A stretch of 64,000 bases of DNA from an alpha proteobacterium HIMB114. GTDB lineage: Bacteria > Pseudomonadota > Alphaproteobacteria > Pelagibacterales > Pelagibacteraceae. The notes under the pieces are model-generated. The model was given only the letters and a program-made list of their open reading frames with translations. It was not told the origin of the DNA and did no database searches. Position numbers and translations under genes: made by a program. Location: NCBI GenBank assembly GCA_000163555.2, contig ADAC02000001.1:558001-622000 (forward strand), in the 5' to 3' direction. This document shows, in pieces, positions 1-64,000 of this stretch (position 1 is the stretch's first letter; each line of letters opens with the position of its first letter).

Positions 1-600
1 TTATTCCCCACTCTTTTCTTGCTGTTTTTTAATGTAATCAGGTCCTTGCCAAGGACTTTTGAAATCAAAATCTCTATATGCTTGCTGTAACTTAACTGGA
101 CCGTAAACTACTTTTTTTGTTTCTGGATCGTATCTGACTTCTTTATAACCAGTTAAAGGAAAATCTTTTCGCAAAGGAAAACCTTCAAAGTTATAATCTG
201 TTAAAATTCTTCTTAAGTCAGGATGGTCACTAAATTCAATACCATTCATATCAAAAACTTCTCTTTCCAACCAGTTTGCAGAAGGAAATACATTGGTTAG
301 TGTTTGAATTTTTTGCTGATCCTCTAAATCAATTTTAATACTTATTCTTAAATTATTTTCATGGCTCAAAAATAAATAAATAATTTCAAAACGCTTTTCT
401 CTATTTGGATAATCTACTGCAAGAATATCAACTAGTTGTCTAAATTTTAAATCTGAATGTCTTTTTAATTGAACAACATTATCAATCAATTGATCTGCAT
501 TACAGTGACAAACTAAATTATCATTTTGAAATTCAATTTTAGCAAATCTAAAATTTGGGCTTCCTTCAATGATAGTTTTCATTTCATCTAATGATTTCAT
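1..600 (-). CDS. nuoC: NADH-quinone oxidoreductase subunit C (NuoC)
   Basis: This is the 30-kDa-type subunit of the hydrophilic arm of respiratory complex I, which docks against the quinone site on the cytoplasmic face of the inner membrane. The protein has 199 residues. It carries the family signature LEREVFDMNGIEF followed by DHPDLRRIL and FPLRKDFPLTGY near the C terminus. I start it at the ATG at 600, whose A is shared with the TAA of nuoB (TAATG), which implies translational coupling. A longer reading frame to 684 runs through nuoB and is not needed. The stop codon is the first three bases of the window, so the gene is complete; nuoD would be expected beyond the edge. Confidence 0.96.
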   Translation of the reverse strand: MKSLDEMKTIIEGSPNFRFAKIEFQNDNLVCHCNADQLIDNVVQLKRHSDLKFRQLVDILAVDYPNREKRFEIIYLFLSHENNLRISIKIDLEDQQKIQTLTNVFPSANWLEREVFDMNGIEFSDHPDLRRILTDYNFEGFPLRKDFPLTGYKEVRYDPETKKVVYGPVKLQQAYRDFDFKSPWQGPDYIKKQQEKSGE

Positions 601-1121
601 TATCGTTGTAAAGATCCTTCTCTTCTTATCTTTTTTTGTAATTGTAATATTGCATATAACAAAGCCTCTGCACTTGGAGGACATCCTGGAACATAAATAT
701 CAACGGGAACAATTCTATCGCAGCCCCTCACTACAGAATAAGAATAGTGATAATAGCCACCACCGTTTGCACAGCTGCCCATAGAGATGACATAACGGGG
801 CTCTGGCATTTGATCATAAACTTTTCTCAAAGCTGGTGCCATCTTGTTTGTTAAAGTTCCTGCTACAATCATAACATCGGATTGTCTTGGTGATGCTCTT
901 GGCGCTGCGCCAAATCTTTCAAGATCATATCTAGGCATTGATGCCTGCATCATTTCAACTGCACAACACGCAAGTCCAAATGTCATCCAATGTAATGATC
1001 CAGTTCTCGCCCAATTAATTAAAGTGTCGCTTGCAATGGTAACAAAACCTTTTTCAGAAAATTCTTCTGCAACTTCTCTAAACTCTTGTGGAATTTGATC
1101 TAACTTTGACACTGCACTCAT
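600..1121 (-). CDS. nuoB: NADH-quinone oxidoreductase subunit B (NuoB)
   Basis: NuoB (173 aa) holds the terminal 4Fe-4S cluster N2 of complex I, which passes electrons to ubiquinone. The cluster ligands are visible: the tandem cysteines C52-C53 in [10 protein letters not shown]117 in [10 protein letters not shown] and C147 in VPGCPPS. Spacing matches the family. The gene lies one base from nuoA and overlaps nuoC by one base in a leftward nuoA-B-C operon. NuoC is a separate gene here, not fused to NuoD as in enterobacteria. Confidence 0.97.
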
Positions 1122-1122
1122 A

Positions 1123-1491
1123 CTATTCCCAATCTAATGCTCCCTTTTTCCACTCATAAATAAAACCTACAGTCAAAATAAATAAAAAGAACATCATCGA
1201 CCAAAAACCTAGTAAGCCAATATTTCCTAAAGAGACCGCCCATGGAAATAAAAATGCAACTTCAAGATCAAAAATAATAAATAAAATTGCTACTAGATAA
1301 AACCTAACATCAAATTTCATTCTTGCATCATCAAATGCTTCAAATCCACACTCATAAGCAGAAAGTTTTTCTGGATCAGGATTGCTTGGAGAAAATAAAA
1401 AATTCACAATAATAAAAGCAAATCCAAGACCAATAGAAATAAAAAGGAATATTAAAATAGTTGCGTAATCTCTTAAAAAATCAAATAACAT
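1123..1491 (-). CDS. nuoA: NADH-quinone oxidoreductase subunit A (NuoA)
   Basis: NuoA (122 aa) is a small inner-membrane subunit of complex I next to the quinone cavity. Three hydrophobic segments are visible, at about residues 10-33, 63-82 and 90-112. The conserved loop [29 protein letters not shown]-type segment follows the first helix; its Cys lies in the ECGFE motif. This is the first gene of the visible nuo operon. Only 59 bp separate it from the upstream gpsA-like stop codon, so its promoter must lie there or inside that gene. Confidence 0.96.
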
Positions 1492-1550
1492 TGAGCATGT
1501 TTATATAGATAATCAAGCTTGGATAAATGTGTATTTTTGACCTTTGAGAT

Positions 1551-2570
1551 CTAAATTGTGAACTGTTTCCAATCGATTTTAAGTTTTTTGTTACGATAAA
1601 TTGAGTTTAATAGGGCTTTTAATAACGGTAACTTATTTTGGCCAACTAAAGTTAAAATTTTCTTACCAGCTGACTTAACAACCTCTGCCCCCTCAACAGT
1701 AATACCCTTCATTTGTTTTTTAATGATTGATTTAAACAAATAGCCTTGTCCCAAATAAGAACCCAATTTTGCATTTCTTCCGCCAAGAACGCTTACATAT
1801 AAATCGCCAGCCCCAGCTAAACCAAAAACAGTTTCAGAATCTCCACCAAACTTTTTAGTAATGTATTTCATTTCTTTTAATGATTGTTCAAATAAACCTG
1901 ATGAAGAATTAAAAAAATTTTCTTTTTTATTTTTAACCAAATCACCAACCTGACCCATCGCAGAACCAATGACGATTGCATAAATATTTTTTATTGCAGC
2001 GCATATTTCAGCTCCCTGAATATCTCTTGAAACTTCAGGATGATAATATTTATTTTCTAAAATCTTTTTCACATAAAGTGCATACGAAGTATTTCTAGAT
2101 GCAAACAAAGTTCTTGTGTGGGCTTTGTTAATTAATTCATTTGCCAAACATGGACCGGCAGACATAATAATTTTATGATTAAAACATTTAGTAAAAAAAT
2201 AATCACTTATTGGTACTAATTTTCCTTTAAGTTGCGCAATCCCTTTTGTAATTAATAAAATTGGACAATCTATTTTTATTTTATTTAAAATTTTAATCGC
2301 CCAGTCAATTCCTTTAGTATTTGTTCCAATTATAATTAAATTTATACTATCGTAATCAATTAAATTAATTTCATCTTCATTATAAAAATTAATATTTTTT
2401 GAATATTTTAGTTTGAGCGATTTATCTTTTCTTGTTTTTTTTAAGATATTAATTTTTTTTCGATCAAAAGGACTTCCGATTACAGAGGTTTTTGTTTTAT
2501 TATAATCTAACAAAGAAGTGTAAGCATTACTTGCGACGCCAAATCCTAAAACCAATGTATGAATTTTCAT
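1551..2570 (-). CDS. gpsA: GpsA-family glycerol-3-phosphate dehydrogenase, divergent
   Basis: Members of this family reduce dihydroxyacetone phosphate to sn-glycerol-3-phosphate with NAD(P)H, which supplies the phospholipid backbone. The 339-residue protein keeps the family hallmarks: the catalytic-lysine segment GAEICAAIKNIYAI (K194), GPCLANEL near 139 and GAGDLYVSVLGGRNAKLG around 253-270. The N-terminal nucleotide-binding loop is LGFGVASNAY, so the third glycine of the usual GxGxxG is serine. The protein is otherwise of normal length. It overlaps the stop of lnt by 4 bp, so the two are co-translated. Family assignment is solid; whether it is the housekeeping GpsA or a diverged paralogue is uncertain. 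Confidence 0.78.
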   Translation of the reverse strand: MKIHTLVLGFGVASNAYTSLLDYNKTKTSVIGSPFDRKKINILKKTRKDKSLKLKYSKNINFYNEDEINLIDYDSINLIIIGTNTKGIDWAIKILNKIKIDCPILLITKGIAQLKGKLVPISDYFFTKCFNHKIIMSAGPCLANELINKAHTRTLFASRNTSYALYVKKILENKYYHPEVSRDIQGAEICAAIKNIYAIVIGSAMGQVGDLVKNKKENFFNSSSGLFEQSLKEMKYITKKFGGDSETVFGLAGAGDLYVSVLGGRNAKLGSYLGQGYLFKSIIKKQMKGITVEGAEVVKSAGKKILTLVGQNKLPLLKALLNSIYRNKKLKIDWKQFTI

Positions 2571-4072
2571 ATTAATTTAAAATATTTTTTCAAAAATAAC
2601 TGTATCAAAAATCCTAGTAAGATTAAAAACAAAAACATTAAATTACCCATAACTTGAAATGGAGTTTTTTTGTTAAGAATTTTGTAAGTAGAGATAAAAG
2701 ATGACTGTTTATAGGGCGAAGTAATATTTGATGAAACGCCATATGGGTTTATGCTGGCTGACAATCCTTGATTAGTTGATCGGAAAATGTGCTTTCCCTC
2801 TTCTATTGCTCTAAAAATAGAATGAGAATAATGTTGGTATGTACCAATTGATCGATTAAACCAAGCATCTTCTGATAAATTAAATATTACATCGTAATTA
2901 TTTTTATTGATATTTAAATTACCGGTATCTATGACTTCGTAGCAAATAAGTGGTAATATTAAGTTTCCATTTATATTAATTTGATTTCTATTTTTTCCTT
3001 TTGAAAACGATTGGTAACCAAAAGTAACTTTTTTTAAATTTAGCTTTGCAATTAAATTTTCAAAAGGAATAAACTCTCCAAAAGGAACAAGGTGAATTTT
3101 ACGGTACTCATTAACAACTTCACCACTTGCGTTAAAAACTATGAACGTATTATAGATTTTACCTTGTTCATCCTTAGTATTTCCTCCTAATATAATTTTT
3201 TGATTACCTTTAAATTTGTCTTTAACTATGTTTTTAAAATTATTTTTGCTGACAAAAGAATACGAGCCCTCAGGCCATAGAAAAATTGAGTTATTTTTTT
3301 TTTCATTAGGTCTACTAATTTTAATTAAATTTTTTAAATAATCATCTGGATAAGATGATATTTCAATTAAACCTTCATTAGGTTGCACAACTACAACCTC
3401 TTGATTTTTAGTCTCTAATTGAATTTGAAGTCTTCCTGCACCATACATGTAATTAATACCAATTATTAAAATAAAAATTAACATTCTGTTAATTGACTTT
3501 CTTTTGTTCTCACAAAAAAATAAATATGGAAAACAGAAGAAAAAAATGGTTATAAAATTTAAACCAAAGGTCCCAAAAACATTTAAAATCTGAATACTTT
3601 GTATTTCATCACTTAAAGCGTAGACAAATAAATTCCATGAAAACCCTGTTACGTAAGATCTAATATATTCTGTTAAAGCTAAAATGATTGCAAAATTTAA
3701 TATAAAGAAAAAACCGAACTTAAAAAAGCGTCTAAAAATATAAAAACCAAATCCATAAAACAAAGACAAGACAAAAGGTAAACCAATAATTGCAAAAGGC
3801 TTTAAAACCAAAACTTCAGGGTCAAAATTTAAAGAGTAACTAATCCAATATAAAGAAAAAGAAAAATAACCAAAAGCAAAACTCAAACCATAAATAAAAA
3901 AAACTTTTGGCCCATTAAGCTCGTTCGTTTTTAATAGATATAAAAGTGCAGGAAAGATAATAAAACAAAAACTTACATTATTATATGGTGGCAATGAAAA
4001 AGAAAGTAAAACACCTAATGAGAAAATTATTATAATATTAAATTTACTTTTTAAAAATTGTTCAAAATTCAT
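2567..4072 (-). CDS. lnt: Apolipoprotein N-acyltransferase (Lnt)
   Basis: Lnt transfers an acyl chain from phospholipid to the N-terminal cysteine of lipoproteins, at the periplasmic face of the inner membrane. The 501-residue protein has about seven hydrophobic segments in its first 215 residues and then a nitrilase-like domain. The catalytic triad can be placed at E268 (LWPEGS), K325 (EYRKIHLVPFGE) and C377 (LICYEVID), close to E267/K335/C387 of the E. coli enzyme. A last hydrophobic segment is at about 473-495. The gene is coupled to the gpsA-family gene by a 4-bp ATGA overlap. Confidence 0.95.
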   Translation of the reverse strand: MNFEQFLKSKFNIIIIFSLGVLLSFSLPPYNNVSFCFIIFPALLYLLKTNELNGPKVFFIYGLSFAFGYFSFSLYWISYSLNFDPEVLVLKPFAIIGLPFVLSLFYGFGFYIFRRFFKFGFFFILNFAIILALTEYIRSYVTGFSWNLFVYALSDEIQSIQILNVFGTFGLNFITIFFFCFPYLFFCENKRKSINRMLIFILIIGINYMYGAGRLQIQLETKNQEVVVVQPNEGLIEISSYPDDYLKNLIKISRPNEKKNNSIFLWPEGSYSFVSKNNFKNIVKDKFKGNQKIILGGNTKDEQGKIYNTFIVFNASGEVVNEYRKIHLVPFGEFIPFENLIAKLNLKKVTFGYQSFSKGKNRNQININGNLILPLICYEVIDTGNLNINKNNYDVIFNLSEDAWFNRSIGTYQHYSHSIFRAIEEGKHIFRSTNQGLSASINPYGVSSNITSPYKQSSFISTYKILNKKTPFQVMGNLMFLFLILLGFLIQLFLKKYFKLI

Positions 4073-4089
4073 TTTACTAATGAATATAA

Positions 4090-4479
4090 TTATTTAATTG
4101 GTAATTTATCTGCCTTCCAAGAAGACTTATAAACTGTATCTGATCTTAAAAATCCATCTGAAACATTAAACGTTTTAAATCCTTTTTTTTCAAAAATTTC
4201 AGCTGCATTTTGTGAACGTGCTCCACTTCTGCATATAAAAAAAATATTTTTACCATTATCTAAATTTAAATTATCAATCTCTTGTTCAAAATTTGGATTG
4301 AGCTCTCTTTCTTCACCTTTTTGGAATTGATATGATACAAAATGAGTAACAAGTCCTAATGCTTCACCATCCGGTCTTCCAACGATATCCCATTCTTCCG
4401 GGGTTCTAACGTCAATTAAATAGTGACCATCTTTATCTGCTAAATCTTTCAACTCTAAAGCTGTAATTTGTTTGACCAT
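4090..4479 (-). CDS. Rhodanese-like sulfurtransferase domain protein
   Basis: This is a single-domain rhodanese of 129 residues, probably cytoplasmic, as no signal peptide is seen. The fold markers are present: LIDVRTPEEW near residue 21 and the active-site loop CRSGARS with C83 as persulfide carrier, then AAEIFEKKGF and VSDGF. The C-terminal extension ends in a lysine- and tryptophan-containing tail. The sulfur donor and acceptor cannot be told from sequence. It lies 17 bp upstream of lnt and probably shares its transcript. Confidence 0.88.
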   Translation of the reverse strand: MVKQITALELKDLADKDGHYLIDVRTPEEWDIVGRPDGEALGLVTHFVSYQFQKGEERELNPNFEQEIDNLNLDNGKNIFFICRSGARSQNAAEIFEKKGFKTFNVSDGFLRSDTVYKSSWKADKLPIK

Positions 4480-4593
4480 AATTTTACTTTTATCTTACTA
4501 ATCAAAAATAAAAAAGTATTGATTAAAGCGGTTGATTTGGGTTCGTTTGTCCAATTTATAAGGTCAAGTAGGAAAGTGTAGGATTTTATAAGA

Positions 4594-4669
4594 TGGTGCC
4601 CAAAGAGAGAATCGAACTCCCGACCTACTGATTACAAATCAGTTGCTCTACCAATTGAGCTATTTGGGC
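4594..4669 (-). tRNA. tRNA-Thr (anticodon UGU)
   Basis: On the minus strand a 76-nt cloverleaf can be folded. The acceptor stem GCCCAAA pairs with TTTGGGC, the D-arm contains TAGCTCAATTGGTAGAGC, and the anticodon stem ACTGA/TCAGT closes the loop TTTGTAA with anticodon TGT. The T-arm is GGGAGTTCGATTCTC, and the encoded CCA end is at 4594-4596. It reads threonine ACN codons. It stands alone in the 271-bp gap between the rhodanese gene and the operon starting at 4751. No second RNA was found in that gap. Confidence 0.96.
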
Positions 4670-4750
4670 ACGTGGCGATTATTATAATTAAATTCTCAAA
4701 AATACAAATGAATTGTTGAGATAAATAAAAAAAAAAATAAATAACTATCA

Positions 4751-5167
4751 ATGATTAAGCAGTATTTTTGCAAGTGTTGTAACAAAAAACAAACTAGTTT
4801 TTTAACACCTAAAATTCTAAGAAAATCAATCTACCAAGATCAATATGAAATAATCTTTAAAAAAAAATGCAATCACTGTACTCAAAACAATATCTATCTT
4901 AAAAAAAAATCTTTAAAAACGTATGAATTAAGATGGAAAGAACTAAGCGACCTTGAAGAAAGAAATATTGATTTAGAAAATGAAATACATAGAGTTGAAG
5001 AGAGACTAAAGTTTAGAAAGAAAAATCAAAAAATTACAAAAAAAGAAGAAGAATGGTTTATTAAAAAAATAAAACAGTTAAAAACAAGTAACCAAAAAGA
5101 ACTAGATAAAGTGAAAAAAGACTATAGAGCTAAAATCGCAATTAAACTAAAATATAAGACAAAATGA
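4751..5167 (+). CDS. Zinc-finger-like, lysine-rich coiled-coil protein
   Basis: I do not recognise a named family. The 138-residue protein has a cysteine-rich N terminus, CKCC at 7-10 and CNHC at 40-43, which is compatible with one zinc site. After that comes a highly charged Lys/Glu-rich stretch from about 60 to 135 that looks helical or coiled-coil. Its stop overlaps the ATG of the MoxR ATPase gene by 4 bp, so it is the first gene of a tightly coupled six-gene operon. A regulator or adaptor for the ATPase is possible but unsupported. RNA binding is another possibility, given the high lysine content. Confidence 0.7.
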   Translation: MIKQYFCKCCNKKQTSFLTPKILRKSIYQDQYEIIFKKKCNHCTQNNIYLKKKSLKTYELRWKELSDLEERNIDLENEIHRVEERLKFRKKNQKITKKEEEWFIKKIKQLKTSNQKELDKVKKDYRAKIAIKLKYKTK

Positions 5168-6048
5168 TCAAATCGATAAAATCAAACTTAAATCAATTTA
5201 TAATAGGTAATGATGATAAAATAGAATTATCAATGGCAGCAATTATTGCTGGTGGAAGTATTTTGTTGGAGGACCAACCGGGAACTGGAAAAACAACCTT
5301 TGCAAAACTTATTGCAAACAGTTTAGGTTTAGATTTTAAAAGAATTCAGTTTACATCAGATATGTTACCATCTGATATTAATGGCTTTGTTAAATATATT
5401 AACAATGAACCAAATTTTCAAAAAGGTCCTATTTTTTCTAATATTATTCTTGCAGATGAATTAAATCGTGGAAATCCAAAATGCCAAAGTGCATTTATGG
5501 AAGCAATGGAAGAAAAATCTGTAACCATTGATGGATCAACACACAATCTTCCACAACCATTCTTTGTTATTGCAACTCAGAACCCAACTGAGCAAGTAGG
5601 TACTTATCCATTACCCGAATCTCAGCTTGATCGTTTTATGATTTCATTTTCAATGAATAAGTTAAATCACGATCAAGAAAAAGAAATTTTAAAACAAAAA
5701 AATAATAGCCAGAATATTAATTCATTAAATATTGATATTCAAAAAACTATGAATGAAGTTAATCAAATTGAATGTAATGATATTGTGATTAGTTATATTC
5801 AAAGTTTAACTGAACAAACTAAAAAAATTAAATTTGAAACCATTCTTTCAACCAGAACTCTTCTTTATACTGTTCAAATCTCAAAGGCTTTAGCTTATTT
5901 AAATGAAAAAAAATATGTCACATTTGATGAGGTGCAAAAAACATTTCCTTACATATTAAAACATAGAATAAAAAATGTTGATTTTGGAGTTGATATTTTA
6001 GGATATATTCAAAAAGAAATTATCGAAAAAGTACCTGTGCCTCGTTAA
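5164..6048 (+). CDS. MoxR-family AAA+ ATPase
   Basis: MoxR proteins are AAA+ chaperone-like ATPases, usually encoded with DUF58 and transglutaminase-like proteins. The 294-residue protein has Walker A EDQPGTGKTT at about 36-45, Walker B IILADELNR around 94-102, the sensor-1 segment FVIATQNP, and PLPESQLDRFM, which carries the arginine expected at the subunit interface. It overlaps the preceding gene by 4 bp and the following DUF58 gene by one base (TAATG). That MoxR-DUF58-TgpA order is a conserved envelope-associated module in many bacteria. The substrate is unknown. Confidence 0.93.
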   Translation: MIKSIKSNLNQFIIGNDDKIELSMAAIIAGGSILLEDQPGTGKTTFAKLIANSLGLDFKRIQFTSDMLPSDINGFVKYINNEPNFQKGPIFSNIILADELNRGNPKCQSAFMEAMEEKSVTIDGSTHNLPQPFFVIATQNPTEQVGTYPLPESQLDRFMISFSMNKLNHDQEKEILKQKNNSQNINSLNIDIQKTMNEVNQIECNDIVISYIQSLTEQTKKIKFETILSTRTLLYTVQISKALAYLNEKKYVTFDEVQKTFPYILKHRIKNVDFGVDILGYIQKEIIEKVPVPR

Positions 6049-6992
6049 TGATTTCTAAAGCGTTAAATCATTTTTATTTCAAAATTATTAGAAAAAAACT
6101 AAAGCAATATCCTGATCCAATTATCAATCGAAAAAACATTTACATCTTTCCATCAAAAGATGGATTTCAATTGGGATTATTTTTAATCACCGCTCTTATT
6201 GCTTCAACGATTTATCAAATTAACCTTGGGTTAATTATCCTAGTAACACTTTCGGTTTTATTCTTTCTTTCAATTTTAATTACTTATGAAAACTTGAACC
6301 ACATACAAATTAAAGACTATGAAAATATAATTGATAGCAATGGAAAAGAGCCTTTAAAATTAGTTATAAATAACAATTCTAAACAAAAAAAAATTAACCT
6401 AAATATTATTGATAACAAAGATGTTTTAAAATCTGACACTTTTAATCTAAATACTGGCGCCAATGTCATAACATTTAATAACCCTTTCTTAAAACGAGGT
6501 TGTTATGATTATCCTTTGCTTAAAATCCAAACGATTTTTCCATTTGGAATTACAAAAGCATGGAATTGGTTTCAGCTAAAAGAAAGGTTCTATGTCTACC
6601 CTTCTCCTATTATGTATTTTAAAGATCTAAATCATTTTCTAGTTGAGACTTTAAAATATAAATCTGATTTTAGTGAAGATTTTGATGGGATAGATCAGTT
6701 CCAAGAAGGAATGAGTGAGAGTAAAATTGCCTGGAAAATATCAAATAGTAAAGATCAACTTTATGTTAAAAAATTTGAGTCAAAGTCAGATTCTAAAAAA
6801 ATAATTATAGATTATAATCAAATCCCAATTCAAGATCATGAAAAAAAACTTGGTATTATGGTTTTTCTATTAAAGGAATGTCTTCAGCAAAATAAAATTT
6901 TTGCCATAAAAATTAAAGATCAGTCATCTGATTTTGGAGATAACAAAAAACATTTTGAACACTGTCTAAAACTGATTGCGGAGGCTGATTAA
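6048..6992 (+). CDS. DUF58 domain membrane protein
   Basis: This is a 314-residue partner of the MoxR ATPase. Two adjacent hydrophobic segments (about residues 42-58 and 61-80) anchor it. The soluble part contains the DUF58-type region: PFGITKAWNWF, YVYPSP and, around residues 215-240, FQEGMSESKIAWKISN followed by LYVKKFE. DUF58 proteins often resemble the von Willebrand A fold. It shares TAATG junctions with the genes on both sides, so stoichiometric expression is likely. Function is inferred from the conserved neighbourhood. Confidence 0.85.
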   Translation: MISKALNHFYFKIIRKKLKQYPDPIINRKNIYIFPSKDGFQLGLFLITALIASTIYQINLGLIILVTLSVLFFLSILITYENLNHIQIKDYENIIDSNGKEPLKLVINNNSKQKKINLNIIDNKDVLKSDTFNLNTGANVITFNNPFLKRGCYDYPLLKIQTIFPFGITKAWNWFQLKERFYVYPSPIMYFKDLNHFLVETLKYKSDFSEDFDGIDQFQEGMSESKIAWKISNSKDQLYVKKFESKSDSKKIIIDYNQIPIQDHEKKLGIMVFLLKECLQQNKIFAIKIKDQSSDFGDNKKHFEHCLKLIAEAD

Positions 6993-8890
6993 TGAATATT
7001 TATTTCAAATTATCTACATTTATTATTCTCTCTCAACTAGCCCTAATGTTTCAAAAGCTTGAATATGAAAATTTTCTATATGTTCTTGCAATTACAGTCC
7101 TAGTTTTGTTCATGAAATATAAGAACATCATCTCTCATGCTTTTTTAATTATATTAATGGGAATTCAGTTTGTATTTGAAGATTATACTATTACTAAGGA
7201 TTTTTTTATTAATTGTCTTTATATTCTTCTTTTATTTAAGTTCTTAGAAACAAAGAAAAAAAATTATTTTTTTTTTGTCGCGCTATCCATTTTTGTGACC
7301 ATCACAAATCTGATTAATAACCAAAATTTATTAAGCAGTATCATTAGCGGTTCATCTGCAATTACAGCTATTATTTTGTTATATCTAATCAATCAAAAAG
7401 AGCTTATCACTTTAAATATACAAAACTTAAAACGAATTGTACTGATTAGCGTATTTACAGTTCCTATTATTGTTCTTACCTATCTCTTCTTCCCAAGAGC
7501 AGAAGTAAAGGTGAGTTTATTTGCAAATAAATTAAACAATCTTGGTATACCTGATAAAATTTCATTAGGCTCATTTCAGCAAATCACGCTTGAAGATGAA
7601 GATATATTTAATGCAAAGTTTTTTGAAAAAATTAATCAAAATCAGCTTTATTTTAGAGTCAAAACTTTTGAAATACTTGATCAATTAAAAAACTGGAGAA
7701 GCATTGATACAAAAGTGACTTTTAAAAACAATAATCAAATTGTTAAAAGATCCAATGATCAACTAAAATATGACCTCATCTTATTTAATCATGAAAAAAA
7801 CTGGATACCTGTACTAGATTATACCGTTCCAAAAGCTTATGACTTTAAATATAACTCGCATAATTTGACATATCAAATGAGTCAAAAAATGACTGCAAAA
7901 AAGAAATTTGCTTTTTTTGCTCAAAGTACTTCGCCAATTTTAAATTTAAGTATCAAAGAGAAAAGTTATTATCTACAAATACCAAATACAGTAGATCGTA
8001 AACTAATAAACTGGTCAAAGGAAAATAAAAAAAATAAATCTAACGTAGAATATGCTGAATTCTTAATGCGTTATTTTAATAACCAAGAGTTTTATTATAA
8101 TCTTAAACCAAACCCAATTGGTAATAATTACTCTAAGTTCTTTTTTGAAACCAGAGAAGGTTACTGTGAATACTATGCTGGGACCATGGCTTTGCTTTTA
8201 AGAGCTGCGAATATCCCCTCAAGAATAGTAACTGGTTTTTACGGTGGACGTTATAATGAACTTGGAGACTTTTATACATTTTCTCAGGAAGATGCTCATT
8301 CCTGGGTGGAGGCATGGATTGAAAATGTGGGCTGGATTAGATTTGATCCAACGCAAGTAATACCTTCGAATAGAATTAAAAATACTATTAACAGTTTTGA
8401 AAGAGAAGAAAATAGCATTGAAACTGAACAAAATGAACTTGTAAAATTTTTTGGAGATAAGGGTTTAAATCTTTGGGTTAGATATCTTGATTATCAATGG
8501 ACAAACTTTTTGATTAATTACGATTCATTACAAAGAGAAAAGTTAATAGATAATCTAATAAATATGGAAAAAGAATCTTTGCTTCAAACTGCCAAAATTA
8601 TCGCAATATCAATTTTTTATATAGTATTAACTCTATTAATTTTATTCATTTATAAAAAACAAGATTACAGCGACTTATTGTTTTATTTAATTGTAAAAAG
8701 ACATAAAATTAAAATTAAAGACTTTGAAACACATCAGAAAATTCTCTTAAAGACCAATGATAATAATGTTTCTCACAAATTAATGAAAATTTATGAAAAC
8801 AATAAATTTTCAAATCAAAAATTAAATTTTTTGAAATTTTTAAAAATTTACCTTTTATTTTTCACTCCTTTAAGTAAAAGAGCGACGTGA
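6992..8890 (+). CDS. TgpA-like membrane transglutaminase (DUF3488/DUF4129 type)
   Basis: This 632-residue protein begins with five or six membrane segments in the first 170 residues. A periplasmic transglutaminase-core domain follows, and another membrane segment lies at about 530-555. The papain-like triad is readable: C392 in GYCEYYAG, H436 in QEDAHSWVEAW and D452 in IRFDPTQ. Family members (TgpA of Pseudomonas) act in the periplasm on unidentified protein or cell-wall substrates. It is the third member of the MoxR-DUF58-TgpA module. The next gene's GTG start overlaps its stop by 4 bp. Confidence 0.92.
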   Translation: MNIYFKLSTFIILSQLALMFQKLEYENFLYVLAITVLVLFMKYKNIISHAFLIILMGIQFVFEDYTITKDFFINCLYILLLFKFLETKKKNYFFFVALSIFVTITNLINNQNLLSSIISGSSAITAIILLYLINQKELITLNIQNLKRIVLISVFTVPIIVLTYLFFPRAEVKVSLFANKLNNLGIPDKISLGSFQQITLEDEDIFNAKFFEKINQNQLYFRVKTFEILDQLKNWRSIDTKVTFKNNNQIVKRSNDQLKYDLILFNHEKNWIPVLDYTVPKAYDFKYNSHNLTYQMSQKMTAKKKFAFFAQSTSPILNLSIKEKSYYLQIPNTVDRKLINWSKENKKNKSNVEYAEFLMRYFNNQEFYYNLKPNPIGNNYSKFFFETREGYCEYYAGTMALLLRAANIPSRIVTGFYGGRYNELGDFYTFSQEDAHSWVEAWIENVGWIRFDPTQVIPSNRIKNTINSFEREENSIETEQNELVKFFGDKGLNLWVRYLDYQWTNFLINYDSLQREKLIDNLINMEKESLLQTAKIIAISIFYIVLTLLILFIYKKQDYSDLLFYLIVKRHKIKIKDFETHQKILLKTNDNNVSHKLMKIYENNKFSNQKLNFLKFLKIYLLFFTPLSKRAT

Positions 8891-9393
8891 ACATACTTTT
8901 AAAAAAATTTATTCAAAATCCTCTTAAAATTTGTACCGTAAAAGCCTCTACAAATTTGTCTGCAAAAAAGATTGCAAATTTAATTAATAATACAGAGAAT
9001 AATAATGTAATTGAAATTGGCGGCGGAACGGGAGCTTTAACACAATTTGTTAAGAATAAAGACGTTACAATTATAGAGCGTGATTATGAGTTGTCTGAAA
9101 TTTTAAAAACTAATTATCCTCAATATACAATTAAAAACCAATGTGGAGTCAGTTATCTTAAAGAATATAAAAATGAATATGGTTTACTTGCTTCAATACC
9201 ACTGATTGATAAGGAGCTTAAAACAGAACTAATAAATTGTATCAATGACCACATATCAAAGAACCAAATTAAATGGATAGTAAATTTAGGCTATCAATAT
9301 TTCGACCCTTTAAAAGGAATTAATTTCAAAAATAAAAAAAGATACATAACTTTAAAAAGTTTCCCACTTGAAATGATATGGCACTATTTCTAA
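8887..9393 (+). CDS. SAM-dependent methyltransferase, PmtA/COG3963-like
   Basis: This is a small class I methyltransferase of 168 residues. SAM motif I is VIEIGGGTGALT at 41-52, with the acidic residue after beta-2 in TIIERD. The segment LASIPLIDKEL and the C-terminal FPLEMIWHYF resemble bacterial phospholipid N-methyltransferases better than RsmA/KsgA, whose conserved NLPY motif and C-terminal domain are absent. It starts with GTG overlapping the stop of the TgpA-like gene and itself overlaps the next gene by 16 bp. It could methylate a lipid headgroup, but the substrate is unproven. Confidence 0.68.
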   Translation: MNILLKKFIQNPLKICTVKASTNLSAKKIANLINNTENNNVIEIGGGTGALTQFVKNKDVTIIERDYELSEILKTNYPQYTIKNQCGVSYLKEYKNEYGLLASIPLIDKELKTELINCINDHISKNQIKWIVNLGYQYFDPLKGINFKNKKRYITLKSFPLEMIWHYF

Positions 9394-10859
9394 GAAAATA
9401 TTTAATTAACTTTATCTTTTTATTTTTAGCTTTTTTGTTAGTGCAAAAAGCTATTTGGATTAAAGATTTTTTTGGCGAGAGAACTAATTATATTGAAATC
9501 CTTTATAATTTTACTGTTCAATATGACGGCGTACGAGATACGCCTCTTTATTATAAAGTAAATTTTATATTAAATATAATTATATACCCGTTTATTGCTG
9601 CATTGTTTTGGATGCTTGTTCTAGAAAAAAGCAAAACCAATAGCATCATTAATAATTTTTTATTTAAAATAAAAGAGAAAAGAATAATCAATTTTTTTTT
9701 TAATTTTTTTTATAAAATAATATTAAATTACAAAATTTACTTTATTTTTTGTTTAATATTTTATTTTAATAAATTAGATTTTTTTGACTTTCTGCATGTA
9801 AATAAAAATTTAGAAAAAAATATCCAACTTTACCATAACCCAAATAAAATAAATTTTATCAATCCTGAGAAAAAGAAAAATCTGATTCTTTTTTTTACAG
9901 AGTCTTTAGAGACCCAAGTACGATCTTTAGATAAAAATAATCCAATTAAAGATATTGATGCAGTAAAAGGTAATGCTATAGAAAATTTTAAACATGCTCC
10001 AGCGACTGCTTTTAGTATAGGTGCAGTTGTTTCTGCTCAATGTTCGGTTCCATTTTATCCTACAATTTCAATGAATCTTACTACTTTCAAAAAAAATGAT
10101 TTAATATGTTTGAGCGATATACTTAATAGGTTTAACTATAAACAAATTTTTTATCTTACTGTACATGCTGACTTCCATGGATTTGGAATATTTAAAAGAC
10201 TACATTCTTTTGAGGTATACGATATCGACAAAATGGTAAAGGACGGCTTGGCCGAAGAAAGACTTACTGGCTGGGCAAATGGAGTCCATGATGACGATAT
10301 GTTAGAACACGCTAAAAATAAAATTATCCAATTACATCAATCCCGACAGCCCTTTAATGTTACTTTAATTACAGCAGATACACATTATCCATTTGTATCT
10401 TCTCCAAGATGTAAAGAGAAAACATTATCAACTAAGAATAAGAAATTAAAATATATCGATGATCTAAAAAGATCGTATAGATGTTCAGGAAAGTTTATTA
10501 ATAATTTTTTTAAAGATCTTGAAAAAGCAGGTGTTCTTGAGGATACTGTAGTAGTACTTATGGGTGATCATCTTATGGCTGACCGAGAAGAATTTACAAT
10601 TCCAGACAGTTGGGACCGAAATATTTATTTTAAAATGAATAACCAAAAAAAATTTAAGAGAGCTAAAATAAATCACTTCGATATCGCTCCGACAATATTA
10701 GATGAAATGGGGATATTGCCAGATGATACGTCACGCTATGGATTTGGGTATTCTGCCGTGAGAGAAATTAAAAATTATGACCAGCATTATACCGATATAA
10801 TGGATAAGAAAATATTAAGTGAGTACTTAACTCACAAAATATTTAACACTGCAAAATAA
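9378..10859 (+). CDS. Sulfatase-fold membrane phosphotransferase (LtaS/OpgB-like)
   Basis: This 493-residue protein belongs to the alkaline phosphatase/sulfatase superfamily. It has N-terminal membrane segments (about 7-24, 62-82, 105-132) and a periplasmic catalytic domain from about 165. Visible catalytic signatures are LILFFTESLE (metal ligand E175), FSIGAVVSAQC around 212-222, ITADTHYPF and VVLMGDHLM. The second motif matches WTIAGMVASQC-type segments of phosphoglycerol transferases such as OpgB, but serine stands where the nucleophilic threonine usually is. The likely role is transfer or removal of a phospho-headgroup on an envelope glycan or lipid. It is the last gene of the operon, directly before a terminator. 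Confidence 0.8.
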   Translation: MALFLRKYLINFIFLFLAFLLVQKAIWIKDFFGERTNYIEILYNFTVQYDGVRDTPLYYKVNFILNIIIYPFIAALFWMLVLEKSKTNSIINNFLFKIKEKRIINFFFNFFYKIILNYKIYFIFCLIFYFNKLDFFDFLHVNKNLEKNIQLYHNPNKINFINPEKKKNLILFFTESLETQVRSLDKNNPIKDIDAVKGNAIENFKHAPATAFSIGAVVSAQCSVPFYPTISMNLTTFKKNDLICLSDILNRFNYKQIFYLTVHADFHGFGIFKRLHSFEVYDIDKMVKDGLAEERLTGWANGVHDDDMLEHAKNKIIQLHQSRQPFNVTLITADTHYPFVSSPRCKEKTLSTKNKKLKYIDDLKRSYRCSGKFINNFFKDLEKAGVLEDTVVVLMGDHLMADREEFTIPDSWDRNIYFKMNNQKKFKRAKINHFDIAPTILDEMGILPDDTSRYGFGYSAVREIKNYDQHYTDIMDKKILSEYLTHKIFNTAK

Positions 10860-10889
10860 AAAAGGCCTCAAATAAATTGAGGCCTTTTT
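10859..10889. terminator. Bidirectional rho-independent terminator
   Basis: A near-perfect inverted repeat, AAAAAGGCCTCAA, then loop ATAAA, then TTGAGGCCTTTTT, follows the TAA of the sulfatase-fold gene. It can serve that plus-strand operon and the convergent pilin gene ending at 10910. It is the clearest intrinsic terminator in the window. Most other convergent pairs here overlap and have none. Confidence 0.9.
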
Positions 10890-10909
10890 AAATAAAATAA
10901 TTTAAAAAA

Positions 10910-11560
10910 CTATTTTAATTCTAAATGTTTATGTTTGTAACCATTTGCAGTAGTCTGCGCGGTAAGAGCTGGAGCAGCTGTTTCATTTTTTCCAACATAC
11001 GTCACAGTAATTTTACCGGAAGTAGCAGTTTCTGCAGCTACTTGACCAGCAGAAGTGATACCATTCTCAGTATTTTGAGATTGTCTGATAATAATTGTAC
11101 CTTTTTGATATAATGCAACAGGTCCAACGCTATTATCATCAGTACCAACTACAGCATTAGTTTGTGATGATTTAAATGGATTTTTAAACTTTAATCCACC
11201 ATCTTGAGTTCCAAAGTGACATGCAACAGCACCTTTTAACTTTTGAATGGTACCATTTGTAGAGTTTCCTCTATTAAATGCAGTTGTACCACAGCTTGAA
11301 TAAGTTGATGATGTTACAGTTTCAACAGCGTTAATTGCAAATAAAGCACCTGACTTATCTTGCACACCATTGTTTAACAAAGTTAATTCAGTTTCAATAA
11401 ATCTAACCACTGAGTTGTAGTTTGCTTCGGCAACTTTTTCCTTAGCAGACTCAGTGTAAGATTGATATCCTACAATACCTACTCCGGCTAAAACTCCGAT
11501 AATAGCAACAACAACTAGAAGTTCTACTAACGAGAAACCTTTTTCTAGTGTTTTGTTCAT
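10910..11560 (-). CDS. Type IV pilin, major-type (pilin 1)
   Basis: This prepilin has 216 residues, an eight-residue leader MNKTLEKG, the cleavage site before Phe+1, and Glu at +5 in FSLVELLVVVAIIGVLAG. The globular part has a cysteine at GTTAF, another at AVACHFG, and a KFKNPF segment shared with the pilin at 11998. It lacks the HFxxxxNPW region typical of the other five major-type pilins, so these two form a separate subgroup. A GGAG ribosome-binding site precedes the ATG. It stands alone between the terminator and a divergent membrane-protein gene. Confidence 0.93.
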   Translation of the reverse strand: MNKTLEKGFSLVELLVVVAIIGVLAGVGIVGYQSYTESAKEKVAEANYNSVVRFIETELTLLNNGVQDKSGALFAINAVETVTSSTYSSCGTTAFNRGNSTNGTIQKLKGAVACHFGTQDGGLKFKNPFKSSQTNAVVGTDDNSVGPVALYQKGTIIIRQSQNTENGITSAGQVAAETATSGKITVTYVGKNETAAPALTAQTTANGYKHKHLELK

Positions 11561-11630
11561 ATATATATATTCTCCGTTTATAGTTAACTTCGATGCTTCT
11601 ATTTAAAATTGGTAATTATTGCAACCAAAT

Positions 11631-11993
11631 ATGACTGAAATACTTAAAAAATTGTGGAATGGTCACTATTCCTTGTCAAAATCCTATTGGTTTTTTGGCA
11701 ATATTATCCCGCTGATATTTTTTATTATTTTAATAAGTTTAGCGCTTTTATTTCAAGAAAATGCATTAGATGCTTTATTAAATCAGCAGTTTGTACCAAA
11801 AGGTCTATATGAAAGAGTGACACTTTTATTTATCATATTTTTGTTTTTAATTTACTCAATCATTTCAACTGTTGGTATATGGAGAAGTGCAAATCATTAT
11901 ACTGGAAAAAGATATTGGTCAGTCATTGCTAAATTTGCAATAGTTCTTGCACTATTTACTTACTTAAAAGATATTTTTAAATTTTTTGTATAA
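11631..11993 (+). CDS. Small three-helix membrane protein, unknown
   Basis: This protein has 120 residues from the ATG at 11631; a TTG twelve bases upstream is possible. Three hydrophobic stretches are seen (about residues 20-40, 62-84, 99-116). A WNGHYSLSKSYWFFG motif precedes the first and YWSVIAKF lies before the last. No family is recognised with confidence. It sits alone between two pilin genes on the other strand and ends four bases from the next one. A role in pilus assembly is only suggested by location. Confidence 0.72.
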   Translation: MTEILKKLWNGHYSLSKSYWFFGNIIPLIFFIILISLALLFQENALDALLNQQFVPKGLYERVTLLFIIFLFLIYSIISTVGIWRSANHYTGKRYWSVIAKFAIVLALFTYLKDIFKFFV

Positions 11994-11997
11994 CAAA

Positions 11998-12540
11998 TTA
12001 CTTAAGCGTAAATTCTTTAGTATTAACTGTATCAATAACACCATCATCTGAATAATAGATTACTTGAAAACGGCGATCACCTGTGATTTTTGCACCATCG
12101 GTAGAATGATCTGGGTGCACTCTTAAAATAATATTTCCTTTTTTTGCTACATTTGAGTCACTGGCATCATCAGGATCACTTAACGAGTAGACTTGCTTTA
12201 TTGTTTGGTTTGCAAATGGATTTTTAAAATTAGCTAGTCCAAAACCTAAATCATGGTAGTTTGCAGAACCTGTTAAAAAAGAATTGAGATTATGGGTATC
12301 TTTTGTCCATTGATTACTTCCAACTTTTACAAGAGAGGATTTTTCATTAATATTATTATTTAAAATAATCAATTCAGTTGAAAAAAAATCAATAACAGTA
12401 TCGTAGTTTTGTAAAGCAACTTTATTTTTCGCAGCCTCTACATACCTTTGAAATCCTACGGTACCAATACCAGAAAGCACACCAATGATTGCAACAACAA
12501 CAAGTAGCTCTATTAGAGAAAAGCCTGAATTTTTTTTCAT
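11998..12540 (-). CDS. Type IV pilin (pilin 2)
   Basis: This prepilin has 180 residues and a short leader, MKKNSG, followed by FSLIELLVVVAIIGVLSG with Glu+5. The globular domain is cysteine-free, unlike the other pilins here, and shares the FKNPF segment and a KKGNIILRV stretch with pilin 1. It starts six bases downstream of the PopZ-like gene, so the two are very likely co-transcribed from a promoter upstream of 13988. Confidence 0.92.
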   Translation of the reverse strand: MKKNSGFSLIELLVVVAIIGVLSGIGTVGFQRYVEAAKNKVALQNYDTVIDFFSTELIILNNNINEKSSLVKVGSNQWTKDTHNLNSFLTGSANYHDLGFGLANFKNPFANQTIKQVYSLSDPDDASDSNVAKKGNIILRVHPDHSTDGAKITGDRRFQVIYYSDDGVIDTVNTKEFTLK

Positions 12541-12545
12541 GAAGA

Positions 12546-13988
12546 TTATTTGTATATGATCTTTTTACAAATTTCTTCAATATTTTTCTGATTTTGATTA
12601 ATCCAGTTTTTGGTTTCTTTTATAATTAACTCTTCAACAAATGATTTAGCCTGATCTAATTCGCCAAACTGTTTAAGTTGGGATAAATCAAAATTCAAGC
12701 CTTCTAAATTTTTTAATTCATATGATTTAAAATATTCAATTAACTCTTTGTTACCCTTTGACTCTAAAATTACTTTTTCTACTTTATCTTGCATTTGCTC
12801 AATTTTAGAATTTGTTAGATTGTACATTTCTTTAATTCCTTGATCATCAATTTGAATTTTACTTGATAGCCGCTGGCTTAAAAGATCTAATTTTTCTAAA
12901 ATTTCACTGTCTTTATTTTTAATTACTCCTGCAGAATCTGTTTTTTGAACGGATTGATTGGGATGCATATTCACAACAGATTGATTTGAAATATTATTGA
13001 CCAAAGATTGGCTGATTTGCATTTCAATAATTTTATAAATATTATTAAGTCTTAAATTTGATTGATATTCTGGATCATTCTTTTTTTCCTCTTCTTTTCT
13101 TAATTTTTCCTCCTCTAGATATTTGTGCAGCTGATCTACACTTGTTTTCATTTGATTTTCAATTACATCAAAACGGCTTTGAATATTTTGTTCTTGAGTA
13201 ACTTTATTTTGTTCAATTTGAGATATTTGTTGCTGTATATTATTGTTTAAACTTTCATTTAAACTTTTTGATAATTCTTCAATCTTAAAATCAAGGTTCT
13301 CAATACTATTTTTAAGGTTTTCGGATGAGTTTTCTATTTGAGATAAACGTTCTTCAAAAATAGAATTTTGATCACTAATTTGTGTAATTTTTTCATCTAT
13401 TTCATTACTAATTTGATTATTAAAAATATCGAATTTTAATGCTATTTCCTCGGATGGATCCTTAGCCTGAATTTCATTTAAAGCTTGGTCAACTTTATTA
13501 AATAGAGTGACCTGTTTTTCTTCTAATTGTTCTATTCTCTCAATAAATGGATCTTTTTCTTCTGACCTTTCTTTAAGCTCATCAATCTCACGATGAATTT
13601 CTTTTAATTCATCTGAATATGGTCCTTCATATTCTTGATCTAATAAAAGAGTGCCGCTCTCTGCTACTTCTTTATTTAGTACAAGAGTTTCATTTTCATC
13701 TACCTCTTGAGATAATAACAAAGTTGTTTCTCTTCCATGTGAAACCTCTTGATTTAAAAGTAGAGCGCTTTGGTGCTCGACTATTTCGGTGATTTTTTTT
13801 GTTCTTTGGTCAATATTTTCTTTCGAATCATTTCCGTAAATTTTATTTAAAACTAGAACGTTGCCGTCTAACGCCTTTGATACCTTTTGATTGAATTCTT
13901 CTTTTTCTGAAACTAAACCTTTGTCTTTAGACAGTTTTTCTTTTGCTTCTTTAAGTATTTCTTTAATAGAATTGTTCTTTTCAAACAT
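12546..13988 (-). CDS. PopZ-like (DUF2497) coiled-coil polar scaffold candidate
   Basis: This is a 480-residue acidic, coiled-coil-rich protein. The N terminus, SIKEILKEAKEKLSKDK (7-23), resembles the PopZ N-terminal helix. The C terminus, ELIIKETKNWINQNQ then IEEICKKI (about 453-478), fits the PopZ pattern of ELLRP-x-LKEWLDANLP followed by a final helix. Between them lie a repeat block (LLLxQEV type, residues 75-122) and long heptad-like helices (about 130-310). PopZ self-assembles at the cell pole in alphaproteobacteria and recruits client proteins. Here it shares an operon with a pilin, which suggests a pole-anchoring role. The match is by eye and the protein is longer than Caulobacter PopZ, so a generic coiled-coil protein is the alternative. 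Confidence 0.5.
   Translation of the reverse strand: MFEKNNSIKEILKEAKEKLSKDKGLVSEKEEFNQKVSKALDGNVLVLNKIYGNDSKENIDQRTKKITEIVEHQSALLLNQEVSHGRETTLLLSQEVDENETLVLNKEVAESGTLLLDQEYEGPYSDELKEIHREIDELKERSEEKDPFIERIEQLEEKQVTLFNKVDQALNEIQAKDPSEEIALKFDIFNNQISNEIDEKITQISDQNSIFEERLSQIENSSENLKNSIENLDFKIEELSKSLNESLNNNIQQQISQIEQNKVTQEQNIQSRFDVIENQMKTSVDQLHKYLEEEKLRKEEEKKNDPEYQSNLRLNNIYKIIEMQISQSLVNNISNQSVVNMHPNQSVQKTDSAGVIKNKDSEILEKLDLLSQRLSSKIQIDDQGIKEMYNLTNSKIEQMQDKVEKVILESKGNKELIEYFKSYELKNLEGLNFDLSQLKQFGELDQAKSFVEELIIKETKNWINQNQKNIEEICKKIIYK
13623..13766 (-). repeat. Four degenerate peptide repeats in the PopZ-like protein
   Basis: Residues 75-122 of the coiled-coil protein contain ALLLNQEVSH, TLLLSQEVDE, TLVLNKEVAE and TLLLDQEYEG. 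The last three are spaced exactly twelve residues apart. A related copy, VLVLNKIYG, lies at 44-52. The repeat recalls the short VLELT-type motif of PopZ proteins, here multiplied. The repeats are diverged at DNA level, so they are not a recent expansion. Confidence 0.75.
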
Positions 13989-14033
13989 ATATATTACGAA
14001 TCAATAGATAAAATTTAACAAAAGCTTTATATT

Positions 14034-14219
14034 ATGCAAAATAATAGCAAATTGGATGTTGAGAGTTTAGTTAGGGCAACTCAAAGAATTTATGAATCTA
14101 AGTATGAAAATCCTGTTTTGAAAGAAAATCAAATCGAAAACGTAGAGAAGTTTGTAATAAATTCATCTAATAGTTTGTGCAGTAGAATTATAAAAAAAAT
14201 TAATTTGGAAATATTGTAA
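14034..14219 (+). CDS. Small protein of unknown function upstream of pilO
   Basis: This is a 61-residue hydrophilic protein with no signal peptide or membrane segment and one cysteine. No family is recognised. It begins 45 bp from the divergent PopZ-like gene and ends five bases before the PilO-like gene, so it probably leads a two-gene pilus operon. It might be a cytoplasmic pilus regulator or chaperone. The evidence for expression is only its position and open frame. Confidence 0.55.
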   Translation: MQNNSKLDVESLVRATQRIYESKYENPVLKENQIENVEKFVINSSNSLCSRIIKKINLEIL

Positions 14220-14224
14220 TTTAC

Positions 14225-14917
14225 GTGTTTGGATCAAAAAAAGATAAAAGTAATTCAATTCAAGATGAAACTTTAAAGGATCATTCAAAAAAAATTGTCA
14301 TTGGTGTTTCTGTTCTAGTATTTGCAATTGTTTTAATACTTATTTTAGAAATCTACACTGTTAGCCTTAAAGGATCACAAGCAAAAAAGATTAATATTGG
14401 TAAAAGCGCAGAGCAAAAATCAAAGTCAATTATTACTGAAATGGCAAAAATCGGTAAAGAAACCAAAGATTTAGAATATAAATATATCAAATCATTAGAA
14501 ACAATTATGTCACCTGTTGAATTTCAAAGTTTTAAAAATTCAATTTCTGGTTTGGCAAACAAAAATAATGTTTTCATTAGCACTTTAAATGAAGGAAAAA
14601 GTTTTAAAGTCAGAGATTATAAGATGTATTCTATCAATATGGCTTTACTGTCTAAATATAATGATTATGTTAATTTTAAAAAAGATATTGCCAAAACTCC
14701 TTTTAGAATAAATTTTGATAAAGAAACAATAATTAGAGAAACACCAACTTCATCAAAGATTAAAATAAACGCAGTTATTAGTGCCGTTGTTTATGAACAA
14801 AAAGACAAGTTATTCAAAGATAAAAAGAAATTTATTGAGCAAATGAAAAGAGCCGAAGAGAGAAAGCTTGCGAGAGAGAAAAAATTAAAAGAACTAAAAG
14901 AACAGCAAAAAAATTAG
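14225..14917 (+). CDS. pilO: PilO-like type IV pilus inner-membrane alignment protein
   Basis: This 230-residue bitopic protein starts at a GTG. It has a short cytoplasmic N terminus, one membrane helix at about 25-46, a helical segment, and then a domain (about 85-190) containing MSPVEFQSFKNSISGLANKNNV. A Lys/Glu-rich tail ends at 230. That order (one helix, coiled coil, ferredoxin-like domain) is the PilO plan, and PilO pairs with PilN to link the cytoplasmic PilM ring to PilP and the secretin. No other PilO candidate was found in the island. Sequence similarity is weak, so the call rests on architecture and context. Confidence 0.6.
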   Translation: MFGSKKDKSNSIQDETLKDHSKKIVIGVSVLVFAIVLILILEIYTVSLKGSQAKKINIGKSAEQKSKSIITEMAKIGKETKDLEYKYIKSLETIMSPVEFQSFKNSISGLANKNNVFISTLNEGKSFKVRDYKMYSINMALLSKYNDYVNFKKDIAKTPFRINFDKETIIRETPTSSKIKINAVISAVVYEQKDKLFKDKKKFIEQMKRAEERKLAREKKLKELKEQQKN

Positions 14918-15436
14918 TTATTTAAAAATTGCATTATATATTGGTGTTAAACCCTCAAAAATAATTGATAGCTCTGGGAATACTGCAAGCACACTAGATT
15001 TGTAAGGCACGCTAACTGTAGCTAAAGCTAATAACAAAATAATTAATAAATAAAAAAGCATTCTTGTTCTTGCGCCTTGAGATAGTGAGCTCTTTTTTTT
15101 CTTTTTTCTTTCAGCTTTAAACTTTTCTAAATTTTCATCCATCTCACTTTTTGATGGCATGGTGTTATCATCGTCATCAAAAGAAAAGTTCATTTTTTGA
15201 TCTTTTTCAGCTGCAGAAATTGCTTCCTCTGTAACTTGTGGAATACTTATATCTTCACTTACTTGTGATGAAGTGTCTATGTTTGTTTGATCTAATTGTA
15301 AGGTAGAATTATTTTCTCCTGGTTTGTAAAACCACTCTTTAGAGCACACTCCACATTTGACTTGTCGACCTTCATTTGGAATTTGGTCTGCATTGACCTC
15401 GAATTTTTTTAAACCACAGATGCAATCAATAATCAT
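14918..15436 (-). CDS. MJ0042-type zinc-ribbon membrane protein
   Basis: This protein has 172 residues. The N-terminal zinc ribbon has CIC at 5-7 and CGVC at 28-31 followed by KEWF, which matches the MJ0042 finger found in many alphaproteobacterial proteins. A low-complexity acidic linker and a KKKKK-type basic patch follow, then one membrane helix at about 126-146. The topology suggests a cytoplasmic ribbon tethered to the inner membrane. Its stop abuts the convergent pilO stop without a gap. Function is unknown. Confidence 0.8.
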   Translation of the reverse strand: MIIDCICGLKKFEVNADQIPNEGRQVKCGVCSKEWFYKPGENNSTLQLDQTNIDTSSQVSEDISIPQVTEEAISAAEKDQKMNFSFDDDDNTMPSKSEMDENLEKFKAERKKKKKSSLSQGARTRMLFYLLIILLLALATVSVPYKSSVLAVFPELSIIFEGLTPIYNAIFK

Positions 15437-15479
15437 AAGAAATCTTGTTTTTACAGTTTAATAGTATAAAGTTTATCAC

Positions 15480-16013
15480 ATGTCTATCGAACAAAAAATT
15501 AATGGGGATAATGGCATTTTAGAACTAGGTCAGGAAATTGATTTAGATCAATCGCCAGTAGTAAGAGAAAATATCAAAGAATTATTTGAAAAGTGCAAAT
15601 CTGTATCAGTAGACCTGGCAAAAGTCAGTTATATTGACTCTTCTGGAATAGCCTCATTAGTTGAGGGAATGCAAACTGGAAAAAAAACAAACAAACCTTT
15701 TGTCCTTATTAATGTAAGTAATGAGGTGATGAAAGTTATCAAACTAGCTCATCTTGATAAAATTTTTAAAATCGAAAGTCAGAGTGGCAAAGATGCGGGT
15801 TCCGCTCCTGCCCCTGAACCTGAAGCAGCTCCACAAGAAACAGCGAGTGACAATATCGATATGACAGGCAATGAACCAGCTGCAACGCCTGCTGAAGAAG
15901 CCCCTTCAGCGGTAACTGAAGAAACACCAGTAGCAGATTCTACTAATGACAATATTTCTCCTCAAGTTAGTCGTGATGATGATGGAGATGACAAAATTAA
16001 ATTCAAAAGATAA
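15480..16013 (+). CDS. STAS-domain anti-sigma-factor-antagonist-like protein
   Basis: This is a SpoIIAA/RsbV-type STAS domain in residues 1-105 with the phosphorylation motif YIDSSGIASL (S55 the expected site, D53 before it). In partner-switching systems the unphosphorylated STAS protein binds and sequesters an RsbW-type kinase, and a SpoIIE/RsbU phosphatase reactivates it. Both partner types occur in this window (44519-44908 and 23326-24942). Unusually, a 70-residue Ala/Pro/Glu-rich, probably disordered tail follows the domain and ends in a DDDGDDKIKFKR-type mixed-charge end. It lies directly upstream of the prepilin peptidase gene with a six-base gap, so the two are probably co-expressed. 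Confidence 0.9.
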   Translation: MSIEQKINGDNGILELGQEIDLDQSPVVRENIKELFEKCKSVSVDLAKVSYIDSSGIASLVEGMQTGKKTNKPFVLINVSNEVMKVIKLAHLDKIFKIESQSGKDAGSAPAPEPEAAPQETASDNIDMTGNEPAATPAEEAPSAVTEETPVADSTNDNISPQVSRDDDGDDKIKFKR

Positions 16014-16019
16014 TTTTAA

Positions 16020-16778
16020 GTGGTAGTTGAAACCTACCTTTTTTTATTTGGTCTCATCGTTGGCAGTTTTTTTAATGTTTGTATTTTAAGATTACCAAAA
16101 GATCAGGATATATTTCTAAAGTCATCAGCTTGTCTAAATTGTAGTAACAAACTAAAATGGTATCATAATATACCACTCATTAGTTTTATATTCCTATTAG
16201 GCAAATGTCATTTCTGTAAAAAAAAAATTAGTTTTCAATACCCATTAGTAGAAATTTTAACCGCTTCTATTTTTTTATTTAGTTATTTGCAATTTGGATT
16301 AACTTTGAATGCATTATTTTTTTCAATCCTTTTATCATCACTAGTCATCATATTTTTTACAGATTTAAATGAATATTTAATTCTGGATATTTTTACCCTA
16401 CCATTAAGTGTTATAGGTTTTGTTTTATCTGCAATAAAATTAAATCCATTTAGCGTTTTGATTGCAGATTCGTTTGCAGGTTTAATCATAGGTTTTAGTG
16501 TATTTTATTTAATCCGATGGTTTTTTTATAAATATAAAAAAATTGAAGGGATGGGTCTTGGTGATGCAAAATTAATGATGATGATTGGTGCTTGGCTTGG
16601 TTTAAAATCAATTTTATTTGTTATGTTTTTTTCATCAGTAACGGCCCTAATTATTGCCATTCCTCTCACAATAATCAAAAAAGATAGGCGTTACCCCATT
16701 CCTTATGGCTGTTTTATTACCTTGGCCGCTTTTTTATACATTTTGATTGGTGATACTTTCTACAAATTCCTATTATAA
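16020..16778 (+). CDS. pilD: Prepilin peptidase / N-methyltransferase PilD
   Basis: PilD cleaves prepilin leaders at the G|F junction and methylates the new N terminus. The 252-residue membrane protein starts at GTG. It has GSFFNVCILRLP near the N terminus, two zinc-binding CxxC pairs (CLNC and CHFC), and a bifunctional-type N-terminal loop. The two catalytic aspartates fall in FFTDLNEYLILD and GMGLGDAKLM. About seven or eight membrane segments follow. It would process all eleven prepilins encoded in the island. Confidence 0.95.
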   Translation: MVVETYLFLFGLIVGSFFNVCILRLPKDQDIFLKSSACLNCSNKLKWYHNIPLISFIFLLGKCHFCKKKISFQYPLVEILTASIFLFSYLQFGLTLNALFFSILLSSLVIIFFTDLNEYLILDIFTLPLSVIGFVLSAIKLNPFSVLIADSFAGLIIGFSVFYLIRWFFYKYKKIEGMGLGDAKLMMMIGAWLGLKSILFVMFFSSVTALIIAIPLTIIKKDRRYPIPYGCFITLAAFLYILIGDTFYKFLL

Positions 16779-16813
16779 TCATTTATGATCTTTTTTAGAG
16801 ATTCGTAATAAAC

Positions 16814-18526
16814 ATGGAATTAATTAACTCTGAAATCCAAGAAACCAAAAATTTAATTCAAAGTAAAAAATTCACCTATGCAGAAAGTAGAGCTTCGGTT
16901 CTACTTAATAAACAACCTGGAAATCCAAAAATTTACGAACTTTTAGGTGATATTTATTTTAACCAGAACTTTTATAAAAAATCGATCTGGTACTATCTTG
17001 ATGCTTCACAACGAGATCAAAATAACAAGGATATTTTATATAAACTAGGAGAGAACATTTATTATTTAAAATATTATGAACTTACAGAAGCGTTAATGAA
17101 AAAAATCATAGAAAAGGATCCTTTATATACTCAAGCATACATTACTTTAGGTTTAGCTCAGCAAGAAATGGATAATACAGAAGAAGCAATCATGTGTTAT
17201 GAAGATGCAATTAACATTAATCCTAAGGAAATTTTTGCTTACCTCAACCTAGCCCTAATACATAAAAAAAATAAGAATTTTGATGAAGCGATAAAAGTTT
17301 ATCAAAATGCAATTACAAATAACCCCAATAATCACTTTATTTTAAGTAATCTTGGGAACTTATTTTATCTTCAAAAAAAATATGATGACGCCGTGCTATG
17401 TCATGAAAGAGCGGTAAAAATAAAACCAGACTCATCAATTGCACATTTTAATTTTGCAAATACCTTATTCCATTCTGGTAATTTTGATCGTGCAAAGGAA
17501 ATTTATGAAGCAACTTTAAATTTAAGTCCAGATTTTAGTCGTGCGAATACAAATTTAGGGTCTATTAATTTGTTAACACAAAATTTTAATGATGGATTTG
17601 ACCGTTATCACTCACGAATATTTAATGATCCATTGTTAAAAAATATTTTAAGTAAGAAGAAAACAATTTGGCGTGGTGAACCATTAGCTGGAAAAAGAAT
17701 ACTAGTTTGTAGTGAAAATGGTTATGGAAATATTATTCAGTTTTCAAGGTATATTCCACTTTTAAAACAACTTGATTGTGAAATAGTTTTTAGTTGTCCA
17801 ATGGAAATACAACATCTGTTTGAAAATATAGCTGAAATTGACGAGTTTGTATTACCTGATCAAAATTATGATAATTTTTTCTATTGGGTTCCATTATTAG
17901 ATTTACCAAAAATCTTAGCACCTAATATTTTAGAGCAATGTCCTCAGCCAATAGAAATTAAAGTTAATGATAATAAGCTTGAGGAATGGGAAATGTTACT
18001 TGGGGTTGATCAAAAAGTAAAAATTGGTTTATGTTGGCAAGGAGATCCTTTAAATCCAAGAGATCACTTGAATAGTGTAAATCTGTCTATGTTCAAAGAT
18101 GTATTATCGATTCCAAATGCATCATTTATCTCACTACAAAAAGGTTATGCAAGAAATCAAATTCTAACAAATGAATTTGAAAAACAAATTATTGATTATG
18201 ATCCTCTAATCGATCAGGGATCAAATAAGTTTCTAGATACCACCGCAATTTTAAAATATTTAGATTTGGTTATTACGACCGATACGTCTATTGCGCATCT
18301 TGCAGGTTCTCTTGGAACACAAACATGGGTATTATTATCTAAGGTTCCTGATTGGAGATGGTTCTTAAATAAAGAAGATAGTGTTTGGTATGACAACATG
18401 AGATTATTCAGACAAACCGATCATCATTGGGAAAAAGTTTTTAAGGATTTAAAAAATGATTGTGAAGCTTTAGTTAATAATATCTCTGAAATTAGAAAAG
18501 AAACCGAAGCTACTTCTGAAGTTTAA
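16814..18526 (+). CDS. TPR protein with C-terminal glycosyltransferase-like domain
   Basis: This is a 570-residue soluble protein. About seven tetratricopeptide repeats fill residues 1-270 (for example AYITLGLAQQEMDNTEEAIMCYEDA-type units). The C-terminal half has the fold markers of TPR-linked GT9-like glycosyltransferases: SENGYGNIIQFSRYIPLL, KIGLCWQGDP, SLQKGYAR and TTDTSIAHLAGSLGT, then WVLLSKVPDWRW. Family members are candidates for protein O-glycosylation. Placed 35 bp after pilD, it may glycosylate pilins, but this is inference. Its 3' end overlaps the convergent protease gene by 17 bp. Confidence 0.85.
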   Translation: MELINSEIQETKNLIQSKKFTYAESRASVLLNKQPGNPKIYELLGDIYFNQNFYKKSIWYYLDASQRDQNNKDILYKLGENIYYLKYYELTEALMKKIIEKDPLYTQAYITLGLAQQEMDNTEEAIMCYEDAININPKEIFAYLNLALIHKKNKNFDEAIKVYQNAITNNPNNHFILSNLGNLFYLQKKYDDAVLCHERAVKIKPDSSIAHFNFANTLFHSGNFDRAKEIYEATLNLSPDFSRANTNLGSINLLTQNFNDGFDRYHSRIFNDPLLKNILSKKKTIWRGEPLAGKRILVCSENGYGNIIQFSRYIPLLKQLDCEIVFSCPMEIQHLFENIAEIDEFVLPDQNYDNFFYWVPLLDLPKILAPNILEQCPQPIEIKVNDNKLEEWEMLLGVDQKVKIGLCWQGDPLNPRDHLNSVNLSMFKDVLSIPNASFISLQKGYARNQILTNEFEKQIIDYDPLIDQGSNKFLDTTAILKYLDLVITTDTSIAHLAGSLGTQTWVLLSKVPDWRWFLNKEDSVWYDNMRLFRQTDHHWEKVFKDLKNDCEALVNNISEIRKETEATSEV

Positions 18527-19556
18527 CCCAAAAACTTTCATTTATATCACTAGATAATGTCTTCATTCTTTTAATCATGAGCTTTACTTTTCTGAAGACA
18601 ACAACATCTTTTGTCATAACTTCACGCATTTTTTTATTTTTAGTAATCAAATAAGCAAATACTTCAGCTTTATCTTCAAATTCATTATTTTTTGCATAGT
18701 GACTTACAAACCCTCTACCATCTAATAATACCTCATTCACATTTGCTTTTAAGTTTTCACTGCTGTAAGGATTCTTATTTATCTTAACCCAGTCATCATC
18801 AACCACAGCTTTGGTTAAAGTACTATCAATGACATGGTAATACTCATGATGGAAAATATGTTTGATAATTTGAGGTTGACCAGCATCGATTTGTTTTTTT
18901 ATTTTCTGAACCGACAACATAAAAACACCTGGAGATTGATCATAGTGAGCAGGTGCTAAACCTTCGGGTGAACTTCCCAATGCATTGATATCACCACATA
19001 TTAAAACAAACTTTAATCCAGCTTTTCCTAAAAAGGAATTTGGATAAAGATCAATTTGAGATACGATCATATCAACAATAAAATCATTGTCTTTAGTGGT
19101 CTTTGCACAAGTAAAATCTTTGGCTTGGTAATCTGATGTTGAAAAAACAAATGAAATTCCTTTATGAGATAACATAAAATTTGAAGGGATATCTTCCAAA
19201 CCAACATTTAAGCTTCCTTTACTATTGTCAAAAACTGCATAACGATTGTATTCAGGATTAATTGCCAAACCTCTGAATCTAATTTTGCATCCTTTGTTGT
19301 TACTCTTTTCACACGTTTTGAGTGCTTGAGCCTCAACTTCATCTTGAGGTTTTTTATCTATTGCTTGAAAAAAAGAACCAGTAAGAGACTCTGCAATTGC
19401 TCCATTATAATCAGGATCTTTTTTCCTTAATGTTTGCAGTTCTGTAATATATTCTTTTATAAATTTTGCTCTTCCTTCATAAAAAGCTTTATTGTTAGAC
19501 AAAGATGGAAAAGAGCAAAATACAAGTATCAGTATGTAAAAGCTAATTTTCATCAA
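18510..19556 (-). CDS. Secreted HExxH zinc metallopeptidase candidate
   Basis: This 348-residue protein has an N-terminal signal peptide (hydrophobic core around residues 4-16). The zinc motif is HEYYH in IFHHEYYHVID, at about 235-245, and a downstream acidic ligand candidate lies in FEDKAEVFAYLITKNK. That layout is typical of gluzincin-type peptidases with a DKAExFA-like third-ligand helix. Cysteines at about 82, 92, 157 and 191 could form disulfides in the periplasm. It overlaps the upstream secreted-protein gene by 14 bp, so the two are translationally linked. The substrate is unknown; pilins or envelope proteins are possible. Confidence 0.72.
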   Translation of the reverse strand: MMKISFYILILVFCSFPSLSNNKAFYEGRAKFIKEYITELQTLRKKDPDYNGAIAESLTGSFFQAIDKKPQDEVEAQALKTCEKSNNKGCKIRFRGLAINPEYNRYAVFDNSKGSLNVGLEDIPSNFMLSHKGISFVFSTSDYQAKDFTCAKTTKDNDFIVDMIVSQIDLYPNSFLGKAGLKFVLICGDINALGSSPEGLAPAHYDQSPGVFMLSVQKIKKQIDAGQPQIIKHIFHHEYYHVIDSTLTKAVVDDDWVKINKNPYSSENLKANVNEVLLDGRGFVSHYAKNNEFEDKAEVFAYLITKNKKMREVMTKDVVVFRKVKLMIKRMKTLSSDINESFWVKLQK

Positions 19557-20166
19557 TAAATAATTTTAAAGAAAAATAACTTTTAATATCTCTATATGAC
19601 TCAGGATAACAACTCATGTAAATTTCTGATGGTTGAATTGCGCTTGTAACTAATAGCAATTGATCAAGATTTTCTTCTCTACTCTTATTTTCAAATTCAA
19701 AATTGCTAAAATATTCTTTCCATTCCGCAATTAAAGATCTGCAGTAATCAACATTCCCAACTCTATAATCTCTATAAGCGATTACTCCATAAACGTGTTT
19801 GTTAGCATTTATGTAATAATAATATTTATTAAAGTGAGTTGATTTTTTTTTGGGAACTACAATTTTACAATCATAACCCTCTTGGGCAGGTGTACAGTTA
19901 CCGGATAAATTTGCATATCTTGGATCTATGGGTTTGCCTAGCGGTTGAAGAAAAATTGTATCAATTGGATTTTTTGGTAATTGAATATCTGTATTAACTA
20001 ATTTTTGTTTTATAACTTCTTTCTTTTTAACAGTTTTTTGGCTATCAACTTTTTTATCTTGTTCGATTTGCTGAGTTTGTTCTGTTCCAGGCTCACCTGC
20101 ATAACCACTTATAGTTAAAAATATAAGTGATAAAGATAACAAAATTACTTTTAAAAATACCATCAA
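19543..20166 (-). CDS. Exported protein of unknown function
   Basis: This 207-residue protein has a clear signal peptide (MMVFLKVILLSLSLIFL core, cleavage likely near SGYAG). A Lys/Gln-rich linker follows, and then a domain from about residue 75 with four cysteines (about 91, 100, 143 and 187). No family is recognised. It overlaps the metallopeptidase gene by 14 bp and could be its partner, inhibitor or substrate. The cysteines suggest periplasmic oxidation. Confidence 0.72.
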   Translation of the reverse strand: MMVFLKVILLSLSLIFLTISGYAGEPGTEQTQQIEQDKKVDSQKTVKKKEVIKQKLVNTDIQLPKNPIDTIFLQPLGKPIDPRYANLSGNCTPAQEGYDCKIVVPKKKSTHFNKYYYYINANKHVYGVIAYRDYRVGNVDYCRSLIAEWKEYFSNFEFENKSREENLDQLLLVTSAIQPSEIYMSCYPESYRDIKSYFSLKLFIDEN

Positions 20167-20205
20167 ATAATGTATATCAATATTTGATTTTTACTGAAAT
20201 CATTC

Positions 20206-21042
20206 ATGAACGAAGTTGTTGAGCAAAATATAAAAGAAATCATGTCTTTACCTGGTCTAAAAAAGGTAAAAGATGAAGTTAAATCTTTGGTTGCTTATCT
20301 TGAAACTGCAGCTGAGAGAAAAAAATCTGGCCTGAGTGATTCTCCAGATATTTCAAATCATTTAATTTTTTCAGGAAATCCTGGAACTGGTAAAACTACG
20401 GTAGCTAGAATTTTAGCAAAAATTTTTAGAGAGCTTGGATTAATCTCAGGTGGTAAACTAATTGAAATTACAAGAAGTGATCTTGTTGTTGCTCAAAAAG
20501 GTGAAACAGCAATTAAAGCAGCGGATAAATTTAACAGCGCTATCGATAATGTTTTGTTTATAGATGAGGCTTATACCTTGGTCAAACCAGATGATCCTAA
20601 TGACTTTGGGCAAGAAGCAATTGATGAATTGTTAAAGTATATGGAGGATTATCGTGACAGATTAATTGTCATTGTTGCTGGTTATGAGAAAGAAATGCAT
20701 CGATTTATAGATGCAAATGCAGGATTAGCTTCAAGATTTAAAAGAACAATTTTATTTGAAGATTATAATGATTTAGATCTTTACCAAATTTTTTATAAAT
20801 TTGCTAAAGATAACCAATACCTTATTCAAGGTGATGCAAACAATACTCTCAAAGATTGTTGCAAAAAAGTCATATCTATAACTGGTGACAAGTATTCAAA
20901 TGGTAGAGATATTAGACGTTTCTTTGAATCTTCACTTCAACAACAGGCAGTCAGACTTGGAAAACAAGAAAACAAAACTAAAGTTGACTTGATGATGCTT
21001 AAGAAACAAGACTTAGAAACAGCAATACAAAATTTTGGTTAA
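20206..21042 (+). CDS. CbbX/SpoVK-type AAA+ ATPase
   Basis: This 278-residue AAA+ ATPase has Walker A GNPGTGKTT (57-65), Walker B VLFIDEAYTL (116-125), sensor-1 LIVIVAGYEKEM and the arginine-finger segment LASRFKRTI. The whole pattern matches the CbbX/SpoVK/EccA group, which remodel protein complexes. CbbX normally activates Rubisco, but no Rubisco or carbon-fixation gene is visible here. It lies between pilin clusters, which suggests a remodelling role in this island. Its stop overlaps the convergent pilin stop by 4 bp. Confidence 0.88.
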   Translation: MNEVVEQNIKEIMSLPGLKKVKDEVKSLVAYLETAAERKKSGLSDSPDISNHLIFSGNPGTGKTTVARILAKIFRELGLISGGKLIEITRSDLVVAQKGETAIKAADKFNSAIDNVLFIDEAYTLVKPDDPNDFGQEAIDELLKYMEDYRDRLIVIVAGYEKEMHRFIDANAGLASRFKRTILFEDYNDLDLYQIFYKFAKDNQYLIQGDANNTLKDCCKKVISITGDKYSNGRDIRRFFESSLQQQAVRLGKQENKTKVDLMMLKKQDLETAIQNFG

Positions 21043-21839
21043 TAATTAGCATCTGAAGACACATTAATCTCAGAAGTAGTATATCCTGTTGAACCACACC
21101 TAGCAATTCCAGCACTTTCGGTTAACCATGCTAAATTAGGATTTGATCTTTCTGCAGCAGGAGGATTATTATCACCTTTATTCCACCACTGTGATGCAAT
21201 GTTGCCCGTTGGTACATAAGTTGCTGTACCACCAAGCCTTGTATTTGTATCAGATCTATTTGAATCTTTGACTAAACCATCTTGATAGTAAGCAAGAATA
21301 TGAAACAATGAGTCTTGTATTTTGCAATTCCACCCTTTTGTAAAACCAGATGATCGATGACAAACAAGCTGTAACATGCCTTTTTTATGAAATGATTGTG
21401 CTTTTGTATCAATAGTTATCATAACTGTACTTTTTGTTCCCCAAGGATTTTTAAATTCTTTAAAATGTTCTTTTACAGAATAAAGAAAATTTTCACATGA
21501 AGTTTCACTATTAATTTTTCTTTGTGCACCAGCAGATGTAGTGGTCATGCCGCTTCCATCAATCATATTGCCATTTCGATCTACTTCTTTAATTGCTGAA
21601 CTTAATTCGTTTTTAATTACTGTATATTCAAAATCTATTGCGCGGGTTACTGTTTCTACATTTTGGTCAAAAACTTTTCTTTTTGCATTTTCAACATAAC
21701 GATCATAACCAACAACGCCGACACCAGCTAATACGCCAATGATTGCAACAACAACTAGTAACTCAACTAGTGAAAAACCTTTTTTAGAATTTAAAGCTTT
21801 GCAAATATTATGTACAAGGTTGTCCGCTTGAGCCGCCAC
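21039..21839 (-). CDS. Type IV pilin with atypical long leader (pilin 3)
   Basis: This pilin has the mature N terminus FSLVELLVVVAIIGVLAGVGVVGYDRYVENAK with Glu+5 and a globular domain containing TSCENFLYSVKEHF, KNPW, LVCHR and GWNC. No ATG lies close to the GF cleavage site. The best start is the GTG at 21839, preceded by a strong AGGAGG, which gives a 21-residue leader and a 32-bp overlap with the upstream pilin gene. An ATG at 21902 is possible but would make a 42-residue leader. The arrangement suggests coupled translation or a past deletion that fused the intergenic region away. Confidence 0.88.
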   Translation of the reverse strand: MAAQADNLVHNICKALNSKKGFSLVELLVVVAIIGVLAGVGVVGYDRYVENAKRKVFDQNVETVTRAIDFEYTVIKNELSSAIKEVDRNGNMIDGSGMTTTSAGAQRKINSETSCENFLYSVKEHFKEFKNPWGTKSTVMITIDTKAQSFHKKGMLQLVCHRSSGFTKGWNCKIQDSLFHILAYYQDGLVKDSNRSDTNTRLGGTATYVPTGNIASQWWNKGDNNPPAAERSNPNLAWLTESAGIARCGSTGYTTSEINVSSDANY

Positions 21840-22533
21840 AAGAACCTCCTGCATCTGCTGATATTGTACTATTTTGAATATACCACGGAGACGGATTTCC
21901 ACAGTCCGCTTGGGCTTCAGCTACCGTTGCTCTTTTATTTCCACCAAAAAATTTTATCCAAACGCAATCTGATTGTGTTTCGGTTAAATCAGTTGTTCCA
22001 GGTGCCATAGTTCCACCGCATAATCCATCTGTAGTATTCCATCTGCCTCTATCTTTGAGATAATTAATAACTAAAACCCTACAAGCATCCATACCGATTG
22101 GACACCCTCCGCCATTACCAAAATTTCCAAACATTGAATAACAAACTAGCTGTATCTGTCCTTGGCGATGGGCTGATTGACCTACTGTATCGACAGTTAT
22201 AGCTTCTAAACTTGGATTCCAAGGGTTTTTAAATTCTGCAAAATGTTCCTTAACACTAAATAAAAAGTCATTACAAGTTGTTGTAGAACTAATTTTATTT
22301 CCAGTTGCGGTACCATCCGATTGTACCTCATTAACTGCACTTGAAAGTTCATTATTTGCTACTGTTAACTCGAAACCTACAGCTCTTGAGACTGTTTCAT
22401 AATTTTGTATTGCAACTTTAATTCTTGCATTATTAACGTATCGATCGTAACCAACAATTCCAACACCAGCTAATACACCAATAATTGCAACAACAACTAG
22501 TAACTCGACTAATGAAAAACCACTTTGTTTCAT
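21808..22533 (-). CDS. Type IV pilin (pilin 4)
   Basis: This 241-residue prepilin has leader MKQSG and then FSLVELLVVVAIIGVLAGVGIVGYDRYVNNAR. The globular domain contains TTCNDFLFSVKEHF, FKNPW, ITVDTVGQSAHRQG, LVCY and GGGCPIG, the shared cysteine-rich signature of five pilins here. Relatives end at or near an acidic DADY/EADY-type tail, but this one continues after ISADA with a Gly/Ser/Cys-rich extension, GGSCGGSSGQPCT. That extra tail contains the ribosome-binding site and start of pilin 3. Confidence 0.92.
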   Translation of the reverse strand: MKQSGFSLVELLVVVAIIGVLAGVGIVGYDRYVNNARIKVAIQNYETVSRAVGFELTVANNELSSAVNEVQSDGTATGNKISSTTTCNDFLFSVKEHFAEFKNPWNPSLEAITVDTVGQSAHRQGQIQLVCYSMFGNFGNGGGCPIGMDACRVLVINYLKDRGRWNTTDGLCGGTMAPGTTDLTETQSDCVWIKFFGGNKRATVAEAQADCGNPSPWYIQNSTISADAGGSCGGSSGQPCT

Positions 22534-22569
22534 AAGACTTTAAGTAATATAATTTTTTAACATTAACAA

Positions 22570-23301
22570 TTAATAATCTGCTTCAGATAAAATAGAATTT
22601 GTAACTTTCCAAGCACCATAAACAGGATCAGTACTAGCTGAACTGTCGGCCCAACCACAATCAGATTTTTTTTGCGGCCAGTTTGTTGAAAAATTTCCAC
22701 CTCCTATATATGCAACCATTTCTTTTGGATTTGGACCAGTTCCCTGTGAACCTCTATCAGTAAAGTAAGTATGTACTCGAGCGGCAGCAGCTCCTGAACT
22801 TATAGCACATCCAGACCCTGAACCAAATCCACCATTTGTTAGATAACAATACATCTGAATATGGCCTTGTTTATGATTTGCTCTACCCTCAGTATCAATG
22901 GTTATTGCTTTTTTTCCTTTAATCCATGGATTTTCAAATCCATTTTCATTTGACTCAAAATGTTTTTTTAATGACCATACGAAATTATAACAGGTTGTAT
23001 ATTCTCCGACCTTTGAAGCAGTCGCTTCAGTAATTCCGGCAGTCGTTGGTGTACCATCTGCAGCTCTTTGGATCCAATTTCCTGCATTATCTCTTTCTCT
23101 CATCGCAGATCCAAGTTGGTTAGATAATATTGTAAATTCAGTTTCAACTGCACGAACAATGTTATTATGCATTTGTTCTAAAACTTTTCGTTTAGTATTT
23201 TCTACGTACCTGTCATAGCCAACAACTCCAACACCAGCTAATACGCCAATGATTGCAACAACAACTAACAACTCTACTAATGAAAAACCCTTATTGCTCA
23301 T
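22570..23301 (-). CDS. Type IV pilin (pilin 5)
   Basis: This 243-residue prepilin has leader MSNKG, Phe+1, Glu+5 and the same first 30 mature residues as its neighbours. The globular domain has YTTCYNFVWSLKKHF, ENPW, ITIDTEGRANHKQG, MYCY and GSGCAIS, and ends in SEADY. It lies 24 bp downstream of the receiver-SpoIIE phosphatase gene and heads a run of three pilins, so all four are probably one transcript. Confidence 0.93.
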   Translation of the reverse strand: MSNKGFSLVELLVVVAIIGVLAGVGVVGYDRYVENTKRKVLEQMHNNIVRAVETEFTILSNQLGSAMRERDNAGNWIQRAADGTPTTAGITEATASKVGEYTTCYNFVWSLKKHFESNENGFENPWIKGKKAITIDTEGRANHKQGHIQMYCYLTNGGFGSGSGCAISSGAAAARVHTYFTDRGSQGTGPNPKEMVAYIGGGNFSTNWPQKKSDCGWADSSASTDPVYGAWKVTNSILSEADY

Positions 23302-23325
23302 GTAAAAATTTTAATAATATTGACG

Positions 23326-24942
23326 TCAAATTTCAATACCCAATATCGTAATGTCATCATGAAGTTTTTGATTTTCAATAATTAAAGATTGATTGATTGA
23401 TGATATAATATGTTTTATCGGCCTATTTTTTAATTGATTAATTTTCTCTTTAACACCTTCTCTTCCAAATTCTTTTCCAGAACGAAGTCTGCCTTCAGTG
23501 ACACCATCAGTAAAAGTTAAAAAAAAGGCTTTCTCATTTTTTGGGTTATAAGTTTGTAAAACAAAGTCATTAAGTTCAATTTCCATCATTCCCATTGGAG
23601 GAGATTTGCTCTCGAGATCAACAAATGAACCATTATCCTTTGCAATCATGACCGGCTCATGTCCAGCGTTTATAAATTCGATAGCTTTAATTTTTTTATA
23701 ATAAATTCCCATAACAAGGGTGACAAACATTCCTTGAGATGAGGTTTCGCATAATTCTTTATTTACTCTCCATGCAATTTTTTGAATATTTTTTTCTATT
23801 TTAGTTAAACTTCTAAAAAGAGCTGACGTTTTTGCCATTAAAATTCCAGCATGCATTCCTTTACCTGATACATCAGCTAAAATAAATGCATATCGATCGC
23901 TATCAATATCAATGCAATCATAAAAATCTCCGGAAACACCCTTTGCAGCAATATTACTTGCATAAAAATTATCTGGAAAATAAGCTTCAGATGGAATTAA
24001 ACTTTTTTGAACATCCGCAGCAACTTGTAAATCATGTTTTTCACGATCTCTGAATTTTTTTCTTTCTAAAGAAGAATAAATTTTTGCTTTTAATAATGTG
24101 CTATTAATTGGTTTAGTTAAATATTCATCAACACCAGATTCTATACATCTTACAATCGTATCTTCTTCTTTAAAACCACTAATCATAATGACGGGAATAT
24201 CTTTAAGTTTAAAACTTTGTTTCATTTCCATTAAAACTTCGTAACCATTTTTTCTAGGCATCAACACATCAAGCAAAACAGTATCGTAATCAGATTTATT
24301 AAGTTCATTTATTGCCTCTACCCCATCAAAGCAAGTCATTGTTTTGTGCCCTTCTCTTTGCAATTGTCTCTCGATCATTTCGCAATTACTTTTATTATCA
24401 TCAACAATTAAAATTTTACCGGTAATCAAATTATTCTTATCTTGCTTAGCCAAAGGCTTAATCATCGATGCAAGTTTATTTAGAATTTCACTTTCTTCTG
24501 AATTTGTTTTTTGTTCTTGCGTTGATAAATTTAATTGAACAAGCTGCTCTAAATTAGAATTAAATTTTTTTGTCTCTTCTAATAAATTTTTTATATCAGG
24601 ATAGTTTTGATGTGATGAATCAAGATCCTCTAAAATCATTTCACTATAACCAAGTATAATATTAATAATATTTCTTAAATCATGCCTTGTTTTTTTCTGA
24701 TATTCTAAAACTTCGTTAGACTCTAATTTTAAAACATCATCTGAAACTGCATGATTGATTTCATCGATAAGTTTTTTAGATGCATCAATAATTTTACTTA
24801 ACTCATCTTCAAACTCACCAAGTGATCGAGAGACATTTTTTTCGTTTAAAATGTTAGCATATGATAAAATAATATTTGATGGCTCTAATAAACGCTGTTT
24901 AAGTGCTTCTATATTGTTTCTATCAATTGAAGACATATGCAA
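23326..24942 (-). CDS. DHp-like / receiver / SpoIIE-type PP2C phosphatase
   Basis: This 538-residue signalling protein has three parts. Residues about 75-140 form a histidine-kinase-like dimerisation helix pair (RHDLRNIINIILGYSE, H87) without an ATPase domain. Residues 175-295 are a receiver (DD at 181-182, D225 in LLDVLMPRKNG, K277). Residues 305-538 are an RsbU/SpoIIE phosphatase with metal-site aspartates in GVSGDFYD (D339), LADVSGKG (D357), TFTDGVTEG and HDDITIL. In partner switching such enzymes dephosphorylate a STAS protein when the receiver is phosphorylated. The likely target is the STAS protein at 15480. It is the first gene of an operon with three pilins. Confidence 0.9.
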   Translation of the reverse strand: MHMSSIDRNNIEALKQRLLEPSNIILSYANILNEKNVSRSLGEFEDELSKIIDASKKLIDEINHAVSDDVLKLESNEVLEYQKKTRHDLRNIINIILGYSEMILEDLDSSHQNYPDIKNLLEETKKFNSNLEQLVQLNLSTQEQKTNSEESEILNKLASMIKPLAKQDKNNLITGKILIVDDNKSNCEMIERQLQREGHKTMTCFDGVEAINELNKSDYDTVLLDVLMPRKNGYEVLMEMKQSFKLKDIPVIMISGFKEEDTIVRCIESGVDEYLTKPINSTLLKAKIYSSLERKKFRDREKHDLQVAADVQKSLIPSEAYFPDNFYASNIAAKGVSGDFYDCIDIDSDRYAFILADVSGKGMHAGILMAKTSALFRSLTKIEKNIQKIAWRVNKELCETSSQGMFVTLVMGIYYKKIKAIEFINAGHEPVMIAKDNGSFVDLESKSPPMGMMEIELNDFVLQTYNPKNEKAFFLTFTDGVTEGRLRSGKEFGREGVKEKINQLKNRPIKHIISSINQSLIIENQKLHDDITILGIEI

Positions 24943-25028
24943 TGATACTTAACATAATTGATTAATAATCTAAAAAAAATTTAGATTATAATGTTAAAAA
25001 AATAGGTAAATTAATATAAAGAATAATA

Positions 25029-25682
25029 ATGCTAAAAGCACTTAAAGTACTCACTATTTCTATTTTTTCGTTATCTAGTTCCATTGCTTTTGCATCAAAC
25101 CTCATCTTGTTTGATAAACCAATCAAGGAATACAGAATAAAAAACTATGACGGTGAAAATAAAATTAGCAGAATTAAAAGCTTAGATGATGAGGTTATCA
25201 TTACCCATAAATCTAGTAGTTCGGCATCAGGGTTATTTTACGATATTAATATTAATTTACGAAAACAAGGTTATCGTTATTTAAATTTTGAATGGAAAGT
25301 TGAAAAATTCAAAAATACAGATGAGACGAAGAAAAAATTTCATGATTTTCCAGCACGAGTTTATCTCACTTATAAGGATGGGATGATGCCATGGAACAAG
25401 TATTTTATTAACTATGTGTTTTCTAATACCAATTTAAAAGATACTCATTGGAAAAGTCCATATAACAACTTGTTTACTAAATCATATGATGTTGCCTTAA
25501 ATGGTTATCATGATCCAGGTTATTATTGGATAAAACACAAAGTAGATTTGAGAAATGATATTCAAAAATTTTGGAACATTGATATTGATTACTTAGAATC
25601 AATTGCCTTAATGGTTGATACCGATAATACAAAAACAAAAACTGAAACTTCTTTTAAAAATATTTATTTAAGTAAAAACTAA
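25029..25682 (+). CDS. DUF3047 exported protein
   Basis: This 217-residue protein has a signal peptide ending near IAFAS. The mature part carries the DUF3047 pattern: LNFEWKVEKF, PARVYLTYKDG, INYVFSNT, and near the C terminus SIALMVDTDNT followed by FKNIYLSKN. The domain is probably a periplasmic beta-sandwich of unknown function. It is coupled to the hybrid histidine kinase by a TAATG junction. The two may form a signal-input pair, with DUF3047 sensing or binding a periplasmic ligand. That role is inference. Confidence 0.83.
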   Translation: MLKALKVLTISIFSLSSSIAFASNLILFDKPIKEYRIKNYDGENKISRIKSLDDEVIITHKSSSSASGLFYDININLRKQGYRYLNFEWKVEKFKNTDETKKKFHDFPARVYLTYKDGMMPWNKYFINYVFSNTNLKDTHWKSPYNNLFTKSYDVALNGYHDPGYYWIKHKVDLRNDIQKFWNIDIDYLESIALMVDTDNTKTKTETSFKNIYLSKN

Positions 25683-28600
25683 TGCAATTTTTATATAAAA
25701 TAAAAATGAGCTTATATCAAAAGCTATCCATATTGGTGTTTTTGATATCAATGATGGCGATACTTGTTTTTGGAACTTTTACTTTCGTACAATATTCTAA
25801 TGATGTCAAAAATGAAAAATCTTCTTTACTAAATAACCTAAGAGATAGACAGCTAGAAACGCTTAATGAATACTATAAAAGTTTAGAAAATTTAATTTTA
25901 TCAAAAAGCCAATCGCTTGATACAAAAATGGCTTTGAGTGATTTTGAAAAATCTTACAAAGAAATTAAAATTACAGAATTTCAAAAAGAAGATTTAAAAA
26001 AAAATGTAAGAATATTCTATGAAGACCAATTTAAATTTAGAATTCAAAATGAATTTAAAGATGTTGATCAAACCCAGTTAGATCTTTTCTTAAAAGTAGC
26101 TTACGCATTCGGAGAACAACAAGATCAAACACTTTATTTACAAAATGCCTATCTAAATAACCCTGATCACCCGATGGGTTTTAAAGATAAAATTTATTAT
26201 TTAAACGATGGTACAAAATATAACTTAGTAACCCATCCAAAATATCATGATAAATTTAAACAATTTAATGACTTAAATAATTTTTATGATGTATTTTTAA
26301 TCTCTAAAGAAAATTTACAAATTGTATATTCGGTTTTTAAAGAAACTGACTATGCTACAAGTTTAAAAGATGGCCCTCATAAAGATACAAATTTTGCTAA
26401 AATGGCAAAAAAAATTGTAAATGAATATGAAGGTAATGCATTTAAAGAACCTGAAGTTTATTTTACAGATTTTGAAAGATACGGCCCCTCATACTTTGCA
26501 CCTGCTGCATTTGTAATGGCACCCATTTTTACTGCAGATGGTGATTTTAGTGGAGTATTTGCTGCACAAATTAAAGCTGACAATTTAAATCGAGTGATGG
26601 CTAACAATTATCAATGGAAAAAGATTGGTTTAGGTCTTACTGGAAACTCTTATCTTGTTGGTGAAGATTTATTACTAAGATCAGACCTTAGATTATATAT
26701 TCAGGATAAAGAAACATTTTTTAAATCAATTACAGATCAAAATAACAAAAAAAATATAAATAGAATAAAAAATTTAACCACTTCAAATCTTCTTTTAAAA
26801 GTTGAAAACGAGTCTGTTGATATGGCTTTTGATCGTGAGACTGGAATAAGAGTTTCGTCTAATATTCAAAATAAAGAAGTCTTATCATCTTATACTTTGT
26901 TTGAGTTTAAAAACATTAAGTATGCTCTTGTTACTGAAATGCAAACTAGTGAGCTCTTTGGACCAATTCGAAACCTATTTATTAATATGTCATCTGCAGT
27001 TTTGGTTGCGCTGTTACTGGCATTTGCTTTAACAACCTATTTAATCTTAGGTCTATTAAAACCATTAAGGAAGCTAATTGAAGTCTCGGAGAGAATTAAG
27101 CTTGGATATTATAGTGAAAGAGCGCGCGTTCAGACAAGAGATGAAATAGGTGAATTATCTAAGTCATTTAATGAAATGGTAAATGCTGTTGAAACAGATG
27201 TCATCCGGAGAGAAAAAGATAAACAAACTGTAAGTGTTTTAAAAGAAGAGGCTGAACAAGCAAACAAAGCAAAGAGTGCTTTTTTAGCAAATATGAGTCA
27301 TGAACTTAGAACTCCGATGAATGCGATTATTGGTTATAGCGAAATTTTAACTGAGGATGCAACAGATAATCAGCATCAAGAATATATTCCTGATCTTAAA
27401 AAAATTAATTCTGCTGGAAAACACTTGCTTCAATTAATAAATGACATTTTAGATATTTCTAAAATTGAAGCTGGGAAAATGGAGCTTGATATACAGGATA
27501 TTAATTTTACCTCATTAGCTCAAGAAGTAGCGGATACAAGCGATGCACTTGTTACCAAAAATGGAAATACCTTAAAAATCATAAAAGATGAAAGCATTCA
27601 AGGTATCACTGGTGATAGTGTCAAAATTAAACAAATTCTATTTAACTTAATTTCCAATGCTGCAAAATTTACAGAAAATGGAACGATTACGTTAGGTTAT
27701 AAAACGTATCAAGATGATAATAACTTTTTAAGTATTTATGTTCAAGATACTGGGATTGGAATTGAAAAAGATAAAGCTGCAAAAGTATTCGAAGAATTTG
27801 GTCAAGCGGATAGCTCCACAACAAGAAAATATGGTGGAACAGGGTTAGGATTATCTCTTGTTAAAAAATTTAGTGAGTTAATGGGTGGATCAATAAAACT
27901 TGAAAGTGAAATTGGAAAAGGATCAACGTTTACAGTAACTATTCCAAAAAATATATCAACGTCTGAGAGCATTACAGAAGATGTAAAAAATAATGAAGAG
28001 ATTGAAACTGGAAAAAAAATAATTTTAGTTGTTGATGATGATAAATCAGCAAGAGATTTAATTAAAAGAAACTTAGAAAAAGAAGGGTATATTGTCTTGA
28101 CTGCTTCAAATGGAGATGAAGCAATAGAAATTGCAAATCAAAAAAATCCTCATTTGATCACCCTTGATATTATGATGCCTAAAAAAAGTGGTTGGGAAAC
28201 CCTTAAAGCATTAAGAGAATATATAAAGTTTAAAGATACCCCTGTGATTATGATCTCTATGTTAGATGATGACAATACTGCAAAAGGATTAGGTGCAGAC
28301 GATTATTTAAAAAAACCAGTCGACCGAAATAAATTAATTGATGCAATAACAAAACAGAAAGAAAAAATGAAAAACAATAATATTATGATTATTGATGATC
28401 TAAAAGATAATCGTGATATCGTAAAAAGACATTTGAAAGATTATAACTTTAATTTTTCAGAAGCATATAATGGTAAAGATGCGATTGAAAAGCTTCACGC
28501 CAAACCAGTTGATGGAATTATTCTGGATTTGATGATGCCTGTAATGGATGGATTTGAATTTTTGACAAGAATTAAAGAATATAATCAATTAAAAAATATT

Positions 28601-28747
28601 CCGATTATCGTTCTTACTGCAAAAGATTTAAATTCTGATGAAGTCATAAACATCGAAAAAGATGTATCTTTAATTATTCAAAAAACTGATCTTGGAGAAA
28701 GGGCAATAAAAGAATTAGTAAATAGCTTAGTTATAGAAAAAAACTAA
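25682..28747 (+). CDS. Hybrid sensor histidine kinase with two receivers
   Basis: This 1021-residue membrane kinase has transmembrane helices at about 15-35 and 436-460 enclosing a roughly 400-residue periplasmic sensor domain, probably Cache-like. A HAMP linker follows (LLKPLRKLIEVSERI to about 510), then HisKA with MSHELRTPMNAIIGY (H540) and a HATPase domain (ILFNLISNAAKF, DTGIGI, GGTGLGLSLVKKF). Two receivers come last, with D829 in LDIMMPKKSG and D949 in LDLMMPVMDG. No HPt domain is seen. The receivers or the nearby single receiver (28911-29267) and receiver-phosphatase (23326) are plausible phospho-targets. It overlaps a small convergent gene by 4 bp. Confidence 0.94.
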   Translation: MQFLYKIKMSLYQKLSILVFLISMMAILVFGTFTFVQYSNDVKNEKSSLLNNLRDRQLETLNEYYKSLENLILSKSQSLDTKMALSDFEKSYKEIKITEFQKEDLKKNVRIFYEDQFKFRIQNEFKDVDQTQLDLFLKVAYAFGEQQDQTLYLQNAYLNNPDHPMGFKDKIYYLNDGTKYNLVTHPKYHDKFKQFNDLNNFYDVFLISKENLQIVYSVFKETDYATSLKDGPHKDTNFAKMAKKIVNEYEGNAFKEPEVYFTDFERYGPSYFAPAAFVMAPIFTADGDFSGVFAAQIKADNLNRVMANNYQWKKIGLGLTGNSYLVGEDLLLRSDLRLYIQDKETFFKSITDQNNKKNINRIKNLTTSNLLLKVENESVDMAFDRETGIRVSSNIQNKEVLSSYTLFEFKNIKYALVTEMQTSELFGPIRNLFINMSSAVLVALLLAFALTTYLILGLLKPLRKLIEVSERIKLGYYSERARVQTRDEIGELSKSFNEMVNAVETDVIRREKDKQTVSVLKEEAEQANKAKSAFLANMSHELRTPMNAIIGYSEILTEDATDNQHQEYIPDLKKINSAGKHLLQLINDILDISKIEAGKMELDIQDINFTSLAQEVADTSDALVTKNGNTLKIIKDESIQGITGDSVKIKQILFNLISNAAKFTENGTITLGYKTYQDDNNFLSIYVQDTGIGIEKDKAAKVFEEFGQADSSTTRKYGGTGLGLSLVKKFSELMGGSIKLESEIGKGSTFTVTIPKNISTSESITEDVKNNEEIETGKKIILVVDDDKSARDLIKRNLEKEGYIVLTASNGDEAIEIANQKNPHLITLDIMMPKKSGWETLKALREYIKFKDTPVIMISMLDDDNTAKGLGADDYLKKPVDRNKLIDAITKQKEKMKNNNIMIIDDLKDNRDIVKRHLKDYNFNFSEAYNGKDAIEKLHAKPVDGIILDLMMPVMDGFEFLTRIKEYNQLKNIPIIVLTAKDLNSDEVINIEKDVSLIIQKTDLGERAIKELVNSLVIEKN

Positions 28748-28911
28748 TTTTTTTTATCATCTGAACCAAGTTGTTGTTTTTTTAAAATATCTTGAATATT
28801 TCTTCCATTTCTCTCAACAACATAGAGAATTCTTCGAAGACCAATTTCAATTCGATAAACTAAAAAAATCAAAATAATAACAATCAAAGATATGAATATT
28901 AACTCTGCCAT
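28744..28911 (-). CDS. Small membrane protein coupled to receiver protein
   Basis: This is a 55-residue open frame that is easy to miss. The N terminus is hydrophobic (MAELIFISLIVIILIFLVYR), which makes one membrane helix, and it is followed by a basic amphipathic segment with YRIEIGLRRILYVVERN and a charged DDKKN end. Its ATG shares the A of the response-regulator stop (TAATG), the coupling used by real operons here. It overlaps the convergent kinase stop by 4 bp. It could anchor the receiver or the kinase at the membrane. No family is recognised. Confidence 0.72.
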   Translation of the reverse strand: MAELIFISLIVIILIFLVYRIEIGLRRILYVVERNGRNIQDILKKQQLGSDDKKN

Positions 28912-29267
28912 TAAGATATAAATTTATTAATTTTTTCTAATAATCTTGGAAGTTCAACTGGCTTTGTATCAAATTCATCACAGCCAGCATCTAAACATTT
29001 TTTTTTATCAGACTCTAGCGCGTGTGCAGTTAAAGCAATGATTGGAGTTTTTATTCCCTCTGATCTTAATTTTTGCGTAATTTCCCAACCATCCATCTTT
29101 GGCAAGCTCATATCCATTAAAATCACATTATAATTTGGCAATTTTCCTTTATTATAACCCTCTTCACCATCTATCGCCATATCAACTTCAAAACCTTTTT
29201 TTATTAATCGTCTCGATAACATATCTCTATTCATCTCATTATCTTCAACTAAAAGTATTTTTGCCAT
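28911..29267 (-). CDS. Single-domain response regulator (CheY/DivK-like)
   Basis: This 118-residue protein is a receiver only, with no output domain. The acidic pocket is ED at 8-9, the phospho-acceptor D52 is in LMDMSLPKMDG, T/S is in IIALTAHAL and the lysine is in FDTKPVELP. It lies 37 bp downstream of a pilin gene and upstream of a coupled small membrane protein. In alphaproteobacteria stand-alone receivers such as DivK work by binding other proteins. It could carry phosphate between the hybrid kinase and the pilus machinery. Confidence 0.93.
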   Translation of the reverse strand: MAKILLVEDNEMNRDMLSRRLIKKGFEVDMAIDGEEGYNKGKLPNYNVILMDMSLPKMDGWEITQKLRSEGIKTPIIALTAHALESDKKKCLDAGCDEFDTKPVELPRLLEKINKFIS

Positions 29268-29304
29268 AAATTAATTATATATGAATTTAAAAATTTCTAA
29301 TAGA

Positions 29305-30081
29305 CTAATAATCCGCGTCAGTGGAGATCATATAATTTGTTCCAATCTCCCATGCAATTCCACCATTTGTTGATCCGCATAAAGTTTCCCCCGCAGCTGG
29401 CTGCATAAATGGTCCGTTGGCAAAACCTGTAGCTCCATTGTTATCCCAAATCTGCGATGATGAATATCCTGCTCTTGTTAAATTAGTTAGACCTCTATTG
29501 TAAGAAATTCCAATTATTGAACTATCGGCATTTGATCTGGCGACAAATTCTGAAGAGTCCCCGGACTCTGTATAGCCTTCAGATGCATATGTTGTTCCGT
29601 CTCTATAATGTGCATAGACTTGAAAATTTGAACTCTCAACTGGACAATTCCATCCTTTTCTAAAACCGTTACCACTTGGCGTAGAGCGATTACACATAAT
29701 TTGTACCATACCTTTTTTATGCTGACCACGATACTCGGAGTCTACTGTAATCATTTTTTTATTAGGAAACCATGGATTAACCATGTCTTTAAAATGTTCT
29801 TTCACCGAAAAAACAAAATGTGCACAAGTTGAACTAGTTGAAATTTTATTTCCTGTTGCAGTACCATCTGGAGCTATTTCATTCATTGCTGAAGATAGTT
29901 CGTTTGAGATAACAGTGTATTCAAAATCAACTGCTTTTAATATGGTTTGAACATTTTGTTCAAAAACTTTCAACTTAGCGTTTTCAACATATCGGTCATA
30001 CCCTACAACTCCAACCCCAGCCAATACGCCAATAATGGCCACGACAACTAAAAGTTCAACTAAAGAGAAACCTTTTTGCAT
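29305..30081 (-). CDS. Type IV pilin (pilin 6)
   Basis: This 258-residue prepilin has the shortest leader, MQKG, then FSLVELLVVVAIIGVLAGVGVVGYDRYVENAK. The globular domain has SSTCAHFVFSVKEHF, MVNPW, ITVDSEYRGQHKKG, IMCNRS and GWNCPVE, later ETLCGSTNGG, and a STDADY end. It is most similar to pilin 3 in the middle region (HKKGM, GWNC). It sits in the operon running from fimT to the receiver gene. Confidence 0.93.
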   Translation of the reverse strand: MQKGFSLVELLVVVAIIGVLAGVGVVGYDRYVENAKLKVFEQNVQTILKAVDFEYTVISNELSSAMNEIAPDGTATGNKISTSSTCAHFVFSVKEHFKDMVNPWFPNKKMITVDSEYRGQHKKGMVQIMCNRSTPSGNGFRKGWNCPVESSNFQVYAHYRDGTTYASEGYTESGDSSEFVARSNADSSIIGISYNRGLTNLTRAGYSSSQIWDNNGATGFANGPFMQPAAGETLCGSTNGGIAWEIGTNYMISTDADY

Positions 30082-30098
30082 TAAATGTAATATATAGA

Positions 30099-30758
30099 CT
30101 AACTTCCTGGTGTATATGCGGCATCAGTATCAATCGCATCTGCACCGGTATTCCAGTTACCATGATCTGTTTGGTTCCAACCGCAATCTGCTTGTGCAGC
30201 TGCTACATTGTCTACTCGTGTTCCAATTAATTTATGTCTCTGTTGAGGCGTTATACCCATTGTACCTTTTGGATCATAATAAACGATAACTCTAAATGCG
30301 GCTCTGGCAATTGGACAACCGCCACCTGATCCATAACCACCGGAAGATTTATAACAAAAAAATGAAATTTGTCCTGGAGAGTGCGTGCTCCAACCTGCAT
30401 TATCTACACTAATACTCGTTTTATCCGTTCGGTATGGATTTTTAAATGCATCGTTATCTTTAAGTAAAAATTTTTTCATTGAATTTAAAAATTCTAAACA
30501 TGTAGTGTCAGCGTTTATTTTTTGACCAGTAGCAGTATTACTGACATTATATTCATCAACTGCACTACCAAGGTTATTTGCTACTATAGTAAATTCTGTT
30601 TCCATAAATCTAAAAATTTTCTCGTAATTTTGATCTAAAACTTTACGCTTTGTATTCTCAACATATCGGTCATACCCCACAACTCCAACTGAAGCCAAAA
30701 CTCCAATAATTGCAACTACAACTAATAACTCTACTAAAGAAAATCCTTTTTGATTCAT
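30099..30758 (-). CDS. Type IV pilin (pilin 7)
   Basis: This 219-residue prepilin has leader MNQKG and the common FSLVELLVVVAIIGVLASVGVVGYDRYVENTK N terminus. The globular domain has DTTCLEFLNSMKKF, FKNPY, ISVDNAGWSTHSPG, FFCYKS, GGGCPIA and DCGWNQ. The N-terminal helix is closest to pilin 5 (VENTKRKVL). It starts 19 bp after the LamG-PilX-like gene, so it belongs to the minor-pilin operon. Confidence 0.92.
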   Translation of the reverse strand: MNQKGFSLVELLVVVAIIGVLASVGVVGYDRYVENTKRKVLDQNYEKIFRFMETEFTIVANNLGSAVDEYNVSNTATGQKINADTTCLEFLNSMKKFLLKDNDAFKNPYRTDKTSISVDNAGWSTHSPGQISFFCYKSSGGYGSGGGCPIARAAFRVIVYYDPKGTMGITPQQRHKLIGTRVDNVAAAQADCGWNQTDHGNWNTGADAIDTDAAYTPGS

Positions 30759-30777
30759 AATTGTTCTATAGCAAAAT

Positions 30778-32643
30778 TTATCTTATTCTCCAAGATACTG
30801 GGGTTAAAATTACCTTTTCTCTAGCAGAAAGATTTTTTGTAAATCCGTGGGTTTCATTAAAAGCTGGATTTGTATAATTAAGCTGAACTCTAACTCTTCT
30901 TACCCCTGGAGTATAAGTTTCTGGATTATTACCACAGTCATGCTCTTTACCGCAGCTGTCGTAAAAAACATTGGTCAAACCCTGTTTAAATTCATCCATG
31001 GAAATTCCAGTTTGTGGCGTAATTCGAAGAGGTGTTGCATTACCATCAAAAGCTTGATTTACCGTCCATCCCGTTGGAATATTAGTAATATGAATACGAT
31101 CCTCATTATTCATATAAATTGAATTTGAAGAACCATCAGTGAAAAAATTAAATTCTACGGTATTAGGAACTTGAGTTTGAGTAAAACCATAATCTGCAAG
31201 TGTAGTTCCTACCTCTCCCTCTGTACCTATATCACCTTTTACCACAGGAGCAGAAACGACTGATTCTAGTGGTATAAGTTGTCCATCAGGTCCTCTACCG
31301 CATGATAAAATTCTGTAATAAGCAACATCTTCACCTGGAGGAACATTTATCTCTGGGGCATCATTATGATCAGTTACCAAGGGGTATTTTGCAAATGTTG
31401 ATTGCCATTTTGTTTGATTGTCACCTGTCAAACTAAGTCCCATGACAGTTAAATGATTTTTGTCAGCGTCAGCTTTTGTCGCGTTATCATTTACAGTACT
31501 CCCGCTCCCTTCGTTAAATTTATAATAACTCACCAAATTAGGTTCTGATCCTGTTAATCTTGTTCTATAATTATCAGCTATGTTTGATTGTGTTCTTGAA
31601 TTACTCCAAATTCTAACTTCAGTAATATTACCTAGCCAAGGCACACCTTGAAACTCTACACCATTATTTTTAGCAGTGGTAACCGTATCTCCCGTCGTCC
31701 CTTCATCAAAACCATTAAGCCCATTACCAATGACTAATGGCAAATAATCTACACTCGTATCGCCATCATCATTTTGATTTGGCAATAAATTGGATCCACT
31801 TGCGTCTGTTCCATAACTTGTGTCATTATTTGTAAAACTTGCATCCCAAGTACCAGTTAATGATCCGTTTTGATATATTCGAGTATTACCTGTGCCAGAT
31901 CCTCCATCCCAAACCCACGCAAGATGTGTCCATTGTTTTCTTACGACATTTAAATTATTTGCAGGATCAGTTGATGATAATTCGTATGCACCAATTCTTG
32001 GAGAATATTTATGATCGTAAGAATTATTATTAATCACTTTTAAAACAACATCCCAGTATCGTCCATACTCCCAAGCATGCATATTATAATTCACATCATC
32101 CTTGTCGTTATAAACCCACATTTCAACTGTGAACTGATCATCTGGAAAATCTTTAAACTTTCTTACATAAGCACCTGAACGTGATTCACCTAAACCATTT
32201 GTAGCTCCACCAGGACCAAAACCGCCAAAATATAAAGATCTGATATTATCAGCATATCTTTGAACAAAAACTTCGTATTCTATGCCGGCAAATTTAGAGT
32301 CTGTTCCTAAATTACCTTTGATCCATTTGGTAAAATGAATATCTTTTGTACTATCTGTATAGCCATGACGATTTAAACACTGATTATTTGAATTATCAAT
32401 GTGCGAATTATTTTGGATATCAAGTAAAGAAAACTGATCTTTATTCATCTCTGTAAGTAACCAATTCTTCGCTGCCTGAACACCTGTTTCTGATGCAAGT
32501 TTAATTTGCTGATACACACTATTTCTTGTCGTAGATTTTAATGCATTATCATAATAAAAATTCATTGATGCTGTCATCAAAGAGAGTGCGGCAACCACTG
32601 CGATTACAAAAACAAGAACAAAACCTTTTTGATTATTTTTCAT
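30778..32643 (-). CDS. PilX-like minor prepilin with LamG adhesion domain
   Basis: This is a 621-residue protein. The leader MNNQKG-type sequence (MKNNQKG) precedes a hydrophobic FVLVFVIAVVAALSLMTASM helix that lacks Glu+5, as in PilX/GspK-type tip subunits. Residues about 150-400 form a laminin-G/concanavalin-like domain (FTVEMWVYNDKD, WTHLAWVWDGG, TRIYQNGS, ITEVRIWSNSRTQ, LVSYYKFNEGSG). The remaining 200 residues are an unrecognised beta-rich region with a CG-DCG cysteine cluster near 585-593. It is coupled to pilW by TAATG. It is probably the pilus-tip adhesin; no PilY1 is seen in the island. Confidence 0.85.
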   Translation of the reverse strand: MKNNQKGFVLVFVIAVVAALSLMTASMNFYYDNALKSTTRNSVYQQIKLASETGVQAAKNWLLTEMNKDQFSLLDIQNNSHIDNSNNQCLNRHGYTDSTKDIHFTKWIKGNLGTDSKFAGIEYEVFVQRYADNIRSLYFGGFGPGGATNGLGESRSGAYVRKFKDFPDDQFTVEMWVYNDKDDVNYNMHAWEYGRYWDVVLKVINNNSYDHKYSPRIGAYELSSTDPANNLNVVRKQWTHLAWVWDGGSGTGNTRIYQNGSLTGTWDASFTNNDTSYGTDASGSNLLPNQNDDGDTSVDYLPLVIGNGLNGFDEGTTGDTVTTAKNNGVEFQGVPWLGNITEVRIWSNSRTQSNIADNYRTRLTGSEPNLVSYYKFNEGSGSTVNDNATKADADKNHLTVMGLSLTGDNQTKWQSTFAKYPLVTDHNDAPEINVPPGEDVAYYRILSCGRGPDGQLIPLESVVSAPVVKGDIGTEGEVGTTLADYGFTQTQVPNTVEFNFFTDGSSNSIYMNNEDRIHITNIPTGWTVNQAFDGNATPLRITPQTGISMDEFKQGLTNVFYDSCGKEHDCGNNPETYTPGVRRVRVQLNYTNPAFNETHGFTKNLSAREKVILTPVSWRIR

Positions 32644-33275
32644 TAATAACTCACATTCCTCATAAATGCTGCAGCATTATATTTTTCAACAATTTTTTTT
32701 CCAGGATCTTCAAGTTCAATATCAAAATTTAAAATATTATTTTTTTTTTGGATTTTAAATTTTTTAAAATTTTTAGCTACCGGTTCCCAAGATAAAGGCA
32801 TAGTATCATCATCATTTAAGTTACAGTTATTAGAGTCATAAACTCTTTTTTTTAAAATAGTTTTTTCAGTATCACTAGATTGTTCTGTTCCAATTTCATA
32901 TTCAACGATTTTTCTTTGAACTGTTCCATCATTATTTTCATGATCAAAACATGCAGAAACACGATCTGCATCATTACCATCAGATACTGCATTATTTGAA
33001 GTATCAAATAATCGAATTGCATTTGCGTCCGTTATATCTGAAGTAGAATCTATGTGTTTGTACCCCGCCATTCTTAAATCTAGTTGTAACGAATGAATTG
33101 CAAATCGCACTTCTTGTTTAATAACACTATGATTAAGTTGTCTTACAAATGTTTGTTGAAAATTGTTATAAATAAAATAGGCAGTACCCATCACAATAGT
33201 TGAAATTATCACGGCCATTAATGCCTCAGCTAATGACATACCCTTTTGAGATTTAAGATTATTATTAAGAACCAT
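32643..33275 (-). CDS. pilW: PilW-like minor pilin
   Basis: This 210-residue prepilin has leader MVLNNNLKSQKG, then MSLAEALMAVIISTIVMGTAYFIY, with Glu at +5 and Met at +1. The following FAIHSLQLDLRMAGY segment is characteristic of PilW/GspJ-type minor pilins. It starts inside the end of pilV (11-bp overlap), with AGGAGA upstream, and ends at the TAATG junction with the LamG gene. PilW-class proteins help prime the pilus tip complex. Confidence 0.86.
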   Translation of the reverse strand: MVLNNNLKSQKGMSLAEALMAVIISTIVMGTAYFIYNNFQQTFVRQLNHSVIKQEVRFAIHSLQLDLRMAGYKHIDSTSDITDANAIRLFDTSNNAVSDGNDADRVSACFDHENNDGTVQRKIVEYEIGTEQSSDTEKTILKKRVYDSNNCNLNDDDTMPLSWEPVAKNFKKFKIQKKNNILNFDIELEDPGKKIVEKYNAAAFMRNVSY

Positions 33276-34089
33276 TGGTATAATGTCTCCTAAATATTTC
33301 TGTAATATTGTCTTGTTTAATTGTAATTGTAACTTGAGTCTTAGTGACAGATGTAAATTGATCTACTCCACTGACTTGATCTGTTACCCCATCATTATTA
33401 TCATCGACAGGAATATTTACGGTAACTTCATCAACCTCAATTAATCTTTTATCATCTGTTAGTGCACGACCTAAATGATTATTTAAAAGATCACCCCACT
33501 TTTCTAAACTTGTAACTAGATCTGATGACAAAGAGGATTTGTAAGTACTATCTTGATACTTTAATAAGTCTAAATCATCGTATGGATCCAAAGATCCATT
33601 TGCATTTAAAGTAAATGTAAGTTTAGCGTTAGCAACAGCATTAGTAGCTAAACTTAAGTTTGGTGATGTATCTGGAATATCTGATCTTTTTACAGTTAAA
33701 GTTGATCTTGTATTTGTTAAACTTGTAGCAGCTGTAATTTCATAAGTGCCAGGTACTCCAGCTATTACAAATCGATCTCCAACTTCAGGAACTGATGTTA
33801 GGGCGCTAATCACAATTGACTGAGTTGAGCCTCCAGAAGGATTTGTATTTTGAAAAACAACTGGATCTCCATATTGATTTGGTTTTGGTGCATAAACTGC
33901 ATTCAATTCTTCAAAAACTAAATCTACTGCATAAGCAGCTTTGTCAAATTTTCTAAGAAGAGTGAAACGTTTTTCTTGCTCAGACTGCAATGTCATAAAC
34001 ACAATAACTGAAACCGCGAGTATTGTTGAAGCGGTAATGGCTTCAATAATGGATAAACCTTTTTGTTTTTTAAATTTATTTTTAATCAA
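33265..34089 (-). CDS. pilV: PilV-like minor pilin
   Basis: This 274-residue prepilin has mature N terminus LSIIEAITASTILAVSVIVFMTLQ with Glu+5. I start it at the TTG at 34089, just after a GGAG and overlapping the fimT stop by 8 bp, which gives leader MIKNKFKKQKG. An ATG at 34128 would lengthen the leader to 24 residues. The region KAAYAVDLVFEELNA resembles PilV/GspI. No cysteines are seen. It belongs to the FimT-PilV-PilW-PilX tip set. Confidence 0.82.
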   Translation of the reverse strand: MIKNKFKKQKGLSIIEAITASTILAVSVIVFMTLQSEQEKRFTLLRKFDKAAYAVDLVFEELNAVYAPKPNQYGDPVVFQNTNPSGGSTQSIVISALTSVPEVGDRFVIAGVPGTYEITAATSLTNTRSTLTVKRSDIPDTSPNLSLATNAVANAKLTFTLNANGSLDPYDDLDLLKYQDSTYKSSLSSDLVTSLEKWGDLLNNHLGRALTDDKRLIEVDEVTVNIPVDDNNDGVTDQVSGVDQFTSVTKTQVTITIKQDNITEIFRRHYTNGS

Positions 34090-34654
34090 TCCTATCTCCA
34101 ATATTAAAAAAACCCGATGAATACACATTTAAAAAATCAGCTTTACCACCTGCTCGGTTTGAAGCAGTTATTGATCCTCGAGCATTTTCAGGCATAGTTG
34201 CATTGGGTAATATACAAAAATAATTATTTGCATTTGATACAGCGGTGCAGTTTCCTGTTAATGATGTACATTTTTTTATCGTAAAATGTTCAAGGTCTTT
34301 CGTTAAATCATCAACTTTGGCACCATTATTTCCTGCTCCAGAAAAACTTGAACAAGGTGGAGAAGAGTCTTTGTGGAATTCTGTATTAAAACGATTTAAA
34401 CTTTCATCTCTATACACTTCTAATTCAGCAGTATTATCTGTATCATTATTTACAATCTTAATTCGATATGCATTTCCATCCTCCATGGCCATTTGTCGAA
34501 CCAAATTAAATTGAGACCTAACAATTGAAATATCCCCTTGATAATTTTCACTAACACCGAAATTATTTATTGCTGGTAGACCAATTCCAACAACAATTGA
34601 AGCAACTGCAATAACAACTAATAGCTCGAGAATACTAAAACCATTGCGATTCAT
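34082..34654 (-). CDS. fimT: FimT/GspH-like minor pilin
   Basis: This 190-residue prepilin starts at the ATG at 34654, with leader MNRNG and FSILELLVVIAVASIVVGIGLPAINNF at the mature N terminus (Glu+5). The LPAINNF segment and the following SQFNLVRQMAMEDG resemble FimT/GspH. Cysteines lie in PPCSSF, KKCTS, GNCTA and YFCIL. It is the promoter-proximal gene of the operon that continues through pilV, pilW, the LamG protein, two pilins and the receiver. Confidence 0.87.
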   Translation of the reverse strand: MNRNGFSILELLVVIAVASIVVGIGLPAINNFGVSENYQGDISIVRSQFNLVRQMAMEDGNAYRIKIVNNDTDNTAELEVYRDESLNRFNTEFHKDSSPPCSSFSGAGNNGAKVDDLTKDLEHFTIKKCTSLTGNCTAVSNANNYFCILPNATMPENARGSITASNRAGGKADFLNVYSSGFFNIGDRID

Positions 34655-34679
34655 ATTTATTATAGTATGATTTTTTATA

Positions 34680-35051
34680 ATGAATTGGTCAATTTTAAAA
34701 ACCAAGTTTTTTTTACGTGTTTATCTTATGGTAACTTTTTCTTGCATGGTCAATATGGTTTCAGGGAAAATTTTACTAATTTCGATGAAACATTTTATAA
34801 TTGCTTCCAAAGTAGGATTGGTATGTGCCGGAGGCTTTGCATTAGTTACCTTGCTAACTTCTAAACTTATGCAGAATAAATATTTTTTAGCAGGGTACGT
34901 TTTTTTAGCTACTGGGGTGATTGATTATTTTACTCATCCAACACATTTTGGAGCTCACTACACTGAAGCGGTTACAACTGGACTTGGAGCAGCTTTAATA
35001 TCTATTATAGTTTCTTTTATTTTAGATAAAAAAAATCAGCCAACTGCCTGA
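34680..35051 (+). CDS. Small membrane protein, unknown
   Basis: This protein has up to 123 residues and three hydrophobic segments (about 38-60, 67-87, 95-115). The motif DYFTHPTHFGAHYTEAV lies between the second and third. The start is uncertain: ATGs at 34680, 34728 and 34785 are all in frame and none has a good ribosome-binding site. The first leaves only 25 bp to the divergent fimT. The 3' end overlaps the convergent pilC stop by 16 bp. No family is recognised. Confidence 0.6.
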   Translation: MNWSILKTKFFLRVYLMVTFSCMVNMVSGKILLISMKHFIIASKVGLVCAGGFALVTLLTSKLMQNKYFLAGYVFLATGVIDYFTHPTHFGAHYTEAVTTGLGAALISIIVSFILDKKNQPTA

Positions 35052-36319
35052 CCCACGCTGAATATTGGAAGGTACAAGGCCACCATCAACAAACCAATAA
35101 TAGCACCAATCACCACAATCATTAAAGGTTCGATGATTGATGATAAAGCGGCAACAACACCATCAAATTCTTCTTCGTAATATACAGCAATAGATTTAAA
35201 CATTTCTTCCATATTTCCTGTTTTTTCACCAACCGCCGTAAGTTGGGATAAAGCTAGTGGAAATACATGTGTTTCATTTTTCAATAGTTCTGACAACGTT
35301 TGACCAGTTACAATTTTTTTTGAAATTCTCTCTATAGCATATGCAAAAACTAAATTAGTTGTGACTGTTTGAGCAATTCTTAAAGTTTCTATAATGCTTA
35401 CACCAGCTCTTGTTAGGTTTTCCATAATCATACACATTCTGGAAACTGTAGACTTGATAATTAAATCTCCAAATAAAGGAAATTTTAAAAATCTTTTGTG
35501 CATCATGTGCCTAAAACTTTCGATGTTATTGTATAAAAATTTGTAAATAAATCTGACCACAAAAATGGTGATTGCAATTCTTAATATATTACCTCCATCT
35601 GCAATAAACCGACTTGCATCTACTATAATTAAAGTTGGACCAGGTAATTTAACTCCCATATTTGCATACATCTTTTCAAAGACTGGAACTACTTTCCATA
35701 ACATGAATATGGTAATTGTAGTTGCAACTGTAAGAAGCATGATTGGGTAAAAAAGAGCGCTTTTAATACCAGATTTAATTTTTTGATTTTTTTCTAAAAG
35801 TTCAACTAGCTTAATTAAAAATTCATCTAACTTACCACTAGCTTCTCCTGCTGAAATCATATTAATATATATATTATCAAAAATTTTTGGATGTTTTTTA
35901 AAAGCATCTGTTAAATTCATTCCAGAATTTAAATCTTTAACAATATTATGAGCTGTCATTTTCATTTTCATATGAACAGTTTGATCTCTAATCATCATGA
36001 TAGACTCTAAAATTGGAAGGCCAGCCTTAATCATAGTTGATACTTTTTTAGTAAATTGAAGTAGTTCTTTCGCTGGAACAGTCGCCCAAGGTCCAAAATT
36101 TAAATAAATCTGACCACCTTTAAAAATAATTGGCGCATTACTTACTGGAATATCAACAATCTCGTTAGTTTTATTTTTACTTGCAGTTGCTTTTTTTATT
36201 CCAGTTACAATAATTTTTTTTTGTCGAAGAGCTAAAGAAGCTGCTTTTAGGTCCGAAGCGTTAATCTCTCCATTAACCCTTTTTCCAGCCTGAACACCTG
36301 AGTATGCAAATGTTGCCAT
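35036..36319 (-). CDS. pilC: Type IV pilus platform protein PilC/GspF
   Basis: PilC is the polytopic inner-membrane platform that PilB and PilT turn during pilus extension and retraction. The 427-residue protein has the N-terminal FAYSGVQAGKRVNGEI segment and two T2SSF domains, marked by FTKKVSTMIKAGLPILESI around residue 86 and MCMIMENLTRAGVSIIETLRIA around 295. Hydrophobic helices lie at about 190-215 and 395-420. It starts three bases after pilB. It is the last gene of the pilMN-P-Q-B-C operon. Confidence 0.96.
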   Translation of the reverse strand: MATFAYSGVQAGKRVNGEINASDLKAASLALRQKKIIVTGIKKATASKNKTNEIVDIPVSNAPIIFKGGQIYLNFGPWATVPAKELLQFTKKVSTMIKAGLPILESIMMIRDQTVHMKMKMTAHNIVKDLNSGMNLTDAFKKHPKIFDNIYINMISAGEASGKLDEFLIKLVELLEKNQKIKSGIKSALFYPIMLLTVATTITIFMLWKVVPVFEKMYANMGVKLPGPTLIIVDASRFIADGGNILRIAITIFVVRFIYKFLYNNIESFRHMMHKRFLKFPLFGDLIIKSTVSRMCMIMENLTRAGVSIIETLRIAQTVTTNLVFAYAIERISKKIVTGQTLSELLKNETHVFPLALSQLTAVGEKTGNMEEMFKSIAVYYEEEFDGVVAALSSIIEPLMIVVIGAIIGLLMVALYLPIFSVGQAVG

Positions 36320-36322
36320 AAA

Positions 36323-38068
36323 TTATGTAACTAATATCCTTGAATATTCATGGATATCAATTACTCCGCTTTTAATGAAACCGCGACCAATATCTTGCAT
36401 GGTTTTAAAACCACCTTTTACAGCAACCTCTAGGAGTTCATCACCCCTAGCATCTCTTAAAATTGCAGATTCCAATTCAGGCGTTTTTTTTAAAACTTCA
36501 TAGATTCCTTGACGACCTTTGTAGCCAGTGTTGTTACACTCTCCACAACCTTGTCCTCTTTTAGCTTTAAATGTTGATAGTTCTTCTTGTTTAAAACCTA
36601 GTTTTAATAAACTTGGCTCAGTAGCCTGATCATCTTCAACTAAACAACTTTGGCATGACTTTCTTGCAAGACGCTGAGCAACAATAAGGGTTAATGCAGA
36701 CGCAACCATAAAATTTGGAACACCCATATTTGTCAGTCTTACTACAGTTGATACAGCGTCATTGGTATGAAGCGTACTTAGAAGTAAATGACCAGTCAAC
36801 GCTGCTTTAATTGCAATATTTACAGTATTTTTATCCCTAATCTCTCCAACTAGTATAACTTCTGGATCTTGTCTTAAGAAAGATTTTAAAATGCTTTCAA
36901 AAGTTAATCCAATTTCTTCATTGGCTTGGACTTGGCCCACACCTTTTAGATAAAACTCAACAGGATCTTCTGCAGTCATGATATTTTTTCCAGGACTATT
37001 AATTTTTTTAATACAGCCATAAAGCGTTGTACTTTTACCACTTCCTGTTGGTCCGGTTACAAGTACCATTCCTTGTGGCGCGGTTATTGCACTCACTAAA
37101 TTTTTATAATCTTCTGGATCAAGTCCTATCTGTTCAAGACCAAGATCAGGGCCAGCTGCAAGTAAACGCATAACAACTCGCTCACCTTCTTTTGCTGGAA
37201 GACAAGAAAATCTTACATCAATATCTTCATCATCTGCACTTTTGGGTTTTGGATTTTTAAATTGTAATTTACCATCTTGGGGTAAACGCCTTTCAGAAAT
37301 ATCACATCCCGCCATGATTTTAAGTCTGGTAATTATGGCATTATAATTTTCCATTAAAAAACTAGTAAACTGAGATTGCTCTTGTAATACTCCATCTTTT
37401 CTAAAACGAATTCTAGCTTCGCCTCGTCTATAAGGCTCGATATGAATATCTGAAGTACCTGTATTAAAAGATTCTAATAATATTGCATCAACAAAAGATA
37501 CTACATCACCTTCGCCAGGCTTTACTCCTCTTGCACCTGGTATTTTAATACCTTGAGCCATAGGTTTAGGTTTTGTGGCAGATTGATCTGGTCCACCTGT
37601 AGACTTTAAAGCCTCAACAACTACTTTAAACTTTTTCGCACTTTCAATATTTGAAGGTTTGGCAACATAAATTTCTATGTTACAACCAGTCATACTTTTC
37701 ATCTTGCTTGATAATGTTGATTTGGTTGGATCAAAAATCGCAACTTTCAAAATTTTTCCAACTAAATCAAATGGTATTATTTCATTTTGTTGAATAAAAT
37801 CTTTTGGTAATTTTGCTAACGCTTCTTTTTTTACAGTTTGTTCAGTTAACTGAATTTTCCTTAATGCATAATTTCTTGAAATTGCCGCTACAATATCATC
37901 TTCTGTAATTTTTTTGTCTTCAATTAAATAATGCAAAATTCCAAGTGGTACTTTGCCATTTCCATCGTGTTTTTTCTTGGCCTCTGCAATCATTGGATCA
38001 GATAATTTACCCATAGTTTTTAGAAGGGCAGAAACTTTTAAACTTATTTCAGGAGTAATTGATGGCAT
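36323..38068 (-). CDS. pilB: Type IV pilus extension ATPase PilB/GspE
   Basis: This 581-residue assembly ATPase has an N-terminal MshEN-type domain (about 1-150), Walker A GPTGSGKST (339-347), the Asp box TAEDPVE, Walker B ILVGEIRD and His box STLHTND. A four-cysteine zinc site near the C terminus has CQSC and CGEC in GCGECNNTGYKGRQGIYEVL. It powers pilin polymerisation at the inner membrane. The N-terminal domain type can bind cyclic di-GMP in some relatives, but the conserved RLGxxL motif is degraded here. Confidence 0.96.
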   Translation of the reverse strand: MPSITPEISLKVSALLKTMGKLSDPMIAEAKKKHDGNGKVPLGILHYLIEDKKITEDDIVAAISRNYALRKIQLTEQTVKKEALAKLPKDFIQQNEIIPFDLVGKILKVAIFDPTKSTLSSKMKSMTGCNIEIYVAKPSNIESAKKFKVVVEALKSTGGPDQSATKPKPMAQGIKIPGARGVKPGEGDVVSFVDAILLESFNTGTSDIHIEPYRRGEARIRFRKDGVLQEQSQFTSFLMENYNAIITRLKIMAGCDISERRLPQDGKLQFKNPKPKSADDEDIDVRFSCLPAKEGERVVMRLLAAGPDLGLEQIGLDPEDYKNLVSAITAPQGMVLVTGPTGSGKSTTLYGCIKKINSPGKNIMTAEDPVEFYLKGVGQVQANEEIGLTFESILKSFLRQDPEVILVGEIRDKNTVNIAIKAALTGHLLLSTLHTNDAVSTVVRLTNMGVPNFMVASALTLIVAQRLARKSCQSCLVEDDQATEPSLLKLGFKQEELSTFKAKRGQGCGECNNTGYKGRQGIYEVLKKTPELESAILRDARGDELLEVAVKGGFKTMQDIGRGFIKSGVIDIHEYSRILVT

Positions 38069-38094
38069 GTTGAAAATATAAAGATTTAGCTAAT

Positions 38095-39729
38095 TTATAC
38101 AATATTAGCAGTAACAAATATTAACAGCTGAGATTTGGTATCGCTTTTAGTCTTCTTTTTAAAAAACTCACCCAAAACAGGAATTCTATGCAGTAAAGGT
38201 ACAAATATAATATCGTCTTGTTTTGTATTTTTGTAAACTCCACCTAAAATAGCAACATCTCCATTATTTAACACCACCGTTGAAGTAACATTCTCCGTAT
38301 TTTTAGGTGTGTTAGCATCTGTTCCTCCCTGGCCAAGAGAATCGTTCGCTAGAGAAATTTGTAATCGTACCTTATCGCCAACAATTGTTGGAGTTACTCC
38401 AAAATTTAATGTGAAATCTAAAGTTTCAAAACCACCTGCATCCCCTCCAGAAGCAGGGACTGATCTTACTTGCTGGGTACCTTGACTAATGGTTGCCTGT
38501 TGGCCATCTATTGCAAAAATCTTTGGATTAGAAATAGTTTCGGAATTTGTATCAGATACTGATGCGGCTATAGTTGCTGATAACAAAGCTCGACCAATAC
38601 TTCCAATAATTAGTGTTCCTCCTTGCAAAGTTGGAGCGGTTAAAGATGTATCAGCACTCGGACTTGGTGTTCCAACTTCTAATTGGTTACCCTGGGGATT
38701 AGTTGCACCAATTATAGTTCCGATACCGCTTTGATTACCTCCTCTAAAATCTCCAGCTGCAGTCGAGCTTATCATCTCTAAATTTGCATCAAACTTTTTT
38801 GCAAATCCATCTTCGGCATTCACTATAAAAGCTTCAATCATGACTGATTTACGTTCAATATCAATTTTATCTAAAAGTTTTTCAGTTTGATCCAACTGTT
38901 GTTTAGTTCCAGTAATAATTAGTTGATTATTAATAGCATCATTTGTTACTGATAAACCATCAACTACAGCATTTAAACTTGCAATTAAATCCTGTGATGT
39001 TTGATTAAAAACTTTAAAAATTTCTGTAGAGGTTTCTTCTTCTACAGATTGAGTTTCGGTTCCAGTTGCATCTGTAGCTGAGCTGGCTGGTGCAGTTGAT
39101 ACACTATCATTTCCAAGAGACTCTAAATTTTTATTTATTGTATTTGTGTTATCAATATTTTGTTTTTCTAAATCTATAAATTTCTTTTTCGTATGCACTC
39201 TTAACATTCTAGATGATTGATCATGTAACATTACAAGATTATTCATTTCCAGAATTGCATAAACCGCTGAACCCCATTTAATATCTTGAAAGTCAACTGT
39301 GATATTTCCGCTTACCTCATCTCCAATGATGAGGTTTCTTTTTACAATACTAGAAAATAATTTAAGGGCCGATCTGATACTCATTGAGTCAAACTTCAAA
39401 GTTACAGGAATTGTCTCAAGAGTTTTGATTGGTAAATTTAAATCAATAATATCTTTTGGCCCTGAAGAAACTTCAGTGACCGAAGGCTGATCTATAGGAA
39501 TTCTTCTTTTTGAAGTTGCTTTCTTTTTAGATTTAAACGAATTAACCTGCTTTAAAAACTCGTCTGAATTTTTCTTTAATTCTTTAATTGAATTCTTTAC
39601 ATCAAAATTTTCAATGTCTTGCTTAGTTGTTTTATCATCTCTTTTAGAGGCCATATCAGGTCTCTTTTTTCCGCAAGAAGCTGTAAAAATCAAAAGTACG
39701 GATAAAGTTAAAACAAAAATTTTCCTCAT
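38095..39729 (-). CDS. pilQ: Outer-membrane secretin PilQ/MshL
   Basis: This secretin (544 aa) forms the outer-membrane pore for the pilus. It appears to be a lipoprotein: signal sequence with lipobox TASC at about 16-19. Residues 105-175 are an STN/N0-type domain (SIRSALKLFSSIVKRNLIIG, SGNITVDFQDIKW). An N1-type KH-like domain follows (FKVFNQTSQDLIASL). The secretin beta-domain runs from about 290 to the end, with VMIEAFIVNAED, SNPKIFAIDGQQA, VVLNNGDVAILGG and VPLLHRIPVLGEFF. It lacks the AMIN domains of large PilQ proteins, so it is MshL-like. It is coupled to the upstream gene by TAATG. Confidence 0.93.
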   Translation of the reverse strand: MRKIFVLTLSVLLIFTASCGKKRPDMASKRDDKTTKQDIENFDVKNSIKELKKNSDEFLKQVNSFKSKKKATSKRRIPIDQPSVTEVSSGPKDIIDLNLPIKTLETIPVTLKFDSMSIRSALKLFSSIVKRNLIIGDEVSGNITVDFQDIKWGSAVYAILEMNNLVMLHDQSSRMLRVHTKKKFIDLEKQNIDNTNTINKNLESLGNDSVSTAPASSATDATGTETQSVEEETSTEIFKVFNQTSQDLIASLNAVVDGLSVTNDAINNQLIITGTKQQLDQTEKLLDKIDIERKSVMIEAFIVNAEDGFAKKFDANLEMISSTAAGDFRGGNQSGIGTIIGATNPQGNQLEVGTPSPSADTSLTAPTLQGGTLIIGSIGRALLSATIAASVSDTNSETISNPKIFAIDGQQATISQGTQQVRSVPASGGDAGGFETLDFTLNFGVTPTIVGDKVRLQISLANDSLGQGGTDANTPKNTENVTSTVVLNNGDVAILGGVYKNTKQDDIIFVPLLHRIPVLGEFFKKKTKSDTKSQLLIFVTANIV

Positions 39730-40991
39730 TATCTAAATAAATCCTCTACGTTCGTAATTGAGTTTTCTTCGCTTGAAGCTGACTCTTGCGTCGATGGTGT
39801 TTGGGCTGCAGATGATGCTTCAGAACCTGGCTCAGCCGAAGTTTCTCCAGTTGGAGTAGCTGCAGTGCCTGTTGAAGAAGGTGCAGTAGGTACTTGGGGT
39901 ATTGATGCAACTTGATTTACAATTGGTGCATTAATTTGAAATGAAAACTCTTCATAATTTTCTAAAACTTTCATTTCGTGGTTTGTGATTTTAACAATCT
40001 TACCACCGTTTTTCCCTAACTTATCTCCTTCTCTAACCATAAATTGATTTCCACGAATTTCAATAATTGCTAAATTTTTTGGATTAATTGTATAATTTAA
40101 TAAACCTCTTTTTGTTTTCATGATTTCTACATTTAAAACCGGGTTCACAAAGATAGGTATTTTTACATATTGTCCTTTATTCAATTTATCATTTCTCGAA
40201 AGGTTATTTATTTTTAAAACTTCCTTCTTGGTTCTGTTAAATTTTTTGGAAATTTGCTCTATAGTTTCCTCGGAATTAGTTCTGTAAACATAAAAAGGTA
40301 ACAACAATTTCTCACCTAATTGAAGTTCATCACCAGGCATCAAATTATTAAAACCAATTAAATCTTTTAATTCTAAACTATAAATTTCAGCAATCATTCC
40401 TAAAGATTGACCTTTTTGAACTTTATGTACTCTTGCAGGTAAAGTTATTCTGGTTCCCATAATAAGTTTTGAACCTGGAACAATTGAATTTGCGATTTTT
40501 AATTCTTGAGACGCATAACCATATCTTGCTGCAATACTTTCGATGGTATCATTTTGGTTAACAATATGAGTAGTTTTTATGTTTCCATAATCAACTTTTT
40601 GAGCCGATCCTTCTCTATTGAACGCAACCATATTTAAATCTTGAGCTGTATTAAGGGCTGTTCCTTTTAATGTATACTCAACTAAATCGTAAGCAATTAA
40701 TGGATTAGGCGCTAATATATTTCCAATCGGTTCAAGCTTGCTTAACACAGGTTGTGAAACAGGTTGCTGTACTTGACTTACGGGAATTTCAGTTTGAGAA
40801 ACTGTCTTTTCCTGAGTGGCATCATTATTTTCTGCTGATTTTTCTTTGTTGTTTTCATCTTCACTTGATGCCTGATTAAGCTCGCTGCCATCACCCAAAC
40901 TTCTTGTAAAAGGGTCCTCTACATTCGCGAGTAAAGCTTTGCTTGAAAATATAAATGTAATAAAAAATAGTAATAAAATTTTTTTAATCAT
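39729..40991 (-). CDS. PilP-like protein with three LysM repeats
   Basis: This 420-residue exported protein has a signal peptide of about 22 residues and a low-complexity linker to 80. A short PilP-like stretch, IAYDLVEYTLKGTAL, is at about 99-113. Three LysM units follow at about 141-186, 188-233 and 236-281 (IVNQNDTIESIAARYG, HKVQKGQSLGMIAEIY, TNSEETIEQISKKF). Residues about 305-350 then fit the PilP core, with NQFMVREGDKLGKNGGKIVKI. A Pro/Ala/Ser/Thr-rich tail completes it. PilP links PilN/PilO to the secretin; the LysM units should grip peptidoglycan. It lies between the PilMN fusion and the secretin, where pilP normally sits. Confidence 0.75.
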   Translation of the reverse strand: MIKKILLLFFITFIFSSKALLANVEDPFTRSLGDGSELNQASSEDENNKEKSAENNDATQEKTVSQTEIPVSQVQQPVSQPVLSKLEPIGNILAPNPLIAYDLVEYTLKGTALNTAQDLNMVAFNREGSAQKVDYGNIKTTHIVNQNDTIESIAARYGYASQELKIANSIVPGSKLIMGTRITLPARVHKVQKGQSLGMIAEIYSLELKDLIGFNNLMPGDELQLGEKLLLPFYVYRTNSEETIEQISKKFNRTKKEVLKINNLSRNDKLNKGQYVKIPIFVNPVLNVEIMKTKRGLLNYTINPKNLAIIEIRGNQFMVREGDKLGKNGGKIVKITNHEMKVLENYEEFSFQINAPIVNQVASIPQVPTAPSSTGTAATPTGETSAEPGSEASSAAQTPSTQESASSEENSITNVEDLFR

Positions 40992-40993
40992 AA

Positions 40994-42748
40994 TTATTTT
41001 TTCTTAATAATTTTATCTAACACCTTAAAGTTATCAAATTTCTCACCTTCTATCGGTGCCATAGCAATAGTTGCTGAGAATTTTTTTGTAATATCTTCAT
41101 TAGGCAAAGTCTTTGGAGCGCTCTTTCCTTTTTCACTATAAAGAATAGTTCTGTCTTGTTCAGTGAAATTAGTAACGTTATTTACTTTTGCTTCTTTTAC
41201 AATTTCAGCTGCAGAAAACTTATCAATCATTTGAATGATGGACTGATCATCTTTAGCAACACCGTCTATTTCAACTCGTCTTTTGTCATTAATTTCAAAT
41301 TTTGTTAATCTTACATTTTCTGGAACATTTGAAGATAAAGATGCTATTAATTCAGCAGTCGTTTTTTTATTTTCACCAAAATAATTTGAGGTGCTGACTT
41401 GTCCAGTTATCTTTCCAACTTTACCCTGGAAAGCTTGGACAAGCTGTTCCTTAGATTGAACATCTTGTGTTATTCCAGCTAATTTAGAAATTTCCGACGA
41501 ATTATCTAAAATTGTAAAAAGACTTCCGACAACTAAATGAATGCTTCCAAAGAAAAATATTAAAAAACTTATCACATAACAATATTTAGAAAATGAATTT
41601 GCTTTTCTATTGATTTTTAATTGGTCGGCTCTTGGAATTAAATTGAAATCATACATCTGATTTTCATTAACGACATTATAAGCATTTAATTTTCTTATTC
41701 CCGCACCAATACAATTAATTATTTTTGATTTATTTGGTAAAGCATCTAAATATTTTTTTTCATCATCTCCAAATGTAATACTTTCTTCAGGATCGTAAGT
41801 TTTAATAACTACTTCCCCAAATTGTTTCTCTAATCCAGCAAAAAGATTTTTTGTTTTAGGTTTGTCCGTTACAACATTTACTAAAGAAATTGGTTCACAT
41901 TCATACTGAGTTTCAAACTCAACTAAGCCTTGTTTAATTTGTGATGCGAGACGATCAAAAATCTCATCCCAAAATTCAGTTGTAACATCTTCAATATCCT
42001 CAATCGTATCTAAAAGCACCTGATCTGCTTCAACGATATTAATATCTGAAATATTCAAACCTTTATTCGAACAAACAGTTAAATAACTATTATCTTTACT
42101 GTAATTAAAAATAGCAACAGGACTATCAAATCCTTCTTTTCCAAGTGAAGCGTATAGTGCATTTATTTGAGATGCAGGATTAATGTCTATGATAATTGGA
42201 TTAAGTCCTGCTAATCTGAAAATATTAACATAAGCTTCAACTAATTTTTTTTCAATTGTAACTAAAGCAACATTCATAACGCCTAATTCTTCATTAGATG
42301 AAATGATTTGATAACTTGTTTCAAACTCCTCTAAAGTCTCAGGTGTTTCATCAAACTGTTCCCAAAAGCCCCCAAGACTAACTGTCTCTGCTAAATCTTT
42401 TGGATCCATAAGCGGAATTTGAAGATTATAAAAAGTTGTGCTTAATTTATCTAAAGTAATCGCAACATCTTTAGTTTTCGTATCAATAGAATCTAAGCAG
42501 TTTTTTATTTGATCACTCAGATAAGTTGATGCTGAATAAATATCTTGATCTTTTCCAATTCCTGCAATTTGTTGATAGGTATAATCTTTTACCTGCCAAA
42601 TTTTTTTCTTATAAACAAGTTCGATTAATTGAATCTCGTTATCTTTAAACGCAACGCCTAAAATTTTTTCTCCATTTAATGAGATTTTTCCTAATTTTTG
42701 AAAAATAGGTTCTAAATTTTTATTTAATAGTTCAGTTATGTTAGCCAT
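40994..42748 (-). CDS. PilM-PilN fusion protein
   Basis: This protein has 584 residues. The first 360 or so look like the actin-like cytoplasmic PilM, containing KILGVAFKDNEIQLIEL, AITLDKLSTTFYNLQIP, LAGLNPIIIDINPASQ and a terminal CIGAGIRKLN. At about 370 comes the PilN start motif YDFNLIPRAD, then a membrane helix (about 388-412), a short coiled coil, and the PilN periplasmic domain with LIASLSSNVPENVRLTKFEINDKRRVEIDG. Fusing the two resembles GspL of type II secretion. It heads the leftward PilP-PilQ-PilB-PilC operon, with divergent pilT 137 bp away. Confidence 0.85.
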   Translation of the reverse strand: MANITELLNKNLEPIFQKLGKISLNGEKILGVAFKDNEIQLIELVYKKKIWQVKDYTYQQIAGIGKDQDIYSASTYLSDQIKNCLDSIDTKTKDVAITLDKLSTTFYNLQIPLMDPKDLAETVSLGGFWEQFDETPETLEEFETSYQIISSNEELGVMNVALVTIEKKLVEAYVNIFRLAGLNPIIIDINPASQINALYASLGKEGFDSPVAIFNYSKDNSYLTVCSNKGLNISDINIVEADQVLLDTIEDIEDVTTEFWDEIFDRLASQIKQGLVEFETQYECEPISLVNVVTDKPKTKNLFAGLEKQFGEVVIKTYDPEESITFGDDEKKYLDALPNKSKIINCIGAGIRKLNAYNVVNENQMYDFNLIPRADQLKINRKANSFSKYCYVISFLIFFFGSIHLVVGSLFTILDNSSEISKLAGITQDVQSKEQLVQAFQGKVGKITGQVSTSNYFGENKKTTAELIASLSSNVPENVRLTKFEINDKRRVEIDGVAKDDQSIIQMIDKFSAAEIVKEAKVNNVTNFTEQDRTILYSEKGKSAPKTLPNEDITKKFSATIAMAPIEGEKFDNFKVLDKIIKKK

Positions 42749-42884
42749 CTCTATTTAAAAACAAATCAACTATGCGTTGTAAATGTAACATTAGTTAATT
42801 AGTGTTTATTTTCAATGCTTTTATTGGTAATGCTAGATTCTTGAGACTCAAATTAATGTTGTTAATCAAAGGTTTTAGACTGTC

Positions 42885-43874
42885 ATGTTAGAAGACTTAC
42901 TTCGGGACTTACCTAAGCAATACGACTTATCCGATATTCATATCAGATCGAATCAACCCATCGCGATAAGAGAAAATGGTGAAATAAAAGTTTTTAATGA
43001 AAACGTAATTAGAAGAGAAGATCTAGAAAGTTATTGGAAAAAAGCGTTAGATAAATCTCAATTTGATTACTTAATCAATAATGGAGATTTAGATTTTGCA
43101 ATTGTTGTTGATGGACAAAGATTTCGTGCCAACGGTTATTATTGTTCTTATGGACCAAGTATGGTGCTTAGAAAAATTGTAACTGAAATTCCTGATATTA
43201 ATAAACTTGGACTACCTGAAGCGGCACATGTTGCTATCACTCATAAGACAGGTTTAGTTTTAGTTACAGGTCAAACAGGATCTGGTAAATCAACTTCGCT
43301 TGCTGCAATGATTGATCAAATCAATTCAAACCGTGCAGAAAATATTATTACCATTGAAGATCCGATAGAATTTGTTCACCCTGCAAAGAAAAGTATTATT
43401 TCGCAAAGGGAAGTTGGAAAAGATACAGGTAGCTTTGCACGAGCATTAAAATCTGCACTAAGACAAGATCCTGATGTTATTCTTGTGGGTGAGATGAGAG
43501 ATTTGGAAACTATTTCTTTAGCATTAACTGCTGCCGAAACAGGTCACTTAGTTTTTGGAACATTACACGCAAGTAATGCAGGATCAACTATTACAAGAAT
43601 ACTTGACGTATTTCCTGCTGCACAAAAAACTCAAGCTCAAACTATGCTTGCGGGATCAATTAGACTAGTAATGTCTCAACAATTATTAAAAAGAAAAGGT
43701 GGTGGAAGAATAGGTTGTCATGAAATTATGACAGGGACACCAGCAATAAGAAATTTAATTCGTGAAGGAAAAGTTGAACAAATTCCATCTACACTTCAAA
43801 CATCTGCAAAAGATGGGATGTTTACTATGGAAAAATGTTTAGAAGGCCTCAAACAAAAAGGTCTAGTTGAATAA
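42885..43874 (+). CDS. pilT: Type IV pilus retraction ATPase PilT
   Basis: This 329-residue hexameric ATPase disassembles the pilus. Walker A is GQTGSGKST (about 128-136), the Asp box IEDPIEFVH, Walker B ILVGEMRD and His box GTLHASNAGST. The C-terminal AIRNLIREGK is the PilT-specific retraction motif (AIRNLIRE), which separates it from PilB. It is transcribed divergently from the pilMN operon, so the shared 136-bp gap probably holds promoters for both. Presence of pilT makes this a retractable, T4a/MSHA-like pilus. Confidence 0.96.
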   Translation: MLEDLLRDLPKQYDLSDIHIRSNQPIAIRENGEIKVFNENVIRREDLESYWKKALDKSQFDYLINNGDLDFAIVVDGQRFRANGYYCSYGPSMVLRKIVTEIPDINKLGLPEAAHVAITHKTGLVLVTGQTGSGKSTSLAAMIDQINSNRAENIITIEDPIEFVHPAKKSIISQREVGKDTGSFARALKSALRQDPDVILVGEMRDLETISLALTAAETGHLVFGTLHASNAGSTITRILDVFPAAQKTQAQTMLAGSIRLVMSQQLLKRKGGGRIGCHEIMTGTPAIRNLIREGKVEQIPSTLQTSAKDGMFTMEKCLEGLKQKGLVE

Positions 43875-44177
43875 TTATTTTTTTATGTCTGGTTTTTCAA
43901 CAAAACGTTGTTGAGGAAATTCAGCTGTAAAAGTTCCAGTTCCTTTGCACTGATTTTTAGTATTTTCTCCTCTGCCCCGATTATCCGTAGTTGCTTTAGG
44001 TAATGTAGAACCATTACAATCTAAATCTAATTGGACATTGCCAACAACTTTTACAGTAATTTCCTTAAATGTTATTCCTTTGGCAACTGTTTCTGTGCTA
44101 AAGTTATTATAAACAAAACTTGCAAACAAAAATGCAAAAAAAGCTAATACAAAAACTTTTAAATCTTTTTTATTCAT
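43875..44177 (-). CDS. Small membrane-anchored exported protein, unknown
   Basis: This 100-residue protein has an N-terminal hydrophobic helix (VFVLAFFAFLFASFVY, 9-24) that serves as signal anchor or signal peptide. A short periplasmic part follows, with cysteines in LDCNGS and NQCKGTG. No family is recognised. It converges on pilT with no gap. Its first 46 bp are antisense to the N-terminal codons of the next gene. A pilus-related role is only suggested by its neighbour. Confidence 0.65.
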   Translation of the reverse strand: MNKKDLKVFVLAFFAFLFASFVYNNFSTETVAKGITFKEITVKVVGNVQLDLDCNGSTLPKATTDNRGRGENTKNQCKGTGTFTAEFPQQRFVEKPDIKK

Positions 44178-44518
44178 TAATACTTATTTTATTAACAATG
44201 CTTTTATTTAGCAATCAATCTTTTGCTAATATTTATGGAATAGATTGTTCAAATAAAAAAGGGACAACAAAATGGGTTTATTCCTTTAAGAGAAAAGCTA
44301 TCGTTTTATATGAACAAGATAGCAAAAAAACTAAAGTTAAATTTGAAATTAAAAAAGAAACTCCAAGCTTTTTAGAAGCCAAAGGAACGTTAAATGACTT
44401 TAAAACAACAGTTACCTTTGATATTGGAAAAAAAGAAGTCACTGTTTTGCAATCTGCAATTCAAGGTAAGAACTATTTCATGCAGTGTTCTGAGCCAAAA
44501 GTTTTAAAGCAAGAATAA
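44132..44518 (+). CDS. Small exported protein, unknown
   Basis: This protein has 128 residues from the ATG at 44132, chosen because it gives a good signal peptide (MQKKLIQKLLNLFYSLILIL, h-region to about 26, cleavage near NQSFA). The mature part of about 95 residues has cysteines near both ends (GIDCSN and MQCSEP), likely paired. An ATG at 44198 would leave only a ten-residue leader. With the 44132 start it overlaps the divergent gene's 5' end by 46 bp. No family is recognised. Confidence 0.65.
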   Translation: MQKKLIQKLLNLFYSLILILLTMLLFSNQSFANIYGIDCSNKKGTTKWVYSFKRKAIVLYEQDSKKTKVKFEIKKETPSFLEAKGTLNDFKTTVTFDIGKKEVTVLQSAIQGKNYFMQCSEPKVLKQE

Positions 44519-44908
44519 TTAAAATATTAATGTAAGCTTGGTTCCACCGCCCTCACCCATGTGCTGGTAATCAACTTTTTCACAAATATTTCTAATAAAA
44601 TGAACACCAAGTCCTCCTGGTTTTACATCATCTAGTTCTCTTGGTTGAATTTGTTCAATTGGAACCTGTTTACCATAATCTCTAATTTGAATAATTAAAT
44701 TTAGATCTTTAACCTCAAAAGTTACATCAATTTTTTTATCTTTTTCTAAATTATATGCATACCTTATAACGTTTTGAACCGCTTCATCCGTTGCAAGAAT
44801 AACGCTGTCTTGATCTACTTTTTCAAATCCTTTTTCTTTAATAAAAGATTTAAGCTGATCTCTAATTATTTTTAAATTTGATGGATCTGATAAAATACTA
44901 AAATTCAT
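44519..44908 (-). CDS. RsbW/SpoIIAB-like anti-sigma-type serine kinase
   Basis: This is a 129-residue stand-alone HATPase domain. The N-box is ATDEAVQNVIRYAY (N46), the G1 box IRDYGK (D77) and the G2 box PGGLGVHFIRNICEKVDY. The C-terminal GGGTKLTLIF also fits. In Rsb systems such kinases phosphorylate a STAS partner and inhibit a sigma factor or other target. The STAS protein at 15480 and the SpoIIE phosphatase at 23326 are the obvious partners. No sigma factor is in the window. It converges on the preceding gene with no gap. Confidence 0.93.
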   Translation of the reverse strand: MNFSILSDPSNLKIIRDQLKSFIKEKGFEKVDQDSVILATDEAVQNVIRYAYNLEKDKKIDVTFEVKDLNLIIQIRDYGKQVPIEQIQPRELDDVKPGGLGVHFIRNICEKVDYQHMGEGGGTKLTLIF

Positions 44909-44958
44909 ATATTTTAATTAATAATACTTTAATCTATAACAATTCATAAAGAATAACC

Positions 44959-45351
44959 ATGAATGAAAAAAAAATTATTCAAATTGCAGCAAACACAGAA
45001 AGTTTTGGTTTAGAAAATAAATTTCCTTTAAAAGCAAAGTCAAAAAATAAAGTTTGTGGTGATGAAATTTCAGTTGAGGTGAATAAAGACATCAATGAAA
45101 TGAGATTTGAGACTCAATCTTGTATCTTTACCCAAGCCTCAGCAGCTATTCTTGCTAATCATTTAGCTAAAATGCATAAACTTGGGTTAGAAAATGTTCT
45201 TGATGTAATCAAAAAAAAACTTAATGGTGAGACAATAGATTTGCCAATACAAATTAAAGATTTAGATTTTTTAACTCATAAAGATCATAAAACTAGAAAA
45301 GAGTGTATTGCACTACCCTTTAATGCTGTAATAAAAGCTATTCATGATTAA
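44959..45351 (+). CDS. IscU/SufU-type Fe-S scaffold-like protein
   Basis: This 130-residue protein has the three-cysteine pattern of U-type scaffolds: C33 in VCGDEISVEV, C55 in ETQSCIFTQASAAIL and C116 in RKECIALPFNAV. It is smaller than IscU and diverged from the SufU at 49394. It overlaps sufE by 8 bp, which suggests the pair works together in sulfur transfer. Alphaproteobacteria often carry this short scaffold-like gene apart from the suf operon. It may be an accessory scaffold rather than the main one. Confidence 0.8.
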   Translation: MNEKKIIQIAANTESFGLENKFPLKAKSKNKVCGDEISVEVNKDINEMRFETQSCIFTQASAAILANHLAKMHKLGLENVLDVIKKKLNGETIDLPIQIKDLDFLTHKDHKTRKECIALPFNAVIKAIHD

Positions 45352-45739
45352 AGATTTAATTAAAGCAAAGGGTGATGAAATTTCTGTACTAGAAGGGACA
45401 GACCGACTTCAGTATTTAATTGACCTTGCTAAAGAAGCTGGTGCTTTAGAGGATAAATATAAAGTTGATCAAAATAAAATATTTGGGTGCGCATCTAATC
45501 TTTGGGTAGTTGGAGAAAAAGATAATAGAAATATGAAATATCAATTTGATGCAGACGCTTTTATTACAAAAGGGACAACTAAATTTGTAATTGATATTTT
45601 AAATAATCAACCCGCTGAAGAAATTTCAAAATTGTCTAAAGAAGATTTTAAACCCCTTGGTATTATGGAGCTTCTAACTGCTCAACGCCAAAGTGGATTG
45701 AGTAATTTATTAGATTTCTTGATTAAACTGGCTAAATAA
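45344..45739 (+). CDS. sufE: SufE sulfur-acceptor protein
   Basis: SufE takes persulfide sulfur from SufS and hands it to SufB. The protein has 131 residues, with the catalytic C49 in the loop FGCASNLW. The conserved segments RLQYLIDLAK near 21, the strand before the loop, and LGIMELLTAQRQSGL near the C terminus fit the family. It overlaps the upstream scaffold-like gene by 8 bp. It lies about 4 kb from the suf operon, which has SufU instead, so both types of SufS partner seem present. Confidence 0.92.
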   Translation: MIKDLIKAKGDEISVLEGTDRLQYLIDLAKEAGALEDKYKVDQNKIFGCASNLWVVGEKDNRNMKYQFDADAFITKGTTKFVIDILNNQPAEEISKLSKEDFKPLGIMELLTAQRQSGLSNLLDFLIKLAK

Positions 45740-45781
45740 TCAACATAATGTTGCCAGAAACAATATTCAAAAAACATTAAC

Positions 45782-46894
45782 ATGAAAAAAATTATTCTTT
45801 GTACAGGTGGTACGGGTGGTCATATCTTTCCAATGATTGCACTCTATGAAGAATTAAAAAAAAATCACAAAGTTAAAATTATTACAGATAGTAGAGCCAT
45901 AAAATATTTAGATCAGGTTGATGATTTAACAATTATACCAGCAGAAAGTCCTTACCGAAAAAAAGGCTTTATACATTTTATAAAATCAGCATTTATTATT
46001 TTTATTTCAATGATTAAAAGTTTTTTTATCATTTTTTTTTATAAACCAAATATCGTGGTTGGATCAGGTGGCTATGTTTCGTTTCCAGTATTAATGATCG
46101 CAAGATTTTTAAAAATTAAGTTTTTTCTTTATGAAACCAATTCTGTTTTAGGTAGAGTGAACCAATTATTTTTACCTCATTGTTATAAATTATTGACTGG
46201 ATATGAGCTTATTTCCTCATTTCCAGAAAAGTTTAACGACAAAATGGTTTATGTAGGCCAGCTTGTTAGGTCGCAATTTAATAAAATTAATGAAGAAGGA
46301 TTGTTTTATGGAAAAACATCAAAAGAAGATGAGGCATTAAATATATTAATATTAGGTGGTAGCCAGGGTGCAAAAGTATTTGGTGAAAAACTACCAGAAA
46401 AATTTCTTTCTTTGGCAAAGAAAAATGTGAAACTTTCTTTGAGTCAACAAGTTCAAGAAGATCAAATAAAAAAAGTTGGCAGTTATTATGAAAATAATAT
46501 CAAAGCCTCTCAGATTATTGAAAAAAAACTTGGGTTTAGCTTTATGCTATTTACCTTTTCTAATCATATTGAAAATTTTGTTAAAAAAGCAGATATAGTT
46601 ATTTGCAGATCAGGTTCATCAACTTTGTCTGAACTTGCAAGTGCAAACAAACCTTTTATTGCTGTACCATTAAAAAATTCTTTAGATAATCATCAATATC
46701 ACAATGCAAAGTATTATGCTGATCAGGATTGTTGTTGGTTAGTTGAGGACAATCAAGAGATGGGTTTTAAAATTGAAAGAATAATTGAAAATGTTTTTCG
46801 AACAAGAGTTTTGCTTAATCATAAAATTGAAAATTTAATTAAGTTAAAAAGAGGAAACCCAATAGATAATTTTATAAATCAAATTACAAAATAA
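45782..46894 (+). CDS. murG: MurG (UDP-GlcNAc:lipid I GlcNAc transferase)
   Basis: MurG makes lipid II from lipid I at the inner-membrane cytoplasmic face. The 370-residue GT-B enzyme has the N-terminal GGTGGHIFPMIAL loop, VVGSGGYVSFPVL, YETNSVLGRVNQL, LGGSQGAKVF and the C-terminal acceptor segment ICRSGSSTLSELASANKPFIAVPL with DNHQYHNAKYY. Membrane-associating hydrophobic stretches are seen at about 62-82. It is not in a division/cell-wall cluster here but alone between sufE and zapE. Confidence 0.93.
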   Translation: MKKIILCTGGTGGHIFPMIALYEELKKNHKVKIITDSRAIKYLDQVDDLTIIPAESPYRKKGFIHFIKSAFIIFISMIKSFFIIFFYKPNIVVGSGGYVSFPVLMIARFLKIKFFLYETNSVLGRVNQLFLPHCYKLLTGYELISSFPEKFNDKMVYVGQLVRSQFNKINEEGLFYGKTSKEDEALNILILGGSQGAKVFGEKLPEKFLSLAKKNVKLSLSQQVQEDQIKKVGSYYENNIKASQIIEKKLGFSFMLFTFSNHIENFVKKADIVICRSGSSTLSELASANKPFIAVPLKNSLDNHQYHNAKYYADQDCCWLVEDNQEMGFKIERIIENVFRTRVLLNHKIENLIKLKRGNPIDNFINQITK

Positions 46895-46895
46895 A

Positions 46896-47957
46896 TTAGG
46901 TCACCATTGGTGATGTAAGCTCATATAATCTACTTTTAGTTCTTTTAAAAACAAACTCTAATGCACTTGCAGAACTAATATCTTCTAGTGAAGTTTTTGA
47001 ACTTACCATTAATTTTATTCTGTTTTCATAAAAGACGTCGATTAAGGTAATGAAGCGTTGTTGTTGGTTTGCAATTCCTTCATGAAAATTTGGAATATTT
47101 TCAATGATGATAAATTTACAAAATTTTGCAATCTCAATATAGTCTTCTGCGCCAAGGTTCTGATCACATAGTTCTTTAAAATCAAACCTTGCTACACCAT
47201 CATAAAATTGCTCAAGTGGAAACTTTCTTCCTCTAATAATAATTTCTTTTTGAAGTTTCTTTCTATCCTTTGTAAGTTTTCTAAATAATTGATTAATACT
47301 TGATAAAGCCTTTTTATCATTTGGGTAAAAGAAACGATTAATTTTTGTGACATCTTGTTTTCTAAAATCAACGTCGCCTTTAAGTTCGTACTCATGAATT
47401 TTTTCTTTAATCACTTTTAAAAAAGGTAAAAATTGTTCTCTTTGTAATCCATCTTTATAAAGATCGTTAATTTTTATATTTGAAGTAATTAAGATAAATA
47501 TTTTTTCATCAAATAAACTTTCAAATAACTTTCCTAAAATCATGGCATCAACGATATTGGTGACTTGGAACTCGTCAAAATATAGAAAATCTATTTTTTC
47601 TTTTAATGCTCTTGCATATTGAGTGAGTAAATTTTCAGCTTTGTCGTTTTTTTGGTTTTGTTGAAGGTAATCATGCACTTCAATCATAAATTTATTAAAA
47701 TGAGTTTTTTTCTTTTTAATATCTAAGTACTGATAAAACTCATTACAAATCATGGTCTTACCAACTCCAACATCACCATGAATATAATAACCAAGCTGAG
47801 CAGGTGCTTTTGAAAATAATTTTTTTAACAGTGTTTTATCTTGCTTTATAATGGCATCAAATTCTTCAAATTTTTCAACTAAATCAAGCTGTTCGTTGTT
47901 TTTTTTAATGCTGTTTTTTTTGCAAAAGCTTTCAAATGCCTGTTTAAATGATTTCAT
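46896..47957 (-). CDS. zapE: Cell division protein ZapE / AFG1-like ATPase
   Basis: This 353-residue AFG1-family ATPase has Walker A YYIHGDVGVGKTMI (61-68), the family-specific HFNKFMIEVHDYL, Walker B LYFDEFQVTNIVDAMIL and LITSNIKINDLYKDGLQREQFLPF. It has only one AAA domain of the short type found in bacteria, where ZapE associates with the division ring. Convergent with murG (one-base gap) and divergent from nadK. Confidence 0.93.
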   Translation of the reverse strand: MKSFKQAFESFCKKNSIKKNNEQLDLVEKFEEFDAIIKQDKTLLKKLFSKAPAQLGYYIHGDVGVGKTMICNEFYQYLDIKKKKTHFNKFMIEVHDYLQQNQKNDKAENLLTQYARALKEKIDFLYFDEFQVTNIVDAMILGKLFESLFDEKIFILITSNIKINDLYKDGLQREQFLPFLKVIKEKIHEYELKGDVDFRKQDVTKINRFFYPNDKKALSSINQLFRKLTKDRKKLQKEIIIRGRKFPLEQFYDGVARFDFKELCDQNLGAEDYIEIAKFCKFIIIENIPNFHEGIANQQQRFITLIDVFYENRIKLMVSSKTSLEDISSASALEFVFKRTKSRLYELTSPMVT

Positions 47958-47999
47958 ATTTTTAATTCGAATATGTTATAACAAATTTTGATACCAATA

Positions 48000-48764
48000 A
48001 TGAAGTCTATAAATTTACATATAATTGCTGATAAAACTAAAAAAGCTGAAAAAGTCAGACAATCACTAATAAAATCTCATTCAAATTCTACTCCTGCTGC
48101 CTGTGACTATATTGTCGTCATTGGTGGAGATGGTTTTATGCTCCATAGCTTAAAGAAACTTCAAAAATACAATAAACCCTTTTATGGCGTTAATACGGGT
48201 AACAGAGGTTTTCTTTTAAATAAACATGGCGCTGGAAATATTATTTCAAAAATAAAAAAATCATCATCAATAAGTTTGTATCCACTGGAAGCAAAAATAA
48301 AAACTCAAAATTCAACAAAAAAAATAATAGCTATTAATGAAGTATCCATTTTCAGACATAGCAAACAAACAACTAAATTAGAAATTCAACTTGATAAGAA
48401 AAAAAGAATTAAAGAACTTGTTGGTGATGGTGTATTAGTGGCAACACCCGCAGGTAGTACGGCTTATAATTTATCTGCCAAAGGGCCTATTTTAAATTTA
48501 GATAGTCAGTATTTAGCTGTCACACCTATTAGTCCTTTTAATCCAAGAGGTTGGAGAGGTGCAATTGTATCTAATCAGTCAAAAATTATTATTAAAAATC
48601 TAGATTCTAAAAAAAGACCAGTTAATGCAGTTGCTGATAATATTGAAGTTAAACATATAAAAACTGTGGAGATTAAACTGAATAAAAATAAAAAATTTAT
48701 TCTACTTTATAATAAAAAGTTTGGCTTAAAAGAAAGAAATTTAGCTGAACAGTTTAAATTTTAA
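48000..48764 (+). CDS. nadK: NAD kinase
   Basis: This 254-residue enzyme phosphorylates NAD to NADP. The catalytic GGDG motif is at 42-45 (VVIGGDGFMLHSL). NTGNRGFLLN and GDGVLVATPAGSTAYNLSAKGPI follow, with the NE-binding segment INEVSIFRH. I start it at the ATG at 48000 rather than a TTG twelve bases upstream. The 3' end overlaps the convergent sufA stop by 11 bp. It is shorter than E. coli NadK, as is usual in alphaproteobacteria. Confidence 0.94.
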   Translation: MKSINLHIIADKTKKAEKVRQSLIKSHSNSTPAACDYIVVIGGDGFMLHSLKKLQKYNKPFYGVNTGNRGFLLNKHGAGNIISKIKKSSSISLYPLEAKIKTQNSTKKIIAINEVSIFRHSKQTTKLEIQLDKKKRIKELVGDGVLVATPAGSTAYNLSAKGPILNLDSQYLAVTPISPFNPRGWRGAIVSNQSKIIIKNLDSKKRPVNAVADNIEVKHIKTVEIKLNKNKKFILLYNKKFGLKERNLAEQFKF

Positions 48765-49089
48765 AAGACTCACCGCATCCACATCGTTCAGTTTCATTTG
48801 GATTATTAAACACAAATGATGATGTAAATTTATCAACCTTATAATCCATCTCAGTACCAAGGAGATACATAATTGCTTTTGGATCAATAAAGACATTTAC
48901 GCCTTCAACTTCAATTTTTTCATCTCCATCAATAAGTTGTTCAACATAATTCATGTCATAAGTCATTCCAGCACAACCTCCTGATTTAACTGATATGCGC
49001 AACCCCAAGGCATTTTTATATTCATCAGAACTCATGATTTCTTTAAGTCTTGTTTTTGCTTGATTTGAAAATGTTAATATTGAACTCAT
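48754..49089 (-). CDS. sufA: A-type Fe-S carrier protein (SufA/IscA family)
   Basis: This 111-residue carrier has the three cluster-binding cysteines: C39 in VKSGGCAGMTY and C103/C105 in ERCGCGESF. It receives clusters from SufBCD and delivers them to apoproteins. It is the last gene of the suf operon and its ATG overlaps the SufT stop by 4 bp. The precise subtype (SufA, IscA or ErpA) cannot be fixed by eye. Confidence 0.92.
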   Translation of the reverse strand: MSSILTFSNQAKTRLKEIMSSDEYKNALGLRISVKSGGCAGMTYDMNYVEQLIDGDEKIEVEGVNVFIDPKAIMYLLGTEMDYKVDKFTSSFVFNNPNETERCGCGESFKI

Positions 49090-49397
49090 AAGCCTAATTC
49101 CAATCTTGCCGCCTCTGACATTTTAGTTTTATCCCAAGGTGGTTCCCAAACAATTTTAACTTCTACTTCTTCAAGTTCATCAATTTCTTCAACAGTTCGT
49201 CTTACTTGCATTGGTAAAGTTTCAGCAACTGGGCAATGTGGACTGGTTAATGTCATATCAAGTGAAGCTTTTTTTCCATCGATTTTAACATCATAAATTA
49301 AACCGAGTTCATAAATATCAACTGGAATTTCTGGATCATAAACTGTTTTTAATTTCTCAACAATTTTATCCATTAATTTTGTATCTTGCTCATTCAT
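49086..49397 (-). CDS. sufT: SufT (DUF59/MIP18 family Fe-S assembly factor)
   Basis: This 103-residue DUF59 protein has YDPEIPVDIYELGLIYD, followed by LDMTLTSPHCPVAETLP, with the conserved cysteine in SPHCP, and KIVWEPPWDKTKMSEAARLELG at the C terminus. SufT helps cluster maturation or delivery. It overlaps its neighbours by 4 bp on each side (SufU upstream, SufA downstream) in the suf operon. Confidence 0.93.
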   Translation of the reverse strand: MNEQDTKLMDKIVEKLKTVYDPEIPVDIYELGLIYDVKIDGKKASLDMTLTSPHCPVAETLPMQVRRTVEEIDELEEVEVKIVWEPPWDKTKMSEAARLELGL

Positions 49398-49852
49398 ACT
49401 TTTGCCTCTGTATTATAATTATCACGATTCAAAGCTGCATTAAAGGTAGACCAGCTCATCGTTGCACATTTTGAGCGCATTGGAAATTTTTGTAATTCAG
49501 AAAAAGTCATTAATAATGTTTTTTCCTCATTATTTAGTAAATCAAAATTAAACTCTTTATTTTCAACCATTTTAATAAAATTTTCTAAGATATTTTTTGA
49601 GTCTTGTACTGACTTTTTATTTAAAACTTTTGTTAGAATAGAAGCCGATGCGATTGAAATTGCACACCCTGCTCCTTGAAAACAAATTTCATCATTAATA
49701 TCATTCTTAATATTTGTAAAAATTTCAACCTTATCTCCACATAAAGGATTGTTACCGTTAGCTTGATGGGTACAAGTTTTAAGTGATTTAAAATTAAGTG
49801 GATTTTTACTGTGTTCTAAAATGGTCTGCTGATAAATTCCAATCTCACTCAT
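49394..49852 (-). CDS. sufU: SufU scaffold/sulfurtransferase
   Basis: This 152-residue U-type protein has C38 and D40 in NPLCGDKVEI, C63 in GAGCAISIASASIL and C129 in RSKCATMSW, the zinc/cluster ligands of SufU. The inserted region between about 76 and 112 fits SufU rather than IscU. It follows sufS immediately (no spacer) and overlaps sufT by 4 bp. It probably accepts sulfur from SufS. Confidence 0.92.
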   Translation of the reverse strand: MSEIGIYQQTILEHSKNPLNFKSLKTCTHQANGNNPLCGDKVEIFTNIKNDINDEICFQGAGCAISIASASILTKVLNKKSVQDSKNILENFIKMVENKEFNFDLLNNEEKTLLMTFSELQKFPMRSKCATMSWSTFNAALNRDNYNTEAKV

Positions 49853-51061
49853 TTAACCAAAAATCTTCTGACATTTTTTAATAGCCTCATCTAAAACTAA
49901 AATGTCATCTTTATTATTATAAACTCCAAATGATACTCGAACTGATGAATTCGCATTTAATCTGTCATGTAAAATTTGACAGCAATGATGTCCTCCCCTA
50001 ACTGCTACGCCCTCCTGATCAAATATAGTGGATACATCATGAGAGTGAATATTTTTAATATTAAATGAAAATACACTTCCTTGCTCTTTAGGTGAACCAA
50101 CAAACTCCACTGCATTATTTTTTCTAAGTGTCTCTAAAGCAAAATCCTTTAATTGATCTTCATATTTACAAATCTTTTCTTTTCCTATCTGATTTATAAA
50201 ATTAATCGATTCCTTTAAAGCCACAACTTCTGCAGTTGGCATAGTTCCAGCTTCAAATTTCCAAACTCCTTTTGCATAAGCAACGTCATCTTTTGATACA
50301 AAATCAATCATACCGCCGCCTCCGATAAAAGGATCAAAAGATTCTAACCACTTGTACTTTACATAAAGCAAACCCAGTCCTGTTGGACCATACATTTTGT
50401 GAGCTGAAAAAGCGTAAAAATCACACCCCAGTTCTTGCATATCTGTTTTTAAATGAGCAGCACCTTGTGTTCCATCAACACAAACAGGAATATTATGTTT
50501 ATCAGCAATTTCTTTAATTTTTTTTATATCAACAATTGTGCCTGTTACATTTGACATATGTGTTACAGCTATAATTTTTGTTTTATCAGTAATTAATTCT
50601 GGAAGTTTATCGATCAATAAATTTCCATCATCATCAACTGGAATAAATTTAATCACAACTTTTTTCTTTTTTCTAATAAAGTGCCATGGAACATAATTTG
50701 CATGATGTTCAAGTTCAGTGGATATAATTTCATCTCCTTCATTGATAAATTTTTCTCCAAAACAATGAGCGATTAAATTTAATGACTCTGTTGAATTTTT
50801 TGTGAAAACGATTTCTCCATCATCTTTACAGTTAATAAATTTTTTTAATTCTTGTCTTGTCTCTTCATATTTCTCAGAAGCATTAGATGCTAACTGATAA
50901 ATACCTCGCCCAACGTTTGCAAATTCATATGAATAAAACTCATTCATTTTATCAATAACTGATTTTGGTTTTTGTGAAGAGTTTGCGCTATCGAGGTAAG
51001 TTAAATTTTTACCTTTGATTTTTTTTTCAAAAATTGGAAACTGGTCTTTAACGTCTATCAT
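49853..51061 (-). CDS. sufS: Cysteine desulfurase SufS
   Basis: This 402-residue PLP enzyme (group II desulfurase) provides sulfur for clusters. The PLP lysine is K222 in AFSAHKMYGPTG. The catalytic cysteine is C360 in VRGGHHCCQ, where a second cysteine follows directly; this differs from the usual HHCA. LEHHANYVPW and VTHMSNVTG are also typical. It sits between sufD (two-base gap) and sufU. Confidence 0.96.
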   Translation of the reverse strand: MIDVKDQFPIFEKKIKGKNLTYLDSANSSQKPKSVIDKMNEFYSYEFANVGRGIYQLASNASEKYEETRQELKKFINCKDDGEIVFTKNSTESLNLIAHCFGEKFINEGDEIISTELEHHANYVPWHFIRKKKKVVIKFIPVDDDGNLLIDKLPELITDKTKIIAVTHMSNVTGTIVDIKKIKEIADKHNIPVCVDGTQGAAHLKTDMQELGCDFYAFSAHKMYGPTGLGLLYVKYKWLESFDPFIGGGGMIDFVSKDDVAYAKGVWKFEAGTMPTAEVVALKESINFINQIGKEKICKYEDQLKDFALETLRKNNAVEFVGSPKEQGSVFSFNIKNIHSHDVSTIFDQEGVAVRGGHHCCQILHDRLNANSSVRVSFGVYNNKDDILVLDEAIKKCQKIFG

Positions 51062-51063
51062 TT

Positions 51064-52305
51064 CTAGGTGTTATTAATTTCATTTAATTTATTGTAAAAA
51101 ATATTTCTCACATCTTCATTTTTTACTTTATTTATCACTTCAGCTAAAAAACCCTCAATCATCATACATTTTGCTTGAGGCTCATTAATACCTCTTGATC
51201 TTAAATAAAATATAGATTCTTGATCAATGCTTCCAGAAGATGAGCCATGTGAACATTTTACATCATCCGCATAAATTTCTAATTCAGGTTTAGATAAAAA
51301 TTTTGATCTATCTGATAATAATAATGCTCTTGATAATTGATACCCGTCAGTCTTTTGAGCTTTTGAGTCTACAAAAATTTTACCTTGAAAAGCTGCAACA
51401 GAGTCATCATGTAGTGCAGATTTTACAAACTGAGAACTTCTTGTGTTTTCTTCATTATGATTGATTTCCCATTTAATTTCATGAAAACATTTTTGACTTA
51501 AATGCTGAATGTTATTTAGTGATACGAATGCATTTGTTCCATTCAAATCTGCAATGATTTCATCACGACAAGAACTCACATTATGAGAAAAGTTAAATTT
51601 TTCAAATTCAGAGTTTTGTTTCAACTTTGATCTTATAAAATTATAAATTGTTTTATTATTATTTGTACTATTTAAATAATATTTTACTAAATTAGCATCT
51701 TGTTCTAATTCAATGTCTAAATTTTTAGTAAAGAATAAATCTTTTTCATCTTCAAAAATATTTTTCTCATAAATTTCAGCTTTTGAATTTTTATCCAGAT
51801 AAATATAATTTTTATTATTGATATTGTTTCCATCAAAATCTTTTGAAAAATAATTATAAATGACTATGGGTTTTTTAATGTTTACATTGCTATCTACTCT
51901 GATTTCAAATCCAGGCGTAAAGAATGCATTATTAAAATCTAAGATTTGATTTTTTTCAATCTCATAAAATTGATCTTGTTTATATTTAGTAATTTCTAAA
52001 CCTTCTTCTTTAATATCATCACTAATCAGCACTCCGTCTTTTAACAAAACTCTATAATGATCAAATTTTTCAAAGTGAGTGTCATTAAAAGATTTGTTCT
52101 GATTTAAAGAAAACTTTAAATTTTGAAAATGAATAAGGTCTTTTGATAAAGGTGAATATTTCCAATGCTCTTGCTTTAAACTTGGAACTCCCTTTTGACA
52201 AAATCTTTCAAATGCATCAATACGTGATTGTACACTTTCAGAATTGATGAATTCTAAGTTTTTAAAACCTTCAAAATGATTTTTGAGTTTTTCTAAATCG
52301 TTCAT
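51064..52305 (-). CDS. sufD: SufD, SufBCD scaffold subunit
   Basis: This 413-residue protein pairs with SufB and SufC in the Fe-S scaffold complex. The conserved C-terminal part has FQGKIFVDSKAQKTDGYQLSRALLLSDRS, PELEIYADDVKCSHGSSSGSID and FYLRSRGI, the SufBD core. The N-terminal half is diverged and rich in Lys and Asn, in keeping with the AT-rich genome. It starts one base from the sufC stop. Confidence 0.95.
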   Translation of the reverse strand: MNDLEKLKNHFEGFKNLEFINSESVQSRIDAFERFCQKGVPSLKQEHWKYSPLSKDLIHFQNLKFSLNQNKSFNDTHFEKFDHYRVLLKDGVLISDDIKEEGLEITKYKQDQFYEIEKNQILDFNNAFFTPGFEIRVDSNVNIKKPIVIYNYFSKDFDGNNINNKNYIYLDKNSKAEIYEKNIFEDEKDLFFTKNLDIELEQDANLVKYYLNSTNNNKTIYNFIRSKLKQNSEFEKFNFSHNVSSCRDEIIADLNGTNAFVSLNNIQHLSQKCFHEIKWEINHNEENTRSSQFVKSALHDDSVAAFQGKIFVDSKAQKTDGYQLSRALLLSDRSKFLSKPELEIYADDVKCSHGSSSGSIDQESIFYLRSRGINEPQAKCMMIEGFLAEVINKVKNEDVRNIFYNKLNEINNT

Positions 52306-53043
52306 TTAACTTACAAATTTAGCGTAACCATCGTTTTCTAACTCTAACGCTAATTTCCAATCACCGCTCTCAACTATTTTTCCATCAGAGAACACATGGA
52401 CAAAATCAGGCTTAATATAATTTAATAATCTTTGGTAATGCGTAATAATTAAAAAAGATCGTTCAGGTGATCTCATTGCATTAACACCATTTGATACGAT
52501 TTTTAATGCATCAATATCAAGGCCAGAGTCAGTTTCATCCATAATAATAAAATTTGGCTCAAGTAATGACATTTGTAAAATTTCATTTCTCTTTTTTTCA
52601 CCACCAGAAAATCCAACATTAAGCGGTCGAGATAACATTTCTTTATCAATTTTTAGTTTTTGAGATTTTTCTTTAACCAAATTTAAAAACTCAACTGCAT
52701 TTAATTCTTTTTCACCTTTTGCTTTTCTCACAGCGTTAAGTGAAGTTCTTAAAAAATTATTTGTAAAAACTCCTGGAATTTCAATTGGGTATTGAAATGC
52801 TAAAAATATCCCCTTTTGGGCTCTTTCTTCAGTATTAAGTTCTAATATGTTCTCACCATTATAATTAATCTCTCCTTCTGCCTCGTACCCTTCTTTTCCT
52901 GATAAAGCGTAAGATAATGTACTTTTTCCAGATCCATTTGGGCCCATAATGGCATGGACTTCACCTTTGTTAATTTTAAGATTTAGTCCCTTAATAATAT
53001 CTTTATCTTCAACACTTACTTTTAAATTTTTAATATCAATCAT
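52306..53043 (-). CDS. sufC: SufC, Fe-S assembly ATPase
   Basis: This 245-residue ABC-type ATPase energises the SufBCD scaffold. Walker A is GPNGSGKST (about 34-42), the Q-loop FLAFQYPIEIPG, the signature GFSGGEKKRNEI and Walker B FIIMDETDSGLDID, then the switch histidine in IITHYQRLL. It is coupled to sufB by a one-base TAATG overlap and precedes sufD with no gap. Confidence 0.97.
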   Translation of the reverse strand: MIDIKNLKVSVEDKDIIKGLNLKINKGEVHAIMGPNGSGKSTLSYALSGKEGYEAEGEINYNGENILELNTEERAQKGIFLAFQYPIEIPGVFTNNFLRTSLNAVRKAKGEKELNAVEFLNLVKEKSQKLKIDKEMLSRPLNVGFSGGEKKRNEILQMSLLEPNFIIMDETDSGLDIDALKIVSNGVNAMRSPERSFLIITHYQRLLNYIKPDFVHVFSDGKIVESGDWKLALELENDGYAKFVS

Positions 53044-54494
53044 TATCCAACACTTCCTTCTAAACTAATTCCAACTAACTTTTGAGCTTCAACCGCAAAC
53101 TCCATTGGCAATTGTTGTAACACTTCTTTACAAAAACCATTTACAATTAAACTCACTGCTTCTTCTTGGTTTAAACCTCTTTGTCTACAATAAAACAATT
53201 GATCATCACTAATTTTTGAAGTTGTGGCTTCATGTTCAACTTCAGAAGAGGAATTTTTATTTTCAATATAAGGTACGGTATGAGCTCCACATTTGTTTCC
53301 AACTAAAAGAGAGTCACACTGGGTAAAGTTTTTTGATCCCGTTGCTTTTGGATGAACTGAAACTAAACCTCTATAAGTGTTATCAGCTTGTCCAGCAGAA
53401 ATTCCTTTTGAGATAATTTTACTTTTAGTATTTTTTCCAAGGTGTATCATTTTTGTACCTGTATCTGCTTTCTGAAAATTATTTGTAATTGCAACGGAAT
53501 AAAACTCACCCTGAGAGTTATCACCTCTTAAAATACAACTTGGATACTTCCAAGTAATTGCAGATCCTGTTTCAACTTGCGTCCATGAGATTTTAGAATT
53601 TTTTCCTCTACAATCTCCTCTTTTGGTAACAAAATTATAAATTCCACCTTTTCCTTCTTTGTCTCCTGGATACCAATTTTGAACAGTTGAATATTTTATT
53701 TCTGCACCATCTAACGCAACTAATTCTACATTTGCAGCATGAAGTTGATTTTCATCTCTCATGGGTGCCGTGCAACCCTCAAGGTAAGATACATAACTAT
53801 CTTTATCTGCAATAATAAGTGTTCTTTCAAACTGACCTGTATTTTGAGCGTTAATTCTAAAATATGTTGAAAGTTCCATTGGGCATCTCACACCTGGTGG
53901 TATGTAAACAAATGATCCGTCTGTAAAGACTGCAGAATTTAATGTTGCAAAAAAATGATCTGTAACTGGAATAACTGAACCTAGATATTTTTTAACAAGT
54001 TCCGGATGTTCTCTTGTTGCTTCTGAGATTGAACAAAAAATAACACCAATTTCTTTTAACTTATCTTTAAAAGTTGTTGCGACAGAAACAGAGTCAAATA
54101 CGGCATCAACAGCAACACCTGATAATCTTTTTTGCTCTTCTAATGGAATACCTAATTTGTCATAAGTTTTTTTAATTTCTGGATCAATTTCATCTAAAGA
54201 TTTTGGTCCATCTTTAAAACTCTTTGGAGCAGAATAGTAATATAAATCTTGGTAGTTAATTTTTGGGTATTTTGGTTTTTGCCAATCAGGCTCTTCCATT
54301 TTTTGTAGTCTGTTGTAGGCATTCAATCTCCAATCCAACATCCACTGAGGTTCTTTTTTTTGTTTGGAAATAAATCTTATCGTCTCTTCAGATAAACCTT
54401 TAGGAACTTCAATAGTGTCAATATCAGTTACGAAGCCATGATCATATTCTGACCTGTCTTGATACTGTTGTATTATTTCATCGCTTGCGCTCAT
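53043..54494 (-). CDS. sufB: SufB, Fe-S scaffold subunit
   Basis: This 483-residue protein is the first gene of the leftward suf operon B-C-D-S-U-T-A. Family motifs are [44 protein letters not shown], a cluster/sulfur-acceptor cysteine region and [13 protein letters not shown] near the C terminus. No IscR- or RirA-type regulator gene is adjacent. The promoter should lie in the 96-bp gap shared with the divergent hydrolase gene. Confidence 0.97.
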
Positions 54495-54590
54495 TTTAAT
54501 CCCTAAATTTAGTTAATTCCCCTTCGAAAAAACTTTATTTTTAAAGGTTACTTATGATATAAGCCTCCTTCTTTAATTTACAACTATAGT

Positions 54591-55247
54591 ATGAAACTTA
54601 ACAATTCTGAAATATTTATCAACGGCCCTGACGGAAAATTAGAAGCAAAATACGTTCAAAGTAAGAGAGAGAATGCTCCGTTGGCGGTCATTTTGCATCC
54701 TCACCCAGAGTATGGCGGCACGATGAATAACAAAGTGGTATATCACGCATATCACACATTTTTAAAAAATGGTTTTTCAGTTTGCAGATTTAATTTTAGA
54801 GGTGTTGGAAAAAGTGAAGGAAAATTTGATAATGGTCTTGGCGAGTTATCAGATGCTGCAGCGGCACTAGATTTTATTCAAAGAAATAATGCAAACTCAA
54901 ATGAAAGTTGGGTTGTTGGATTTTCATTTGGTGCATTAATTTCAATGCAACTATTAATGAGAAGACCAGAAATTTTTAGATTTATTTCAATCTCACCTCA
55001 ACCCAATATTTTTGATTTTAATTTTTTAGCACCATGTCCTACATCAGGTCTTGTCATTCATGGTGACCAGGATCAGCTTGTACCAAAAGATACAATAATT
55101 GTTCTAAAAGAAAAATTAGTAAGTCAAAAAAATATTACCGTTGATTTTAATGAAATCAAAGGTGCTAATCATTTTTTTACAGGTAAAGAAAAAGACTTAG
55201 TTGATTGTATTGACGGTTATATCAAAAAAGAATCTAGACTGTTTTAA
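54591..55247 (+). CDS. Alpha/beta hydrolase, COG2945 type
   Basis: This 218-residue cytoplasmic alpha/beta hydrolase has the COG2945 hallmarks HPHPEYGGTMNNKVV, FNFRGVGKSEGKFDNGLGE, and the nucleophile elbow GFSFGA (Ser in WVVGFSFGAL), with the acid in HGDQDQLVP and the histidine in GANHFF. The substrate is unknown. It is divergent from sufB and its stop overlaps the convergent anmK stop by 14 bp. Confidence 0.9.
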   Translation: MKLNNSEIFINGPDGKLEAKYVQSKRENAPLAVILHPHPEYGGTMNNKVVYHAYHTFLKNGFSVCRFNFRGVGKSEGKFDNGLGELSDAAAALDFIQRNNANSNESWVVGFSFGALISMQLLMRRPEIFRFISISPQPNIFDFNFLAPCPTSGLVIHGDQDQLVPKDTIIVLKEKLVSQKNITVDFNEIKGANHFFTGKEKDLVDCIDGYIKKESRLF

Positions 55248-56310
55248 TCTCACCACCGCTTAAAGGATTTATAACTCCAGTTGTTTCTGGGAAAGTAATT
55301 GGTAATTTATTTACTGATCTTGCAGCTAAGTATGCAAAAGCTTGTGACTCTATAAAATCTCCATCATAATTAAATTCATCAATGTCAAATGCTCTACCCT
55401 TTAAATAATTTATAATAGCTTTATTTTTTCTTCCACCACCTGAAATTAAAACATTATTAATTTTTTTTTCATTTAAAAAAGTTAGAATTAAATTTGCAGT
55501 AATATAAGACAAGGTTGCAAGTCCAACATCTTTTTCTAGGCTTCTAAATTCTGAGATAGAAAAATCATTAAAATCATATGATGTATTTTTTCCAAAACTA
55601 AAACGATCAATGTAATTATTGGCAACAATTAAATCTGGTTTAGACGTTAGTGATTTTTCGCCATCTTTGTCATAATCAATATTAAAAAATATTTTACTCC
55701 ATTCATCTAAAAGACAATTTCCAGGACCTATATCAGTTGCAAACAATTTATTATTTTGAATGTAGCTAATATTTGATATCCCTCCAATATTTACTACTGC
55801 ATCAAAGTTTTTATTTTTTAATTGCTGTAAAATAAATTGATGAAAAACAGGAGCTAAAGGAGCGCCTTGTCCTCCATGTTTAAGATCATTTTGTCTAAAA
55901 TTGTAAACGACAGGTATTTTAAGTTCTTTTGATAATTTTTCAGTATTTCCTAATTGATAAGTAAATTGTTTTTTTGCATCATGAAATAATGTGATCCCAT
56001 GAAAGCCAATTAGATTAACTTCATTTTTACTCTTTAAAATTAATTCTTTTATTAGTTTAATATGAAGATTGGTGATTTTGTCTTCTGTTTCTGTAAATAA
56101 TTTTGTTTTTTTAGTTGCAATTAAATCTTCAGGATTTTTAATGCTATTTTTTAATTTTTTAAGATTATTCTTTAATTCATTATTAAACTTTTCATATAAA
56201 TTATAATGATTATGAAAAACGTCTTTTCCATCAGTTGTGGCCAAAGAGACATCAATCCCGTCAAATGATGTTCCTGACATAGTACCTATAGAATTGAAGG
56301 TTTTGCTCAT
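55234..56310 (-). CDS. anmK: Anhydro-N-acetylmuramic acid kinase
   Basis: AnmK phosphorylates anhMurNAc released during peptidoglycan turnover and feeds recycling to MurNAc-6-P. From the ATG at 56310 the protein has 358 residues beginning MSKTFNSIGTMSGTSFDGIDVS, the family's phosphate-binding start; a longer frame to 56349 is unlikely. GGQGAPLAPVFHQF, VNIGGISNISYI, DIGPGNCLLDEW and VLISGGGRKN are all present. Divergent from tyrS with 45 bp between starts. Confidence 0.94.
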   Translation of the reverse strand: MSKTFNSIGTMSGTSFDGIDVSLATTDGKDVFHNHYNLYEKFNNELKNNLKKLKNSIKNPEDLIATKKTKLFTETEDKITNLHIKLIKELILKSKNEVNLIGFHGITLFHDAKKQFTYQLGNTEKLSKELKIPVVYNFRQNDLKHGGQGAPLAPVFHQFILQQLKNKNFDAVVNIGGISNISYIQNNKLFATDIGPGNCLLDEWSKIFFNIDYDKDGEKSLTSKPDLIVANNYIDRFSFGKNTSYDFNDFSISEFRSLEKDVGLATLSYITANLILTFLNEKKINNVLISGGGRKNKAIINYLKGRAFDIDEFNYDGDFIESQAFAYLAARSVNKLPITFPETTGVINPLSGGEIKTV

Positions 56311-56355
56311 ATTTATAACTTTAAAATAGTCATTAAATACTGTATTCAAAAAAAA

Positions 56356-57594
56356 ATGACAGTGAATGCGCTAAATATATTTAAAAATCGTGGTTATTTT
56401 TTTCAATGTACTAATGAAGGGGCGTTAAGTAAATTACTGGGTAAAAAGAAAATTCATTTTTATATTGGCTTTGACTGTACAGCAAAGTCTCTGCATGTCG
56501 GTAGTCTTCTACAAATTATGTGCTTAAGACAATTGCAAAAGCTTGGGCATACTCCTGTAGTTTTATTAGGGGGTGGCACTACACTTATTGGTGATCCATC
56601 TGGAAAAGAAGAAAGTCGAAAGATTTTAACTGAGGATGTGATTGAGCAAAATGTAACTAGCATAAAAAAAGTGTTTTCAAGTTTTTTATCAAATGAAGGT
56701 GATAACAAAGTAGTTTATGTAAATAATAAAGATTGGTTAAAAGGTTTAAATTATATCGAATTTTTAAGAGATTATGGAAAGCATTTTACAATTAATAAAA
56801 TGCTTACTTTTGATAGCGTAAAACTTAGACTTGATCGTGAGCAATCTCTAAGTTTCTTAGAATTTAACTACATGATTTTTCAAGCTTATGATTTTATGAA
56901 GCTTTATGAGACACATGATTGTTTATTGCAAATAGGTGGTTCTGATCAATGGGGCAATATTGTAAATGGAGTTGAGCTTATCAGAAGATCAAAATCAAAA
57001 GAGGCTTATGGTCTTACAACACCTTTGATTACAACTTCCTCAGGAGCCAAAATGGGCAAAACTGAAAAAGGTGCAGTTTGGCTAGATAAAGAACTTTTAT
57101 CTTCCTTTGATTATTGGCAGTTTTGGAGAAATACGGATGACAGAGATGTGATTAATTATTTAAAATTATTTACTGAACTTTCTGAAGAAGAAATTGAAAA
57201 ATTGTCCAAATTAGATGGTGCAAATATCAATGAGGCTAAGATCATTTTAGCTAATGAGGCTACAAAAATGTTGCATGGTAAAGAAGAGGCTGAAAAAGCA
57301 TTGGAGACATCAAAGAAAACTTTTGATGATAAAAGTTTTGATGAAAATCTTCCAACTTTAGAGATCAAAAAGAATGAGCTAGAAAAAGGAATTTCTCTAA
57401 AAGAAATGCTGATTAAAATTGGTTTTGCAACATCCAATAGTGATTTTAAAAGAAACTTTCAAAACGCTGCTTATAAAATTAATAATGAAAATGTAACTGA
57501 TGAAAACCAAGCATTGACTATTGATAACTTGGATGGAGATACGATTAAATTATCATTTGGTAAAAAAAAGCATCACTTAATTAAAGCGATATAA
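56356..57594 (+). CDS. tyrS: Tyrosyl-tRNA synthetase
   Basis: This 412-residue class I synthetase charges tRNA-Tyr. The HIGH-like motif is HVGS (47-50), the KMSKS-like motif KMGKT at about 232-236, and LQIGGSDQWGNIVNGVELIRR lies between. The C-terminal S4 RNA-binding domain is from about 340 (SLKEMLIKIGFATSNSDFKR). It is the TyrS1-type with the GFDPTA-like GFDCTA motif. Its stop abuts the convergent AsmA-like gene. Confidence 0.97.
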   Translation: MTVNALNIFKNRGYFFQCTNEGALSKLLGKKKIHFYIGFDCTAKSLHVGSLLQIMCLRQLQKLGHTPVVLLGGGTTLIGDPSGKEESRKILTEDVIEQNVTSIKKVFSSFLSNEGDNKVVYVNNKDWLKGLNYIEFLRDYGKHFTINKMLTFDSVKLRLDREQSLSFLEFNYMIFQAYDFMKLYETHDCLLQIGGSDQWGNIVNGVELIRRSKSKEAYGLTTPLITTSSGAKMGKTEKGAVWLDKELLSSFDYWQFWRNTDDRDVINYLKLFTELSEEEIEKLSKLDGANINEAKIILANEATKMLHGKEEAEKALETSKKTFDDKSFDENLPTLEIKKNELEKGISLKEMLIKIGFATSNSDFKRNFQNAAYKINNENVTDENQALTIDNLDGDTIKLSFGKKKHHLIKAI

Positions 57595-59838
57595 TTATTT
57601 TTTAAATACAGCTAAAAACCTCTGTACAAATCTTGGTGTAATAGTTCTTATTGGATTAACTTCAGTTTTCAGATCCTTCTTACCTTTAATTTTAAAACTT
57701 GCTCCAAAAATACCGTCTCCCTTTTTACCTGTTAAAACTTTTCCAATTATAGGTATGCCTCTTACAACATTATTTATTGTATTAGCTGGTGCAAGACTAC
57801 CAGATAAACTTGTAAAATTATCTGCGCCAACCCTACCTTCAATAATGAATCCAAGTGAAGGTCCAGTTCCATAACATTCTATAATTTTTAATTCATTGTT
57901 TCGTAGCTCATACTTCAAGTATGCTTCTTTAAAAAAAATTCCATTTCCTTCCAAAACATCTAAAGCGCCAGTTAATGATGCAATGGATAAAATATTTGTA
58001 AGAATTGGCATTTCTTTTAAATAAAAATTATTTATCTTTATTTCAGTTTCAGAAAAATCCTTACTTAAAGTTTCTCTTCTAATATCAAGAGTTCCTTTTT
58101 CTAAACCTTTTAAGAATTCATAATTTGATAAAAAAGGCTTTGCCTTGTCACTTCTGATAATTAATTCTTTGTTACCTGCTTTATTATTTTTAACCTCATG
58201 AGAAAAGGTGGTTAAATCATCAAAATTAGCAAAGGAATTAAGTTTTGTAATAGTTCCTTTTTTAACCAAACTGGTATTTTTATAATTGATTAAAGAAGCA
58301 CCTGGTAAAAAAATTCTTTTTAAATCTACTTTTAAAGAACCATCAATCATTGAATTAAATTCAACATCTTTATTTCTTTCTCTTTGATTTAAAACTCTTC
58401 TTAAATCTAATTTTTCACCTTTGATTAAATAATTTTTTTTATTTTTAGTAACACGAAGTTTATTATTATCTCCTAAATTAATTTTAATATTATCAAAATC
58501 TTTTAGATTAAATTTTTCATCAAGATATATGGACTGAATATTTATTCTATCATTTTTAGAAACAAAATTTAATTTTGAAATTTTGATATTTTTATTATTT
58601 TTATAAAAAATAAAATTTAATTTTGAATTAACACCTTTATTTTTAGTATAATTAAAAAGTGATAAATGAACCTCTGAATTACTTAAATCAATCGAAGTTT
58701 CGATATTAAATTTATTAAGGTCTTTTAGTTTTGTTTTAATATTATAATTTAGATCATCTTTAATTAAAAAATCGTTTTTTTTAAAAAATGTCTCTTTTAA
58801 ATTAACTTCACCATTTAATTTAATATCAAAAAAATCTTTTGAACTTTTTCTGTTAACAGCAAAGTTATTTTTTTTATTATTTAGGATAAAATCACCATTA
58901 GCAACAAGTTGTCCTTTACGATCAAATTTAATTAAAGAATTAATATTTTTAAAATCAAGCTCATATGGATCGCTATATTTAAAATTAAGATTAGTAGTAT
59001 TTAGATTGAATTGGGTTTTGTCTTTTATAACTTTAAAATTATTATCAAATTGTATGTCGAGATTAGAATTAAAAGATAATTGACCACCAATATCTTTAAT
59101 TTTTTCTAAGTTTAAATTTAACAAACTAGTTGAAATTTTATTTAAATTTAAAGAAGATTTTAACTGACCGTCTATATTAATGTTACCGCGTAATTCTCTA
59201 TTATCAATTGAATAACTGACTTCATTAGATTTTATACCAAAAGTTCCAAAAACCCCAATTATATTAGATAATACTATTTTATTGTTTTCAAAATCAACAT
59301 TACCGGTCAAATCTTTGACAAAAGGAATATCCTCGTAGATATCAATTGAAACATTTTTTAATTCACCGGAAAACTTCGTTGATACTTTTTGTTTTTGAAA
59401 TTGATCAATGACCAGAGTACCTTTTGCAATACCGTCTAAAAACTTTGTTTGATCTAGAACAGGTACTTTTTTAATTAATGATGTTTTTTTTAAACTCAAT
59501 ATTTTGTTATCACCAAAATCAACTTCTATTTTTTGTAACAAATATTTTTCTTCAAAAGATGATTTTAAATCAGAAAAAATTGTAAAAGATTTTAAATTTA
59601 TACTTTGCCTATCAACTAATATGTCAGGTTTATTAATTTTTATTTTTAAACCTAGGGTAAAAATATCTAATGAAACATTTGCCTCTTTAAAATTAGCTTT
59701 TGAATTTGGAATACGTTTTTCTATTTGGGTAATAATTTTATTATTAAATTTATCTGTTGAAATTCCATATGATAATACAACTAGTGTGATAAAAATTATA
59801 AAAATTAAAGCTGATAGTATTTTAAAAAATAGTTTCAT
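57595..59838 (-). CDS. AsmA-like / DUF3971 (YhdP-type) envelope protein
   Basis: This 747-residue protein has one N-terminal membrane helix (about 5-26) and a long periplasmic beta-rich body. The C-terminal part contains LRNNELKIIECYGTGPSLGFIIEGRVG and GSLAPANTINNVVRGIPIIGKVLTGKKGDGIFGASFKIKG-type sequence, typical of the AsmA/YhdP family. These bridge-like proteins are implicated in phospholipid transport between membranes. The TAATG-like one-base overlap with prfB's stop indicates coupling. The mid-region is very rich in Asn and Lys. Confidence 0.86.
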   Translation of the reverse strand: MKLFFKILSALIFIIFITLVVLSYGISTDKFNNKIITQIEKRIPNSKANFKEANVSLDIFTLGLKIKINKPDILVDRQSINLKSFTIFSDLKSSFEEKYLLQKIEVDFGDNKILSLKKTSLIKKVPVLDQTKFLDGIAKGTLVIDQFQKQKVSTKFSGELKNVSIDIYEDIPFVKDLTGNVDFENNKIVLSNIIGVFGTFGIKSNEVSYSIDNRELRGNINIDGQLKSSLNLNKISTSLLNLNLEKIKDIGGQLSFNSNLDIQFDNNFKVIKDKTQFNLNTTNLNFKYSDPYELDFKNINSLIKFDRKGQLVANGDFILNNKKNNFAVNRKSSKDFFDIKLNGEVNLKETFFKKNDFLIKDDLNYNIKTKLKDLNKFNIETSIDLSNSEVHLSLFNYTKNKGVNSKLNFIFYKNNKNIKISKLNFVSKNDRINIQSIYLDEKFNLKDFDNIKINLGDNNKLRVTKNKKNYLIKGEKLDLRRVLNQRERNKDVEFNSMIDGSLKVDLKRIFLPGASLINYKNTSLVKKGTITKLNSFANFDDLTTFSHEVKNNKAGNKELIIRSDKAKPFLSNYEFLKGLEKGTLDIRRETLSKDFSETEIKINNFYLKEMPILTNILSIASLTGALDVLEGNGIFFKEAYLKYELRNNELKIIECYGTGPSLGFIIEGRVGADNFTSLSGSLAPANTINNVVRGIPIIGKVLTGKKGDGIFGASFKIKGKKDLKTEVNPIRTITPRFVQRFLAVFKK

Positions 59839-60930
59839 TAATTTATTTTAATTAAAGCTGACTCTAAAAATTCTCCAATTTCACCGTTTAGCACATCGTC
59901 TGGACTTGTGCTTTCAACATTTGTTCTATTATCTTTAACAAGTTGATAAGGTTGTAAAACATAAGATCTAATTTGGTGCCCCCACCCTATATCAGTTTTA
60001 CTATCTTCTGCAGATTGAGCTGATTCTTCTCTTTTTTTTAATTCAAGTTCATACAATCTTGATTTTAACATTTTCATTGCAGTGTCTTTGTTTTTATGTT
60101 GCGATCTTTCATTTTGACATTGAACAACAATCTTAGTTGGCAAATGTGTTATTCTAACGGCACTATCAGTTGTATTCACGTGTTGTCCACCTGCGCCACT
60201 TGAGCGATATGTATCAACTCTCAAATCTTTTTCTTTTATTTCAATTTCAATTTTATCATCAATTACTGGATAAACCCAAACACTTGCAAAACTTGTATGT
60301 CTCCTTTGATTTGAATCAAAAGGTGATATTCGAACTAATCGATGAACTCCACTTTCATTTTTTAAATAACCAAAAGAATTTAGTCCACCAATTTTAATTG
60401 TGGAAGATTTAATACCAGCTTCTTCACCTTTGCTTTCACTAATTAACTCACATGATCGGTCTGTTTTTTCTGACCATTTTAAATACATTTTTCTAATCAT
60501 ATCAGCCCAATCTTGACTTTCTGTACCCCCTGCTCCCGCGTGGACTTCTAAATAACAATCAAATTTATCAGCATCGCCTGACAAATAACAATTTGCCTCT
60601 AGAGATTTAATTTTTTTAGTTAATTCTTTTAGAGATTTTTTTAATTCAGAATAAAGTTCTTCATCAAATTCTTTTTCTAAGGATATGATAAACTCATTTA
60701 AGTCGTTGTAAATTTGATTTTGGTTTTTAAATTCAGTTACAATTTTTTCAATTGTGTTTTTTTCTTTTAATATCTCTTGTGCTTTTTGGTTGTCATCCCA
60801 AAAATTTTCTTCAATAGACTTTGCTTCTAATACTTTTAATTTTTCTTCAAGTGAATTTTGGTCAAAGATACCCCCGGATATTTTTTAATGAATTATCCAA
60901 CTTTGACAGCGTGTTTTTTTCTTCCAACAT
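59838..60930 (-). CDS. prfB: Peptide chain release factor 2 with programmed +1 frameshift
   Basis: RF2 ends translation at UGA and UAA. The frame starts at the ATG at 60930 and reads 22 codons to CTT; an in-frame TGA at 60864-60862 follows. A +1 shift at CTT-TGA-C continues with GACCAAAAT (D-Q-N) to the TAA at 59838, for 363 residues in all. The slippery site is preceded by CGGGGGTAT, an internal Shine-Dalgarno-like sequence, exactly the classical autoregulatory arrangement. The GGQ loop SSGAGGQHVNTTDSAV and YLEVHAGAGGTESQDWADM are seen. Its ATG shares the A of the mrcA stop (TAATG). Confidence 0.97.
60861..60876 (-). promoter_or_regulatory. prfB programmed +1 frameshift site
   Basis: On the minus strand the sequence GGGGGTATCTTTGAC combines a purine-rich Shine-Dalgarno-like stretch with CTT-TGA-C. 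When RF2 is scarce, the ribosome slips forward at CTT instead of ending at TGA, which raises RF2 synthesis. The layout matches the well-known E. coli element almost base for base. Confidence 0.95.
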
Positions 60931-63272
60931 TAATATTCTCTTAAAATTTGATTAGAATTATAGCTATCGATATTTGTATCTAATTTAAAGCTTTCGTTAA
61001 TAGAATTTCTTTGATCTTTAGACAACTTTCTTCCAGTTTTTGAACTTATCTTTGCAAATTTAACTGTCTGTGGTGGTTTAAAAAAAGGTATAAAATTATT
61101 TGGTTTTAACTCTTTCATAATATCATAAAAAATAGGGAGCGCTGCCTTTGATCCTGTTTCTTTTTTTCCAAGAGTTGAGGGTTCATCAAAGCCTACATAG
61201 ACTCCAACTAATAATTCGGGTGTAAATCCAATAAACCAAGCATCTAAATTGTCATTTGTTGTTCCTGTTTTGCCAGCAAGCTCTAGTTTGAGTTTTTTTA
61301 ATTTTTTTCCCGTTCCTCTTTCAACAACTCCTTTTAGAATATTAACCATCTGATAAGAAACATCTTCATTAAATACCCGTTCGTACCTATCTTCTACTGA
61401 AGGAGGTTTTTCATTTTCAAAACTATCGTTGCAACCTAAACAAAACAATTTTTCATTTTTATAAATAGTTTTTCCTTCTCGGTCCTGAATTAAATCAATT
61501 AATGTTGGCTCTAATCTTTTTCCCCCATTAACAAAAGAACCATAAGCTGAAGTAATTTGTAAAAGTGTTGTTTCTCCAGATCCTAAAGACGAAGATAAAA
61601 TATTTGCCGTATTTTTATAAATACCAAGCTGCTTTGCTTTATTGTTTATTTTATTTAATCCAATGTCGTTTGCTATTCTAACAGTCATTAGATTATTTGA
61701 TTTTTCTATTCCATATCTAAAAAGTTGTTTTCCATTAAAACGCCCAGAATAGTTTTTAGGTTTCCATTTATATTCATCTTTATTTTGATAAATAACAAAA
61801 GGTGCATCAAGAACTACGGAGTTTGGTTTATAATTGTTTTCTAGAGCTACAGCATAAACAAAAGGTTTAAATGCTGAACCTGGCTGTCTTTCGGCTTGCG
61901 TAACTCGATTAAATTGATTTAAGTTAAAATCAAAACCACCAGATAACGCAAGAACTCTGCCACTCCATGGGTTCATTACAACTACAGCTCCATTTGCTTT
62001 TGGAATTTGTTCTAGTGACCATAGATTAGTTTTTTTTAATTTTTTAACATAAATAACATCTCCAACATTAAAAACATCTTCCATATTTTTTGGAAAACCT
62101 TCGTGTAAATCTTGGGTTATTCTTTTTTTTGCCCATTTAGTATTTTCAAATAAAATAATTCCTTCTTTATCTGTATCAGTAAAAATTTTAGCTTTATTTT
62201 GATCAATATTTTCTATTAAGGCTAAATTAAAATCTCTTGATTTAAGTTTTCCATTTTTTTTGAGTTGGTTAAATTTTTCTCTAGTATAGTTTTTATATAA
62301 AGGTCCAGTCCAACCGTGTCTTTTGGAATATAAAATAATATTTTTTTTTAATGCTGAGCTTGTAACTTCTTGAATTTTTTTATTTAATGAAGTTTTTACA
62401 AACAAACCTTGCCTGTAAAGTTTTTTATCTCCATACTGATCTATTAAATTTTTTCTCACTTCTTCAACAAAAAATGCGGGCGAAGTATCTATATTTAGAT
62501 CTCTCTTTTTTAATTTAATTTTATAATTTAAAGATTTTTGCAACTCTTCCTTGGATATAAAACCATTATCTTGCATACGTTTTAAAACCCAATCTTTTCT
62601 ACCCTTAACCGTTTTAAAATTTCTGTATGGATTATATTTACTTGGGGCTTTAGGAAGTGATGCTAACAAAGCAGCCTCAGCATTATTAATATCTTTAATT
62701 GATTTATCAAAGTATGTCATGCTTGCAGAAGCTATTCCATAAGATCTTTCGCCTAAGTAAATCTCATTTAAATATAGTTCTAATATTCTTTTTTTTGATA
62801 ATACCTTTTCAATTCTAAAAGCTAAAATTGCTTCTTTTACTTTTCTTGCAAGTGATACATCAGAGGTTAGTAAAAAATTTTTTGCAACTTGTTGGGTAAT
62901 AGTGGAAGCGCCCTCTAGCCTATTTCCTGAAATTATGTTTTGAACATTTTTTATTACCGCTCTTGTAATTCCAATTGCATCTATACCAGGGTGTTCATAA
63001 AAATTTTTATCTTCTGCTGATAAAAACGCATTGATCACTGTCTTAGGAACTTGATCAATTTTTACAAATGATCTTCGCTCCCTAGAAAAGTCTGCGATCA
63101 CATCTCCATCAATATCATAAACTTTCGTAGATACTGGTGGCTTATAAGTTTTTAAAAAACCAAAATCTGGTAGATCGTTTGAAAAATACCAAAACAGGGA
63201 GAAAATTAAAAAAAGACCTAAAAATGAAAAGATTAGAAATAAAGCGATAATCTTATTTAAGTAATTTCCCAT
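60930..63272 (-). CDS. mrcA: Penicillin-binding protein 1A (bifunctional)
   Basis: This 780-residue class A PBP has a membrane helix at about 8-30. The GT51 glycosyltransferase domain has catalytic E87 in SAEDKNFYEHPGID and EGASTITQQVAKNFLL. The transpeptidase domain has the SxxK serine S466 in RQPGSAFKPF, KSNN in place of SxN, and KTGTT near 669. It builds the peptidoglycan sacculus in the periplasm. Directly upstream, and coupled by TAATG, of prfB. Divergent from the RNase E gene with a 112-bp gap. Confidence 0.96.
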   Translation of the reverse strand: MGNYLNKIIALFLIFSFLGLFLIFSLFWYFSNDLPDFGFLKTYKPPVSTKVYDIDGDVIADFSRERRSFVKIDQVPKTVINAFLSAEDKNFYEHPGIDAIGITRAVIKNVQNIISGNRLEGASTITQQVAKNFLLTSDVSLARKVKEAILAFRIEKVLSKKRILELYLNEIYLGERSYGIASASMTYFDKSIKDINNAEAALLASLPKAPSKYNPYRNFKTVKGRKDWVLKRMQDNGFISKEELQKSLNYKIKLKKRDLNIDTSPAFFVEEVRKNLIDQYGDKKLYRQGLFVKTSLNKKIQEVTSSALKKNIILYSKRHGWTGPLYKNYTREKFNQLKKNGKLKSRDFNLALIENIDQNKAKIFTDTDKEGIILFENTKWAKKRITQDLHEGFPKNMEDVFNVGDVIYVKKLKKTNLWSLEQIPKANGAVVVMNPWSGRVLALSGGFDFNLNQFNRVTQAERQPGSAFKPFVYAVALENNYKPNSVVLDAPFVIYQNKDEYKWKPKNYSGRFNGKQLFRYGIEKSNNLMTVRIANDIGLNKINNKAKQLGIYKNTANILSSSLGSGETTLLQITSAYGSFVNGGKRLEPTLIDLIQDREGKTIYKNEKLFCLGCNDSFENEKPPSVEDRYERVFNEDVSYQMVNILKGVVERGTGKKLKKLKLELAGKTGTTNDNLDAWFIGFTPELLVGVYVGFDEPSTLGKKETGSKAALPIFYDIMKELKPNNFIPFFKPPQTVKFAKISSKTGRKLSKDQRNSINESFKLDTNIDSYNSNQILREY

Positions 63273-63384
63273 AAATTTTCTTTAAATAATATTTAAATGA
63301 TATAAATATGGCAATTATTACTATGTTCAAAAATTTTATCAAAAAAACAATGCAAACAAATTTAAAATTTAAGAGAGATTTATT

Positions 63385-64000
63385 ATGGATAAAAAGATTC
63401 TTATTGATGCTTCGCAAGAGAAGCAAACAAGGGTTGCGATCACAAATAACGGTAATGTTGATGGCTATGAATTTGAAAACATCAATAAAAAGCAACTAAA
63501 AGGAAATATTTACTTAGGGAAAGTAAGTCGAATAGAACCATCTCTGCAAGCAGCTTTTGTTGACTTTGGTAATGAACGTCATGGGTTCCTAGCTTTTAAC
63601 GATATTCAATCTGAATATTATCAACTACCACAGTCTGACAAGGATGCTTTGAAGCAAGAAGAAGAGGAAATCAGAGAAGAATTAAACAAAGCAACAGAGA
63701 ATATTGAAGAAAGCCAGAATGAAGATCAAGAAGCATTAGATGAAAATGCACAAGTAGATCTTCAATCCAATACTGACGAAGAAAATCAAGTAAGTAATGA
63801 AATTTCCGAGGTAGAAAATATCGAAAACAAGAATGCTCTAAATGAGAACCAACTCGATAAAAAAATTGAAAAAATTAGAAGTAAAAGGAAAAAAAGATAT
63901 AGAATTCAAGAAGTCATTAAGCCTGGGCAAGTAATTTTAATTCAAATTGTAAAAGAAGAGAGAGGAAAAAAAGGAGCTGCTCTTACAACTTATATTTCGC
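63385..64000 (+). CDS. rne: Ribonuclease E (5' part, runs off the window)
   Basis: The first 205 codons of an RNase E/G-family endoribonuclease are seen, starting at the ATG at 63385 with a GAGAG-type ribosome-binding site. The N terminus MDKKILIDASQEKQTRVAI, GNIYLGKVSRIEPSLQAAFVDFG and RHGFLAF form the RNase H-like/S1 start. An acidic insertion of about 95 residues (Glu/Asn/Gln-rich) splits the S1 domain before KKRYRIQEVIKPGQVILIQIVKEERGKKGAALTTYIS. Such an insertion is common in alphaproteobacterial RNase E. The 3' end lies beyond 64000. Confidence 0.95.
   Translation, partial: MDKKILIDASQEKQTRVAITNNGNVDGYEFENINKKQLKGNIYLGKVSRIEPSLQAAFVDFGNERHGFLAFNDIQSEYYQLPQSDKDALKQEEEEIREELNKATENIEESQNEDQEALDENAQVDLQSNTDEENQVSNEISEVENIENKNALNENQLDKKIEKIRSKRKKRYRIQEVIKPGQVILIQIVKEERGKKGAALTTYIS

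Follow-up and report, generated by a model that had tools for sequence, protein, structure and literature searches.

Inspection of the type IV pilus genes of a complete, single-contig 1.24-Mb genome of the Pelagibacteraceae (SAR11; G000) points to a pilus whose adhesive end is built into one of its own minor pilins: we put at roughly 0.7 the probability that a modular K-type PilX with an inserted LamG domain does the adhesive job of PilY1 in this SAR11 type IVa pilus (T4aP). As the pilus lineage is without the usual tip adhesin PilY1, the pilus probably grips through PilX-LamG itself. The stretch analysed, termed the window below, comprises 64,000 nucleotides (positions 558001-622000 of that genome), and coordinates refer to it unless a locus of another genome is named (Table 1). 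The presence of a predicted PilX/GspK-type minor pilin carrying a Laminin_G_3 domain at 32643..30778 on the minus strand is confirmed: its reading frame starts with ATG, has zero internal stops and closes the fimT-pilV-pilW-pilX series.

Table 1. Pilus genes of the window, segments of PilX-LamG (by residue) and loci with giant minor pilins in relatives
Feature	Position	Strand	Remarks
pilD, prepilin peptidase	16020..16778	(+)	Peptidase_A24 and A24_N
Two prepilins (258, 219 aa)	29305..30758	(-)	Glu5 present; N_methyl; directly downstream of pilX
pilX-LamG	30778..32643	(-)	621-aa K-type minor prepilin with inserted LamG and C-terminal module
PilX-LamG 468-621	30778..31242	(-)	C-terminal domain, predicted mostly β
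PilX-LamG 439-467	31243..31329	(-)	last two strands of the pilin core (YYRILSCG...LESVVSAPV)
PilX-LamG 132-438	31330..32250	(-)	inserted LamG/ConA-like domain; PF13385 match and absence from plain PilX
PilX-LamG 1-131	32251..32643	(-)	class III leader, N-terminal helix, first part of the PilX pilin core
pilW, minor prepilin	32643..33275	(-)	210 aa; Glu5 present (MSLAE)
pilV, minor prepilin	33265..34128	(-)	Glu5 present (LSIIE)
fimT/H-type minor prepilin	34082..34705	(-)	FSILE; true start probably the ATG near 34654
pilC, inner-membrane platform	35036..36319	(-)	comparison with relatives
pilB, extension ATPase	36323..38068	(-)	homologues in compared T4P loci; name presumed from gene order and family knowledge
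pilQ, secretin	38095..39729	(-)	PF00263, E 2e-32
LysM-PilP fusion	39729..40991	(-)	LysM E 1.4e-20, three stretches; PilP E 7e-4
pilM-pilN fusion	40994..42748	(-)	PilM_2 E 7e-8; PilN E 2e-7
pilT-like retraction ATPase	42885..43874	(+)	T2SSE E 3e-49; 329 aa, a size like that of PilT in relatives
Giant PilX/PilW locus, L026	4687-14069		LamG and lectin-like stretches
Giant PilX/PilW locus, L046	7804-17223		LamG and lectin-like stretches
Giant PilX/PilW locus, L048	7818-17215		LamG and lectin-like stretches

A K-type prepilin interrupted by a LamG domain

The sequence-only reading had taken the protein for a PilX-like prepilin, an assignment borne out by its N-terminal motif, a profile match and the gene order. 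Like other type IV prepilins, it has a class III-like leader that ends in glycine and is followed by a hydrophobic helix (MKNNQKG/FVLVF, i.e., MKNNQKG/FVLVFVIAVVAALSLM; Gly at -1, Phe at +1 and +5), and cleavage by PilD would be expected after Gly7; the GF pair at this site is invariant across 15 SAR11 PilX proteins. Comparison by hhalign of a profile of five LamG-bearing proteins (residues 1 to ~134) with one of nine plain SAR11 PilX gave a match at 98.8% probability (E 5.5e-17) over residues 1-132. This homology of the PilX core, combined with the last place in the H-I-J-K gene order (FimT-PilV-PilW-PilX), identifies a K subunit. Neither of the curated K-subunit models, PF14341 and NF037980, scores it above its cut-off: PilX_N (PF14341) has no match in Pfam, and the best match in NCBIfam, to the T2SS GspK model NF037980 (residues 5-70, E 0.005), reaches 16.3 bits against a cut-off of 130. 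Several plain SAR11 PilX likewise fall under the PilX_N cut-off. N_methyl (PF07963) also found no match at E up to 1, as expected of a K subunit; that model looks for the Glu5 which PilX is without.

Residue 5 is glutamate in FimT, PilV and PilW and phenylalanine in PilX-LamG. This phenylalanine had been read as a special sign of a tip position; it proves instead to be a family trait, as Glu5 is found in 0 of the 15 SAR11 PilX, ten without a lectin insert among them, and hence it marks a K subunit and not an exceptional tip protein. PilX and GspK lack Glu5 in general (PMC7541494), and a subunit without this residue is held to cap the tip, with K subunits capping T4F (PMC7541494, PMC10191384).

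The sole family that Pfam recognizes in PilX-LamG is Laminin_G_3 (PF13385), at residues 161-279 (window 31807-32163; E 3e-10, 40.9 bits against a cut-off of 27.6), which is also the only LamG_3 match in the genome. Its location within the PilX pilin core makes the protein a modular pilin. The LamG domain had been described as built onto the prepilin; its presence stands, but it is inserted into the pilin sheet, the strands at ~439-467 coming after it. The segment YYRILSCGRGPDGQLIPLESVVS (residues 442-464), C-terminal to LamG, aligns with the hairpin that closes every SAR11 PilX and is conserved among them; in plain versions it takes the form YxIxSCG...I.xLE, and the loop that holds the insert is short in those plain versions. 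Because LamG interrupts the sheet, the supposed 200-residue unknown region that follows it is the last hairpin, where the pilin fold ends, plus a separate C-terminal domain. The C-terminal domain (468-621) had no match in a Pfam scan and only partial AF2 strands, and is homologous to the C-terminus of the 1900-aa PilX of G023, G100 and G103 (BLAST identity 28-32%, E ~1e-18). Judged from these alignments, the architecture is pilin part 1, LamG, pilin part 2 and C-terminal domain.

An AF2 model shows helices at 3-36 and 39-66 and strands at 102-111 and 122-131 in the N-terminal part, and the two strands of the last hairpin at 439-450 and 456-467 with pLDDT ~80; a separate model of a plain PilX shows similar core elements, with the insert absent. 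While the PilX core is confident, pLDDT over LamG is ~22-50, and below 50 across most of the insert, on account of the shallow alignment. A PDB fold search returned no significant match, that with the plain PilX model was uninformative too, and phmmer found no detectable match to the protein among solved structures. Given the low AF2 confidence and the lack of a fold match, the LamG fold and the insertion geometry rest mainly on sequence.

The C-terminal end of the insert is a GNITEVRIWSNSR...LVSYYKFNEGSG motif that is also seen in LamG domains encoded by very large ORFs of other members of the phylum. A scan of genome contigs recovered only the near-identical copy of a relative, plus N-terminal or LamG fragments. 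Further, when 397 genomes of the phylum were searched with a profile, PilX joined to LamG turned up in no genomes but that of the window and its sister; the remaining matches lay in large ORFs and covered part of LamG, mostly the tail motif. The insert has a GC content of 0.37 versus 0.32 for the core, with third-position GC no higher, and hence shows no sign of recent import from outside.

The pilus genes around pilX

The PilT-type ATPase and the set of pilins encoded around pilX (Table 1) argue for a retractable T4aP and not a T2SS. The PilV of the window is, outside its own clade, closest to the PilV of G011, a genome that likewise lacks PilY1.

Several features of the locus are of separate interest. 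LysM occurs in the PilP-position protein of the PilY1-less clade (window 39729-40991, where the PilP match is weak; L056 3490-4686) and was not found in the PilP-position proteins of three other SAR11 loci; it might anchor the secretin to peptidoglycan. Between PilM/N (40994-42748) and PilP (39729-40991) the window has no separate PilO-sized gene, a position at which other SAR11 T4P loci have a gene of ~210-230 aa. A 123-aa plus-strand ORF (34680-35051), conserved in G006, splits the pilus operon between fimT and pilC. Further prepilins with Glu5 are scattered around the island (10910-12540, 21039-23301), with nearly identical N-termini (GFSLVELLVVVAIIGVL...) and differing heads. Additionally, the G006 locus (L044 9044-9448) has a rhodanese-like gene, absent in the window genome, between the pilin pair and a response regulator.

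Absence of PilY1 and its complementary distribution

The sequence-only reading had seen no PilY1 in the island, an observation that extends to the whole complete genome: neither the Pfam HMM of the PilY1 β-propeller (PF05567, T4P_PilY1) nor a SAR11 PilY1 query finds one there. A PilY1 gene elsewhere, which that reading had named as what would overturn it, was thus sought genome-wide and not found. With the same PF05567 search, PilY1 was detected in 51 of 60 T4P-bearing genomes of the order; these relatives were taken as positive controls because 14 named control genomes gave no PF05567 match. The weakest SAR11 PilY1 has an E of only 5e-4 in Pfam. The SAR11 PilY1 query returned nothing from six PilY1-less genomes and matched in G019, G031, G053 and G074. 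SAR11 loci also encode, between PilX and PilY1, an uncharacterized companion protein of ~175 aa (L038:13470-13997 and equivalents; alignment A10), a candidate PilY1 partner; its profile is absent from all six PilY1-less genomes and present in the seven others tested. The idea that a weak HMM had overlooked PilY1 was dropped after the SAR11-specific query and the companion search. The apparent losses of PilY1 in G149, G191 and G203 were set aside, since the PilX/minor-pilin locus was also not recovered there and they look like assembly gaps.

The PilX profile allowed ORF length to be determined in 64 genomes, 59 of which yielded the start of PilX. The five long PilX ORFs (632, 635, 1904, 1906 and 1912 codons, in G000, G006, G023, G100 and G103) all come from genomes without PilY1, while 53 of the 54 genomes with a short PilX (~200-331 aa; one stop-interrupted) have it (Fisher 1.2e-6, with the five long-PilX genomes forming one clade and hence representing about one or two independent events). 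This comparative pattern lends further strength to the earlier idea of a tip adhesin. G011, the one short-PilX genome without PilY1, is perhaps a second independent case. The interrupted frame belongs to a PilY1-bearing complete genome (G043:C1:207460-208232), in which a stop codon marks either a pseudogene or a sequence error.

PilC identity to the window protein is 77-97% within the long-PilX clade and 42-50% for most others, and in a PilB+PilC tree PilY1-less and PilY1-bearing systems are split by a branch with UFBoot 100. Three of the long-PilX genomes (G023, G100, G103) come from a different genus (g4). As most other members of that genus have the PilY1 type, this suggests that the pilus locus was transferred between genera.

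Purifying selection and mosaic divergence

The second genome with the shorter of the long PilX forms (G006, JALEGD010000001, Pelagibacteraceae) encodes a 97% identical, 621-aa PilX-LamG at the same place. This copy in a second species and a dN/dS of 0.033 over the whole gene indicate that PilX-LamG is not a chance gene, and the value of 0.031 within the LamG insert points to its maintenance under purifying selection. Synonymous differences per site between the two genomes amount to ~0.45-0.65 for the operon genes as well as for the PilX scaffold (residues 1-180, 421-480), but to ~0.2 for residues 181-360 and for residues 481-621 (p 2e-14 for the comparison of scaffold and modules). Seen along the alignment with L044, this is a roughly threefold synonymous drop at window positions 31330-32100 and 30778-31200 which spares the intervening pilin strands. 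Synonymous constraint is disfavoured as the source of these tracts, as the same domain shows no comparable dip among the three giant PilX. Instead, read most simply, the pattern in this one species pair suggests that the binding modules were exchanged recently between the two species by homologous recombination and the scaffold strands not.

Elaborated minor pilins in relatives

In G023, G100 and G103, PilX (1901-1909 aa) and PilW (1221-1231 aa) are very large for minor pilins. The giant PilX shares the LamG of the window protein, which Pfam scores at E 5e-9 and 2e-7 in the two sequences searched, and adds three C-type-lectin-like stretches, a label given by motif (GYL-A/V-T/S/N-I, WRW-TGP, EPNN, WND) because the Pfam Lectin_C matches are marginal (E 0.004-0.03). 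The PilY1-less G011 (L027 11840-15791) combines a normal PilX with a PilV of 703 aa and a PilW of 615 aa, the latter containing a C-type-lectin-like stretch, and its locus appears as a second way to load the tip complex. Large ORFs also lie near the pilus loci of G100 (L047 11224-17211) and G103 (L049 11421-16775); that of G100 has 12 PATR autotransporter repeats and is perhaps the coastal SAR11 adhesin of PMC12636525.

Proposed mechanism and alternatives

In the mechanism that we propose, PilD would take the 7-residue leader off PilX-LamG, which would then join FimT, PilV and PilW in a priming complex with PilX, devoid of Glu5, at the apex of the pilus. From this position LamG would emerge first through PilQ and face outward. 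Via LamG the pilus could attach to a surface, a polymer or a cell, with PilT retraction then pulling, and the inserted modules would take on the adhesive and capping work done by PilY1 in other SAR11 pili. LamG domains may bind proteins or other ligands, or serve structure alone; a glycan is the ligand presumed here. A bolder generalization, which we hold only tentatively and would rather doubt than assert, is that the T4aP tip of this SAR11 lineage consists entirely of pilins, that lectin modules in PilX (in relatives also PilW or PilV) took over both the adhesive and the priming roles of PilY1, and that such modules recombine between species faster than the scaffold. If true, supposedly non-adherent plankton would have swappable pilus-tip specificities.

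Other explanations have to be weighed against the replacement of PilY1 by PilX-LamG. PilX-LamG could be an ordinary modular pilin, the function of PilY1 being supplied by an unrelated or unrecognizably diverged protein elsewhere. PilY1 N-termini are variable and the faintest SAR11 version is barely visible to Pfam, while a PATR-repeat ORF lies near the G100 locus and coastal SAR11 are reported to encode such autotransporter adhesins next to T4P genes (PMC12636525); we nevertheless regard this as unlikely, as the SAR11 PilY1 query and the companion profile find nothing in the complete genome or in the lineage's four others, and the minor-pilin operon holds nothing else large. Somewhat less probable is a competence pilus in which the insert is a DNA receptor or a spacer instead of a glycan adhesin, in the manner of Thermus thermophilus ComZ, where a bulky domain in the sheet of a GspK-like pilin binds DNA and is argued to be tip-located (PMC6561018). 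PilT and PilD are indeed at hand, and SAR11 pili have been discussed with competence as one of their roles (PMC12636525). However, the ConA-like LamG_3 is counted among the carbohydrate-binding families in modular pilins (PMC8179133), and the C-type-lectin-like modules in the PilX of relatives suggest varied ligands and not DNA.

The resemblance to GspK, the top NCBIfam match, raises the further notion of a T2SS-like pseudopilus in which LamG touches secreted substrates, since GspK too has an inserted domain and no Glu5 (PMC8179133, PMC7541494); the score far under the cut-off and the presence of a PilT-type retraction ATPase, several major-pilin-like genes, PilM/N and PilP make this very unlikely. 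Hardly credible, finally, is a plain signal peptide or anchor on a secreted or membrane LamG protein that is no pilin at all. It would explain why Pfam N_methyl and PilX_N both stay silent, but the former is tuned to Glu5, and the 132-residue match to plain PilX, the invariant GF motif, the conserved last hairpin and the operon position all speak for a pilin.

Relation to known systems

Among characterized tips, that of the T4aP of Myxococcus and Pseudomonas (PMC7541494), shared by most T4P-bearing SAR11, has the same FimT/U-PilV-PilW-PilX series with a PilX lacking Glu5; there, PilX is ~200-330 aa and a separate PilY1 (~1150-1700 aa) forms the cap, whereas here PilY1 and its companion are missing. 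The T2SS GspK is likewise a K subunit with no Glu5, a domain inserted in the sheet and a proposed place at the pseudopilus apex; unlike LamG, its inserted domain is α-helical, its system has no PilT, and the sequence match to it is weak. Such sheet insertions are known from GspK and ComZ at other insertion points (PMC8179133, PMC6561018): in ComZ a β-solenoid sits between the penultimate and last strands (PMC6561018), while here LamG precedes the last hairpin and an extra C-terminal module follows. Streptococcus sanguinis PilC (PMC9934059) offers another parallel, as a minor pilin with a ConA-like/lectin-class module in a proposed tip complex. Glycan binding has been demonstrated for that ConA-like lectin (PMC9934059). 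Its lectin is, however, C-terminal and Glu5 is present, as opposed to a LamG inside the sheet of a K subunit that lacks Glu5, in a PilQ-bearing diderm. In the same species, PilB is a modular minor pilin with a vWA module (PMC8179133).

A paper on SAR11 mentions filaments resembling pili, as well as autotransporter adhesins encoded next to T4P genes (PMC12636525); our literature searches found no account of SAR11 modular pilins, nor of PilY1 missing where PilX carries an adhesin. A lectin-type pilus tip under purifying selection in a 1.24-Mb genome yields a concrete prediction that can be tested: these bacteria should attach to polymers, particles or cells. Further, the coexistence of PilY1-capped and PilY1-less pili in one order provides a natural contrast for asking which PilY1 roles (priming, capping, adhesion) a pilin can take over. 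Modular pilins are common, PF13385-bearing ones included, and the published census of them relied on the N-terminal motif IPR012902 (PMC8179133); as such a census misses K subunits without Glu5, tip pilins like PilX-LamG have probably been under-counted.
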